In this document: one piece after another, positions 1-39,118 of the stretch
How the letters are laid out: every line of letters begins with the position of its first letter
How positions within the stretch are numbered: the stretch's first letter is position 1
Source: a virus
Virus record (IMG/VR): IMGVR_UViG_3300009285_004197
Location: 1-39,118 of that record
Length of the DNA stretch: 39,118 nt
Strand: one strand, 5' to 3'
Position numbers and translations under genes: made by a program
The notes under the pieces: model-generated
The model's database searches: none
Told to the model about the DNA's origin: nothing
The model's input: only the letters and a program-made list of their open reading frames with translations

Positions 1-150
1 GACTTCAGCAGGGCGGACCTCAACGGGGCGGACCTCAGCGGGGCGAACGTCAGCGGGGCGAAACTGAGCGGGGCGGACTTCAGATGGGCGAACCTCAACG
101 GGGCGAACCTCAGCGGGGCGAACCTCAGCGGGGCGAACCTGCTCCTAATC
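1..150 (+). repeat. 15-bp tandem repeat array, left part
   Basis: About nine to ten copies of a 15-bp unit (consensus gcgaacctcagcggg) encode pentapeptides. The copies are nearly identical at the DNA level, including third positions, which points to recent expansion rather than only protein-level selection. The array continues from the right end of the window. Confidence 0.9.
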
Positions 151-393
151 GGCCAGGACATCCGTGGGTATTTGTTTTTGGCGACTGTCGAGGTCGAGGA
201 TGGCTGCGTCACGCTCCAGGCCGGTTGCCGCCGGTTTGTCGGCCTTACGACGGCGCGGGCACATTGGGAGGCGCGTCACCTGGACAATCCCGTGCTGCAC
301 GCCGATTGTCTCAGCCTATTGCAACGGTGCGAAACAATGGCGACGGTGCGTGGCTGGCGGTTGGAGCCGGACAGCCCGGCAGAGGAGGAATGA
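1..393 (+). CDS. Pentapeptide-repeat protein, C-terminal part (enters from the left edge)
   Basis: Frame 1 is open from the first base to a TGA at 391-393. It begins with about nine pentapeptide repeats of the A(D/N)L(S/N)G type, which fold as a right-handed beta-helix. A non-repeat tail follows, with the motifs GQDIRGY and LQAGCRRF and then HW, a capping domain I recognise from other phage and bacterial pentapeptide-repeat proteins. No start is present. The matching N-terminus lies at the right edge (38575-39118), so the two pieces are almost certainly one gene cut at the sequence ends. The stop overlaps the next start (ATGA). Function is unknown; some family members act as DNA mimics on gyrase, but nothing here shows that. 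Confidence 0.85.
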
Positions 394-884
394 TGTATAC
401 AATATCCGAGTTGACCTACATCGCCGACAACATTGCCCACGCACCCGGCGCAAGCATCTATGATGATGTGATGTCCGCTATGTGCCAGGTGCGTGACCAG
501 GCATTACAGGACAGCGCGTTACTGGAGCAACGCATTGCCGGACTGGAGGCCGACCGGGACGCCCTGCGCGCTCAATTGATCAACGCCAACTATGATGTTA
601 CTGCGCTAGAGATGCGGCGCGGCGAACTGGATGATGAGACGGAGACCTTGCGCGCTCAGCTCACCGAGGCGCACGCGGGGCAGTGGCAGCCGGTGGAGAA
701 TGGCTCTTATCCTACGGATGACCCGGATGAGGACATTACAGTAGTAGATGATTCGTTGCAGGTCTACGGCACGGACGAAGTCGGCGAAGGCGCTTATGCC
801 ATCGTTATTCTACCCACCAACCTGCGCCTGTGCCGTCGCGTCCCGGCGCAGGTCGCAGGACCCGGGCCAACCACTTCGGGTTAA
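390..884 (+). CDS. Coiled-coil protein of unknown function
   Basis: The 164-residue protein starts at ATG 390, or at the adjacent ATG 393. AGAGGAGG at 381-388 serves as ribosome site, and the start overlaps the stop of the pentapeptide-repeat gene, so the two are translationally coupled. Residues about 45-105 form a heptad-rich coiled coil with [19 protein letters not shown]-type spacing. The C-terminal part is acidic, then beta-rich and hydrophobic, ending in a basic stretch. It is the last gene of the rightward early operon, with a terminator 20 bases after the stop. I do not recognise a family. Confidence 0.7.
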
Positions 885-904
885 CCACATGCTATCGTCG
901 CATT

Positions 905-940
905 GCCCCGGCCAGCCATCTGCGCCGGGGCTTTGCTTTG
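905..940 (+). terminator. Rho-independent terminator of the early rightward operon
   Basis: An 8-bp perfect stem (GCCCCGGC at 905-912, GCCGGGGC at 924-931) with an 11-base loop is followed by the T-rich run TTTGCTTTG. It separates the early genes ending at 884 from the late promoter. Confidence 0.8.
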
Positions 941-946
941 TCCACC

Positions 947-975
947 TTGACGCCGCCGCCCGCCGGTGCTATGCT
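947..975 (+). promoter_or_regulatory. Probable late promoter, sigma70-like with extended -10
   Basis: TTGACG at 947-952, a 17-base spacer, and TATGCT at 970-975 preceded by TGC make an extended -10 promoter directly after a terminator and 48 bases before the first late gene. Transcription would start near 982. No phage RNA polymerase is present, so host polymerase presumably uses it. Confidence 0.65.
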
Positions 976-1022
976 CATGCCAATAGTATTCATTTATAGC
1001 TATCATGGAATGAGCAACGCCG

Positions 1023-1643
1023 ATGCCAACCTTAGCCTCGCTCCAACCTGACAACCGTTGGCGCATTGCAATCCTCAAGCCGGAGGTCGGCCTGGTCGCC
1101 GCCAATGCGGAAGTATCGGCCATCATCACGACCGGCCTGGTAGTGGACCTCATTCAAGGCGCATTGACACCTGCCGAGGTGAGCGCCCGCCTAGAGACAA
1201 CGACCGCGAATGTGCTGTTCGTCATCAGTCACGGGTTTGAGCGCGGCATCCTGCTCAGTCGTCACATTTCGACCGAACCGATAGCGGAGCTTCATGACGA
1301 TGGCCTGTTCGACTTGACCGATCTCCCTGCCGCCACGCGTGACAAATTCGACCTCATCATCCTAAATACATGTAGCTCTGACACTGCCGCGCGCAACCTG
1401 CAAAATGTCATGCGCGCGGGCATCATTTGCACGACACTGGCCGTCGATGACGCCGAAGCCGCCGCGTTCGGCGGGCGGTTTGCGCGCTATCTGGCCCAGA
1501 CCAATGATCCGGAATGGGCCTATGCGATGGCCCGGCCCGGCAACAATGACCAGTATTTTTACGCGGCTGCGATTCCGCAGGCGAAACCCATGTCCGATTT
1601 TTTAGCGGGTCGCCTGACTATCCTAGAGACACCGGCACTGTGA
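1023..1643 (+). CDS. CHAT/caspase-like cysteine peptidase fold protein
   Basis: This 206-residue protein has the layout of the CHAT/caspase (clan CD) fold. A hydrophobic strand ends in VISHG (His70). A second strand, DLIILNTCSS, carries Cys117. Then comes an AGIICTTLAVDD segment followed by AFGGRFARYL, which matches the substrate-side strand and helix typical of CHAT domains (the avatlWpvdD then FYrrL pattern). His70 and Cys117 would be the catalytic dyad. It is the first gene behind the late promoter and overlaps the next gene by GTGA, next to XhlA-like and holin-like genes, the position where an endolysin is usually found. Its substrate is unknown. The fold assignment is from motifs only; a non-catalytic CHAT-like protein is possible. 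Confidence 0.65.
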   Translation: MPTLASLQPDNRWRIAILKPEVGLVAANAEVSAIITTGLVVDLIQGALTPAEVSARLETTTANVLFVISHGFERGILLSRHISTEPIAELHDDGLFDLTDLPAATRDKFDLIILNTCSSDTAARNLQNVMRAGIICTTLAVDDAEAAAFGGRFARYLAQTNDPEWAYAMARPGNNDQYFYAAAIPQAKPMSDFLAGRLTILETPAL

Positions 1644-1882
1644 GTGATGCCGTGCAAATGCCCCCCAACAATGAAGGAATCTACCGGCTGCTTATGGAGA
1701 TCAACGACCGGGTAGCCGGAGTAGAGAGTGCGCAGAAGTTTCTCGTGGAGAATTTGGCAAAATTAAGCAAGGATTTTGAGACTTACAAATCGTGGACCCA
1801 GCGCCTCCTCTATGCTGTCGTGCTGCTGTTGACATTAGGTGCAGCGATTTTGCTGGCCTTGATTTTTGCCGGGAGGATTTGA
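1640..1882 (+). CDS. XhlA-like coiled-coil membrane protein, probable lysis accessory
   Basis: The 80-residue protein has an N-terminal amphipathic coiled coil (about residues 13-48). One transmembrane helix near the C-terminus (about 55-78, LLYAVVLLLTLGAAILLALI) follows, and a short GRI tail. This is the architecture of haemolysin XhlA-type proteins, which sit beside holins in lysis cassettes. GTG 1640 overlaps the TGA of the CHAT-like gene, suggesting coupling; ATG 1658 is an alternative start. The next gene is a holin-like protein starting 3 bases after the stop. Confidence 0.65.
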   Translation: MSDAVQMPPNNEGIYRLLMEINDRVAGVESAQKFLVENLAKLSKDFETYKSWTQRLLYAVVLLLTLGAAILLALIFAGRI

Positions 1883-1884
1883 CT

Positions 1885-2157
1885 ATGCGGAATGAGCCGG
1901 TCGTAACCGCCAACGGGATCGTCGCGCTGGTCACGGCGCTGTTGGTGCTAAGCGTGTCGTTTGGCCTGTCATTAACCGACGAGCAGCGCGCCGCTATTAT
2001 CGGTGTTGTGGTGATCGTTGCACCTCTTGCCTCGGCATGGTGGATTCGGCGGCAGGTGACGCCACTTAGCGCACCGCGCGATGAGGACGGTGCACCGTTG
2101 ACGCGGATGGACAATTCGCCGACCATCAAGGCGCGTCGCCTGGCGCAGGTAAAATGA
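1885..2157 (+). CDS. Holin-like small membrane protein
   Basis: The 90-residue protein begins at ATG 1885 with GGGAGGA 7 bases upstream. It has two hydrophobic segments (about residues 10-28 and 36-54). Between them lies the sequence SLTDEQRAAIIGVVV, a pattern I know from short holins of phages of Gram-positive hosts, followed by RRQVTP and a charged tail. It would form lesions in the cytoplasmic membrane at lysis. It lies between the XhlA-like protein and another small membrane protein. Confidence 0.65.
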   Translation: MRNEPVVTANGIVALVTALLVLSVSFGLSLTDEQRAAIIGVVVIVAPLASAWWIRRQVTPLSAPRDEDGAPLTRMDNSPTIKARRLAQVK

Positions 2158-2348
2158 CCGATAATCGGCCTCGCCTGGCCTGGCTTGCCGACGGCGACGA
2201 GCTGCGCCAAGCCGCGGGCGTGTGGTGGCTATGGCGTAGCGTGCTTTGCGGAGCGTTCGTGGTGGCCGGTGTGGTGAGTTTGCTGCTGCACGACCGTACC
2301 TCGGCGTTGGTGTGGTTGCTTTTTGCGGTGGTGGTTAAGCCGGGATAG
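2154..2348 (+). CDS. Small membrane protein in the lysis cassette
   Basis: The 64-residue protein starts at an ATGA overlap with the holin-like gene. It has an acidic, Trp-rich N-terminus and two predicted membrane helices (about residues 25-44 and 50-62). It could be a second holin, an antiholin or a spanin-like accessory. No family is recognised. Confidence 0.6.
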   Translation: MTDNRPRLAWLADGDELRQAAGVWWLWRSVLCGAFVVAGVVSLLLHDRTSALVWLLFAVVVKPG

Positions 2349-2822
2349 GTGGCGGGCGTGGCGAAACGGATTGAACGCCGATACTCGGATGAGTTTCGCG
2401 CACAAGCCGTGGCGACGGTGCGGGCGGAGGGTTGGCCGGACCAGGTCGGTGTTGTGCCGCGGGTTTCCGAGCAACTTGGCATTCCAAAACGCTCGCTATA
2501 TCGTTGGTTGCGTGGCGATAGCAATCCGCCGCCCGCCAATCTTGTCACGGAAAAAGAAGAGGAGCTTTCGGAGTTGTTTGAGCGCGAAATTCGAGCCGCG
2601 TTCGAGGCTGCCGGCGTCAAGCGGGAGGAGGCGAAGTATCGCGACCTCATGATCGGCATCGGGATCGCCACCGAAAAATTACAGCTCCTGCGTGGCGAGC
2701 CGACCGAGCGTCTCAGCTTCGCACTGACACCGGATGACATCGTGCGGTCTCAACAACGGATTGACGAGTGGAAACAGCAACGGCAATTGACCCGCAAACC
2801 GAACTTAAACGGGAGTTCCTAG
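2349..2822 (+). CDS. terS: Terminase small subunit (HTH)
   Basis: The 157-residue protein carries an N-terminal helix-turn-helix of the transposase/terminase kind (RRYSDEFRAQAVATVR, then VSEQLGIPKRSLYRWLRG, residues about 9-55). A long charged helical region for oligomerisation follows. TerS recognises the packaging site and recruits TerL to the procapsid. It starts at GTG 2349, immediately after the previous stop; GTG 2358 is an alternative. It overlaps the large terminase gene by 55 bases. Confidence 0.75.
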   Translation: MAGVAKRIERRYSDEFRAQAVATVRAEGWPDQVGVVPRVSEQLGIPKRSLYRWLRGDSNPPPANLVTEKEEELSELFEREIRAAFEAAGVKREEAKYRDLMIGIGIATEKLQLLRGEPTERLSFALTPDDIVRSQQRIDEWKQQRQLTRKPNLNGSS

Positions 2823-4213
2823 CCTGCTGCGACGACGTTGGATACTGGATCGACCACTACATCCAGATATACAATGCGACGGACAAACGGTGGGTTCCAT
2901 TCGACCTCTGGCCCGCGCAGGACGAAACGCTAACGCTCCTCCAGGATCATCGGCTATCTGTGGTCCTGAAGGCGCGGCAACTGGGCTTGTCGTGGCTGGC
3001 GCTGGCGTACTATCTGCACCGGATACTGTTTCGACCGGCCTACACATTGCTCATCTTTTCACAGCGTGAGACCGAGGCCATCGACCTGTTGGATTTCCGG
3101 CTCAAGGGGATGTACGAACGGCTCCCCCGTTGGATGCAACCCGGCAAGGCAACGGTCGATGGAAAACTCGACTGGCAACTCCCCAACGGCAGCGCGGCAA
3201 AGGCTTTCTCGACCACCGGCGGGCGTAGCTACACGGCGTCCGGCGTGCTGGTGGACGAGGCCGACTTCATCCCGGACCTGGACCGCCTGCTCAACGCGGT
3301 CAAGCCGACCACCGATGCAGGCGGCCAACTCATGCTCATCAGTACGGTGGATAAGAGCAACCCGGCAAGTCCGTTCAAGCAAATATACCGCGGCGCAGTC
3401 TCTGGTGAGACAGACTGGTTGCCCATCTTCCTACCGTGGTCCGCCCGGCCTGGCCGCGATGCCGTATGGTACGAGGCGCAGCGCACCGACATCGTGGCCC
3501 GAACAGGCGCGGAGGACGATCTCCATCAGGAGTATCCGGCCACCGACACCGAGGCGTTGTCGCCTCGGTCGCTCGACAAGCGCATTCCGGCGGTTTGGAT
3601 CGAAGAGTGCTACCAGCCACGCAAGCCGTTGACGCGTCACGATGGCCCCGCGCTGCCCGGTCTGGAGGTCTATCGGGCCCCGGAGGCGGCCCGATTGTAC
3701 GTCATCGGCGGCGACCCGGCGGAGGGTAATCCCACCTCGGACCCCTCGGCGGCGACGTTGTTGGATATGTATAGCGGCGAGGAGTGCGCTTGCCTCACCG
3801 GGCGCATCGAACCGGCGACTTTTGCGAGCTACCTGGACCTACTTGGCATCTGGTACAACAAGGCGCAGGTGATGGTGGAGCGCAACAATCACGGCCATTC
3901 CGTGCTACAATGGTTCAAGGAGCACAGCAGATTGCGCCTGCTAGACGGCTACGACGACAAGGCGGGCTGGCTCAACAACAGTCTTGGCAAGAGCAAGTTG
4001 TACGATGAGGGGGCCAAGATGTTTCGCGACCGGGCAACGATCTTGCACAGCGCGGAGACCTACTACCAGTTGGCGAGCATCGAGGGGGCTACGTTGCTGG
4101 CTCCGTCCGGCGAGCACGACGACCGGGCAGACAGCTACGTGTTAGCGCATGTGGGCCGGCAGCACAAGCCTAGCGCGCCCGCAAAGGTGCAAACGCCGCG
4201 GGTGCTGAGATGA
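2768..4213 (+). CDS. terL: Terminase large subunit
   Basis: The 481-residue packaging motor has an N-terminal ATPase with a deviant Walker A (KARQLGLSW, residues 68-76), Walker B with catalytic Glu (VLVDEADF, 161-167) and the coupling motif LISTV. The C-terminal RNase H-like nuclease carries acidic residues in GGDPAEG (Asp316), VMVERNNHG (Glu371) and HDDRADS (about 450-456). It cleaves and translocates concatemeric DNA into the capsid through the portal. It starts at GTG 2768 within the terS gene and is followed by two tiny membrane-protein genes and the portal. Confidence 0.93.
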   Translation: METATAIDPQTELKREFLACCDDVGYWIDHYIQIYNATDKRWVPFDLWPAQDETLTLLQDHRLSVVLKARQLGLSWLALAYYLHRILFRPAYTLLIFSQRETEAIDLLDFRLKGMYERLPRWMQPGKATVDGKLDWQLPNGSAAKAFSTTGGRSYTASGVLVDEADFIPDLDRLLNAVKPTTDAGGQLMLISTVDKSNPASPFKQIYRGAVSGETDWLPIFLPWSARPGRDAVWYEAQRTDIVARTGAEDDLHQEYPATDTEALSPRSLDKRIPAVWIEECYQPRKPLTRHDGPALPGLEVYRAPEAARLYVIGGDPAEGNPTSDPSAATLLDMYSGEECACLTGRIEPATFASYLDLLGIWYNKAQVMVERNNHGHSVLQWFKEHSRLRLLDGYDDKAGWLNNSLGKSKLYDEGAKMFRDRATILHSAETYYQLASIEGATLLAPSGEHDDRADSYVLAHVGRQHKPSAPAKVQTPRVLR

Positions 4214-4362
4214 TGTTGCGTTTCCAACTGACCATCATTGTTTCGTTTGGACTGGCTATGGCGATCATTGCGGTGGTTGGAATGAACTACACGAATCCCA
4301 TCGCGTGGCTCCTTGGAACGCATTTCCTGTTTGATATTGTCTGGCTTTGGTCGAGGTTGTAA
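4210..4362 (+). CDS. Very small membrane protein (50 aa)
   Basis: ATG 4210 overlaps the terL stop (ATGA). The frame encodes 50 residues with two hydrophobic segments separated by MNYTNP, and stops at TAA 4360-4362. The overlap with terL and the membrane-like composition support it. Function is unknown. Confidence 0.5.
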   Translation: MMLRFQLTIIVSFGLAMAIIAVVGMNYTNPIAWLLGTHFLFDIVWLWSRL

Positions 4363-4368
4363 TAACTG

Positions 4369-4530
4369 ATGCGCGTGCGTGCGGGGGGTGTTGAGCACAT
4401 GAAAGAGGGTAGCTGTCCGCATACGCTAGTGATGCTGATACTACTCGCGCTCTATCTGGTTGCAGTCGTCTGGTACGGATACGGGGGATGGGAGTGGTTC
4501 CCGCTACTGATAGGTAAGCTAAACCGATGA
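4369..4530 (+). CDS. Very small membrane protein (53 aa)
   Basis: ATG 4369 begins a 53-residue frame with one membrane helix (TLVMLILLALYLVAVVWY) and an aromatic C-terminus. Its TGA overlaps the portal ATG (ATGA at 4527-4530), consistent with coupling. ATG 4399 is a shorter alternative start. Function is unknown. Confidence 0.5.
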   Translation: MRVRAGGVEHMKEGSCPHTLVMLILLALYLVAVVWYGYGGWEWFPLLIGKLNR

Positions 4531-6773
4531 CCTACAACGAAGACGACATCCAGGAGATGGTGCAGGATATCAAGACCAAGCGCGCCGACTGGGAAGTAAA
4601 CGCCGAGGCGGTGGAGAAGATGTGGGCGTTGCAGCCGTTCGAGGAGGCTCAGCAAACGTACCTACAGCAGGACGGCATCGAGGCATTTGCTACCGCCGAC
4701 CCCTACAACATCATCCAACTGTTTCAGCGGTTCGTGGCCGGGGAGCCGCGCATCGAGATACCCTACCTCACGGCCGAGAAAGCCGACGAAAAACGCAGCG
4801 GCAAAATTGAAGCCTGGCTGATGGCGTACTGGGCGCAGATGCGGAGACAGAACAGTCGCAATCCCGTCCAAGATGCAGCCTGGCACACCGGCGTGCGCGG
4901 GCGTGGCGCGATTGACGTGCAGTGGGTCGGTTTTGACCTGCCCGGCATCGCTCGAGAGGAAGGCCGCGCCCCGATTGAGACGCGTATCCTCGACCCACTC
5001 AACACCGGATTTTGTTACGGACCGTTCGGCCTGGACTACGCGTATCACAATTACAAGGCGACGCGGTCTTATATCGAGACGGTGTACCCCGACTACGAAT
5101 TTGCCGGGCCGTCGGACACGAAGCGGCGCAGCGCCAAACAGTACGATGTTGTCTCCATGTGGATTGCCGAACCAGACCGTATCCTCCACTGTGTTACCGT
5201 TGATAAGAATTTCGCCAAGCGGCCCACCAAGACCAAGTACCGCATCATCCCCATGGTCGAGTGGATGGGCGACGGCGCTCCCATCGACGACGAGGCGGCG
5301 CGCAGTCTGTCTCTGCTGCATCCCATCAACGGCTTGTGGCAGGCCAAGAGCAGGATTATCTCCAACATGGCGACCGGCATGACCTATTATTTCAACCCGA
5401 TCCTGATGCTCAAAAATCCAAAGGACGAGCCGTGGAAAGGCGATATTGAGGTGCGGCCCGGCGGCAAATTTGAGATGACTGGGGACCAGGACGCCACGTT
5501 TTTGCGGCCCGATCCCAACGTGCCGATGGCGACGACTCTCCTTAACGTCATCGACGCGCAGATACAGCAGGCGACCTTCCCGTCCGTGATGTACGGTGAA
5601 GAAGGCGGGGCCAGCAGCGGCTACGCCATCAACCAACTGGCGAGCAGCGCGCGCGGGCGGATCAATACCTGCCGAATGAATCTGGAGTCCTCCTTCGAGC
5701 GCGTCAATCAGATTATTCTCATGCTGGTGGAGGTCTTCGGCGGCGACGAGGGCGTTACGCTCATGGTGTCTGGGCGCGAGCCGGGCGAGCGGGGCGCGCC
5801 GTTGACTCTGAGCAAGAAGGACATCCAGGGCAACTACGCCAATGAGGTGCGGTTGGTCCCGGAGATTCCTACCGACGAGACGCAGCGGCTGGTCACCTGG
5901 GACACATTGGTGGAGCATGGTCGCGTGAGTAATCAATTTTACCGGGACAGGATCATCAACGTGCCGGTCCCGCGCGACGAGGAACTCCGTATCTCGTTGG
6001 AGCAAGCGGTCAAGAGTAGCCCAGAGTTGCAGCAAAAAATGTGGCTTGCGGCCATCCGGCAGAGTTTTAAGGAAGGCGACGAGTGGCGGCGTCTGATTGC
6101 CGGTACCCCTTACGAGCAACTCAACCAGGCGGAGGAGGCCTGGGTCGAGCAGGAGAAGCAGCGCAAAGAAGCGGAACGACTGGCGAAAGCTCAGGCCAAG
6201 GAGCAGGAGCAGCAACAGGCGAAAGAACAGGCGGCGATGGACGAATATCTCCGCACGGGCCAACCGCCGGAGGGATGGCACGCGATGCCGGACGGCTCGA
6301 TCATGCGGGACAGCGACATGCAAGAGACGGGCAATGGCCTGCCACCGCTGATGCCGCCCGGTCCGCCGATGGACTTGGGGGCCTCACCCGGTGAATCGCC
6401 CATGGCGGGCGCACCCAGGGGGTTCCCGCCGCCATCGCCCGGTATGCCGCCTGCCATGCCCGGCGCATTACCTCCTGAGCAAACGGGTATGTTGGGGGGT
6501 GGTCTACCTCTTGGCCTGCCCCCTGGTATGGGGCCGGGTCCAAGTCCGCAAGGCCCGCCACTGCAAGGCCCATTACCGGGGCCGCCCGGCGTGCCGCCTG
6601 AAATGGGTTCCGGAGGGATCCCCGGCCTGACGCCTGAGATGATGGGTGTACCGCCGGAGGGGGGACCACCGGGCATGTACCAGGCGATGCAGGGTGCGCC
6701 ATTGACGGAGGAGGAGATTGCGCGGCGCTTGCTGGGGGCCATCCAAAACGGGCCACCGCCACCGCAGAGATAA
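4527..6773 (+). CDS. Portal protein with collagen-like Pro/Gly-rich tail
   Basis: The 748-residue protein resembles podovirus portals in length and position. Its N-terminal half is mixed alpha/beta; GIARE and the long region up to about residue 530 form the ring. A helical, Lys/Gln-rich coiled coil (about 525-575) follows. The last 130 residues before a short terminal helix are extremely rich in Pro, Gly and Met, in PPG-like triplets. The portal forms the dodecameric vertex through which DNA enters and leaves, binding the terminase and later the adaptor. It follows terL closely, as usual. The Pro/Gly tail is unusual and might face the capsid interior. Confidence 0.85.
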   Translation: MTYNEDDIQEMVQDIKTKRADWEVNAEAVEKMWALQPFEEAQQTYLQQDGIEAFATADPYNIIQLFQRFVAGEPRIEIPYLTAEKADEKRSGKIEAWLMAYWAQMRRQNSRNPVQDAAWHTGVRGRGAIDVQWVGFDLPGIAREEGRAPIETRILDPLNTGFCYGPFGLDYAYHNYKATRSYIETVYPDYEFAGPSDTKRRSAKQYDVVSMWIAEPDRILHCVTVDKNFAKRPTKTKYRIIPMVEWMGDGAPIDDEAARSLSLLHPINGLWQAKSRIISNMATGMTYYFNPILMLKNPKDEPWKGDIEVRPGGKFEMTGDQDATFLRPDPNVPMATTLLNVIDAQIQQATFPSVMYGEEGGASSGYAINQLASSARGRINTCRMNLESSFERVNQIILMLVEVFGGDEGVTLMVSGREPGERGAPLTLSKKDIQGNYANEVRLVPEIPTDETQRLVTWDTLVEHGRVSNQFYRDRIINVPVPRDEELRISLEQAVKSSPELQQKMWLAAIRQSFKEGDEWRRLIAGTPYEQLNQAEEAWVEQEKQRKEAERLAKAQAKEQEQQQAKEQAAMDEYLRTGQPPEGWHAMPDGSIMRDSDMQETGNGLPPLMPPGPPMDLGASPGESPMAGAPRGFPPPSPGMPPAMPGALPPEQTGMLGGGLPLGLPPGMGPGPSPQGPPLQGPLPGPPGVPPEMGSGGIPGLTPEMMGVPPEGGPPGMYQAMQGAPLTEEEIARRLLGAIQNGPPPPQR

Positions 6774-6788
6774 TGTGGAGGGAACAAC

Positions 6789-7901
6789 ATGGCACAAGCG
6801 TATAGTTTCATGGCGACACCGCCAAAGGCGAAGAATACCCTGACGGGCGACCCATCAACGGGGACGGTGAGCTACCCCGGCAGTCAGCCGAAGACGGGGA
6901 CAGGGACTACTTTCCCCACACGGCCTTCCGCGCCCACCAATCAACTGTCGGTTGGCAGTCAGTGGAGCCTACCGGCGTGGAACGGACAGATACCCTCCAC
7001 CGTACCATCGCGCAATACGGCAGATGTCAGCAATCCGGGGTCGCCAAGTCGAGTTCCGAATTGGTCCTCACAGTTCAACACTGACCAACTGTATAACCCG
7101 GCCTCGTTCAACGAGCCGAACTCACCCTACTCGCGAATGTTGGAGAATAGCCTACCCGTTTCCCAGTTCCTTCAGAACGCCAACCAGTACCAGAGTGACT
7201 TTGACGAGGCGCAGCGCCGTTGGAATCTGGAGCAAGGTTGGAATCAGTCTACCGACCAATTCAATATGGGCTTGGCGGGCAGGCAGCAAATGAGTGCTGA
7301 GGAGCAGGCGCGCCTGGCGGCGGAGCAATGGAACCAACAGTTTGGTTGGACGCAACAGACAGACCAGTGGGGCAGAGAACTAGGGCAGGGTCAGTTGGCG
7401 AACGCCGTACAGGAGACCGCCAACACGGGGGCCTATCAGACGGGCATCTTAGCGAATACGGCGCAGGAAAATCGTAACACTGCGGCCTACCAGCAGGGTC
7501 AGTTAAAAAACCAAGCGCAGGCGAATGCCATTGACCAGGCGTACAAATCGGGACAAATTTCGTTGGGACAGCGGCAGGCGGCCCTAGCGGAACTCACGCA
7601 GCGGCAGGACTACTCGATCCAACAGGGGCAACTCGGCGTACAACAACAGGCGAATGCCATTGACCAGGCGTACAAGTCCGGCCAGATCAGCAACGAGCAG
7701 CGCAACCTAGCGTTGCAGGAGTTGACGCAGCGCCAGACCTACGGCTTACAGCGGCAGTCAATGGCCGAACAGGTGCGAGCCACACAAGCGGCGGAGGCCA
7801 TGCGGCAGCAGGAGATCAACCAGCAGATGCAGATTGCGGCGATGCAGGCCTACGGGCGGAGCACCGCACCTCAGGCGCAATGGGCAAGGAGTTGGGCATG
7901 A
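6789..7901 (+). CDS. Gln-rich repetitive virion-region protein
   Basis: The 370-residue protein starts at ATG 6789 with GGAGGG at 6777-6782. The first 110 residues are Ser/Thr/Pro-rich and probably disordered. From about 120 on it is helical and extremely rich in Gln, Ala and Asn, with imperfect internal repeats including two copies of QANAIDQAYKSGQIS. It lies between portal and giant protein, so a capsid-internal or scaffold-like structural role is plausible. I recognise no family. Confidence 0.75.
   Translation: MAQAYSFMATPPKAKNTLTGDPSTGTVSYPGSQPKTGTGTTFPTRPSAPTNQLSVGSQWSLPAWNGQIPSTVPSRNTADVSNPGSPSRVPNWSSQFNTDQLYNPASFNEPNSPYSRMLENSLPVSQFLQNANQYQSDFDEAQRRWNLEQGWNQSTDQFNMGLAGRQQMSAEEQARLAAEQWNQQFGWTQQTDQWGRELGQGQLANAVQETANTGAYQTGILANTAQENRNTAAYQQGQLKNQAQANAIDQAYKSGQISLGQRQAALAELTQRQDYSIQQGQLGVQQQANAIDQAYKSGQISNEQRNLALQELTQRQTYGLQRQSMAEQVRATQAAEAMRQQEINQQMQIAAMQAYGRSTAPQAQWARSWA
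7518..7675 (+). repeat. Pair of 29-bp direct repeats inside the Gln-rich gene
   Basis: A 29-bp sequence beginning caggcgaatgccattgacca occurs identically at 7518-7546 and 7647-7675. The copies are 129 bp (43 codons) apart, so the protein has a 43-residue internal duplication. Confidence 0.85.
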
Positions 7902-8098
7902 CCAATTTCTTTGCGGGAATCAAGCTGACCGAGACGGATTGGGATCGTCTCCGACTGCCAAATGGCATCCCGCTTGTGGATTCTCTCGGCAACCAATGGC
8001 TTTTGAGCGTGACCGAAGATGAGGATTTAGGGTTATTCTGTCAGGAGGTAGTCCATGCCCAAGAAGAAAGCGCCTGCCAAGAAGAAAATCACGGGTAA
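7898..8098 (+). CDS. Small protein of unknown function
   Basis: A 66-residue frame starts at ATG 7898, overlapping the previous stop as ATGA; ATG 7880 is an in-frame alternative. The N-terminal part (MTNFFAGIKLTETDWDRLRL) looks like ordinary protein with Phe and Trp. The last 15 codons overlap the lysine-rich gene in another frame. No family is recognised. Confidence 0.5.
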   Translation: MTNFFAGIKLTETDWDRLRLPNGIPLVDSLGNQWLLSVTEDEDLGLFCQEVVHAQEESACQEENHG

Positions 8099-8300
8099 GA
8101 ACTGGATCGCTGGGGCCGTTAAGCCGGAGAACAAGGGTGCGCTGCACAGGGCGCTTGGCGTGCCGGAAGGCGTGAAGATTCCCGCGACCAAACTCAAGGC
8201 GGCGGCGTCCAAACCGGGGAAGGTCGGGATGCAGGCGCGCCTGGCACAGACATTGAAAGCAATGCCCAAGCGGAAGGCGAAGCGGAAGAAGGACAAGTAA
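8055..8300 (+). CDS. Lysine-rich small phage protein
   Basis: The 81-residue, strongly basic protein has GGAGG at 8044-8048, 6 bases before ATG 8055. The centre (NWIAGAVKPENKGALHRALG, then VPEGVKIPATKL, then GKVGMQARLAQTLK) matches a conserved family of short phage structural-region proteins of unknown function. Lys/Arg clusters at both ends suggest nucleic-acid binding, perhaps as a minor virion component packed with DNA. It stops directly before the giant gene (TAA then ATG). Confidence 0.7.
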   Translation: MPKKKAPAKKKITGKNWIAGAVKPENKGALHRALGVPEGVKIPATKLKAAASKPGKVGMQARLAQTLKAMPKRKAKRKKDK

Positions 8301-11300
8301 ATGGCGTCGGGTTGGGGTGGTCTCAACGCAATCATTGAAGAGGCGCGGCAAAGGCGTGAGGAAGAAGCCGCGGCGGAGGAGCGTCGGCGGGCGTTAGAAG
8401 AACAGCGCGCGCGGGATCAATCCGCCTGGCTGCCGCCTTCCTGGTCGCCGTCCCCGCTGCCCCCGCGTGAGGGGGGGCTGTCATTGAAGCCTGCCCGCGT
8501 CGGTATGGACGACCTAGCCCTGGACCGCGTGGACACCGGCGCGCCGTCGCTCTATGCCTCAGACGTTTCGGAACCCACTGTCACAGCACCCCGCACGCCT
8601 TTGACCATCCAACCACAGGCGTTGTCCCCGGAGCTACAGCAGCCTGCCGGTAGGCGCACCATTCCCAGCGGATGGGGTGGCCTTAGCGGGCTAGGGGGCA
8701 TCACGCCGCCTGAGCCTGTGATAGGGCAATCGCAACAAGAACCCACTGTGCCTAGCGGGTGGGGTGGCGTCTCAGGGTTGAGCCGGGCCACCACTTTGAC
8801 CCCGCCGGGACCGGAGACGTGGGCAGGCACCCCACAACTGATTCAACCTTGGCAGCCGCCGGACTGGTTGGCACAGGGCGCAGCCGCGGTAGGACGTGGG
8901 GTGCAGGCGTTAGGCGCGGGAGCGCAAGCCATCGGGACGAGCGACGTTCGTCTACCCGGCGATCTCCGAGAGGGTTTTTCGGCAACCCAATCGTTCTTGA
9001 ACCAACCCGCCGCTCAATACTGGCAGGAGGCGTTTCGTCGCGACCTTACGCGGGCAGGGGAGACGCCGGGCGTCATCCCCAACGTGCAGCGGGTGACCAA
9101 AGCACCGGACTGGGTGCAAGAGGTTGGACAGAGCATAGGCCTATCTCCCCAGCAAGTCGACATCGGCTGGAAGATGCTCGTGCCGGAAGCGGCGGTGTGG
9201 GGTGTGATGTCTTCCAGTCCAGGCAAGACGGCAGGCGCTTACGCGATGACGGGGGTGAACTGGGTTTTTGACCAGGCCCGCACCCTCGCCTCGACGCCCG
9301 CCGATGAGCTGGCGCAAATCGTCGCGGGCGTGCCCGGCACGCCCGGCACGCCCGGCACGATGTTACCGCCTGCCACGGGATTGCTGGCGATGGGGCGCGG
9401 GGTGGGGGGAGATTTGAGCAAGGCGACCGGCGCAATCGCTCAGGGCATGTCACTGCTCGCGCAGCCGGACGGGGCCATGCCTGCCCTGCTCATGTTGTTA
9501 GGTGGAGCAGCCTACGGGACTGGCTTGTTTAATCCGAGAATCCAGAAGATTAACTTCGACCGGGAGATGTCGGGATACCGGGCCGTAATGGATTGGTTAA
9601 ATGGGCTTCCGTCTGCCGAACGGGAGACGGCGGGCCTAGCGATGGCGAACATGATTAGCGGGCCCAATGCGGTGCGCCAAACCGCTGAGGCGTTGATCTC
9701 CAAACCGCAAATCCTTGTCGATCTAAACGCGCAAGCGGCAGCTATTCAGGACGGCACCGCTTTTCGCTATCAAACGGACGCCGAGTACGAAGCCGCGATT
9801 GACGCGCGCAGGCGCGAAACCGGGCAGGAAGCGCGGATTGTTGCCGAGGGAAGAACCGGCGTTGGTCCCTCACTGCCCTCCTTGGCCCCGTCGTCCGACG
9901 CTCTGCTCAACGAACTCGTCCAAGAAAGATTCGACTTTAACCACCGCGAGTTGGCGCTGGCGCAGAAAGGGGCGGAGATCGAACGACTGGAAAAGCTCAT
10001 GCCGGCCGACATTGTAGAGCAGTATATGGACCCCATTTCCGAGATTTTGTACGGCGTCATCGTGGACCCCTGGAATCTAAAAATTCCCGGCTTCCTCTCC
10101 AAGTATTCACCAACGGTGGCGAAGATCATGGGCGAGGCCGATGAACTATTTAGCGCAGGACCAAGGCAGGCGGTGCAAAACATAGAGCAAGCCCAACAGG
10201 CGACGGGGCCGGTCATGGAAGCACTCCGGCAGGGCTTGGTACCGGAAGGGGACAAGCTGGTCAAGTGGAATCCCTACACATGGTGGCGGCGCACACCCTG
10301 GAGTAAGGCCAACTTAGACGCTAACTGGTTGACCGACCTGTCGAGCTTCCTTTTTAAGGATGTGACCTACAAGGAAGACGCCCGCACGATTTTGCACGCG
10401 CTCAACAACAACCCGGAACTGCTCATTGCGGGAATCGCGGTGCGCTCGCCCACCGCCATGGAAGGTATAGTGAGAATCCCGCCAAGCGTAATCGGCAATC
10501 GGGAAGTCGCCCAGCGTTTGCCCATTCTATCCATGTTACCGGAAAACTGGGTAGAAGGCCTGGTCTCGTTACAGGGCGAAGGGGTCTTTATCCCGAAACA
10601 ATTGCAAGCGGAAGTGGACACGCTCTTTTATGAAGGAGCGAAAAGGTTCCACGGGCTGGGACTGTTGGTGGGTGCGCCGGTCGGCACGGTGGACGTGCGT
10701 CTGCGGCGTCTGCCGGACGGGACCGGCATCGTGGAGTACGTTGACGAGGCGGGCACGGTCATCAGTGGCACGGAACCCATGCCCTTTGCCGACGCCGATC
10801 TGCAAGTGACTCGCCTACGCGCAGCAGCCAAACAGGACAAAACTCTGTTTCAGCAGATAGGCAGCTTGCCGCGACGAATCGCCTGGTTTCAGCGGGCGGT
10901 GATGTCCGACAACTTTTTGGCGCTCTCGATACGCAACATCATTCGCAACTCAGAATCGGCTGTCGCCCAGGCGTTTGGCGTCGATGCCTATAGTTGGCTA
11001 TCCAGTGACGAAATTGTCAGGGAATGGGCGAAAGACTTTGGCGGTCTCGCACCGGGTGAACGCGGACTAGCGATGCAGACGGATTACGTGCGCGGGGCGG
11101 CGGGGGGACTTAACCAACCGAGCAGCGGTCTCTATGATGCAATCGCTCAGTTTATCACCAAGAACCCCGACAATCCCGTCAGTCGTTTTATGCGCGGGGC
11201 CTACAACCTATCCTACGGCAAGGCCGAAGTGCCGCTTGGCAAGGGGCGCAGCTATGGTGTCAGCGAGGAAGTCAACCGCTTCAAGGTCAGCTTTGAGGCT

Positions 11301-14300
11301 TATCGCAAAAGCAAGCGCGCGTCTCTACTCAGCGACGGCGACCAACTTGTAGCTGACCTGGCGGCGCTGCCCAATGCGCCGCCGCCCGAATGGTTGCGAG
11401 GGCTGTATAACATTTACGTCGAATACGGGCAAAAGGGGACCAAGCAAGAATTATTCAACGCCCTGCGCGATTATGTAAATGGCGATGCCTCCAAGGTCGT
11501 CACCTTGAAGGCGATGGGCATTGAACCCGGCATCATAACGAACGAGGGTTGGGAGCAACTACACGATATATTTGCCCGTATCGACTCCCTTAGCGATGAC
11601 GAGTATCGTCAGGCAATTGACATACTCTTTGAGGGTGAGAACAGTTCCTCGTGGCGGTCACTGACGGACTACCCGCCGCAGCGCGGCGTCTATGAGTGGT
11701 CTGATGTGGTGAACCCGACGGAACGGGGCGTACTGCACGGTAGTTTGATACAGTCAGCGCAGTTGGCCGGAATCGACGCCGCGCAGGCTCAGGCTCAGGC
11801 GGATCGCGTGATTGAAGCCATTATTCAGGGTGAGCGCGCAGGCTCATCGGCGTTTATCCAAGAGCTTTCCGACTTGTTACCGCAGGCTACGCCAGAACAG
11901 GCGCGCCAATTGTGGGGCGCTGCGATGGATTTTGCCTACGACGACTATCTAGCGCGGGGCGTGGCGCGCACGGTTTCCGATACCGCAGCCAATCGTGCGC
12001 TCGAATTGAATACGTCCGCAGGTTGGATCGATAAATTCAACCGAACGGCCCTGGCCTGGGAGGAATACGGGACGGGTTTGGCGCAGCGCGGGGATGAGTA
12101 CCGACAGACGCTACTCGGTATTATGAACGGCCAGGCCTACAGTCCGAAGGAAAGTCCCTGGGATGCCGTGCGGCGATGGGTGACGTATGATCCCGTTGAG
12201 TTGGAAATCGCGCGCAGCATCCCGCTGGGCAAAGCGAGCCTGGAAGCTAAAGCGGAATGGGACCGTGTGATCCAGGCGAACCGCGCGGCGGTAGACCACA
12301 GCGTGGCGTACCTGTTCGACGCTTTCCGCCGTTATCCCACCCTGGCTAGTTTTGATATTCTCAACCAGGCGTTACGGGAGGTGGCGGAGGTTGGCGGGGT
12401 GGCCAATGCGTGGGTCAGCGCGCGCCGGGCGGAGGCATTTGCCGGTACGTTAGACTGGACGAGATTCTATCAGGTACGTAACCAGGCCTGGACTCAAATG
12501 GTGGATGACCAGGTAGCGTTAAACCAGGCCTATGCGCGGTCCATCGTGGCGTTGGCCGTCACGGAGCAGGCGGGCGACACGATCAAATGGACCGACAGCG
12601 GTTTTATGGGCGGCGAGTTCCAGTTGCGGTTCCCGAACCCGGACGGGACGTGGACCGCCAAGCGTCTGTCGGATGGGCAGGACATGACGTTTGCTGCGCC
12701 TGGCAGTGGGACCGCCATGCCGGAAGTGCCACAGAATGTGTACGACGCCTATCTGCAAGTCGCCAAAGGCGAGCAGCAGGTAGACCAGGTGATGGAGGAC
12801 GTAGCGCGCACGGTGGGGCCGGTGGAGAAATATGCGCCGCCTGCCGCGCCCCAGGTTATGCCGGGCAGTTTGGAAGCGCCAAAAACTACACCGCTTGTAG
12901 CGAAAACCGGGGAGGTGACGGCGGCACTACCCGCGACGTCCGCCACCGCGCCAACCGCACAGCCCCTGCTGCGTGGAAATATCCCGCTAGACCTTTACGA
13001 CCGACTCAGGGAGCTTGACTATCCTGGAGCCTGGATCGCGGCAATGACGCCGGAGCAGGCACTAAAGGCATCTTTGTTGTTGGAGACGCCTTTATCTGTA
13101 CCGACAGATATTATACCGGAGGCATATCCCATCGCAGCCGATGTAGTATCGCATCAGTTATGGCCCTGGCTACGTGGTTTGGGCTATACCCCGGAACAAA
13201 TCGCTTCGCTTACACCGACAGAGGCATGGGACCTGATTCGTACACGGCGAGCCGAAATTCCAGCTTTATCACGTGTCGAAGATATAGGTCGCATACCGTT
13301 GGCTGAACTGGAAGGTACGGCTCCGCTCCAAAGGACCGCGGCTGAGCCTGTAGCCGTCTCACCGTCTCGGGTAGACCCCGCATGGACGAAGAAGGAGTTG
13401 GTGGCTGAGTACGGGGACACGCTACGCGCGCAGGCAGAGGCCACGCGGGTAGTTGAGGAGGCTATTCCCGGAGTACCGGCAGGGGGCGTTCAGGGGGCCG
13501 CGGCCAAAGAGCCGTGGCAACTGACGCCGGAAGAGTTGGCTCGGGTTGATTGGGAAACGTCGGGGAGCGGCAGCCGTACACCCAAGCGCGCTTTTGAGTT
13601 GAGACGAAACAAGGGGTCCGATGCGGATGATTGGGAATCTCTTTACGATTTTGTCACCAATCATGATCAATACGACGTAGATGAGGTTTTGGGCAAGAAC
13701 TACGATCCCAAGCAGTACGCCGAGGGCCGCGCGATTCTGAACAAGGCCAAACGAAATCAACCGATCACTGTTTACCGGACAGCGGAATCGGAATTTGATA
13801 ATGGGATTTTGCCTGGTGCGTACGTCAGCGAATCTAAAAGCTACGCGCTGGCGCACTCTGAACATGTTGGGATGGCAAAGCCTAAACTCTTTTCCGTTCA
13901 GGTTTACCCTGATGAACTGCTTACCTTTGGCGACGCCCATGAGTATCTCTATATCCCCCGCGACCCGGAGATAGCCCAACAGCGCCTCGTGGCATGGGCA
14001 GAGGCCACGCGGGTGGTTGAGGAGGCTCCCCTAGATACGTTGACATTTAAGCAAGTATATGGAGAGGATTCTCCCTACTCGTCCACTGTCCTGAGAATCA
14101 TCCAGGAGGAAGTCGATAAGACAGTCGAGCGACGCGGGCTACGCGCCAACGCCCCGCAGGTTTCGGACATCAGAAAAAGACTGATAGACGACCTATACGA
14201 CAACAAAAAACCGGTTGTGTGGAATCGTATCAGGAAAGAGTTGGCGCGCGAGGAGGCGGTCAGAGAAGCCCGCTTGACCGTAACTCCCGGCGCTTTTATG

Positions 14301-17300
14301 CCGGACGATGAGAAGTTATTGGCGCGGGCGGGGCCGCCCGCGCAGGTAGACCCGACCACGCTGACCAAGAAGGCCATGCTGGACCAGTACGGCGACACTC
14401 TCCGCGCCGAGGGGCTGACCGACGCGCAGATGGGTCGTATGTCCAAGCGCGAGTTGGCGGACAGGATCAACGCGCCGAAGGTAGACCGGGCGCAGGCCGT
14501 CAAGACTGGGCTGCGCGGTGGCGGTCCCATGACGCAGGCCGAAGCAAAGGACGTTGCCAACCAGATTGCTCAGGAATGGGACCGGGTAGCGGTCGGTGAA
14601 CATGGACTCGCGGGCATTGATGGCATGGTGCTGGGCTATAAACGCGGCGGCGCGTTCAATATGAACCTGAACCGCGGCGAAGTGACCAAGTTCCGTGACT
14701 TATACGGCAACACCATTGCAGGCCGACAGATCAACGATATCAACGACGTGGCGGCTCTACTCAGCGAGTATGATCGGGCTAAATCCGTCGCACGTGAGGC
14801 AAGGGTGACAGACGCCCAGGCCGCACTATTCGAGACGATGACCGGGCCTGAGATCGTGGACGCAGTGGCGGACGATTTGCGGATGGGCGGCTTCGATGAC
14901 GCCCAACTGGAGGCTCTCCGTCAACGTCCTCGCAAAGAGATCGTGGATTACCTGGCTAACTTCTATTACCCGGACGAGACTGGTCCCGTCTGGCGAACCT
15001 ACGACTTCAAGGTTCCTTCCTTCCTGGACATGGACCCCAACGACGATCGCAGTCTGTACGAAATGTTACTCGACAACCTGTTCCGCAGCCGGAAGTCAGG
15101 CGGGCTGAAAGCGGATGAGGCGGGGGACGTGACGCGTGGTCTGATCCGTGACAAGGAAGCAGCCCGCACAATTCTGCTCAACGAACTGCCTAACATTCGC
15201 CGCGGGAACATTGAAAACACGCTGACCCCGGCGCAACGACTGCGCGTTTGGGATTTGGTGCGCCGTTATGCTACCCAACGCTATGATGAAACGTTGGGTA
15301 AAGCGAAGTACGTAGCCAACCGGGTGGGCGAATGGGTCATGCTCGACATGAGAACGGGCAACCGTTTCATCGACCAGGGTTTGCGGCTATTCGTGCCCTT
15401 CCATTACTTTGTCTCACGGATGCCGTCGCGTCTGGCAATGTTGGCGATCAACAACCCGGCCATGCTCAACATTTACTACGAAACTCAACGACCGATTGAC
15501 CGCTATCACCGGCAGAACGAAATGCCAGTTCGCTTCAAAGGGAAAATTCCCACCGGCATCAAGACACCAATGGGAGAGCTTTTTATCGACAACCCGTTTG
15601 CCAGCATTCTGCCCTACGGCACCTATGTGAACCCCAATCCGTACCTCTCGCCGGAAGATGCGGCGGGGCCGGTAGAGCGCAAGCTAAACAGCGTGACGCA
15701 ATGGAACCCGTCCGGGTTTATGCCCCTCGTTCAGTTTGGCATTGCCGCTGGGCTTGACGCCTACGAACCGCTACCGAACGGGAAAAAGCGAACCGATGAG
15801 TTTGAATTGGGGGACAATATTCCCCTGTATCGCATACTAGGCTACGGGATACAGGCGGCGACGGGAAACGTTGCGCCGGGCGCAACCAAGGGACTCTTGC
15901 GGTCAGGCGATCAGTATGATGTCAATCGGGCGAATCGGACGGCGGCCAGCCTGGGGACGGAACGTAACATATTCTCCGTCGTCGTTCAGTACGCCCAGCA
16001 GATCATCACCAATCGCTACAACCGCGACCCGGAGATGACCAACGTAGACGAGCGGTACTACGCCGACGCAAGGGCGCTGGCGGAAGAAAGTATTCGCGTC
16101 GCGGGCCTAGAGCGCCTATTGTCGACCGGGGCTTCTTTGGCTACCAGTCTGCCGATTTATGCGTATCCGCCGGGCGAGGAGCAAAATCGCGCGGCAGGTC
16201 GCCAGTATTGGGGGCTTGGCTACGACATGAACGGAAACCGCCTGGGCGGGCGGACGGCGCAGCGGCAATTCATGGAACAGAACCCAGGCTTGGAGGGCGC
16301 TTGGTCGGCGGGGGATGTCGCACCGGGTTTAACCGCAACCCTAAATGCGACCTATGATGAACGGTCCCGTCAGTATGAACTACGCAAGGAGGCGGAGCAA
16401 GCGGCGGTCAACCAACTGCGCGACCGCAATCCCAACGCGCCGATCCGTGAGATCACTGCGGCGAAGAATGAAGCGACCGCCACCTATGATCAGCGCATTG
16501 ACGAGTTGACGGGACAGATCAATGACATCAAAAAACGGCAAGGCGCGGTCGAGCCACCACGCACGGCCTTCCGTGACCCCACCAGCGGTATGAATCCGCA
16601 GGAACGGGAATCGGCCTATGTGCAGGGCATCGTCGGTAACGCATGGAACTTGCCGGGTAGACCGACCAGACCCGATGAAGCCACGGCGACGCCGGAAGAA
16701 ATGCAGGCATATTATCAGGCGTATGCAGAGTATGCGACCAAGCAAGAAAACTATGTCGTCAGTGCCTTGACGCAAGGCCCAACCACCGACTACCAGCGTT
16801 CTCAGCGAGGTGGCAACAAAGGTTACACCGACGTGGCGGCCCGTGAAATCTGGTGGCAGGCACAGAACAAAAACACGTCCGCCTGGGAGCTTCGCCGGCG
16901 CGAAGAAGAGGACCGCAAGTGGGATGCGATTGACACGGCCACGGCGGTCAATCTACGTGACGCCAAGCAGCGCATTCCCGGCGGTGACCGGATTCTCCAG
17001 ACCTACCTGAACACGCCGGCAGGGGACGAGCGAGCCGCCTTGCGGGATAAAGACTGGCGCTATGCGGCGGTGACGACAGCGGCCTACAATCCCGACGTAT
17101 GGGATGCCATGATCTCCGAGTTCGGGTTGGCGAAGACCCAAGCGTACTATATGGGACGCAGCGCGCCGAAACCGGAATGGCCGCGCCCAGAGGGTTCCCG
17201 CAACGCCACGGAAGAAGAACTCCAGACGTACTACACTGCACGTGACGAGTACTTTGTGGCTCATCCCCATGAGGAGGAGATTGGCCTATGGCTGTATGGG

Positions 17301-18749
17301 CGGTTAACTTATTCCGATTTTAACCAGACTCAAGGAGGCCCGTGGCGCTACGAGAATGGGCAGTGGGAAAAAGCAGAGAGTCTATTCCCACGGTTTGACC
17401 AGGGCGCACAGTACGACAAGGCAATGGAACTATTCACTCCTCGCATCTTCGACATTGAGCGCGAGTTCAAGCAGGCCAGCGTTGATGGTAAGTGGAGGCA
17501 ATGGCGCGACAGTCACAAAGCGGATTATGCTCTGCTGGTTGGATATCAAGAATGGCAAAAATCACTGATCGAGATTCCCGGAACGGACAAAACTGCGGGA
17601 CCTATTGTGGCGCAACTGCCCACCACGCGGTGGGGCGTCAACCCTGCGGAACAGATCATGACGCCCGTGCCGCAAGGGATGCAACCACGGGAAGTGACTT
17701 CCCGCACGCCGGGAACCAACATCCCGCAAGGGTGGGGTGGCATCAGCGGCATGGGACGGCCTGCGCCACAGCAGACATTCATCCCCACGTGGGGCGACGC
17801 ATTGCCGCCGCTAGGTGGGCAGCCGCCCGAGCGCCCCATGGGCCCAGTCGCACCACAACTCGGCATGGCAGGCGTCAACCTGCCGCCGGAGACGGAGCGC
17901 ACCGCACGGCAGTGGGCTATGCAAAGCGAGTCGTTCCAAAAGTCGGCTGCGTGGGAAGCGCGACGGCAGGCCGTGTATACGGAGTTCGGCGAGGACACCG
18001 GAAACCTATACGACCAATACCTGGCGCTACCGAAGGGAGATGCGCGGTCCGCGTTTAAGGCGGACCATCCCGAATTGAGGGCCGTATCCCTGTACACCTG
18101 GAACCCAGATGAGTATGCGTATCTGACCGAAACTTACGGCAAAGACGGCGTGATGACGTGGGCCATGACACCGACCTGGGCGGACACGCAACAAGCCAAG
18201 CAAGCGCGCAGCGATTACTACGATGCTCACCCGCAGGCATTTGAGATCAACGCGTGGCTGTATGGCCGACCGGGGGACCAGGGGGCGCTCGGCGGTGAAG
18301 GCGACATCACCGACGACGAGACCTTTACGTACAACTTCGGAGCCGATTATGACACAGCAAAGCAGATGTTTGGCGCGGACATCTGGACCATCGTCGCTGG
18401 TTACAAACGTGGTTGGGACAAGCAGACAAAGGCGGCTTACTTTGATCAGTATCCGCAACTGAGCGCATTCTTCGACTGGTGGTATGCCAACTTGCCGGAC
18501 ATGGGCGTGACGGCGGCGGCTGGGTATGGGCGCGCTTACTACGGTGGCGGCGGCGGCGGCGGAGATTATGTCTACGAGGGGGGCTTCGACGCTTATGTTG
18601 ACCCGCGGCAGATGCAGAGCACGCTCTGGTATGGACCGGATAGAAGGCAGGCGTATCAGCCGCCGCGCTGGTATGCGCCTGGCTGGTTGGGTGCGGCGCG
18701 GGACATCGGACCGGAGCCGATCCGCAAGTGGCAGCCGCCGAGATGGTGA
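8301..18749 (+). CDS. Giant 3482-residue virion-associated (polyvalent-type) protein with ART-like domain
   Basis: This single frame covers 10.4 kb between portal and scaffold. An Arg/Glu helix (residues 10-40) is followed by Pro-rich linkers with repeated SGWGG motifs. Predominantly helical modules follow, with hydrophobic stretches near 290-460 and a conserved-looking RNIIRN motif near 875. An ADP-ribosyltransferase-like module lies near 1720-1900 (ITVYRTA, then GAYVSESKSYALAHSE, then HEYLYIP). A motif LFVPFHYFVSRMPSRL near 2361 resembles a feature of other very large phage proteins. Two homologous C-terminal copies (about 2890-3005 and 3228-3322) and a Gly/Tyr-rich tail end the protein. 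Position and size suggest an internal protein ejected with DNA, comparable in role to T7 gp16 or P1 DarB-like proteins. That role is inference. Confidence 0.8.
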   Translation: MASGWGGLNAIIEEARQRREEEAAAEERRRALEEQRARDQSAWLPPSWSPSPLPPREGGLSLKPARVGMDDLALDRVDTGAPSLYASDVSEPTVTAPRTPLTIQPQALSPELQQPAGRRTIPSGWGGLSGLGGITPPEPVIGQSQQEPTVPSGWGGVSGLSRATTLTPPGPETWAGTPQLIQPWQPPDWLAQGAAAVGRGVQALGAGAQAIGTSDVRLPGDLREGFSATQSFLNQPAAQYWQEAFRRDLTRAGETPGVIPNVQRVTKAPDWVQEVGQSIGLSPQQVDIGWKMLVPEAAVWGVMSSSPGKTAGAYAMTGVNWVFDQARTLASTPADELAQIVAGVPGTPGTPGTMLPPATGLLAMGRGVGGDLSKATGAIAQGMSLLAQPDGAMPALLMLLGGAAYGTGLFNPRIQKINFDREMSGYRAVMDWLNGLPSAERETAGLAMANMISGPNAVRQTAEALISKPQILVDLNAQAAAIQDGTAFRYQTDAEYEAAIDARRRETGQEARIVAEGRTGVGPSLPSLAPSSDALLNELVQERFDFNHRELALAQKGAEIERLEKLMPADIVEQYMDPISEILYGVIVDPWNLKIPGFLSKYSPTVAKIMGEADELFSAGPRQAVQNIEQAQQATGPVMEALRQGLVPEGDKLVKWNPYTWWRRTPWSKANLDANWLTDLSSFLFKDVTYKEDARTILHALNNNPELLIAGIAVRSPTAMEGIVRIPPSVIGNREVAQRLPILSMLPENWVEGLVSLQGEGVFIPKQLQAEVDTLFYEGAKRFHGLGLLVGAPVGTVDVRLRRLPDGTGIVEYVDEAGTVISGTEPMPFADADLQVTRLRAAAKQDKTLFQQIGSLPRRIAWFQRAVMSDNFLALSIRNIIRNSESAVAQAFGVDAYSWLSSDEIVREWAKDFGGLAPGERGLAMQTDYVRGAAGGLNQPSSGLYDAIAQFITKNPDNPVSRFMRGAYNLSYGKAEVPLGKGRSYGVSEEVNRFKVSFEAYRKSKRASLLSDGDQLVADLAALPNAPPPEWLRGLYNIYVEYGQKGTKQELFNALRDYVNGDASKVVTLKAMGIEPGIITNEGWEQLHDIFARIDSLSDDEYRQAIDILFEGENSSSWRSLTDYPPQRGVYEWSDVVNPTERGVLHGSLIQSAQLAGIDAAQAQAQADRVIEAIIQGERAGSSAFIQELSDLLPQATPEQARQLWGAAMDFAYDDYLARGVARTVSDTAANRALELNTSAGWIDKFNRTALAWEEYGTGLAQRGDEYRQTLLGIMNGQAYSPKESPWDAVRRWVTYDPVELEIARSIPLGKASLEAKAEWDRVIQANRAAVDHSVAYLFDAFRRYPTLASFDILNQALREVAEVGGVANAWVSARRAEAFAGTLDWTRFYQVRNQAWTQMVDDQVALNQAYARSIVALAVTEQAGDTIKWTDSGFMGGEFQLRFPNPDGTWTAKRLSDGQDMTFAAPGSGTAMPEVPQNVYDAYLQVAKGEQQVDQVMEDVARTVGPVEKYAPPAAPQVMPGSLEAPKTTPLVAKTGEVTAALPATSATAPTAQPLLRGNIPLDLYDRLRELDYPGAWIAAMTPEQALKASLLLETPLSVPTDIIPEAYPIAADVVSHQLWPWLRGLGYTPEQIASLTPTEAWDLIRTRRAEIPALSRVEDIGRIPLAELEGTAPLQRTAAEPVAVSPSRVDPAWTKKELVAEYGDTLRAQAEATRVVEEAIPGVPAGGVQGAAAKEPWQLTPEELARVDWETSGSGSRTPKRAFELRRNKGSDADDWESLYDFVTNHDQYDVDEVLGKNYDPKQYAEGRAILNKAKRNQPITVYRTAESEFDNGILPGAYVSESKSYALAHSEHVGMAKPKLFSVQVYPDELLTFGDAHEYLYIPRDPEIAQQRLVAWAEATRVVEEAPLDTLTFKQVYGEDSPYSSTVLRIIQEEVDKTVERRGLRANAPQVSDIRKRLIDDLYDNKKPVVWNRIRKELAREEAVREARLTVTPGAFMPDDEKLLARAGPPAQVDPTTLTKKAMLDQYGDTLRAEGLTDAQMGRMSKRELADRINAPKVDRAQAVKTGLRGGGPMTQAEAKDVANQIAQEWDRVAVGEHGLAGIDGMVLGYKRGGAFNMNLNRGEVTKFRDLYGNTIAGRQINDINDVAALLSEYDRAKSVAREARVTDAQAALFETMTGPEIVDAVADDLRMGGFDDAQLEALRQRPRKEIVDYLANFYYPDETGPVWRTYDFKVPSFLDMDPNDDRSLYEMLLDNLFRSRKSGGLKADEAGDVTRGLIRDKEAARTILLNELPNIRRGNIENTLTPAQRLRVWDLVRRYATQRYDETLGKAKYVANRVGEWVMLDMRTGNRFIDQGLRLFVPFHYFVSRMPSRLAMLAINNPAMLNIYYETQRPIDRYHRQNEMPVRFKGKIPTGIKTPMGELFIDNPFASILPYGTYVNPNPYLSPEDAAGPVERKLNSVTQWNPSGFMPLVQFGIAAGLDAYEPLPNGKKRTDEFELGDNIPLYRILGYGIQAATGNVAPGATKGLLRSGDQYDVNRANRTAASLGTERNIFSVVVQYAQQIITNRYNRDPEMTNVDERYYADARALAEESIRVAGLERLLSTGASLATSLPIYAYPPGEEQNRAAGRQYWGLGYDMNGNRLGGRTAQRQFMEQNPGLEGAWSAGDVAPGLTATLNATYDERSRQYELRKEAEQAAVNQLRDRNPNAPIREITAAKNEATATYDQRIDELTGQINDIKKRQGAVEPPRTAFRDPTSGMNPQERESAYVQGIVGNAWNLPGRPTRPDEATATPEEMQAYYQAYAEYATKQENYVVSALTQGPTTDYQRSQRGGNKGYTDVAAREIWWQAQNKNTSAWELRRREEEDRKWDAIDTATAVNLRDAKQRIPGGDRILQTYLNTPAGDERAALRDKDWRYAAVTTAAYNPDVWDAMISEFGLAKTQAYYMGRSAPKPEWPRPEGSRNATEEELQTYYTARDEYFVAHPHEEEIGLWLYGRLTYSDFNQTQGGPWRYENGQWEKAESLFPRFDQGAQYDKAMELFTPRIFDIEREFKQASVDGKWRQWRDSHKADYALLVGYQEWQKSLIEIPGTDKTAGPIVAQLPTTRWGVNPAEQIMTPVPQGMQPREVTSRTPGTNIPQGWGGISGMGRPAPQQTFIPTWGDALPPLGGQPPERPMGPVAPQLGMAGVNLPPETERTARQWAMQSESFQKSAAWEARRQAVYTEFGEDTGNLYDQYLALPKGDARSAFKADHPELRAVSLYTWNPDEYAYLTETYGKDGVMTWAMTPTWADTQQAKQARSDYYDAHPQAFEINAWLYGRPGDQGALGGEGDITDDETFTYNFGADYDTAKQMFGADIWTIVAGYKRGWDKQTKAAYFDQYPQLSAFFDWWYANLPDMGVTAAAGYGRAYYGGGGGGGDYVYEGGFDAYVDPRQMQSTLWYGPDRRQAYQPPRWYAPGWLGAARDIGPEPIRKWQPPRW
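13433..14027 (+). repeat. 31-bp direct repeats flanking the ART-like module
   Basis: A 31-bp sequence starting ggcagaggccacgcgggt occurs at 13433-13463 and 13997-14027 with a single mismatch, 564 bp (188 codons) apart and in frame. Each copy encodes AEATRVVEEA. The sequence between them holds the ART-like domain and is visibly more AT-rich in its centre than its surroundings. Confidence 0.85.
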
Positions 18750-18898
18750 CGTACATGGACCGCCTGACGATTCTCTTGACATCCGCACGGGAAGTTGCCA
18801 TAATGATTATCAGCATGATCGAGGATTACCTGAACGTGCCGTATGACCGCAGCGCATTGGCGAAGCGACGGGCAAAGGTAAGGGAGTTGGCAAGGTGA
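18746..18898 (+). CDS. Small amphipathic protein (50 aa)
   Basis: GTG 18746 overlaps the stop of the giant gene (GTGA); ATG 18755 is an alternative giving 47 residues. A short hydrophobic helix (VAIMIISMI) is followed by a Lys/Arg-rich tail. Its stop overlaps the next start (GTGA at 18895-18898). Overlaps on both sides support it as real. Function is unknown. Confidence 0.5.
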   Translation: MTYMDRLTILLTSAREVAIMIISMIEDYLNVPYDRSALAKRRAKVRELAR

Positions 18899-19128
18899 TC
18901 AGGATTGAAACAGGGAAAGTGTCCGAGTGGATGAACGACATTCTCATTCCCCGCAACGCGATGGATTCAGTATTGGGACCGTACACATACACGCAATATT
19001 ACGGGCTAAGTGAAGAAGACATTGAGGAGTGGAAACGTGAAGATGCAGAAGAAGATGCAGAAGAAGATGCAGAAGACCTGCTCCAAATGCGGGTCGAAGA
19101 TGAGCATGGACGCCAAGACTTGCCCTAA
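18895..19128 (+). CDS. Acidic small protein with EDAE repeats
   Basis: The 77-residue protein starts at GTG 18895. A mixed N-terminal region (MNDILIPRNAMDSVLGPYTY) is followed by a strongly acidic segment with three EDAE repeats, encoded by a 12-bp DNA repeat, and a short tail. The 3' third is shared with a zinc-ribbon gene in another frame. Which of the two overlapping frames is under stronger selection cannot be told here. Confidence 0.5.
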   Translation: MIRIETGKVSEWMNDILIPRNAMDSVLGPYTYTQYYGLSEEDIEEWKREDAEEDAEEDAEDLLQMRVEDEHGRQDLP

Positions 19129-19162
19129 ATGTGGCATGAAGATGGGCACTGGCAAGAAGTAA
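19037..19162 (+). CDS. Small double-CxxC zinc-ribbon protein (41 aa)
   Basis: GTG 19037 follows GAGGAG (19024-19029) with ideal 7-base spacing; ATG 19043 is in frame. The frame reads three MQKK repeats and then TCSKCGSKM, followed by TCPKCGMKM. This is a pair of CxxC knuckles 13 residues apart, typical of a zinc ribbon, and it ends in GTGKK. It overlaps the acidic gene out of frame, so one DNA repeat encodes acidic EDAE in one protein and basic MQKK in the other. It is last before a terminator. Nucleic-acid or protein binding is likely; the specific role is unknown. Confidence 0.65.
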   Translation: MKMQKKMQKKMQKTCSKCGSKMSMDAKTCPKCGMKMGTGKK

Positions 19163-19208
19163 TTTGACCTAGCACTTTTCCAATAGAATACGCATCACAA
19201 GTGATTGT

Positions 19209-19269
19209 GGGGCAGCGTTAACGCAACCTGGACAACCAGGCGGCGATGACGCTGCCCCTTTTTGTTTTT
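19209..19269 (+). terminator. Strong rho-independent terminator before the scaffold gene
   Basis: A 10-bp perfect stem (GGGGCAGCGT at 19209-19218, ACGCTGCCCC at 19249-19258) encloses a smaller CCTGG/CCAGG hairpin. It is followed by TTTTTGTTTTT. It separates the portal/giant-protein genes from scaffold and capsid, so the capsid genes need read-through or their own promoter. TTGACA at 19272-19277 lies just after it, but no good -10 is evident. Confidence 0.85.
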
Positions 19270-19314
19270 CATTGACACAGACGCCTCAGCGTCATTCACA
19301 GGAGCATGAATCAC

Positions 19315-19980
19315 ATGGCCGAGCAAGACCTTGACGCCCTTGAGCAGACTTCGGCAACGACCGGACAATCTGAACAGACAAGCGCCGACAAGTCGAAAGC
19401 AGAGGCAGAGTCCAAGAAGGCTAACTGGCAAGACGATCCGGAGTATCGGCGTCAACAGGCGGAGCGAGACCGCGAAACGGCGCGGCTCGCCAACGAGGCC
19501 CATCAGGCTAAGGCGGAAGCCGAAGCCAATCGCGCCCGCCTCGAAAGCCTGGAAGACCAGGCCTACGGCAAGGACGATTACGGCAAGATGCAGTTGGTGG
19601 CGCAACGGGCCGCGCGCGAAGCGGAAACGCTCAAGCAGCGTCTGGCGGCCTACGAGGCACAGGAAGCGGCGGACCGCGCCAAGAGCGAAGCCGCGGTGCG
19701 GGTTTCCGCCCAGTACGATGGCGTGACGCCCTCTGATCTGCTGGAGGCGAAGGATTACGACGACATGCACCGCCTGGCGCGAAAGGCCGAAGAGAAGGCG
19801 AAGACCGCCAAGCAACAGGAACGCGACGAGACGCGCGAAGCGAACAAGCCGGACCTGGGAGGGGGCGGTCGCTCGACGGCCAAAACACGGTTGGAAAGCG
19901 ACTACGAAGCAGCCTTCAAGGAGGGTGACAGTGTTCGCATGGCACGCCTTCTGCGTGAGATGAGAGACAAGAAACCATAG
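19315..19980 (+). CDS. Capsid scaffold protein
   Basis: The protein is about 221 residues, highly charged and almost entirely helical, rich in Ala, Glu, Lys and Gln, and sits directly upstream of the major capsid gene, the standard place for a scaffold. Coiled-coil segments run from about residue 35 to 175. The C-terminal basic helix (RMARLLREMRDKK) resembles the capsid-contacting end of scaffolds. I prefer ATG 19315, 10 bases after AGGAG, over ATG 19306, which lies only 1 base after it. The scaffold guides procapsid assembly and is then released. Confidence 0.8.
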   Translation: MAEQDLDALEQTSATTGQSEQTSADKSKAEAESKKANWQDDPEYRRQQAERDRETARLANEAHQAKAEAEANRARLESLEDQAYGKDDYGKMQLVAQRAAREAETLKQRLAAYEAQEAADRAKSEAAVRVSAQYDGVTPSDLLEAKDYDDMHRLARKAEEKAKTAKQQERDETREANKPDLGGGGRSTAKTRLESDYEAAFKEGDSVRMARLLREMRDKKP

Positions 19981-19982
19981 CC

Positions 19983-19998
19983 GGGGGCCACGGCCCCC
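19983..19998 (+). other. GC hairpin directly upstream of the capsid ribosome site
   Basis: GGGGGC (19983-19988) and GCCCCC (19993-19998) form a 6-bp stem with a CACG loop just before AGGAGGG and the capsid start. No T-run follows, so it is more likely an mRNA-stabilising or processing element than a terminator. Confidence 0.5.
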
Positions 19999-20009
19999 AG
20001 GAGGGCTAG

Positions 20010-21218
20010 ATGGCAATTCGATATTCCTATACCGATACCACGACTCCAATTCGTGGTATCGGCGACACGATCTACAACATCGACTTTCAGCATGCACCCC
20101 TACTGCAACTGTTGAGGTTCGACAGCAAGAACGAGAGTAAGATCAGTATCAAGTCGGGCTGGCCCAATACCAAGCTCGAATGGTTGGAAGACGTCAACGT
20201 AGCGTTTACGACCTTGCTGACCGAGGACATGGACGGGTCGGAGACCGGCTGTGACGTGACCACCGGCACGGGCCAGTACTTTCGCCAGGGCGACGTTCTG
20301 GCGATCTACGCCGCGGCGGATACGGCACGCCAAACCGTGTTGGAGCGATACCTGGTCACGAGCGTCAGCACCGATACGCTGACTGTGGTGCGTGGGCACG
20401 GCGCAACCAGCGCAGTGGCGACAGCCGTCACCGGCGACACCGTCTTCCTGGAGACGCGGGCCGCGCCGGAGAACAACTCCTACGTCACCGAGCACATGAC
20501 CACGCCGACCGCGCCGTATAACTACACTCAAATCCTGCCGGCGGCGGTCGAGATGTCCCGTACCGAAGCGCACATGACGCGCTACGGCATCAAGGACCAC
20601 ATGGATATGCAGGTCGCCAAACTGTTCGACAACGGCGGCAGCGAGGGCAGGCTGGCAAAGCTGCTGCACGGTATCTTCTACTACGGCGAACGTGTAATCC
20701 GTAGTTCGGGTAATGCCTACGGCTTTGCCGGCGGCTTTGACACGTTTGTCACCAGCAGCACGGCGAGTGCGAACCACGTGTTCAGCATGAGCAGCGCCGC
20801 GTTGCGGAAAGCGGACATGCACAAGGTCATGCGTGCGATTGCCGACAGCGGCGGGCGTTGTACGCACATCGTCACCGACTCCTGGCTCTACGAGAAGATT
20901 CCGACCTTCTACGAGGACAAGGTGCGGACGGTGGAGGAGAAGACCGTGCGTGGGATGCCGGAGGTGATGGAGATCATCACGCCGCATGGACGCGCCAAGG
21001 TTCTCTACGACTACTTGTGTGCGCCGGGTACGATGTACTTTCTCAACCAGGAAAAGTGCGGCTGGTTGCCGTTCGACGAGTTTGACCGCAGGAAGGTCTA
21101 TGGCGACGACGCCAACCCATACGACGGCTTCATAGAACAGGTAATCGGGGAATATACGTTCTTCCTGGCGAACCCCAAGAGTTTCGGCAAAATTTCCAAT
21201 TGCTCGATTACCAAGTAA
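20010..21218 (+). CDS. Major capsid protein, SU10/DUF5309-like HK97 fold
   Basis: The 402-residue protein starts at ATG 20010 after AGGAGGG. The N-terminus (GIGDTIYNIDFQHAPLLQLL, then KLEWLEDV) matches SU10-type major capsid proteins (PF17236-like), where a NID..PL core is followed by W-containing strands. A beta-rich insert (about residues 83-150: RQGDVLAIY, then LTVVRGHG, then TGDTVFLE) looks like an added domain. The C-terminal part (PEVMEIITPHGRAKVLYD, then FFLANPKSF) fits the A-domain. It forms the icosahedral shell and follows its scaffold. Confidence 0.85.
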   Translation: MAIRYSYTDTTTPIRGIGDTIYNIDFQHAPLLQLLRFDSKNESKISIKSGWPNTKLEWLEDVNVAFTTLLTEDMDGSETGCDVTTGTGQYFRQGDVLAIYAAADTARQTVLERYLVTSVSTDTLTVVRGHGATSAVATAVTGDTVFLETRAAPENNSYVTEHMTTPTAPYNYTQILPAAVEMSRTEAHMTRYGIKDHMDMQVAKLFDNGGSEGRLAKLLHGIFYYGERVIRSSGNAYGFAGGFDTFVTSSTASANHVFSMSSAALRKADMHKVMRAIADSGGRCTHIVTDSWLYEKIPTFYEDKVRTVEEKTVRGMPEVMEIITPHGRAKVLYDYLCAPGTMYFLNQEKCGWLPFDEFDRRKVYGDDANPYDGFIEQVIGEYTFFLANPKSFGKISNCSITK

Positions 21219-21228
21219 GGGGGGCAAC

Positions 21229-22905
21229 ATGAGTGCATTCGAACTCGTCCCCACCTGGGCAAATCCGGGCATTGGGACGGAAGGGATCGCCACGTGGTAT
21301 GGGGAGGATGTACCGGACGGTGACGCACATCCCTGGATGACCGTACCGATCAACAGTCTGTACCTGTATAAGACAAGCAGCACCTCCCCCGGCAAGATAT
21401 ACATGAAGATCGCAACCAACGATGCGGACGCCGATTGGGTTGTCGTACTGTCGCTGGCGGCGTCCACCGGGTTCATTCCGGTCTCGCTGACCTCGCTGTA
21501 TGAGGTGAGTAGCAACGCCATCGTGCAGCCGCTCAAGACAGGCAGCCTCACCAAGGACATCCTGGTTCCGCTGAGCGACCTGATGGAGGTGAGTAGCAAC
21601 GCCATCAAGGAGCCGCTCAAGACCGGGACGGTCGTGAAGCGGATTGGCATTCCGCTGGAATCGCTCCGGGAAACGTCGTCGGACGACATCATCAATGCGG
21701 CGGGCATCGGCGGCCTGCTGTCGAAAGACAGCACGCCGAACCTGGAGTTCACCAATGCCGACACCGACAGCGCCATCCGGCTTGACTGGGCTGCTGCCAA
21801 CGTTGACCCGGTCACGTTCCAGGCCATCATCCCGGAGGACTACGACGAGGGTAGCGCCATCTCCCTAAAGGTCTTGGCGGCGATGGCCGGGGCAACCGAC
21901 ATTCCCGTCCTGGACATTGACACGTTCTTCGACACCGGCGACACCAAGGTGGAGGATGCGACCGGGGCCGTCACCGGAACGACCGTGACCGAATACACGG
22001 CCACGATTGCCGCCGCCGACATCCCGGCCTCCGCCAAGACAGTCAGCATCGAAATCACGCCCGCCGCACACGGCACGGACGTGCTGTATGTGTATGCCCT
22101 GTGGCTTGAGTACACGGTAGAGGGCAGTCCCAAGCTGGCGACGGTTAACGGCGATACCGACTCGGCGTTCGCTGTCACCTGGGTCGCTTCGGACGTGACG
22201 CCGGTAGCCTTCCAGGTTCCCGTACCGGGCGACTACGACGAAGGTGCGGTCATCACCGTCACCCTGTACGCAGAGATGGGCGGGGCCACGGATACGCCGG
22301 TTGTCAGTCTGGACACCTACTTCGACGTAGGGGATACCAAGGTCGAGGACGACACCGGGGCATTGGCGAATGCCGTGGGCGCAGTAACGGCCACGATAGC
22401 CGCCGCCGATATTCCCGCCTCCGCATCTACCATGACCATAGAGATGACGCCGGGCGCTCACACGACCGATACCGTCATTCTCTACGCCGTCAAACTCACC
22501 TACACGGTGGAGGCGTCGCCCAAGCTGCAATATGCCAACGGTGACACCGACTCCGGGATGCTGGTAACGTGGGTGGCAAGCGACCAGACGCCGGTTGCGT
22601 TCCAAATCCCGCTTCCTCCCGACCTGGATGAGGCGGGGGCTGTAGAAATACATGTGCGGGCCAAGTCCGGCGGCGCAACCGACACGCCGGTCATTGACAT
22701 AGACTCCTATTTCAATGAAGGCGACACTAAGGTCGAGGATGCGACGGCGGCTCTAAGCGCAGCCTTCGCAGAGAAGACGGCTACCATCGCGGCGGCGGAC
22801 GTGCCCAGCGGGGCGCAGGTCCTCACGGTAGAACTCACGCCGGGAGCGCACACGACGGACACGGTTGTCGTCAGCGGCGTATGGCTCGAGTACACGCGGG
22901 CTTAG
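21229..22905 (+). CDS. Head decoration or spike protein with three tandem beta-domains
   Basis: The 558-residue protein has a GGGGGGC ribosome site and follows the capsid gene. After an N-terminal region with three short SSNAI/SSDDI-type repeats (about residues 85-155) come three tandem copies of a domain of about 120 residues. Each contains NGDTDSA or NADTDSA, then TF.DTGDTKVED, then ATIAAADIPAS, then EYT or TYT. The domains look like beta-sandwiches. Position suggests a capsid decoration protein; a tail-spike role is possible. It is followed by a strong hairpin. Confidence 0.65.
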   Translation: MSAFELVPTWANPGIGTEGIATWYGEDVPDGDAHPWMTVPINSLYLYKTSSTSPGKIYMKIATNDADADWVVVLSLAASTGFIPVSLTSLYEVSSNAIVQPLKTGSLTKDILVPLSDLMEVSSNAIKEPLKTGTVVKRIGIPLESLRETSSDDIINAAGIGGLLSKDSTPNLEFTNADTDSAIRLDWAAANVDPVTFQAIIPEDYDEGSAISLKVLAAMAGATDIPVLDIDTFFDTGDTKVEDATGAVTGTTVTEYTATIAAADIPASAKTVSIEITPAAHGTDVLYVYALWLEYTVEGSPKLATVNGDTDSAFAVTWVASDVTPVAFQVPVPGDYDEGAVITVTLYAEMGGATDTPVVSLDTYFDVGDTKVEDDTGALANAVGAVTATIAAADIPASASTMTIEMTPGAHTTDTVILYAVKLTYTVEASPKLQYANGDTDSGMLVTWVASDQTPVAFQIPLPPDLDEAGAVEIHVRAKSGGATDTPVIDIDSYFNEGDTKVEDATAALSAAFAEKTATIAAADVPSGAQVLTVELTPGAHTTDTVVVSGVWLEYTRA

Positions 22906-22922
22906 GCAGGTAAAGCGACTAG

Positions 22923-22954
22923 GACCGCCCTGTAGAAAGCACTACAGGGCGGTC
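22923..22954 (+). terminator. 13-bp perfect stem-loop, possible terminator
   Basis: GACCGCCCTGTAG (22923-22935) and its exact complement (22942-22954) flank a 6-base loop AAAGCA, then TTGT. The U-tract is weak, so it may attenuate or stabilise the abundant capsid and decoration messages rather than fully stop transcription. Confidence 0.6.
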
Positions 22955-22972
22955 TTGTAAGGGGGATAACGA

Positions 22973-23359
22973 ATGCAGGTAGTCAAGTTTGCCATCGCGG
23001 TGGATGCAAGCGGAGATTACACCAGTTCTGTCGCCACTGCGCCCGGTTCCGATCTGCTAACCGGGACCGGGCCGCTGTTGTTGCACGCGGTGGAGTGGGT
23101 GGACGGCGACCTGGCGGATGGGGTGGACGCCGTGCTGTCCGTCACGGACACCCTCAGCGGCGTAGATCATACGCTGCTCACGCTCACAGATGCCAACAAT
23201 GATGCCTGGTATTTCCCGCGCCCGGTAGAAAATGACGCTGCGGGCGCAGCATTGACCACGCGCACCCTGGATGTGGTGTATGGCACGCTTAAGCTGGTCG
23301 TGGCACAGGGTGGCGTGAGCAAAAGCGGTGCGTGCATCGTCTATCTGCTGGAACCATAA
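22973..23359 (+). CDS. Small structural protein of unknown function
   Basis: The 128-residue, beta-rich protein (alternating strands, many Val/Thr/Asp) lies in the head gene block after the decoration protein. GGGGG lies just upstream of ATG 22973. Composition and position suggest a minor virion protein; no family is recognised. Confidence 0.65.
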   Translation: MQVVKFAIAVDASGDYTSSVATAPGSDLLTGTGPLLLHAVEWVDGDLADGVDAVLSVTDTLSGVDHTLLTLTDANNDAWYFPRPVENDAAGAALTTRTLDVVYGTLKLVVAQGGVSKSGACIVYLLEP

Positions 23360-24403
23360 ATGGCACCGGGAAACAAGATGTCTCTGTCACTCCTCGGCTT
23401 AATGGGCGGCGGCCCGCACCTGACGGGGGGCGGCTTCGCATTGCCCTTCTCCGACACGTTCACGCGTGCGGACGGTGCGCTCGGTGCCCCGTGGCTGGCC
23501 GGGACAACGTGGGCCATCGTCGGCGGCAAGGCCGTCAACACGCCGACGACGGGCGCGGAGTTGCTGACCGATCCGGGACTAGAGGCCAACTATACCGCTG
23601 GTAAATGCGATACGCTCTCGAAGATCGGCTCGCCTACGCTGGTGCAATCAGCCGATGTGCATGGTGGCAGCAAGGCACAGCAATTTACGGCGACGGTGGC
23701 GAACGACCGAGTTGCCTGGCTCGCAACAGCCGCCCCAATAGCGTTTGCGTGGTATGTGGCATCCTGCTATGCCAAGCAAACGGCAGGCGCAGCCGGAACC
23801 GTACACGCTCCCCGTATAGCAAACAATGATGGCGTGCTGTTGGTATCCATCCCGATAGTATCGGCCTCCTATGCGCTAAATGCGACGACATTCCGGTCGC
23901 CCAGTACGGCGACGCTATCCTTGTTTATGCGTGAGATGGGGTCGTCGTTTGATACAGTTCTGTTGGATGATGGGTCCATAAAAGCCCTCTCCCTCCCCAC
24001 CCTGTTCGCCCCCGTACAAAGCGGCGCAACCCATGTCACGGTTAGCGCCGCCGCTACGATTGTGGCAGGCACGCAGGCGGGCGTGTTCTGTAACCTGGAC
24101 AGCGTAGCCAATCCGCAGAACTTCGTCGTGGGCTATCACGACGGCACAAAATGCGTCATGGAAAAAGCGGTCGCCGGTGTGTACACGACGCTGGTCAGCG
24201 TGACGACGGCCTATAGCGCAGGGGCGGCAGTCAAGATTATCCGCCCTGCCGGAGGAAACGTATTCCAACTCTGGTATGGTGCTAGCCAGGTCGGGACGGA
24301 CCAAACGATAGCCGATGCCGGGATTATCGGCAACACCTATCACGGCCTCTTCAGTAGCTACAGCGGCAATACGCTCGATTCATTTTCCGCGATTGCGAGT
24401 TAA
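23360..24403 (+). CDS. Concanavalin-like lectin-fold virion protein, probable adhesin
   Basis: The 347-residue protein starts with FSDTFTRADGALG, the usual first strand of LamG/concanavalin-like phage and bacterial modules. It resumes that fold from about residue 215 (THVTVSAAATIVAG, then NFVVGYHDG, then GNTLDSFSAI). Between them, from about 60 to 210, sits a carbohydrate-binding-like beta domain beginning AELLTDPGLE, so a second domain seems inserted into the first. It is probably an externally exposed glycan-binding decoration. ATG 23360 follows the previous stop directly (TAA ATG). Confidence 0.6.
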   Translation: MAPGNKMSLSLLGLMGGGPHLTGGGFALPFSDTFTRADGALGAPWLAGTTWAIVGGKAVNTPTTGAELLTDPGLEANYTAGKCDTLSKIGSPTLVQSADVHGGSKAQQFTATVANDRVAWLATAAPIAFAWYVASCYAKQTAGAAGTVHAPRIANNDGVLLVSIPIVSASYALNATTFRSPSTATLSLFMREMGSSFDTVLLDDGSIKALSLPTLFAPVQSGATHVTVSAAATIVAGTQAGVFCNLDSVANPQNFVVGYHDGTKCVMEKAVAGVYTTLVSVTTAYSAGAAVKIIRPAGGNVFQLWYGASQVGTDQTIADAGIIGNTYHGLFSSYSGNTLDSFSAIAS

Positions 24404-24405
24404 CT

Positions 24406-24753
24406 ATGGCCTCAGCAATCTTCGCAGTACCCGTCGCAAGCAACAGTCCGGCCCTAACCGTCGGCCCGGACGCCGAAGCGCAGTGCCTCGGCTTTAGCTG
24501 CATCGGCCAAGTGCCGGTCGCCGCCACTTGCCTGGTACGAGTCTATGGCACAAAGTCGCAGTTGGACGCGTTGGCGAATGACGCCAAGCTGATGGCGGTC
24601 GAAGCGGTGGAAGGCACGTTAAGCAAGACCTCGACCGCCGTAGTTAAGACGCTGCGCGAGTCGTTGGGTGTGACGGAGGCGCAGTATGCGGCGGGCAAGC
24701 GCATCGCTACGACGACGAAACCTGACGACGTGGTGGAGCCGAAAGCCAAGTGA
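24406..24753 (+). CDS. Protein of unknown function in the head/neck block
   Basis: The 115-residue protein has a beta-rich first half with two Cys residues (CLGFSC), a helical centre (LRESLGVTEAQYAAGKRI) and a charged tail. Its stop overlaps the GTG of the disrupted glycosyl hydrolase gene (GTGA). Nothing recognisable. Confidence 0.6.
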   Translation: MASAIFAVPVASNSPALTVGPDAEAQCLGFSCIGQVPVAATCLVRVYGTKSQLDALANDAKLMAVEAVEGTLSKTSTAVVKTLRESLGVTEAQYAAGKRIATTTKPDDVVEPKAK

Positions 24754-24840
24754 GGTTCGTCGCCGCCGTGCTTCTGGCCTGGTATCTTGCCCTGTCCGTC
24801 ACGCCGCAGCCCGTGCCGAGCGGACTAGGGAACGTGAGAC
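24750..24840 (+). pseudogene. Truncated 5' end of a glycosyl hydrolase gene
   Basis: GTG 24750 begins a frame whose first 28 residues (RFVAAVLLAWYLALSVTP and on) match the N-terminus of the intact gene at 25577 (RLVAVVLFGWYMALSFTP). After about 24836 the similarity stops, and the reading frame runs on meaninglessly across the antisense HNH gene to 24980. It is the leftover start of the resident gene, displaced when the HNH element and a diverged copy arrived. Confidence 0.7.
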
Positions 24841-25475
24841 CAATTGATACGGAGTATGATTGCCGTTATCGCTCCTCTACTCACATTATATTCGGAGGCA
24901 AGTTTAGGTTGGCTGACATTACCCATCGCGTACCTACGTCGAATTTCAACAACTTGGTCTTCCGTGAGTTTGGCGTGTGAATGTGTAATGCCACGGCCTT
25001 GTCGATTCTTTCTGGTCATGTCCGCGCTATTCTCAGCCTTTGTTCCGAGGAACAAGTGGTCAGGATTCACACAGGCAGGTTGGTCGCAAGTATGACATAC
25101 GCAGAGACCGTCTGGGATCGGCCCTTTATGCAACTCATAGCTATAGCGATGCGCCAGTATATGTTTCTTGTTGTCACGCAACTGACCATAGCCGTATGTC
25201 GTTGTGTTCCCTGTCCACACCCAACAGACTCCTGTGCGCTTGACATTCGCCCAGAAACGTTCGAGCAGGATTGGGTGACGATTGTGGCTACTGAGAAAGC
25301 GAACAGGTTGACCGATGGCCCATTCGCGTGCTTTGTGACTTTGGGGCGCAAGGTTTGTTCTCTGCCCACAGCCACATTGGCACTCGCCATAGGGCGCATA
25401 CAGGCCGTGTTTAGCGACCCACGGGGCATAGTCAGTTATGCTGTCGGGAAAGTACGGAGTATCATGGAGTTGCAT
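24825..25475 (-). CDS. Free-standing HNH homing endonuclease with C-terminal HTH
   Basis: The 216-residue protein on the strand opposite to all late genes has an HNH_3-type nuclease core. His109 lies in AHRYSYEL, and VCHTCDQPACVNPDHLFLGT carries His128, Cys130, Cys135, Asn137 and His140. A CQCGCG knuckle lies near residues 32-37. The C-terminus (HAKLTEDQVVEIRRRYAMG, then KLASEYNVSRGAI) is a DNA-binding helix-turn-helix. It would cut a related phage lacking the insertion and promote its own transfer. Its own promoter lies upstream. GC content is near 48%, clearly below its neighbours. Confidence 0.88.
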   Translation of the reverse strand: MQLHDTPYFPDSITDYAPWVAKHGLYAPYGECQCGCGQRTNLAPQSHKAREWAIGQPVRFLSSHNRHPILLERFWANVKRTGVCWVWTGNTTTYGYGQLRDNKKHILAHRYSYELHKGPIPDGLCVCHTCDQPACVNPDHLFLGTKAENSADMTRKNRQGRGITHSHAKLTEDQVVEIRRRYAMGNVSQPKLASEYNVSRGAITAIILRINWSHVP

Positions 25476-25547
25476 CGGAAGTTCATCCCTTCTGGTGTCA
25501 AGCCCAGGGCGTTGGTAGCGCCGCTGGGCAGTTCTATTGATGCTTAC

Positions 25548-25576
25548 AGTATAGCACGGATAGGCGAATTAGTCGA
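25548..25576 (-). promoter_or_regulatory. Probable promoter of the HNH gene
   Basis: On the minus strand, TCGACT (25571-25576), a 17-base spacer and TATACT (25548-25553) preceded by TGC form an extended -10 sigma70-like promoter. The predicted leader contains a hairpin with GCCCAG/CTGGGC arms around 25500-25528. The -35 touches the GTG of the downstream glycosyl hydrolase gene. Confidence 0.6.
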
Positions 25577-26440
25577 GTGAGGCTCGTTGCTGTGGTACTA
25601 TTTGGATGGTATATGGCGTTAAGTTTTACCCCAGTTGTGACTGTACCTGGGGGGAAATTAGGTGTGGCGATTGCATGGCAACGAGGATCGCCCTGGGCCG
25701 AAAAATCCTTAGATTTGTTAGGGAATCCGATTTGGCAAAATTGGATTTATGACCACATGAGCGACCCTAATTATCTTCCTACCGCTTATTCTCTGAATCC
25801 AGCGACAATGCAACAGTACATTGATGCAGCCGCAGACCAACCGGGGCATTTGTTTTTGTTGGGGAGCGAACCAAATCTAGTCCAGACCTATATTGACCCG
25901 ATAAAAGCGGCTGAGTTCGTTCGACGGTGGGATACGGAAATCGGGGGGGAATACGCCTGTTGCGGCACAGTCCAATGGGCCGGATGGGAAGCATGGCTAA
26001 ACGCGTACCTAACGGCGGGTGGAATAGTGCCAACGATGTGGTCTCTCCACATCTTTGACACCTATGCTTACCCACCCATAGCTGAGTTCAAGGTCTGGAT
26101 GCAGAACCACGACGCTGTTCGTCCTATCATGGTGACAGAGACGGCCTGCCCGTGGTGCGACGTAGCTGGCAATCAAAGTCTGATGGACGGTTGGGCTAGA
26201 TTGTTGGGTAGTGGGGATGTGTTTACAGTTATTTGGTACTCTGATGCTGATTGGCATCATCTTTGGCCGACCACCGACCTGATGAATTGGGACGCCACCG
26301 AGTTGACGCCGCTCGGCTTGCACTGGCTGTCGTTGCAGCCAGGCGGGGCGAACGACCCGCACGCAACGCCGACGGTGGAGCCGACCGGGTTGGACGAGGA
26401 CGAGCAGCCGCGGCGGATGTGGATGCCGGATGTGAGGTGA
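25577..26440 (+). CDS. Asl1-like glycosyl hydrolase
   Basis: The 287-residue protein has a hydrophobic N-terminal signal or membrane segment and then a TIM-barrel-type core like the glycosyl hydrolase catalytic-core family (PF11790-like). FLLGSEPN carries a likely acid/base Glu98, SLHIFDTYAY is a barrel strand, and MVTETACPW has a likely nucleophile Glu188. The C-terminus is Pro/acidic. It may degrade cell-envelope or capsular polysaccharide. It sits between head genes and the adaptor, an odd place for a lysin. GC is about 48% up to roughly 26270 and 63-73% afterwards, so the gene is a recombinant. The GTG start context matches the truncated copy at 24750. Confidence 0.7.
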   Translation: MRLVAVVLFGWYMALSFTPVVTVPGGKLGVAIAWQRGSPWAEKSLDLLGNPIWQNWIYDHMSDPNYLPTAYSLNPATMQQYIDAAADQPGHLFLLGSEPNLVQTYIDPIKAAEFVRRWDTEIGGEYACCGTVQWAGWEAWLNAYLTAGGIVPTMWSLHIFDTYAYPPIAEFKVWMQNHDAVRPIMVTETACPWCDVAGNQSLMDGWARLLGSGDVFTVIWYSDADWHHLWPTTDLMNWDATELTPLGLHWLSLQPGGANDPHATPTVEPTGLDEDEQPRRMWMPDVR

Positions 26441-26441
26441 A

Positions 26442-27311
26442 ATGTACATTCAACCTTATTTGCGCGCCCAAACTGACCTGCTGGCCGACATCCAGGCGGA
26501 CGGTTACACGACCGCGCTGGGCTGGTCAGCGCCGGAAGTGTATCGGGCCATGAACCGGACGTTGGCGGGTTGGCAGAAGCGCGTACTCATCCCGCGTCTA
26601 TACACCATCACCGGCGGCTGGGTGGCGGGCACGTACGCGTATAGTTTGCCTGCCTACGTGCGCCCGCCGATCACGCCACAACTGCTGCGGACACGCCCCT
26701 ACGACGAAGACTTGCCCACTACGGGGGACCAGACCTGGCAGGATTTGCCGGGCTGGATGGAGGAGCCGGAGGCGGACGGCGGCCTGACGTTGCGTGTGAC
26801 CATGTTGACCTATACGCAGGAGGGCAGGGTCATTTGGTATGCGCCCAACGGCAGACTGCCAACCGGGACCGCGCCCACCACCAACGCGGAGATCGACGCG
26901 GACGATACCAGCCTGACGATGGGCAGCGCCGTGGACTGCGAGGATACGGGTTGGGTGGACATGGACGATGAACGGCTGTTCTATGCGGGCAAGGGCGTGG
27001 CCTCGTCCGTCACTACGTTGAGCAACCTGGTCCGCGCCCAGAATGGGACCACGGCGGCCACCCACGTGTCCGGCAGCAGCGTCGTGTGGGGTGTAGCCGT
27101 AGACGACCTGGGACTGTACGAACAACTAGCCAACCAGACCAAGGCGTATCTGCATCAGCAAATGCTCATCAACACCAGCGCCCATGAGACGGGGCGACAC
27201 GAACGGCTCATGCAGTACTACCAGAACGAGGCGGACAAGTTCTGGGTGGGCTACGCCTCGCAGCGGCCCAGTCCGCGCATGGTGCTGGACCGCCGCTTCC
27301 TGCTGAGGTGA
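26442..27311 (+). CDS. Head-tail adaptor protein, SU10/gp11-like
   Basis: The 289-residue protein begins with helices (LRAQTDLLADIQADGY, then EVYRAMNRTLAGWQ) typical of podovirus adaptors that join portal to nozzle. A beta insert near 145-215 ends LVRAQNGTTAATH, and the C-terminal helices (YEQLANQTKAYLHQQM) follow. The insert has the same layout as the one in the capsid protein. It sits directly upstream of the metallopeptidase-like and nozzle genes. GAGGTGA precedes ATG 26442. Confidence 0.65.
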   Translation: MYIQPYLRAQTDLLADIQADGYTTALGWSAPEVYRAMNRTLAGWQKRVLIPRLYTITGGWVAGTYAYSLPAYVRPPITPQLLRTRPYDEDLPTTGDQTWQDLPGWMEEPEADGGLTLRVTMLTYTQEGRVIWYAPNGRLPTGTAPTTNAEIDADDTSLTMGSAVDCEDTGWVDMDDERLFYAGKGVASSVTTLSNLVRAQNGTTAATHVSGSSVVWGVAVDDLGLYEQLANQTKAYLHQQMLINTSAHETGRHERLMQYYQNEADKFWVGYASQRPSPRMVLDRRFLLR

Positions 27312-27312
27312 C

Positions 27313-27705
27313 ATGGACGATCTCAAAGAACTATTTTCCGTATGGATTCCACGTTTGGGGCTGGGCTGGTGGGACATCAATATCCGATACTATGATGACC
27401 CTGAAGAAGTGCTCCAAAGGTTTGGTTCAACCGATGCCGCAGATCATCTCGTTGCCGCCAGGACATACACGCATTGGATGTACGGCAAGGCCACGATTGA
27501 TGTCAACCTTCACGCGATGCGAGAGCTGACCCGCGACGAACTGAAAACTATCGTAGTCCATGAGCTTTGCCACATCTTGGTCAACGAAATGCGCGAGGGT
27601 GAACTACACCACGAGGAGCGTGTTGTCACGGGTCTGACCAAAGCGTTTCTCTGGGCGGTCGAATCGGCTCTAAACGACAACCGTGATAGGAAGGGCGAGT
27701 CGTAA
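27313..27705 (+). CDS. Putative zinc metallopeptidase (HExxH)
   Basis: The 130-residue protein contains VVHELCHILV (HELCH at 83-87) and a downstream HHEERVV with Glu101/Glu102 able to be the third zinc ligand, as in small gluzincin-like phage peptidases. No signal peptide is seen. Proteins of this kind recur in phage structural clusters with unknown substrate; virion protein processing or peptidoglycan peptide cleavage are both possible. Confidence 0.65.
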   Translation: MDDLKELFSVWIPRLGLGWWDINIRYYDDPEEVLQRFGSTDAADHLVAARTYTHWMYGKATIDVNLHAMRELTRDELKTIVVHELCHILVNEMREGELHHEERVVTGLTKAFLWAVESALNDNRDRKGES

Positions 27706-27708
27706 GCA

Positions 27709-30030
27709 ATGTCCACGATCCAGTTGGGTGCGCCTGGTGCGCTGCGTAAATACCCGGTTAAGGCGCGGGGCGACGGCCTATTGTGGGGGCGAGGCCCCGC
27801 GCAACCGTTCTCGGCTAAGGTCAACACGTCTAATCCATACGACGAAGTGGACATCTGGAACGAGTGGGTACAGACCGACTGGCAGCCGGGCGTGGGGCGC
27901 GTCGTCCCGGAGGAGGGCGGTTTTCTGTTCGGCGAGACGGACAGCCGCGTGCCCAAGCAGTTGATCCTGCCGCCGCTCTTGTGCCAGACCGACCAGCGCA
28001 CGGTCAACGGGACGCCCGCCGACTGTCGCTATATGCCGGAAACGATGGCCGGCAACGAAGTCACGGTGGGGCCGAGTGCCGCCGTGCGGCGGATTGCGGT
28101 CCAGTTCACGACGCCCGCCTTTGTTGATCTAGAGAGCGCCGAGTTTCTTACCAAACAGGGCTTCTTTTTCTACGGCAAGGTCCCCAACGGCGTCGAGGTA
28201 CGCATCGCCGTTTACAGCAACAGCGCAGGCGCACCCAACGCCAGCGTCGTCGCGGACACCTTTACGGCCTACGAGACGGCCCCGACCTACTACTGGTGGG
28301 GTGTGCAACTTGCCAGTGCGAGTCTGGCGGAGAGCACCACCTACTGGATGATCGTCGAAGTCGTCACCGCGGGCGAAACGATCTCGGTGGCGACCGGAAA
28401 CAGCGGCTACACGGTGGCGTCGCAGACCTACAACGGCACGACCTGGGCGGCGCTGACCGGCAAGTACCTCTGCTACACAACGGACATTCACACGACCAAC
28501 ATCGGAGGCTTTACGGCGGGAGGTTCGGCGGCGGGCAGCATCATCCGACGGTTTAACGATGCGCTCTATTTTGCGCGCGGGAGTTGGGTCTGGAAATATA
28601 ATACGACCAATAGTGCGTGGGAATATACCAGCGCCATTGCCGGTGGCGACAACATCATCAGCGCCGAAGTGTTTGGACCGCGTCTTTACTTGGGAACGAA
28701 CACCGGCAACTACGGTTATCTTGACACACTTGACGCCATCACGTCCATCGGCAGCGGGGCGCACATCCTGCTCGAATACCAGGGGTTGCTCTATCGCGTA
28801 GATGAGTACGAGTTATATTACTCCGCCAACCCGGACGGCGGTTGGACGGGACCGTATGCCGTGGGTAGTTCGGCGTTTCGCATCACGGGGATGGCCGGGC
28901 TGGGCGACTCGCTGTATCTCGCCAACGCCAAGGCGTTGTACCGTTTTGCGCCCGGCGACGTGGTGGAAGAGGTCTTGCGGTGGGGGGCGGAGGACGACGC
29001 CAATGGGTTGGGGATGTTGACCTGGAAGGGCAGCATCTATATCCCGCTGGCCGACCGCATCATGCAGATGACAGCCGACGGACAGATTCAGGACGTTTGG
29101 ATTAGCACCGAAGGGGACCTGCCATACGAACGGTTGGGTCGCATCGACTTTCTTTTCGGTAGCAACAACTGGCTCTTGAACTATATCAATTCGCGCGGCC
29201 TTGTGCCGCGTCCGATGGTGCTGGCCTACCAAGAGGAGGGCTGGCACACGCTGGCGACGTTGCCCAACGAACCGAACCCCGTCACCACCGAAAGCAACTT
29301 GGTCACTTACTACGACCGCGGCACGGGCAGGCTCTGGATCGCCTGTAGTGTGCTAGGACCCATGTACATAGACCTGCCTGACTACGCTATCAACCCCTAC
29401 AACGACACCGCCAGCCGCTACATGCCCTATGCGTGGGTGGAGTGGGACAAGTTCTTCGGCGGGCAAATCTTGCTCAACAAGGACTTCGAGAGCGTCATCA
29501 TCAGCGGCGACGGGCTGGACGCGACCGGCTATATCCAGGTCTACTGGCAGGACGAGGGCAGCACGGATTGGGAACTACACGGCACGATAGACAGCGACGG
29601 CAAGGAACTGCGCTGGACGGACTATGCTACGCGTCCGGCGGGCAAGTGGGTCAAACTGGGGCTGCTGCTGGTCAGCACGGACGGGACAGCGACGCCGCGC
29701 GTGCGTGCGGTGGTGGTCAAGTTCCTGCCCATGGTCAACGACCGCTTCCGCGACACCATAACCTTGACGCTGGCGGACTACATTACCTTCCCGGACGGCA
29801 CGCAGAGCACCTACACGCGGGCGCAACAGTGGTCACACCTGGACAGCATGATCCGGCGCGTCATTCCGTTTATCTACCAGGACCCATTGGGCGACCAGTA
29901 CGAGGTCAAGGTCGTTGACTGGAGCTGCAACGTGCCCCTCTACAACACGGACACCGGCTCCGGTGTGGTCCGAGAGCAGGAAGTAGTCCTGGTGCTGGAG
30001 CAGACGCCCAATGCCGGATACACGCCTTAA
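27709..30030 (+). CDS. Tail nozzle / tail tubular protein B-like, beta-propeller
   Basis: The 773-residue protein begins with GAPGALRKYPVKARGDGLLWG and is then largely beta-structured. An early carbohydrate-binding-like domain (about 110-250) precedes repeated propeller-blade-like segments (RFNDALYFARGSWVWKYN, DSLYLANAKALYRF, GSIYIPLADRIMQM). A C-terminal domain with VKFLPMVND and QEVVLVLEQTP completes it. This is the architecture of podovirus nozzle proteins (gp12 of T7, gp10 of P22 class), which close the DNA channel below the adaptor. Its end overlaps the next gene by 20 bases. Confidence 0.7.
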   Translation: MSTIQLGAPGALRKYPVKARGDGLLWGRGPAQPFSAKVNTSNPYDEVDIWNEWVQTDWQPGVGRVVPEEGGFLFGETDSRVPKQLILPPLLCQTDQRTVNGTPADCRYMPETMAGNEVTVGPSAAVRRIAVQFTTPAFVDLESAEFLTKQGFFFYGKVPNGVEVRIAVYSNSAGAPNASVVADTFTAYETAPTYYWWGVQLASASLAESTTYWMIVEVVTAGETISVATGNSGYTVASQTYNGTTWAALTGKYLCYTTDIHTTNIGGFTAGGSAAGSIIRRFNDALYFARGSWVWKYNTTNSAWEYTSAIAGGDNIISAEVFGPRLYLGTNTGNYGYLDTLDAITSIGSGAHILLEYQGLLYRVDEYELYYSANPDGGWTGPYAVGSSAFRITGMAGLGDSLYLANAKALYRFAPGDVVEEVLRWGAEDDANGLGMLTWKGSIYIPLADRIMQMTADGQIQDVWISTEGDLPYERLGRIDFLFGSNNWLLNYINSRGLVPRPMVLAYQEEGWHTLATLPNEPNPVTTESNLVTYYDRGTGRLWIACSVLGPMYIDLPDYAINPYNDTASRYMPYAWVEWDKFFGGQILLNKDFESVIISGDGLDATGYIQVYWQDEGSTDWELHGTIDSDGKELRWTDYATRPAGKWVKLGLLLVSTDGTATPRVRAVVVKFLPMVNDRFRDTITLTLADYITFPDGTQSTYTRAQQWSHLDSMIRRVIPFIYQDPLGDQYEVKVVDWSCNVPLYNTDTGSGVVREQEVVLVLEQTPNAGYTP

Positions 30031-30583
30031 ACCCCTCGCCAAACCTAAAGCCCTGAAGCGGCTGCCCGGATTGGGCAGGCGGGAAAAGCTGCCGCCGCTA
30101 CCCAACTTGGGTGGTGAGCCAAGTACAGTCACGCTCACGGACGACGCGTTGCAGCGTCTGACGAACCAGTTGGGTGATGAGGCGTTGGCGAAGCGCGTGT
30201 TGAAATTGCAGGAGAAATGGCCGCAGGGGACCGTGCCGGAGATGATCGTCATGGACTTCCTGGAACGGAGACGGGTTAAGTACGAGTACCAGGTATGGCT
30301 GCTGGGCGGTCGCGTCCTCAAGGGAGGCCAGGTCGTGGACTTCGTGGTGGACCTGGGCATTGGCGTTATGATCGTCGAAGTGGAAGGAAACTACTGGCAC
30401 ACCCGTCCCGGCAAGGCGCAGTTGGACGAAGGGCAAAAGATGGCGCTGTTGGGGCTGATGGTATGGGGAAAGAAGGTTCGCGGTGTGGTCGAGGTGTGGG
30501 AAAGCCGGATTGCAACCGACAACCGGACCCGTCGCGACCAGGCGCTCAACGCAATGTTGCAGGGCAAAGGGTTAGGAGTCTGA
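30011..30583 (+). CDS. PD-(D/E)XK nuclease-like protein (Vsr/DUF559-like)
   Basis: The 190-residue protein has a basic N-terminus and then a restriction-endonuclease fold signature: TVPEMIVMDFLERRRVKYEY (Glu77), GGQVVDFVVD (Asp110 in VDF), IVEVEGNYWH (Glu123, Glu125, His130) and a following long helix. The order matches Vsr and DUF559 proteins. It starts inside the nozzle gene and is coupled (TGATG) to the fibre gene, a rare location for such a nuclease. It may be virion-carried, a repair or homing enzyme, or an anti-host nuclease. Confidence 0.6.
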   Translation: MPDTRLKPLAKPKALKRLPGLGRREKLPPLPNLGGEPSTVTLTDDALQRLTNQLGDEALAKRVLKLQEKWPQGTVPEMIVMDFLERRRVKYEYQVWLLGGRVLKGGQVVDFVVDLGIGVMIVEVEGNYWHTRPGKAQLDEGQKMALLGLMVWGKKVRGVVEVWESRIATDNRTRRDQALNAMLQGKGLGV

Positions 30584-31611
30584 TGCTCACCGCCAACGAT
30601 CTCAAACAGGTCATGCGGTCAGTAGCGACATGGACCGAACGCTACTTCTGGCGGAAGAACTCGCACGTGCGGGTCAGCGCGGGGTCTGTGCATCGTTCGC
30701 TGCCGATTGTTCTGGACGACGACGGCAAGGTGGATGCGAGTATGCTGGACTCAGCGGACATCGCTGCTGCCATCCACGCCGCCACGCTGGACGCCGTGCC
30801 GCTAGACGCCGACGAAGTGCCGGGCCTGGATTCATCGGCTTCATTTGCATTGTTGAGATGGACGTGGACTGATATCAAGGCATTTCTCAAGACGTACTTC
30901 GACACGCTGTATAACCTGTACGTCCACCCCAACCATACGGGCGACGTGACCAGCATAGCGGATGGGGCGACCACCATTGCTGCTGATGCCGTGACCTATG
31001 CCAAGATGCAGAATGTTTCGGCCACAGACAAAGTGCTCGGACGTGCTACCGCTGGAGCGGGCGATGTGGAAGAAATCGCCATGACTGCGGCGGGGCGGGC
31101 GTTAGTAGATGACGCCGATGCCGCAACGCAACGTGCGACATTGGGGCTGGGCACGATAGCCACCGCTGCCACAGGCGATTATATTCCGGCTAATGGCGCT
31201 ACTGCCGTTACCGGCGACGCCAACCTCAACCGCGCTCAACTCGACATTGCCGACATCACCAGCACCCAAACCCTCACCGTAGACACCGAATACACCGGCG
31301 ACGCCAACCTGCGTAACTTCGTCACTACTCTCGACCTCACCCTCACCCGCAATGGCAACAGTGCCATTTACGTTCTCGTCCACGCCATTTTCTATTGGCG
31401 GCACAACGGCGCAGATGCTACCGTGCTCACCGCCTACGATCTCAGCTATCATGCCAATAGCTCTCAGGTGGTTAGCCTAGCTACCACCACCGACGGTGTG
31501 CGCCTCACTGTCACCGGCCCCCACAGCAACACCTGCAACGAAAACGCCGTCCAAATCGCAACCTTCGGCTCCGATTCCCAACAAATTTCACACACGGTGA
31601 CTATCACATGA
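30583..31611 (+). CDS. Tail fibre protein
   Basis: The 342-residue protein starts at ATG 30583, one base inside the previous stop. The N-terminus contains WTERYFWRKNSHVRVSAGS and LDDDGKVDASMLDSADIAA, and a Trp-rich attachment region. Residues about 115-200 carry fibre-type repeats (HTGDVTSIADG, AVTYAKMQNVSATDKVLGR, RATLGLGTIA) common in phage tail fibres. The C-terminal 120 residues form a Thr-rich beta domain, likely the receptor-binding tip. Confidence 0.75.
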   Translation: MLTANDLKQVMRSVATWTERYFWRKNSHVRVSAGSVHRSLPIVLDDDGKVDASMLDSADIAAAIHAATLDAVPLDADEVPGLDSSASFALLRWTWTDIKAFLKTYFDTLYNLYVHPNHTGDVTSIADGATTIAADAVTYAKMQNVSATDKVLGRATAGAGDVEEIAMTAAGRALVDDADAATQRATLGLGTIATAATGDYIPANGATAVTGDANLNRAQLDIADITSTQTLTVDTEYTGDANLRNFVTTLDLTLTRNGNSAIYVLVHAIFYWRHNGADATVLTAYDLSYHANSSQVVSLATTTDGVRLTVTGPHSNTCNENAVQIATFGSDSQQISHTVTIT

Positions 31612-32048
31612 CCAGAATCATTGAAGAAGGTGAAGTTCGCATCCAGGGCGCAGAGGCGACCGACGGCATCTTGGGATTATACTCAGACCAGGGAGACGAT
31701 GACGCTGACAAATGGAGAATTACTAAATACGCATCAACAGAAAATCTCAATTTCGAATACTGGGATGGAACGACATGGCAGACTGCTTTTGCTCTCGTGA
31801 GAGAAGGAAATGTTAATCAAACTCTTTTATTTCCAAGTCTGTATATACGGCAACTAATATCTGCACCGACTTTCACGAAGCCTGTTTTACAGCTAGAGCA
31901 AACAGATTTATCGGAGGAATTTATTGAATTTGATGCCACTGTCGCGGCGGGTAATCCGATCCAGACGGCCGCCGTAGGGACGTACTACGGCAAGATTCGG
32001 GTATCGGTAAATGGAACGTTTAAGTACATAGCACTCTATAATACGTAG
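31608..32048 (+). CDS. Second fibre or fibre-tip protein
   Basis: The 146-residue protein is coupled by ATGA to the fibre gene. It is beta-rich (GLYSDQGDDDADKWRI, NLNFEYWDGTTWQTAF), with a C-terminal YYGKIRVSVNGTFKYIALYN typical of fibre ends. GC falls to roughly 45% in 31700-31930, below the neighbouring genes, as expected for a frequently exchanged receptor-binding gene. It ends the clear late operon. Confidence 0.6.
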   Translation: MTRIIEEGEVRIQGAEATDGILGLYSDQGDDDADKWRITKYASTENLNFEYWDGTTWQTAFALVREGNVNQTLLFPSLYIRQLISAPTFTKPVLQLEQTDLSEEFIEFDATVAAGNPIQTAAVGTYYGKIRVSVNGTFKYIALYNT

Positions 32049-32054
32049 GCTGTA

Positions 32055-32147
32055 GTGACCGTGCGGGCGTGGGTGGTGGCGACGGAGCGCACGCGCGGCG
32101 AGATTGTGGCGCTGGCGGCAGGCGAGGGGTATTTCACGATTGAATAA
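32055..32147 (+). CDS. Possible 30-aa peptide, doubtful
   Basis: GTG 32055 opens 30 codons (VRAWVVATERTRGEIVALAA and so on) ending at TAA 32145-32147, seven bases after the fibre-tip gene. It overlaps the end of the convergent leftward gene by 14 bases. High GC and sensible codons, but too short to judge; it may be a gene fragment. Confidence 0.25.
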   Translation: MTVRAWVVATERTRGEIVALAAGEGYFTIE

Positions 32148-32379
32148 TGTCTGTCATGTCATTCACCTCTCTAATACGTCCCAGCGCCGCCAGCATTGCC
32201 GCGGCCACTTGCACGGCAGTATAATCCCCGGACGGTTTGCAGCGGGCATGTTCACGCCACCGTTTGCGATAGCCGGGTTTAATCTCGATAATGGTAGGTT
32301 CGTTACGCTTGAGCCGGTACTGTGCGCCGCTTGTCAGCGCGTTTGCTTGTCGTGCCACCTTTTTGTTCCTTTCGTTCAA
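32134..32379 (-). CDS. Small basic protein, last gene of the leftward operon
   Basis: An 81-residue frame starts at TTG 32379 behind a GGGGGG run. The first half is Lys/Arg-rich (NERNKKVARQANAL, KPGYRKRWREHARC) and the second helical (YTAVQVAAAMLAALGRI). The frame is open further upstream, but that extension overlaps the Cys-rich gene and looks non-coding. Function is unknown. Confidence 0.45.
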   Translation of the reverse strand: MNERNKKVARQANALTSGAQYRLKRNEPTIIEIKPGYRKRWREHARCKPSGDYTAVQVAAAMLAALGRIREVNDMTDIIQS

Positions 32380-32389
32380 TGTACCCCCC

Positions 32390-32704
32390 TCATTTCGCCC
32401 CACGCGGCGTCTCAATGATGCGGGTCGTGTAAGGTCTGCGTCCCCGTGGCCCGCGCTTGGCGCGCAGCGCGTCATGGCGAATGGACCACACCAGTCTGAA
32501 TAAGTTGCCATCCCAGCCGCTGCGTGTTGGGCGACGTTGGGGTGGAGCGGGCCGTCTGACCTGTTCATGGCATGAGCAATCCTCGAACTGGCAGGTGTGG
32601 ATGACATGCCCTCCGGCCCAGTGGCAGCATGGATTTCCGCCACTACATTTCTGCTTACATGGCACGCGCGTCATGTTATATTGATCTTCGGCGAAATTGG
32701 GCAT
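32390..32704 (-). CDS. Cys/His-rich small protein
   Basis: A 104-residue frame from ATG 32704, eight bases after the upstream stop. A cluster CKQKCSGGNPCCHWAGGHV then HTCQFEDCSCH provides many possible metal ligands, followed by an Arg/Pro-rich tail. The pattern suggests a zinc-binding protein. No strong ribosome site; AGGAG lies 17 bases away, so coupling or another start is possible. Confidence 0.5.
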   Translation of the reverse strand: MPNFAEDQYNMTRVPCKQKCSGGNPCCHWAGGHVIHTCQFEDCSCHEQVRRPAPPQRRPTRSGWDGNLFRLVWSIRHDALRAKRGPRGRRPYTTRIIETPRGAK

Positions 32705-32711
32705 TGTGTAA

Positions 32712-32954
32712 TCATGGCTGCATCTCCTGTTCCCATTCCATTTTGCGCGTTTCTTCCGGTCCCGGACAACTGCGAGGTGTAAGGCCATAACGCCATCCCT
32801 TGCGCGTCCGACCAATCATGTCCAGGTGCATGTCTGGCGTGTTGATGTAGTCGAGTCCCGCGACACGCTTTCGAGTTCGCACGCCGCCGCAGACGATGCA
32901 AAACGAAACGATGGTATCCATGAATGTCTCGCCTTCGTCCCATTGATGCCTCAT
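32712..32954 (-). CDS. Small protein with CxxC motif
   Basis: The 80-residue protein starts at ATG 32954, six bases after AAGGAG. SFCIVCGGVRTRKR gives one CxxC, then LDYINTPDMHLDMIGRTRKG and a charged end. The second start, ATG within GETFMDT, is in frame. Function is unknown. Confidence 0.6.
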   Translation of the reverse strand: MRHQWDEGETFMDTIVSFCIVCGGVRTRKRVAGLDYINTPDMHLDMIGRTRKGWRYGLTPRSCPGPEETRKMEWEQEMQP

Positions 32955-33145
32955 GGTAGTCTCCTTCCTTCCGATTTTCGTCTCGCTTCATCCCGGTGCA
33001 GACCGTGGATGCGCTGCGTCAACTCGGCGATCTGGTGTCGCAGTTCCAGCCGCTTGCCCGCGGCTTGCGGCATGTGGGTCAGGGCATCATGCTCGGCGTG
33101 CAGCTTGGCGATGTCGGCGCGCAGGGCGATCTCTTGGTCAGTCAT
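32951..33145 (-). CDS. Small helical coiled-coil protein
   Basis: A 64-residue, almost fully helical protein (EIALRADIAKLHAEHDAL, RLELRHQIAELTQRIHGL) starting at ATG 33145, which overlaps the upstream stop (ATGA). Its stop overlaps the next start. It could pair with the neighbouring helical protein. Function is unknown. Confidence 0.55.
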   Translation of the reverse strand: MTDQEIALRADIAKLHAEHDALTHMPQAAGKRLELRHQIAELTQRIHGLHRDEARRKSEGRRLP

Positions 33146-33345
33146 GCTGTGCCGGCGTTCACTGTCGGCGTGCGTGCGGCCAATAATGTTACCTGGTGAC
33201 GTAGCCGATTGCGCTCGCTGATAACATCCTGCAACACCGTCTCCTTGCGTCGGTTGCGTTCTGCCAGTGCCAGATACGCCAGGATGATTTGGTCCTTCGT
33301 CATTGCTCGTAGTCGCGGGGCGGTGAGTTGCTGGTCTGCGCTCAT
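33142..33345 (-). CDS. Small helical protein next to the helicase loader
   Basis: A 67-residue protein from ATG 33345 with GGAGG upstream, inside the end of the loader gene (ATGA). The sequence MTKDQIILAYLALAERNRRK followed by VISERNRLRHQVTLL is helical and coiled-coil-like. Part of the replication cluster by position; no family recognised. Confidence 0.55.
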   Translation of the reverse strand: MSADQQLTAPRLRAMTKDQIILAYLALAERNRRKETVLQDVISERNRLRHQVTLLAARTPTVNAGTA

Positions 33346-33683
33346 GCGGCCTCCAACAATCGCTTGCCTTCGCCCAACTGTCGCTGGTCGCGTTGCCGCC
33401 ACACCTCATCGCAGCCAATCGCAATGCCGCGCAGACTGTCGGGACAGTACGCCCGCTTGCGTTCCTCTGCCGTCATCTCTATGCCAAGCTCATTACGCAT
33501 CTGCCTGAGTTCTGCCACCGTGGGCAAAAACTTGGACGTTGTAATTGCCTGGTCTACCATTTCCTGCAACTGGTCAACAGGGATGGATACCAGCGCCCGC
33601 TCATACACCGCTATCGTCTGGAGCGACATTCCCGCGCTGGGATAGGCCGCGGCCAATTGCTGCAAAACGCCGGTCGTGTCCAC
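33342..33683 (-). CDS. Probable helicase loader / replisome organiser (G39P-like)
   Basis: The 113-residue protein has the pattern LQQLAAAYPSAG, then TIAVYERALVSIP, then LQEMVDQAITTSKFLPTVAEL. It resembles the N-terminal helical domain of phage helicase loaders and inhibitors such as SPP1 G39P. The C-terminal half is charged, with two Cys. GTG 33683 overlaps the initiator stop (TAGTG), so both are made together, as expected for an initiator and loader pair that brings the host helicase to the origin. Confidence 0.55.
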   Translation of the reverse strand: MDTTGVLQQLAAAYPSAGMSLQTIAVYERALVSIPVDQLQEMVDQAITTSKFLPTVAELRQMRNELGIEMTAEERKRAYCPDSLRGIAIGCDEVWRQRDQRQLGEGKRLLEAA

Positions 33684-34525
33684 TAGATGCTCCCCGCGGC
33701 CTTGAGCCGCCGAAATTCGTCGAAGTTCGCCATAGTCTGTTCGCTCTTGGATAATGGCCTGCCATTATTGCGTGGAATGGGCATATCCATCGGAACGGCT
33801 GCGCGCAGCTTGCCGATCTCATTGCGAAGCACATTGAGAGTAGGCCGCTGGTTCTTCTCAGTCCAACGGAAGTCTTGAAACCACACCTCAGTCATAAATC
33901 GCCGCACATCATCCGAACCGTACTCGGCTTTCTTTAGGATGCCGATAACTTGCGCCACGCGTCCGGTGGCATCCTTCGTCAAGGTCTTGTAATCCCAGCC
34001 GATAACTTCACAAATGGCGGCGAAAAATTCCTGTTGGGGAGTCGGGTCGGGCTGCGGCGTAGCCGCAACATTCTCTGGTTTCCCTTCCGGTTCTCTATCC
34101 GGTTCTTTCTGATCCGGTTCTTCTATATATGCGGACAGGATGTCTACCCTGTTGGTGACAGGATGTCTACCCTGTTCGGTCAGGATGTCTACCCTGTGGT
34201 AGTCAGGATGTCTACCCTGTGCATCTACAGGGTAGACATCCTGACTACCCTGTTCGGCGCATTTGGGTGCAAGTAATATCCTGTAGTATGACGGTGAGTG
34301 ATACTGCGGACGCGTGGCAATCTCAATCTCGCCCATCTCGACCAACTCGATAATCGCCCGCGTGACCGTGCGCTCCGACAACCCACATTCAACGGCGATA
34401 CGCTCATGTCCAGGCCAGGCGATACCGTCATCATCGGCATAGTCCGACAACAGCATCATCACGGCGCGGGCGCTCCGCTTGGCTCGGCTATGTTGGCGCA
34501 CGATGTCACGATAGCGTCTACCCAT
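33683..34525 (-). CDS. Replication initiator, lambda O-like, with iterons in its gene
   Basis: The 280-residue protein has an N-terminal winged helix (AVMMLLSDYADDDGIAWPG, LSERTVTRAIIELVEMGEI; HTH_36-like, residues 20-85). A linker follows whose sequence is dictated by DNA repeats (QGRHPDYHRVDILTEQGRHP). The C-terminal helical domain (FFAAICEVIGWDYKTL, RRFMTEVWFQDFRWTEK) is plausible for recruiting the loader and helicase. The layout matches phage lambda O: DNA-binding domain, origin repeats in the middle of the gene, interaction domain at the end. There is no phage polymerase, so host replication enzymes are presumably recruited. Confidence 0.7.
   Translation of the reverse strand: MGRRYRDIVRQHSRAKRSARAVMMLLSDYADDDGIAWPGHERIAVECGLSERTVTRAIIELVEMGEIEIATRPQYHSPSYYRILLAPKCAEQGSQDVYPVDAQGRHPDYHRVDILTEQGRHPVTNRVDILSAYIEEPDQKEPDREPEGKPENVAATPQPDPTPQQEFFAAICEVIGWDYKTLTKDATGRVAQVIGILKKAEYGSDDVRRFMTEVWFQDFRWTEKNQRPTLNVLRNEIGKLRAAVPMDMPIPRNNGRPLSKSEQTMANFDEFRRLKAAGSI
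34086..34253 (-). repeat. ori: Iteron array, probable origin of replication
   Basis: The 17-bp sequence caggatgtctaccctgt occurs exactly at 34136-34152, 34159-34175, 34181-34197 and 34204-34220, and inverted at 34227-34243. A half-copy taccctgt is at 34246-34253. Starts are 22 or 23 bp apart, two helical turns, which changes the reading frame between copies, so selection acts on DNA. Next to it are three tccggttct repeats (34086, 34098, 34113) and a TTCTATATAT stretch that could melt first. Confidence 0.75.
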
Positions 34526-34528
34526 TTG

Positions 34529-34747
34529 TTATCTCAGTTCATCGCGCCCGGCGTCGGTTAGCCGGTATTCATAGCGGCAGAGAAGTCCCTCATGCGGGCG
34601 GTGTTCCACCAGCCCTAATACACGCAGCCGTTTCCAGGTCGTACCGTGGATGCCGAGACCGTTGCTCGGTACGTAATGCCGCCACACGCCGGATGCCGTA
34701 CGTATGCGCCGCAGGGCACTGAGTTGGTGCGTGGTGAGTTGTGTCAT
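34529..34747 (-). CDS. Winged-helix DNA-binding protein A
   Basis: The 72-residue protein has the small winged-helix pattern THQLSALRRI, TTWKRLRVLGLVEHR, YEYRLTDAGRDEL, in which the last part is the wing followed by a closing helix. It resembles MarR/PadR-type minimal domains. It begins at ATG 34747 overlapping the end of its neighbour (ATGA) and lies just upstream of the initiator. It is probably a transcriptional regulator. Confidence 0.6.
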   Translation of the reverse strand: MTQLTTHQLSALRRIRTASGVWRHYVPSNGLGIHGTTWKRLRVLGLVEHRPHEGLLCRYEYRLTDAGRDELR

Positions 34748-34995
34748 GGCGACGCTCTAAGTCGTTCGCGACCTGCCGGAATGATGCGGTACTTGCGCTT
34801 CATGTCGATTCGTTGGCCGTCGTTGCTGCGAGTCTTGAAGTATTGGGCCTCGGCATAGCCGCGCCGGCAGAGTTTCGCCAGCATGTTGCCCGTGCTGCCG
34901 ATCTCTGGCGGCAACACCCAAATTTGCGCTTGGGCCAGGGCCGCGAGCGCCTCGTAGGCGACCGTGGATAATTTTTTCGTGCGGATTACTGTCAT
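34744..34995 (-). CDS. Winged-helix DNA-binding protein B
   Basis: The 83-residue protein has STVAYEALAALAQAQIWVLP, NMLAKLCRRGYAE and KYRIIPAGRERL, the same helix-turn-helix-wing-helix order as the next gene. The two may be diverged paralogues. It starts at ATG 34995 with GGGAG about 10 bases upstream. Confidence 0.55.
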   Translation of the reverse strand: MTVIRTKKLSTVAYEALAALAQAQIWVLPPEIGSTGNMLAKLCRRGYAEAQYFKTRSNDGQRIDMKRKYRIIPAGRERLRASP

Positions 34996-35281
34996 GTCAA
35001 TGAGTCTCCCAGGGACCGAGCCATATCACCGTCGAAACCGTACCTACGCCGGCAATGGCGGCGTCACGGCTGATACAGCCCGGGCCCCACGCAAAGGAGG
35101 GTTTACTCGCCTGCCGCACCAGTCTGGACTATACCCGCAGGCGTGTGACTGCGCCCTGGGCCGGATTCACCTGGTGTAGCCCGTTTCCACTGTCGAGATC
35201 AGATTAGTCCCGCCGGTCGCTCACGGTGGCGATTTGGCTCGGCTGCGTGCTCGTCGTCATGCTCACGCGTGGCCGGGCTAG
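34996..35281 (-). other. Non-coding stretch without a supported gene
   Basis: This 286-bp stretch lies between the tRNA-like gene and winged-helix gene B. I see short palindromes and only short or unconvincing frames, and no clear promoter. It may be the trailer of the tRNA-like transcript and leader of the replication genes. Confidence 0.5.
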
Positions 35282-35405
35282 TGGGTCGGGCAGGAGTTGA
35301 ACCTGCATCCTCTATGATGCGAACACGACAGGGATTGTGTCGAGAATTGCCACACAATCGGGTCGAGTGTGTTCGCGCGCCGCTCTAGCCTTGAGCTACC
35401 GACCC
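35282..35405 (-). tRNA. tRNA-like gene with an enlarged central region
   Basis: On the minus strand, GGGTCGG (5' end at 35405) pairs perfectly with CCGACCC, followed by discriminator A. TA and a D-arm with stem GCTC/GAGC and loop AAGGCTA follow the 5' strand. The T-arm is GCAGG-TTCAACT-CCTGC (35290-35306). Between D and T arms there are 74 bases where about 22 are expected after position 26. The extra sequence folds into GCGAACAC/GTGTTCGC and, inside it, GATTGTGT/ACACAATC. I cannot assign an anticodon. CCA is not encoded. It may be a tRNA with an insertion or a tRNA mimic. Confidence 0.6.
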
Positions 35406-35410
35406 AGGGT

Positions 35411-35435
35411 GCCGGGTGTTTGCGGCACACCCGGC
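35411..35435 (-). other. 9-bp hairpin just upstream of the tRNA-like gene
   Basis: GCCGGGTGT (35411-35419) and ACACCCGGC (35427-35435) form a 9-bp stem with a 7-base loop, 6 bases before the tRNA-like 5' end. It has no T-run. It could mark processing or protect the transcript. Confidence 0.5.
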
Positions 35436-35702
35436 GAAGCCGCTGCCCCACCACCCGGTGATTACGGCTACGCCGGGAACCGTCCTGCTTATTCTGCTCC
35501 GCAGTACCACCGCCATCGTGATTAGTTTTCCCTTTTCGGCTCATATTCCGAATCTGGAATCCTCCCACGTTAGCTACGATCTCCTGGGAGCATTGGACCA
35601 CCGCCGCAGTGCCGACCTGCGCCGCCCGAAGACGGGGAACCGTCCGCGGAGTGTGTCGCTACAAGTCCGTCCGTTCATTGAGTACCCTCACGAGATCGCG
35701 CG
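35436..35702 (-). other. Non-coding stretch without a supported gene
   Basis: The 267 bp between the hairpin and the next leftward gene contain open frames on both strands, but these lack ribosome sites, and the minus-strand frame runs into the tRNA-like gene. I see nothing I can support. Confidence 0.45.
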
Positions 35703-35954
35703 CTAATCATCACCCCGCGGCAACGTCACCACGAGTTTGCCGGTCTTATGGTCGATGCGAAACTCCCAGGCATCTAACTCCGGGTATCGCTCTCGAAGCG
35801 ACCGATATAGCATTTTGTTCTGCGCCTCCGCTTGGGCCAATAGATTTAGGATGCCGTTGTATAGTATGTCGCCCTTCTCGACGAAGGCTGTCGCGGTGCC
35901 GCGGGTGGCATCGTCCATCTCTATCACAAAGCCAACTTGAATTTCGCTATTCAT
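35703..35954 (-). CDS. Small protein of unknown function
   Basis: The 83-residue protein starts at ATG 35954, six bases after GAGGAGA. It has a beta-strand start (IQVGFVIEMDD), a helical centre (ILYNGILNLLAQAEAQNKML) and strands at the end (WEFRIDHKTGKLVVTLP). Probably an early regulatory or accessory protein; no family recognised. The frame is open upstream into a remnant of another gene. Confidence 0.65.
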   Translation of the reverse strand: MNSEIQVGFVIEMDDATRGTATAFVEKGDILYNGILNLLAQAEAQNKMLYRSLRERYPELDAWEFRIDHKTGKLVVTLPRGDD

Positions 35955-36107
35955 TTCGTTCTCCTCGCTAGAATCAGATTTTATCCTCCCGGCCATACTC
36001 CGCCAGTTGGGGGCGCACTTGCCGCCGACTGACGGCTTGTGATGCCGATGCACCTGCGTCACAAACGCGTGCGCTTCAGCGAGAGTTAATGGTTGGAGTT
36101 GGAGCAT
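35955..36107 (-). pseudogene. Truncated XF1762-family gene start
   Basis: From ATG 36107 the frame reads MLQLQPLTLAEAHAFVTQVH then RHHKPSVGGK. This is the characteristic N-terminus of XF1762-like GNAT-fold phage proteins (the HRHHxPxxGxK signature). After about 30 residues the family sequence stops and unrelated residues run into the next gene in the same frame. The usual length is about 120-150 residues, so most is missing. A fusion protein of 134 residues is an alternative reading. Confidence 0.6.
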
Positions 36108-36259
36108 CACACCCACCCCATCGTCCGCGCCGCCAGCCACAGCAGCAACGCGAATGCCGCCAGGAACCACACGCCGCGCTCGTGATGATCTCCGCGTTCC
36201 CCGCTTACACGAGGACGGGGACTAATCTTGTCGTAGTCGTGCCATGTTGCGTCCGTCAT
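36107..36259 (-). CDS. Small membrane protein (50 aa)
   Basis: ATG 36259 overlaps the stop of the RHH gene (ATGA), and the TGA at 36107-36109 overlaps the next ATG (TGATG). The 50-residue frame has a charged N-terminal half and one membrane helix near the end (GVWFLAAFALLLWLAART). Coupling on both sides supports expression. Function is unknown. Confidence 0.55.
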   Translation of the reverse strand: MTDATWHDYDKISPRPRVSGERGDHHERGVWFLAAFALLLWLAARTMGWV

Positions 36260-36474
36260 TCAATCGGCTCCCGCCGGCCGTTGGCGGCGACCATCTCCAG
36301 ATTCATCGCCTCTGTTTTCTGCTCTGGTTTGATTCTGCCGGAGGCAATATCCACTAACTGACGTAGCAATTCCGAACGCGAATAACCAAGCGCCGACGCT
36401 AGCAAATTAACCTGTTTTATCTGCGCCGGTGAGAACCATGCGCCAACAAATTTATCTTCCGGTCTATGTGCCAT
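36256..36474 (-). CDS. Ribbon-helix-helix (CopG/Arc-like) regulator
   Basis: The 72-residue protein has the RHH pattern: a short strand KFVGAWFS, helix AQIKQVNLLASALG, turn YSRS, helix ELLRQLVDIASGR, then a charged tail. RHH dimers bind DNA with paired strands. AGGAGG precedes ATG 36474 by 6 bases, and transcription would begin only about a dozen bases upstream. As first gene of the leftward operon beside the mirror-image promoters, it is the likely repressor of both. Confidence 0.7.
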   Translation of the reverse strand: MAHRPEDKFVGAWFSPAQIKQVNLLASALGYSRSELLRQLVDIASGRIKPEQKTEAMNLEMVAANGRREPIE

Positions 36475-36492
36475 GCGACACCTCCTATAACT

Positions 36493-36520
36493 ATTATGAC
36501 AGTGTTTTTAACAATGTCAA
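36493..36520 (-). promoter_or_regulatory. Leftward early promoter
   Basis: On the minus strand TTGACA (36515-36520), 16 bases, then CATAAT (36493-36498). The -35 is a perfect consensus and the -10 matches 5 of 6. Start near 36486, leading into the RHH gene. Confidence 0.8.
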
Positions 36521-36560
36521 TAGTCGGTCTGATTCGGTACAAAACTTTAAGGTTGCATGC

Positions 36561-36589
36561 TTGACATTAGTTAAAAACACTGTCATAAT
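36561..36589 (+). promoter_or_regulatory. Rightward early promoter
   Basis: TTGACA (36561-36566), 17 bases, CATAAT (36584-36589). It is nearly identical to the leftward promoter, including the spacer. Start near 36596, driving the genes from 36642 onward. Confidence 0.8.
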
Positions 36590-36641
36590 GGTATCAGACA
36601 GGGACGCAGCGAGCGACCCGCAACGAGGAGGAGATAGAACG

Positions 36642-36836
36642 ATGGCAATTGACAGCACGAAATTCACGGATGACCGGCTTGAGAACATTGCCATACTCGC
36701 CGGAGATGGCTGTTCACCGAGCATCGTCGAGGATTACATTGAATTTCATTGGGACAACCAGGAAGAACACGACGCCTGGATTGCCACGGCGACGGATGAG
36801 GAAATTGCGGATTGGATCGCCGCCTGCCGCAAGTAG
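36642..36836 (+). CDS. Small acidic protein, first gene of the rightward operon
   Basis: The 64-residue protein starts at ATG 36642, nine bases after GAGGAGGA. It is strongly acidic, with a predicted helical C-terminus (EEHDAWIATATDEEIADWI). As the first product of the regulated rightward operon it could be an antirepressor or other host- or switch-directed protein, but no family is recognised. Confidence 0.6.
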   Translation: MAIDSTKFTDDRLENIAILAGDGCSPSIVEDYIEFHWDNQEEHDAWIATATDEEIADWIAACRK

Positions 36837-36849
36837 CCCACACAAAAAC

Positions 36850-36879
36850 GGCCCGGCGCTGCGCCAACAGCATCGGGCC
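36850..36879 (+). other. Intercistronic hairpin
   Basis: GGCCCG (36850-36855) pairs with CGGGCC (36874-36879), with an inner GCTG/CAGC stem. No T-run follows, so it is not a standard terminator; it may stabilise or process the early message. Confidence 0.4.
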
Positions 36880-36907
36880 AAGTTCCCAACTGAAAGGCAG
36901 GAACACC

Positions 36908-37180
36908 ATGAGTATAACACTTGAGTACAGCAATAGCAAGGATGTCACGACCCGCAATCTGGACGCCCAGGCCGCCCGGCGTGACCTGGAATGGCAACGT
37001 GGATTCGGCGCTTGCCAGTTCGCAGAGTGCAGCTACGCCGACCTGCCGAACGAGGACCAGCGCCAGGGCTGGCGAGCCGCCGAACGAGCCGGGGCCGATG
37101 CCGATACCGAGACGTACTTAGCCGACCGCCGTCATGCCACCGACGAATATACTGTCGTTCGCGAACTAGGAGCGTGGTAA
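36908..37180 (+). CDS. Small protein of unknown function
   Basis: The 90-residue protein starts at ATG 36908. It has a short strand-like start (MSITLEYSNSKD), then Arg/Trp/Ala-rich helices (ARRDLEWQRGFGACQF, RQGWRAAERAGADADTETYL). Two bases separate its stop from the recombination gene. Unknown; possibly an accessory of the annealing protein. Confidence 0.6.
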   Translation: MSITLEYSNSKDVTTRNLDAQAARRDLEWQRGFGACQFAECSYADLPNEDQRQGWRAAERAGADADTETYLADRRHATDEYTVVRELGAW

Positions 37181-37182
37181 AC

Positions 37183-38298
37183 ATGAACGCAATGATTCCC
37201 GTCACCGTACACGCCGATGAACTGGATACAATCCAGCGCACGGCCCGCCTGTTGGCGGTGTCTGGCTACTTCGACGCCAAAGGCGACACGCCGATGGCAA
37301 TTGCCCAACTCGCGACCAAGATTCTAGCCGGTCGTGAACTTGGTTTTGGTCCCTACGCCGCTGCCCGTGGCATCTATATCATCAAAGGCAATCCATCCAT
37401 TTCTGCCAATCTCATGGCCGCCGCCGTCAAAGGCAGCGGACGCTATGACTATCGCGTCAAGGAGCTCACTGACGCCAACTGCGTTGTGGAGTTCTTCGAG
37501 TTGTCAGCCGGCAAGCGCGAGTCGTTGGGCGTGTCCTCGTTTAGTGCCGCCGACGCCAAGAAAGCCGGAACGCAGAACATGGACCGTTTCCCGCGTAATA
37601 TGCTATTCGCCCGCGCCATGTCTAATGGTGTGCGGTTTTACACGCCAGACGTGTTCTCCGGCAATGCCGTTTATTTGCCGGAGGAACTTGGCGCGAGTGT
37701 GGATGGAGATGGCAACGTGGTAGATGTGGAATTGCCCAGGCGCACCGTAGACGCCGCGACAGGCGAAATCCTACCAGTCGCCCCCGCAACGCCCCGCAGC
37801 GCCCCGCCTATGCAGCCTAGCGTCGGGATTGACGGCGACATGCTGTTTGGCACAGACGCCGCCGCCTTCAATCGCATGGTTCCCGGCGCTAATGCAGGCA
37901 TTCCCTGGTATACCGCCGCCCGTGAGACCCTCACCCCTGCCATCCGGATCATAGCTGATGATCTGCTCACGCTCCACCGCAACAACGGCGGCCCGTGCAG
38001 TCCGAAGGCATACGGCTACCTCAGTGGCCTACTCGATAGTGTAATCGAGCAGGCGACCGGCGCTGAGGATGCACATCGCCGCGTACTGACCGTGCTATGC
38101 CAGATGGACGTGACCGACATCAACCGGCCATCCGCAACGATGGTGGGTCGCCTGTTGGCGTATCTCGCCACACACATCAAGGATGCCGCTGGGAACAAGG
38201 TTGAGAACCCGGACTATTCGCAGCTCATCGCCGATGCGATGGTAGCCGTGTTCCGGGCAGCCGAGGCCGTAGGCACGTCGTCGCTACTAGAAGCATAG
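37183..38298 (+). CDS. RecT/Red-beta-like single-strand annealing protein (candidate)
   Basis: The 371-residue protein starts at ATG 37183. The first 180 residues match a widespread phage family: TARLLAVSGYFD, then KILAGRELGFGPYAAARGI, then KGNPSISANLMAAAVKGSGR, then SFSAADAKKAG, then PRNMLFARAMSNGVRFYTPD and FSGNAVYLPEEL. The order of segments resembles RecT-type annealing proteins. The C-terminal third is a separate helical region (PKAYGYLSGLLDSVIEQAT). It is probably used for recombination-dependent replication or genome circularisation. No exonuclease partner is visible next to it. Confidence 0.55.
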   Translation: MNAMIPVTVHADELDTIQRTARLLAVSGYFDAKGDTPMAIAQLATKILAGRELGFGPYAAARGIYIIKGNPSISANLMAAAVKGSGRYDYRVKELTDANCVVEFFELSAGKRESLGVSSFSAADAKKAGTQNMDRFPRNMLFARAMSNGVRFYTPDVFSGNAVYLPEELGASVDGDGNVVDVELPRRTVDAATGEILPVAPATPRSAPPMQPSVGIDGDMLFGTDAAAFNRMVPGANAGIPWYTAARETLTPAIRIIADDLLTLHRNNGGPCSPKAYGYLSGLLDSVIEQATGAEDAHRRVLTVLCQMDVTDINRPSATMVGRLLAYLATHIKDAAGNKVENPDYSQLIADAMVAVFRAAEAVGTSSLLEA

Positions 38299-38306
38299 GA
38301 GGATTC

Positions 38307-38516
38307 ATGGCATATAAATATCCGCGTTATTTGTGGCGGAAGATCAAGCAACAGGGCCGTCGCCATCCACAATGCCGAAGCTGCAAGAAGATTCCGGCGG
38401 ATGGCGAAAAATACTTCGAGGTAACGATCCAGCAAAATATCTTCCGCGGCGATGATGAAATGACCTACTATTGCATGGCGTGTGGCTCACGTATCAAAGC
38501 CTCACAGCCCGCCTAG
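38307..38516 (+). CDS. Zinc-ribbon protein
   Basis: The 69-residue protein starts at ATG 38307 behind AGGAGG. CRSCKKIP and YYCMACGSRI give two CxxC knuckles about 30 residues apart, with a basic N-terminus (YPRYLWRKIKQQGRRHPQ). A zinc-binding nucleic-acid-contacting protein is likely. It lies between the RecT-like gene and the pentapeptide-repeat gene. Confidence 0.65.
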   Translation: MAYKYPRYLWRKIKQQGRRHPQCRSCKKIPADGEKYFEVTIQQNIFRGDDEMTYYCMACGSRIKASQPA

Positions 38517-38574
38517 CACCGCACCCGCCGGGTCGCGCTTCGACAGGTGGCCCTTAACCTGGAAAGGGAAAACG

Positions 38575-39118
38575 ATGAAAACATATACCACAGAGGAGCT
38601 TACCGAGATTTTGCGCCTTCACAAAATGTATGTGGAGGACCATAGGGACGGTAAGCGCGCGAACCTCAGCGGGGCGAACCTCCGCGGGGCGAACCTCAAC
38701 GGGGCGAACCTCAGCAGGGCGAACCTCAACGGGGCGGACTTCAGATGGGCGAACCTCCGCGGGGCGAACCTCAGCGAGGCGAACCTCAGCGGGGCGAACC
38801 TCAGCGGGGCGAACCTCAACGGGGCGGACTTCAGATGGGCGAACCTCCACGGGGCGGACCTCAGCGAGGCGAACCTCAGCGGGGCGAACCTCAGCAGGGC
38901 GGACTTCAGATGGGCGAACCTCCACGGGGCGGACCTCAGCGAGGCGAACCTCAGCGGGGCGGACCTCAGCAGGGCGGACCTCAACGGGGCGAACCTCCAC
39001 GGGGCGGACCTCAGCAGGGCGGACTTCAGCGGGGCGAACCTCAGCAGGGAGGACTTCAGATGGGCGGACCTCAACGGGGCGAACCTCAGCGGGGCGAACC
39101 TCAGCGGGGCGAAACTCA
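38575..39118 (+). CDS. Pentapeptide-repeat protein, N-terminal part (runs off the right edge)
   Basis: ATG 38575 (with GGAAAGGG upstream) opens a 28-residue helical cap (YTTEELTEILRLHKMYVED) and then about 30 uninterrupted pentapeptides ([20 protein letters not shown]) to the edge of the sequence. Together with the part at 1-393 the protein has at least 39 repeats, enough for a beta-helix of about ten coils, which is long for this family. It is the penultimate gene of the early rightward operon. The exact repeat number is uncertain because the ends meet inside the array. Confidence 0.85.
   Translation, partial: MKTYTTEELTEILRLHKMYVEDHRDGKRANLSGANLRGANLNGANLSRANLNGADFRWANLRGANLSEANLSGANLSGANLNGADFRWANLHGADLSEANLSGANLSRADFRWANLHGADLSEANLSGADLSRADLNGANLHGADLSRADFSGANLSREDFRWADLNGANLSGANLSGAKL
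38659..39118 (+). repeat. 15-bp tandem repeat array, right part
   Basis: Thirty copies of a 15-bp unit, most differing by one to three bases. A longer variant, gacttcagatgggcg, recurs at 38737, 38827, 38902 and 39052 (and at 76 in the left part), showing higher-order periods of 75, 90 and 150 bp produced by duplication of several units at once. Confidence 0.9.

Follow-up and report, generated by a model that had tools for sequence, protein, structure and literature searches.

The DNA analysed here, referred to as the window, is a virus record of 39,118 bp (IMG/VR IMGVR_UViG_3300009285_004197). Its gene order runs from the terminase large subunit and portal through an unassigned gene at 6789-7901 and a giant open reading frame (ORF) at 8301-18749 to the major head protein.

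2768..4213, + strand: terminase large subunit (phrog_2, E 6.9e-31)
4527..6773, + strand: portal protein; in contig L100, too, the giant gene is preceded by a homologue (34% over 501 aa, E 4e-89)
8301..18749, + strand: giant ORF of 3482 aa, encoding a probable virion (polyvalent-type) protein, between the portal and major head protein genes (orthologue in L100)
20010..21218, + strand: major head protein (phrog_1328, E 1.9e-20)
36991..38298, + strand: RecT-like single-strand annealing protein, a possible agent of short-homology exchange (phrog_561, E 4.3e-17)

The giant frame is uninterrupted across 8301-18749, and its 3482-aa product is encoded among virion genes, from portal to major head protein, as is characteristic of polyvalent proteins. 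Pfam detected none of the known effector or LPD domains of such proteins in it, although relatives of the domain family described below do have such domains. Gene position indicates that the giant protein is probably packed into phage particles, and it is this position only that suggests its injection into the host.

Several further repeats were seen in the record. Tandem arrays of 15 bp at both ends (5-140 and 38659-39118) code for pentapeptide repeats (ANLSG-type, frame from 38575), and the record ends probably fall inside one pentapeptide-repeat gene. At 34132-34220, CAGGATGTCTACCCTGT occurs four times at a spacing of 22-23 bp in an iteron- or operator-like arrangement. A 41-bp direct repeat lies within gene 6789-7901 (7518-7558 and 7647-7687, 90% identical), and ORF 21229-22905 holds a 78-bp repeat (21465-21542 and 21549-21626, 76% identity, 84 bp apart).

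Direct repeats within the giant gene

Near the middle of the giant gene, two direct repeats bound a segment that carries a single domain.

13433..13463, + strand: left 31-bp direct repeat, encoding QAEATRVVEEA
13464..13996, + strand: repeat-bounded segment with the domain
13997..14027, + strand: right 31-bp direct repeat, encoding WAEATRVVEEA

The repeats, of sequence GGCAGAGGCCACGCGGGT[A/G]GTTGAGGAGGCT, are identical at 30 of 31 positions; their sole mismatch is synonymous (GTA/GTG, Val/Val) and both copies translate to (Q/W)AEATRVVEEA. From start to start they are 564 nt, or 188 codons, apart and in frame. Since the giant gene contains no other direct repeat of at least 24 nt above about 85% identity, chance is no reasonable explanation for the pair. 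The GC content at 13602-13994 is 0.509 compared to about 0.60 for the giant gene, which places it in the lowest 0.7% of equal-length sliding windows. As such, the initial annotation was accurate in describing 31-bp flanking repeats with one mismatch, an open in-frame segment of 188 codons and an AT-richer centre.

Related TKK...YGDTLRA stretches were also observed at 13371-13430 and 14340-14470 (YGDTLRA at residues 1704 and 2030). The first is broken off near the left repeat, and the second, in our own reading, presumably resembles a SAP/Rho-N-like helix motif.

The variable region and the origin of the segment

For the giant protein, a single close orthologue was found, a 2853-residue open frame, L100. 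By BLASTP, window residues 547-1507 align with L100 residues 550-1447 and window residues 2257-3393 with L100 residues 1510-2567, and the stretch between them differs.

12822..15068, + strand: variable region, residues 1508-2256, in place of which L100 has about 62 residues (BLASTP)

The domain is absent from L100 and from the other giant-protein relatives examined, namely L002 and the pair L101 and L102, which look like the same protein. Because L100 replaces residues 1508-2256 and no relative examined has the domain, it can be located in the variable region. Two further orthologue scans returned nothing beyond the contig of L100, and scans for close relatives using the module, the C-terminal region and the major head protein gave no match.

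A recent gain of the segment, or its loss, by recombination between the repeats had been proposed from the outset. The missing domain in L100 agrees with this; however, it is missing there together with about 750 residues as a block, so that no gain or loss can be placed specifically at the repeats. Relatives with one repeat copy and no module, which the initial annotation suggested looking for, did not appear among the viral contigs scanned, where the 26-base core of the repeat had no exact match. It is quite conceivable, if short of an even chance, that the repeats are unrelated to the acquisition of the domain. In that case the whole 750-residue region would have been gained or lost in one piece, and local duplication or gene conversion within it would have produced the 31-bp repeat afterwards. 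The block-wise absence of residues 1508-2256 from L100, the lack of a single-copy relative in that search and the presence of another partial repeat (YGDTLRA) in the variable region would all fit such a history. Against it, the repeats enclose one complete domain with an AT-rich core, which would be unexpected for random local duplication.

Exchange at the 31-bp repeat is plausible, since a RecT-like gene is present in the phage and Rad52-like recombinases of phages, RecT among them, can work with short homologous stretches (PMC3945230). In the order of events that we infer, cargo domains of the variable region would be swapped by short-homology recombination, perhaps via the RecT-like protein of this phage, and the 31-bp repeats would be the scar or handle of such an exchange. 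A repeat-bounded domain inside one ORF would then offer a rare view of a virion protein exchanging its cargo at the level of single domains.

The domain family

The family was reached through a weak tblastn match to a Vibrio phage protein that is itself a clear member of phrog_2579 (E 3.5e-28); the direct match of phrog_2579 to the window segment is weak (E 0.0094). Scanning IMG/VR for the family gave 80 loci and a genome scan gave 12. A family HMM was built from 67 viral sequences of the IMG/VR scan with the window sequence excluded, and hmmsearch with this profile on the giant protein scored the domain at 28.3 bits over residues 1811-1889 and the whole sequence at 33.2 bits (E 9.4e-10 in a search of every six-frame ORF of the window). 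The highest score among 2000 shuffled segments was 8.6 bits. Family membership of the window domain is therefore solid, a window-free profile giving 28.3 bits against at most 8.6 for shuffles. The family domain falls entirely between the two 31-bp repeats, and the bounded segment is a genuine and complete domain of a phrog_2579-like family.

13608..13982, + strand: envelope of the domain in the family HMM search, residues 1770-1894, with its aligned core at residues 1811-1889 (13731-13967; hmmsearch and AF2)
13776..13778, + strand: codon of Arg1826, a residue shared by all 69 relatives that may supply the R of an R-S/T-E triad
13827..13829, + strand: codon of Ser1843 (Thr in 80% and Ser in 20% of relatives; within the scan pattern)
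13941..13943, + strand: codon of Glu1881 (Glu in 97% of relatives; candidate catalytic E)

Aligned relatives share the motifs YR, G-[DA]-[WY]-V-[ST], YAxxH and E-[FYW]. Across 69 relatives, conservation amounts to 100% for Arg1826, 99% each for Tyr1848 and His1852 and 97% for Glu1881; these four positions lie outside the scan pattern and all are kept in the window copy. By comparison, the scan pattern itself called for I1836 and 1839-1845, which inflates their apparent conservation. The stretches singled out by the initial annotation, ITVYRTA (starting at residue 1822), a Ser-containing strand (GAYVSES, 1839) and HEYLYIP (1880), proved to be conserved family positions. The window copy, which is 18-33% identical to the family, has the near-invariant Arg, YAxxH and Glu (R1826, Y1848, A1849, H1852 and E1881). 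It carries GAYVS and EYLY in place of the full GDWV[ST] and E-x-GY motifs, and because these are incomplete it was classed, on its profile score, as a divergent relative.

Stand-alone members occur in T4-like Vibrio phages, in a 327-kb contig as a canonical 324-aa frame (L044) and in MW202462, where the gene lies near that of the terminase; the family is also found as a stand-alone domain in jumbo phages. Furthermore, it is embedded in very large phage ORFs. Four of the seven viral records with family-bearing large ORFs also contain ART-PolyVal, in ORFs of 2592-5708 aa with one or more matches each (L035, L043, L067 and L083), and the two domains were verified as one reading frame within the locus in L083, L035 and L067. 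A 648-aa frame of a Methylococcales contig carries ART-PolyVal as well. Additional domains in family-bearing ORFs include LPD37 in L067 and RadC in L064.

Pfam gave no match for the window module, NCBIfam gave no meaningful match in the 18 family relatives scanned, and sequence searches of the PDB were likewise without a meaningful match, the family having no solved structure. The more general result of this analysis is that the family is widespread in phages and has no Pfam or NCBIfam model. Weak matches to PF14550 (XkdF phage serine protease) were seen in seven family relatives (best E 2.9e-4). The PHROGs label 'ParB C-terminal domain' was not adopted, as it is the name of the PHROG and no separate sign of ParB function was found; it is probably misleading.

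Fold, proposed role and comparison with known systems

ADP-ribosyltransferases (ARTs) are enzymes that place tags on other proteins, and the initial annotation took the segment for an ART-like module of the kind associated with phage MuF proteins. The latter association was not recovered, as neither the giant protein nor gene 6789-7901 matched MuF. For the fold, AlphaFold2 with a 70-sequence family alignment gave a model with pTM 0.73 and core pLDDT of 84-93; AlphaFold on the segment as a single sequence was unusable (pLDDT 36). A PDB structure search with the model, as had been suggested for ART folds, returned no match at E<=0.001 and TM-scores of about 0.3 at most. By plain tally, no other coherent group was nonetheless as frequent among the neighbours as the ART superfamily (KptA twice, PARP14/15 chains, pertussis S1 chains and MbcT twice), and the top probability, 0.18, belonged to KptA (TM-score about 0.29). 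The rank-1 neighbour, IcmQ, also contains what we take to be an ART-like domain. A control model of the segment, poor and of low confidence, had two ART structures among 15 matches, with a probability of 0.01.

In a viral structure library, 14 matches reached E<=1e-3, one of them titled large polyvalent protein-associated. Next, after the family members, came an ART-PolyVal-like protein (E 7.6e-3, probability 0.75, poor TM-score), which counts as weak evidence because such proteins can hold both domains. Profile comparison by hhalign with two families, ART-PolyVal and KptA, was no better than with column-shuffled decoys (102/200 and 43/200 decoys scored as high), and genome searches to widen the ART-PolyVal alignment gave few matches. 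In linear sequence, R1826, S1843 and E1881 follow the expected order of an ART triad, and the R-S-E clade has this same R, S/T, E order (PMC9503650).

A discrete domain, the conserved R...S/T...E order, co-occurrence with ART-PolyVal and a fold search that leans towards ART together make an ART-like fold likely, even with no significant PDB match and hhalign at decoy level. The ART reading is thus favoured but unproven. It is less likely that the family instead has some other alpha/beta fold, with the R...S/T...E order coincidental in a structural or binding domain, for example a partner of the neighbouring ART-PolyVal. This would account for PDB matches that are all non-significant, for the negative profile comparison with two ART families and for members scanned matching no Pfam or NCBIfam ART model. 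It would not readily account for ART folds being the commonest and top-probability structural neighbours, or for an Arg and a Glu that are near-invariant outside the scan pattern. Even if the family is not ART, a widespread phage domain with no Pfam or NCBIfam model deserves naming.

Whether the window copy works as an enzyme is a separate matter. The alignment shows that it has changed family-conserved residues (D1840A, W1841Y, G1883L and P1829E), and these losses mean that it may be inactive; activity is rated somewhat less likely than not. A degenerate ART-like remnant, which the giant protein would retain as a spacer or as structural filler, appears rather unlikely. Its D, W and G have been lost, which are 100% conserved in relatives (D and W partly through selection by the scan pattern), and identity to the family is low, which would suit a remnant; however, the Arg, Ser, Tyr, Ala, His and Glu positions are kept, the frame is open and a confident core is still predicted.

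Our preferred explanation, with a probability of roughly 0.55, is that the segment is a cargo domain in the variable region of a giant virion protein, belonging to an unnamed widespread family with most likely an ART-like fold, and that it would act in early host modification and be exchanged through short homology. The giant protein would be packaged and then delivered along with the DNA, and the domain, with NAD+ as its substrate, would modify some component of the host in the early phase of infection, its candidate active site comprising the Arg of strand 1, the Ser/Thr of strand 2 and the Glu near the C-terminal end. More broadly, one may speculate, with considerable doubt, that a new R-[S/T]-E ART clade under the 'ParB C-terminal domain' name is a common injected phage effector that passes from one giant virion protein to another as a cassette bounded by repeats, via phage annealing recombinases. 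Should the family be an ART clade, the effectors that phages may bring in at entry would include one more that is conserved and currently misnamed, and a testable enzyme would be gained.

Among known proteins, those of phrog_2579 (Vibrio phage 1.081.O NVP1081O_040, Vibrio phage VH7D CF80_gp301 and Mycobacterium phage Bask21 gp133) belong to the same family and share its YR, GDWV[ST], YAxxH and E-[FYW] motifs. These are small stand-alone proteins, whereas the window copy is divergent, lies within a giant protein and is flanked by direct repeats. The KptA/Tpt1 RNA 2'-phosphotransferase (PF01885) is the highest-probability PDB neighbour of the predicted model, but at the low probability and TM-score given above and with no profile similarity. 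ART-PolyVal (PF18760) shares giant phage ORFs with this family, in some cases at a short distance, and has a similar order of a basic residue in strand 1 followed by a G-x-[YW]-[FV]-[ST] motif. However, the ARTs of polyvalent proteins are of the H-Y-D type (PMC5512222), in contrast to the strand-1 Arg and terminal Glu of this family; the profile comparison was non-significant and the window module did not reach the Pfam cut-off of PF18760. Finally, although the window protein has no detected Pfam domain known from polyvalent proteins, it resembles the polyvalent proteins of phages and conjugative elements (PMC5512222) in being very large, in its place among head genes and in carrying an effector-like domain in a variable region.

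Follow-up and report, generated by a model that had tools for sequence, protein, structure and literature searches.

The middle of a tRNA-like gene of 124 nt, which is found on the minus strand at positions 35282–35405 of a viral record of 39,118 bases (the whole of which was analysed, and is here called the window), is, as judged from sequence, devoid of a convincing anticodon arm, both as transcribed and after excision of part of it. Because a long hairpin stands in place of the codon-reading loop, the gene as written cannot read codons. The reading that we prefer, still tentatively, is that of a tRNA-derived gene for a non-decoding non-coding RNA, in which an irregular hairpin of some 58 nt, built on two nested 8-bp stems, has taken the position of the anticodon arm. 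This reading is somewhat favoured because excision restores no convincing anticodon arm and because the gene gives no match to type A, the commonest insert family of tRNA genes in our sample, described below. If the gene is real and expressed, the phage would make a tRNA-shaped RNA that does not decode, and this would give direct access to the ways in which phages make use of tRNA-binding enzymes and defences, or deceive them.

Arms, detection and surroundings of the gene

On the minus strand, the 5′ end lies at 35405 and the 3′ end at 35282, the latter being the discriminator A (A73); the trailer reads CTAG and CCA is not encoded. From 35405 to 35282 the order is GGGTCGG-TA-GCTC-AAGGCTA-GAGC, then 75 nt, then GCAGG-TTCAACT-CCTGC-CCGACCC-A. 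The strands of the acceptor stem (GGGTCGG, 35399–35405, and CCGACCC, 35283–35289) form seven pairs out of seven; the D arm (GCTC-AAGGCTA-GAGC, 35382–35396), also recovered in the Rfam alignment, has a 7-nt loop with GG and a pair probability of 0.77; the T arm (GCAGG-TTCAACT-CCTGC, 35290–35306) reaches 0.99–1.0. The T arm is also the sole match in the window to GGTTCRANYCC, a pattern with at least one match in 34 of 100 shuffles. In a covariance-model search, a check suggested with an earlier, sequence-only reading of this DNA, the tRNA family RF00005 scores 42.6 bits against a gathering score of 29 (E = 5e-8; permissive search of 301 bases), leaving 69 nt unaligned between the D and T arms versus 17 in the model. 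That reading had placed a tRNA-like gene at 35282–35405 and described its acceptor, D and T arms as textbook, and both statements are borne out, with the strand now given as minus. A canonical anticodon arm (5-bp stem, 7-nt loop, U33 and a purine at 37) was not found in the RNA as transcribed, and the gene was missed by ARAGORN with default settings, by the whole-window Rfam scan at gathering scores and by the RF00005 genome search.

Genes for terminase, portal and head proteins, a replication initiator and RecT are present in the record. The tRNA-like gene is located in a non-coding stretch upstream of a leftward replication-initiator operon, the first listed open reading frame (ORF) of which begins at 34995. 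A protein-coding origin is rejected, since both listed ORFs overlapping the gene obtain non-coding scores (−0.17 and −0.15, from the codon usage of the window itself) and the longer one has no Pfam match. To the right, the ORFs at 35416–35706 (plus strand, 0.08) and 35703–36170 (minus strand, 0.11) appear weakly to moderately coding, and RecT starts at 36991. A promoter matching the sigma-70 consensus, the one tested, was not found just upstream of the minus-strand 5′ end. A 9-bp inverted repeat on the minus strand, GCCGGGTGT-GCCGCAA-ACACCCGGC (35411–35435), ends 5 nt before the 5′ end of the gene; it is not followed by a T run, and the fold of the 75 upstream nt prefers other pairings in this GC-rich stretch. 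No iteron array was found, and this explanation is rejected. Elsewhere in the window, a single ORF of 3482 aa occupies 8301–18749 and is tape-measure-like by size and place only, which, if so, would imply a very long tail; about 1 kb at 32050–33100 has a weak coding score (best frame ≤0.09 in 210-nt windows) and is perhaps non-coding too.

The centre of the gene

The centre of the gene (35307–35381) replaces the approximately 23 nt of an ordinary anticodon arm and variable loop. The sequence-only reading had counted 74 bases here, to be corrected to 75 nt; its estimate of about 52 extra bases stands, the gene being 52 above a class I tRNA. The D stem is joined to the long helix by a linker of 5 nt, instead of 1 nt. 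The outer helix, detected by the nested-repeat test and by the fold, is formed by GCGAACAC (35369–35376) and GTGTTCGC (35319–35326), with pair probabilities of 0.63–1.0; the inner helix pairs GATTGTGT (35352–35359) with ACACAATC (35333–35340) at 0.93–1.0 and, in the folds, encloses the loop GGCAATTCTCG. A 12-nt variable region (AUCAUAGAGGAU / ATCATAGAGGAT; 35307–35318) follows, for which the fold offers a possible mini-hairpin of 3 bp. In the fold of the full RNA (predicted energy −51.1 kcal/mol), all three tRNA arms and both nested helices have high pair probability. When the letters of the centre were shuffled 5000 times (a test that was chosen after the stems had been seen), two nested perfect 8-bp repeats arose in none of the shuffles and any 8-bp repeat in 113; the nested 8-bp stems, which had been pointed out from the letters, can thus be taken as real. 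Taken by itself, the centre folds with an energy that is only mildly unusual (z = −1.89; 7 of 200 shuffles equally good); for the RNA extended by 7 nt at either end, z = −3.03 (1 of 200).

An acceptor stem and a T arm suffice for recognition by host tRNA end-processing enzymes. The transcript would be trimmed by host tRNA enzymes and receive CCA, and a stable tRNA-shaped RNA, unable to decode, would persist with its hairpin shown at the anticodon position. It is predicted to act by binding, for example by occupying or titrating tRNA-binding proteins of the host or of its defences; alternatively, it could serve as a scaffold, the long arm of which binds a partner. A putative decoy for a tRNA-cutting defence nuclease is a possible version of the binding role; such a decoy would be expected to display the nuclease's anticodon-loop target in a loop, and no convincing anticodon loop was seen here. 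Among the three proposals made from the letters, namely an unusual insertion in a tRNA, a mimic and a decoy, it is the insertion that is confirmed; an RNA of tRNA-like build that does not decode is somewhat favoured over an intron.

The serious rival is a decaying phage tRNA gene, whose other arms are still intact but whose anticodon arm has been lost to an insertion, leaving an RNA without function. We regard it as doubtful, and yet to be reckoned with because no relative was found that would show selection. A blastn search with 35150–35550 against phages returned just matches of 30–32 nt in seven records, six of them over tRNA-Phe, and the protein searches led to no related locus of the tRNA-like gene, either in phages or in viral contigs. 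In the latter, the initiator, head, RecT and terminase proteins gave one weak relative (L122; 41% over 61 aa), with no tRNA at E ≤ 1 within 10,945 bases. Against phages, the head protein and the replication initiator gave zero matches, the terminase matches of about 27% and RecT, among the best 12 of 41 records, 44% to Synechococcus S-LBS1 and 26–34% to the other 11, mostly actinophages. Decay also agrees with the absence of a convincing anticodon arm, and nothing indicates selection on the insert. However, all three arms are fully paired and the insert is strongly paired in a nested manner, an outcome that would be rare from random insertion.

Excision tests in this gene and in other long tRNA-like genes

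The third reading, in which a short intron-like insert splits a tRNA gene and its removal leaves a decoding tRNA, is best judged alongside other long tRNA-like genes. Viral contigs, plus three contigs from metagenome-assembled genomes (MAGs), were scanned with patterns for tRNA D and T arms that stand too far apart. A first scan listed 119 distinct matches, 83 of which pass a loose arm filter; the full comparison set holds, among the matches listed, 152 distinct sequences from 133 loci, 148 of them viral and four from MAG contigs. For this set at least 6 of 7 acceptor pairs and at least 4 of 5 T-stem pairs were demanded, failures being dropped, identical sequences merged and near-relatives kept separate. 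As this sampling indicates, viral contigs readily yield long tRNA-like genes; the counts describe a sample of contigs, among the matches listed, and not prevalence.

The excision test asks whether the removal of one stretch restores an anticodon arm, scored against shuffles of the gene's own letters; the score is our own and was not tuned on known introns. Among the matches listed, excision reaches p ≤ 0.05 in 99 of the 152 comparison genes (for the viral genes, 96 of 148) and, at p ≤ 0.01, restores a strict canonical arm (5 bp, U33, R37) in 60 of 152, as compared with strict arms in 43 of 3040 shuffles. Judged by these figures, inserts that can be removed from phage tRNA genes appear to be genuine and, within the sample, frequent. 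The stretches excised from the 60 genes measure 25–62 nt, with one below 30 nt (among the matches listed).

One family, type A, is an insert of approximately 37–50 nt that interrupts the 5′ strand of the anticodon stem in phage tRNA genes and consists of a 7-bp hairpin followed by CAGCA, commonly ACAGCAA. Its members are L003:4175-4242(−), L021:5478-5534(+), L031:2146-2206(+), L064:1990-2050(−), L104:2989-3047(−), L109:2502-2561(+) and 13 more, one member of the set being in a MAG contig; L207 was removed by hand from an initial 20, as its AGCA looked incidental, leaving 19. The set was chosen on AGC[AG] and a strict arm, so that the invariance of CAGCA is partly by choice. In the hairpin, which was predicted from the same alignment that served for its covariation tests, 88% of cells are paired versus 60% when shuffled, and the covariation score was matched in none of 500 shuffles; one of the five measures, that of pairs changed on both sides, was unexceptional, 73 of 500 shuffles scoring as high. 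A search with the type A model found additional copies, and in the eight long-tRNA loci scanned against Rfam no family of inserts reached its gathering score. Among the comparison genes, 37 have the motif CAGC[AG]A, of which 32 reach p ≤ 0.05 and five have p ≥ 0.07 (among the matches listed); the 21 strict motif-bearing genes present 11 different anticodons after excision (again among the matches listed). Type A appears to represent a novel class of very small tRNA introns.

Inserts of other kinds were also seen. In a second type (L034, L073, L120, L207, L013, L155, L163) the insert folds into a long hairpin, starting with UAA some 2–4 nt past the D stem and ending mostly near GUUA directly before the anticodon arm. 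An insert similar to AGUAGGGAGUCAUGACCUGAUGGUA is common to three further long tRNA-like genes (L033, L089, L136), two of which (L089 and L136) have a hairpin with a loop of 5 nt at the anticodon-arm position.

The gene studied here is not a clear member of this set of genes with removable inserts. Its best excised arm has a score of 11 and p = 0.0725 (2000 shuffles, variable loop of 4–5 nt), and allowing variable loops of 4–21 nt at a slightly reduced score gives p = 0.22. Since motif genes mostly fall at p ≤ 0.05, the value obtained argues against an intron; it would nevertheless be compatible with one, above all with one of unusual geometry, those few motif genes at p ≥ 0.07 being comparable. 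Two anticodons can be read after excision. The best CGC reading, UCGUG-UUCGCAU-CAUAG with the variable loop AGGAU, has a C-A mismatch and two wobbles. The GUC reading, GCGAAC-CUGUCGU-GUUCGC, requires an odd geometry, with the 5-nt linker and the 12-nt variable region, and when the inner part is shuffled a comparable loop arises 2339 times in 5000. ARAGORN in intron mode (-i) also reports GUC, on another stem, as tRNA-Asp(gtc) with a 43-nt intron. This call is rejected as uninformative because an intron-bearing tRNA is likewise called in 437 of 500 shuffled centres; among the comparison sequences listed it is called in 77 of 83 (82 tRNA calls in all). A standard finder, in other words, misses the gene by default and in its intron mode gives nearly any centre an anticodon and an intron.

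Comparison with known inserts is no more favourable. The window has no match to the type A model (R1) at E ≤ 10 with default filters, and the motif is absent; none of the six Rfam matches at E ≤ 10 in 35200–35500 is a known intron family; and in the folds the polarity of the bulge-helix-bulge is reversed with respect to the archaeal rule. The insert had been judged far too short for a self-splicing group I intron, in agreement with the sizes of that group. Given the unconvincing excised arm, the odd GUC geometry and the uninformative ARAGORN result, an intron is considered unlikely.

Other tRNA-like genes and known systems

Returning to the preferred reading of a non-decoding RNA, other tRNA-like genes without a normal anticodon loop are of interest. 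Local alignment of the insert to all 152 comparison sequences gave L178 (z = 3.8), L142 (z = 3.6) and L064 (z = 3.4) as the best three (60 shuffles each, values not corrected for the 152 comparisons), which does not establish kinship with these inserts. Seven viral contigs (L045, L071, L236–L240) carry a conserved tRNA-like gene of 118–121 nt; its D and T arms are intact, the loop of its anticodon hairpin measures about 3 nt, and it has a conserved extra domain. The hairpin stems vary (CCCGA-CGC-TCGGG, CCCTT-CGC-AAGGG, CCCGG-CGT-CCGGG) and are imperfect in L239. With this family the present gene shares the lack of a normal anticodon loop and an identical acceptor stem, GGGTCGG/CCGACCC, most of which was demanded by the search pattern. 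It differs in the extra domain, L045 and L071 falling outside the 12 best of the 152 alignments to the insert, and outside the arms the insert and all seven genes have only short words in common (e.g. GGCAAT, CGCATC). Furthermore, the flanks CATCATC/GATGATG extend the acceptor stem in all seven genes of the family, with nine further pairs in L045 and L071, whereas here the stem gains just U-A. The L071 locus contains a Burkholderiales-2 RNA too; the copy in L238, for which the phages collection gave no match, is accompanied by genes for a transcriptional repressor and a ParB-like protein.

A second conserved group (L137, L142, L146, L159, L172, L205, L213, L214), with which L242:4003-4131 is listed, combines a CCCC/GGGG or CCTCC/GGAGG hairpin with an inserted arm. 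With L142 as the query, an Escherichia coli plasmid gene of 129 nt annotated as tRNA-Met is matched at 81% identity over 72%; in L142 itself, genes for a recombination-associated exonuclease and a ParB-like protein lie downstream of the tRNA-like gene. By the comparisons made here, both groups serve as precedents for the kind of gene rather than as relatives of it. The gene resembles other odd long phage tRNA-like genes and points to a larger class. It is conceivable, if still rather speculative, that the locus belongs to a large and mostly undescribed set of phage tRNA genes with structured anticodon-arm elements of approximately 30–62 nt, some of which would be excised as very small introns, others being permanent non-decoding mimics with a long binding arm used in infection.

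Among known RNAs, the YrlA Y RNA has a tRNA-like module with a long helix for the anticodon arm, in a permuted arm order. A phage counterpart, with the tRNA-like module and a long helix bound by the Ro60 (Rsr) protein, would have a similar general design, and a weak Rfam match to RF02553 exists at 35356–35457 (19.3 bits, E = 0.11). This score is to be compared with a gathering score of 69, several pairs in the outer helices of the alignment are non-standard, the TROVE domain is absent from the record (which may be incomplete) and the arms are here in the normal tRNA order; the explanation is very improbable and is rejected. In tmRNA and similar tRNA-like RNAs, the acceptor stem and the T arm are kept and the anticodon arm is replaced, as in the present gene, which differs in being far shorter and in its intact D arm; ARAGORN called no tmRNA.

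A literature search covering open papers in PMC listed none on these insert families. The one directly relevant paper that it gave is on the Lak megaphages, some tRNA introns of which are called ‘enigmatic’ (PMC6784885); the authors state that phage tRNA introns were, to their knowledge, unreported before. A covariation-supported type A family would make such short phage tRNA introns directly testable. In that paper (PMC6784885), one Lak intron is delimited by comparison with intron-free copies, whereas no such copy is known here, and excision here gives no good anticodon arm. What the two have in common is that a phage tRNA gene contains a short additional segment which the bacterial settings of tRNA searches do not recognize (PMC6784885).

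Follow-up and report, generated by a model that had tools for sequence, protein, structure and literature searches.

Divergent promoters with a shared operator-like block and an RHH-like first gene suggest Cro-like early control in a tailed virus

Early transcription in phage lambda proceeds from two opposed promoters, PL and PR, which contain near-identical operators (OL and OR). The small DNA-binding protein Cro is encoded first in the set that leads to the O-type replication initiator, the O gene carries iterons inside it, and recombination genes lie in the opposite set. Both Cro and CI are helix-turn-helix (HTH) repressors, and the two lambda promoters are separated by cI and rex. Ribbon-helix-helix (RHH) repressors of a tailed phage are known from P22, in which Arc and Mnt (immI) act in a secondary immunity region, on ant and on their own genes, as opposed to replication and recombination sets; the operator of Arc is located between the -10 and -35 of its promoter. 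For an RHH fold acting on early promoters, the nearest functional precedent is F55 of the archaeal virus SSV1, a small protein whose sites lie at its own promoter and at several early ones, all of which it represses (PMC5569661, PMC9608457). Homologous operators overlapping divergent promoters have also been described in the cI-cro region of staphylococcal phage phi11 (PMC3991615).

Here we describe a locus that combines elements of these systems. The window is the whole virus record IMGVR_UViG_3300009285_004197 (39,118 bases), which may be incomplete. Two divergent gene sets are separated by a gap of 167 bp (36475-36641) with a G+C content of 43%, compared with 59% for the window, and this stretch is best explained as the region from which a tailed bacterial virus controls its early genes. 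The promoters, the block that they share, an internal control promoter and the gene content, all as predicted from the DNA, are given below. The gap contains the following features.

36493-36520, minus strand: PL, leftward early promoter, with TTGACA at 36520-36515, a 16-bp spacer, CATAAT at 36498-36493 and TG before the -10
36561-36589, plus strand: PR, rightward early promoter, with TTGACA at 36561-36566, a 17-bp spacer, CATAAT at 36584-36589 and TG before the -10
36493-36512, minus strand: putative operator copy in PL, GTTAAAAACACTGTCATAAT over the spacer and -10, a perfect 20-bp match to the PR copy
36570-36589, plus strand: putative operator copy in PR, GTTAAAAACACTGTCATAAT, a perfect 20-bp match to the PL copy

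PL and PR each agree with the sigma-70 consensus at 11 of 12 positions. Read 5' to 3', PL is TTGACATT-GTTAAAAACACTGTCATAATAGTTATAGGAGG and PR is TTGACATTAGTTAAAAACACTGTCATAATGGTATCAGACAGG; they point away from each other, with their -35 elements separated by 40 bp, and their spacers differ by one inserted base (16 vs 17 bp). An initial annotation had described back-to-back, consensus-like promoters that differ by a single base insertion and have a perfect 20-bp sequence in common over the spacer and -10. Both features were recovered, and the whole record contains two copies of the 20-mer GTTAAAAACACTGTCATAAT and no third, with 77 bp from centre to centre. With flanks included, 22 of 23 bp are identical. 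Block and -10 are the same in both promoters; with these unchanged, the one-base difference in -35 spacing would allow the two promoters to differ in strength while still responding to the same concentration of repressor.

The 20-bp inverted repeat is far beyond chance. Perfect inverted repeats with arms no more than 150 bp apart reached 13 bp at most in 40 Markov copies of the window and 11 bp at most in 5000 copies of the A+T-rich gap. A reading of the putative operator as a dyad (TGACAnTGTT N3 AACAnTGTCA at PL, with 9 of 11 pairs) was dropped as evidence, as 9% of shuffled spacers do at least as well and only 7 of 11 pairs are present at PR.

A scan of the whole window for promoters returned a single further site with an 11/12 match.

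18776-18804, plus strand: control promoter lacking the operator-like block, with the same hexamers as PL and PR and a 17-bp spacer, located before capsid genes

This promoter has TTGACAT, 17-bp spacing and TGnCATAAT, and is followed by an SU10-like capsid gene cluster. Its inner spacer, GCACGGGAAGT, resembles that of PL and PR, GTTAAAAACAC, at only 2 of 11 positions although the hexamers are the same, which argues that promoter function does not demand GTTAAAAACAC. Since a near-consensus promoter is possible without this sequence, its exact repetition at PL and PR calls for a separate explanation, of which a common binding site is the simplest. The probability of 11 matches in 11 inner-spacer positions arising by chance is approximately 3e-7 to 3e-6, and GTTAAAAACAC takes up the entire part of the spacer that is not constrained by promoter function. 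The shared block is thus most likely an addition to the promoter code, namely an operator.

The same identity could in principle reflect history as opposed to regulation: a strong early promoter might have been duplicated in inverted orientation and not yet diverged, giving two promoters of equal strength and no co-regulation. The extent of the likeness is compatible with this, since with one gap allowed it runs over the whole promoter, from the -35 element TTGACATT to three bases beyond the -10, with one mismatch. However, it goes no further than the promoter borders, beyond which the DNA is unrelated on either side, and it already contains a gap, while the different spacer of the 18776 promoter indicates that this sequence is free to drift unless selected. 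We consider such a duplication unlikely. A purely structural or recombinational role for the inverted repeat, as an invertible segment, a cruciform or an RNA hairpin, is extremely improbable. Although the strand over the repeat has a strong predicted RNA fold (z -7.7), the transcripts from PL and PR begin outside the arms and run away from them, and neither includes the hairpin. Were the 57 bp that separate the arms to invert, the two -35 elements would change places and both promoters would survive. Profile searches of the record, itself possibly incomplete, gave no match to a tyrosine or serine recombinase (PF00589, PF00239), while the controls were positive. The inversion switch and RNA hairpin readings were rejected on anatomy.

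If the block is an operator, a candidate for its ligand is encoded immediately to the left of it.

36256-36474, minus strand: 72-aa RHH-like protein, proposed repressor, first gene of the left set, with sub-threshold matches to PF20605 and RHH_1 and similarity to a plasmid RHH protein
34529-34747, minus strand: 72-aa PadR-like winged-helix candidate, a rival ligand for the operator (Pfam PadR E 0.005, under cut-off)

That an RHH gene comes first on the left had been proposed initially; its position is as described, and the RHH assignment, weakly scored yet credible, is based on matches to Antitox_RHH (PF20605, E 3.4e-4) and RHH_1 (E 0.0076) that both fall under the curated cut-offs. The nearest homologues are CopG/RHH proteins of sphingomonad conjugative plasmids, which adjoin conjugation genes and precede those for a coupling protein and a MobF relaxase. 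The identity to one such protein is 51% over 39 aa, with little likeness outside the domain; this plasmid protein is itself a weak RHH_1 match, and its relatives are annotated as RHH/CopG. A single-sequence structure model (pLDDT 70) places helices at 16-29 and 33-44, as expected, and a further helix at 5-13, but it is a poor model in which the N-terminal strand is absent. A fold search gave no significant match, and a search of solved structures by sequence returned just designed repeat proteins and other irrelevant matches. On balance, the product of the first leftward gene is likely to be an RHH protein.

The start codon of this gene lies about 12 nt from the predicted transcription start, and the AGGAGG that precedes the ATG makes up half of the leader of about 12 nt. 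Such a promoter-proximal position is the usual place for the gene of an autoregulated repressor. This bears on the question of which protein would bind the block, as there are other candidates. The PadR-like and HTH_3 matches point to two of them, the winged-helix protein at 34529-34747 and an HTH protein at 2349-2822 (match at 2463-2546) whose gene precedes that of the terminase; a host regulator is a third. With any of these as ligand, some other task would fall to the RHH protein, such as plasmid-style DNA handling, in line with the location of its closest domain relatives beside coupling protein and relaxase genes. Nevertheless, the PadR match (E 0.005) spans just half of the profile, and the HTH_3 match is weak, below cut-off and situated where a small terminase subunit is usual, while it is the RHH gene that occupies the spot expected for a self-regulating repressor. 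A ligand other than the RHH protein is therefore possible but doubtful.

The genes on the two sides of the control region can be compared with those of lambda. The left set contains, in order after the RHH gene, a 50-aa protein, small frames, a tRNA-like RNA, two small proteins and a replication initiator. The main features of the left and right sets are as follows.

36107-36259, minus strand: 50-aa protein with a hydrophobic C-terminal stretch, overlapping the end of the RHH gene, predicted from sequence; no family match
33683-34525, minus strand: lambda-O-like replication initiator (PHROG 1032/391/270, E to 2e-15; Pfam HTH_36)
34134-34257, no strand assigned: five iterons of 22-23 bp inside the initiator gene, four direct and one inverted
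36642-36836, plus strand: 64-aa acidic protein, first gene of the right set, an ORF with GAGGAGGAG upstream; no family match
36908-37180, plus strand: 90-aa protein of the right set, an ORF; no family match
37183-38298, plus strand: RecT-like single-strand annealing protein (PHROG 561, E 3e-17)

As the iterons lie inside the initiator gene, as they do in lambda, the region at 34134-34257 is probably the origin. The last, inverted iteron copy gives rise to a perfect inverted repeat of 23 bp around a loop of 6 nt (34198-34249), the one inverted repeat in the window that is longer than the 20-bp block of the promoters. No leftward terminator was detected between the RHH and initiator genes in a terminator scan. 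On the right, the best match of the RecT-like protein is the annealing protein of Synechococcus phage S-LBS1 (locus L005), with 44% identity over part of the length. Both the left (replication) and the right (recombination) sets are expected to be early, and their content resembles that of the lambda PR and PL operons.

Two observations on the left set stand apart from this comparison. The RNA at 35282-35405 (minus strand) scores 42.6 bits against the Rfam tRNA model, for which the gathering score is 29, and has a fold z of -4.0; it carries about 69 nt in the region of the anticodon arm, which normally has 17, and ARAGORN made no tRNA call at these positions. In the frame 36107-35703 (minus strand), approximately the first 29 residues (36098-36012) match the N-terminus of XF1762, a profile of 143 positions, and then diverge, which probably marks a gene remnant.

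In layout and gene content, the locus is a lambda early region with an RHH-like protein in the seat of Cro. Its standing as a control region has good support, and the arrangement is ordinary in principle. As in lambda, opposed early promoters each contain a near-identical block (operator-like here), the gene for a small candidate DNA-binding protein comes first in the set leading to an O-type initiator with iterons, and recombination genes are found in the opposite set. The differences are also clear. The lambda repressors are HTH proteins whereas the first gene here is RHH-like; there is one copy of the putative operator per promoter, unlike in lambda; and the promoters are back to back, with no cI-type gene between them. 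In phi11, both CI and Cro are present, with three 15-bp operators between the repressor genes, as compared with a single candidate repressor and two copies of the block in the present case.

Taken together, these features favor a Cro-like, self-limiting shut-off of both early gene sets by the RHH protein, to which we assign a probability of roughly 0.6. On infection, host RNA polymerase would start at PL and PR. If each gene set constitutes one operon, PL would yield the RHH protein first and the replication initiator further along, and PR would lead to the annealing protein. With its concentration rising, the RHH protein would bind the identical operators of 20-23 bp over the spacer and -10 and exclude polymerase at both promoters, with the result that both early sets would fall together and the repressor would cap its own level. 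The promoter at 18776, on the capsid side, would stay open, and an operator-free promoter before the capsid genes would provide a simple account of early and late timing that requires neither a phage polymerase nor a phage sigma factor.

The initial annotation had likewise suggested that one repressor could shut down both early operons and limit its own synthesis. The operator-like block, the RHH-type first gene and the presence of expected early sets on both sides agree with this proposal, in which binding of the RHH protein to the block is the step that we infer. Its description of the locus as a switch is overstated, since a single repressor that acts alike on both promoters produces a joint shut-off as opposed to a choice between two states. 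The statement that there is no integrase is borne out by the recombinase profile searches described above, and neither an integrase nor a resolvase was found in the record, with the reservation that it may be incomplete. The same annotation had raised a plasmid-like state or superinfection immunity, for which we found no positive evidence: a profile search for ParA (PF13614), with positive controls, gave no match in the possibly incomplete record, and the record contains no convincing CI-type repressor, the sole CI-type HTH match being the sub-threshold HTH_3 match at 2463-2546. Immunity or a plasmid-like state is possible but speculative, and nothing found requires a stable repressed state.

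A stronger version of this idea takes the RHH protein to be the sole master repressor, which at high level would establish a stable, non-lytic carrier state with immunity, in the manner of F55 and in the absence of an integrase or CI. We regard this as quite improbable. SSV1, in which there is a carrier or lysogenic state, differs in that the promoters are archaeal, F55 recognizes tandem copies of an 11-nt site, compared with one 20-bp block per promoter here, and the F55 transcript is separate from the early ones.

Relatives of the locus were sought in several ways. A DNA search with 27001-39118 against phage records gave no match, and neither the exact 20-mer nor a looser mirrored pattern was matched in viral contigs. 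The RHH protein had no true relative in viral contigs and no match in genome contigs; one apparent match in viral contigs (L003) proved on inspection to be part of an unrelated cysteine-rich protein, and a profile built from the RHH protein and its plasmid homologue found no relatives. A single RecT-like match in viral contigs lay inside tail genes and was judged spurious. Capsid, terminase and portal queries found no relatives in viral contigs, nor did the portal query in genome contigs; the terminase has distant relatives that include those of cyanophages. Thus, neither the operator nor the RHH protein was recovered in a relative from the collections searched. No tailed phage with an RHH repressor in the place of Cro was found in the papers that a literature search covered, which is weak evidence of absence.

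If the RHH protein does bind both sites, a lambda-like layout would have been built on an unrelated repressor fold, which would suggest that evolution re-uses the layout and not the protein. Two operators and one 72-aa protein, contained in about 350 bp, would also constitute a compact repressible pair of divergent promoters.

Elsewhere in the record, a single ORF of 3482 aa (8301-18749, plus strand) occupies more than a quarter of the genome and has no PHROG match. The protein encoded at 1023-1643 (plus strand) matches a CHAT (caspase-like protease) domain (Pfam PF12770, E 1.2e-4), slightly under cut-off. At its two ends (1-160 and 38650-39118) the record runs through pentapeptide-repeat tracts of one kind and one orientation; a circular or permuted genome whose assembly broke within the repeat may explain this.
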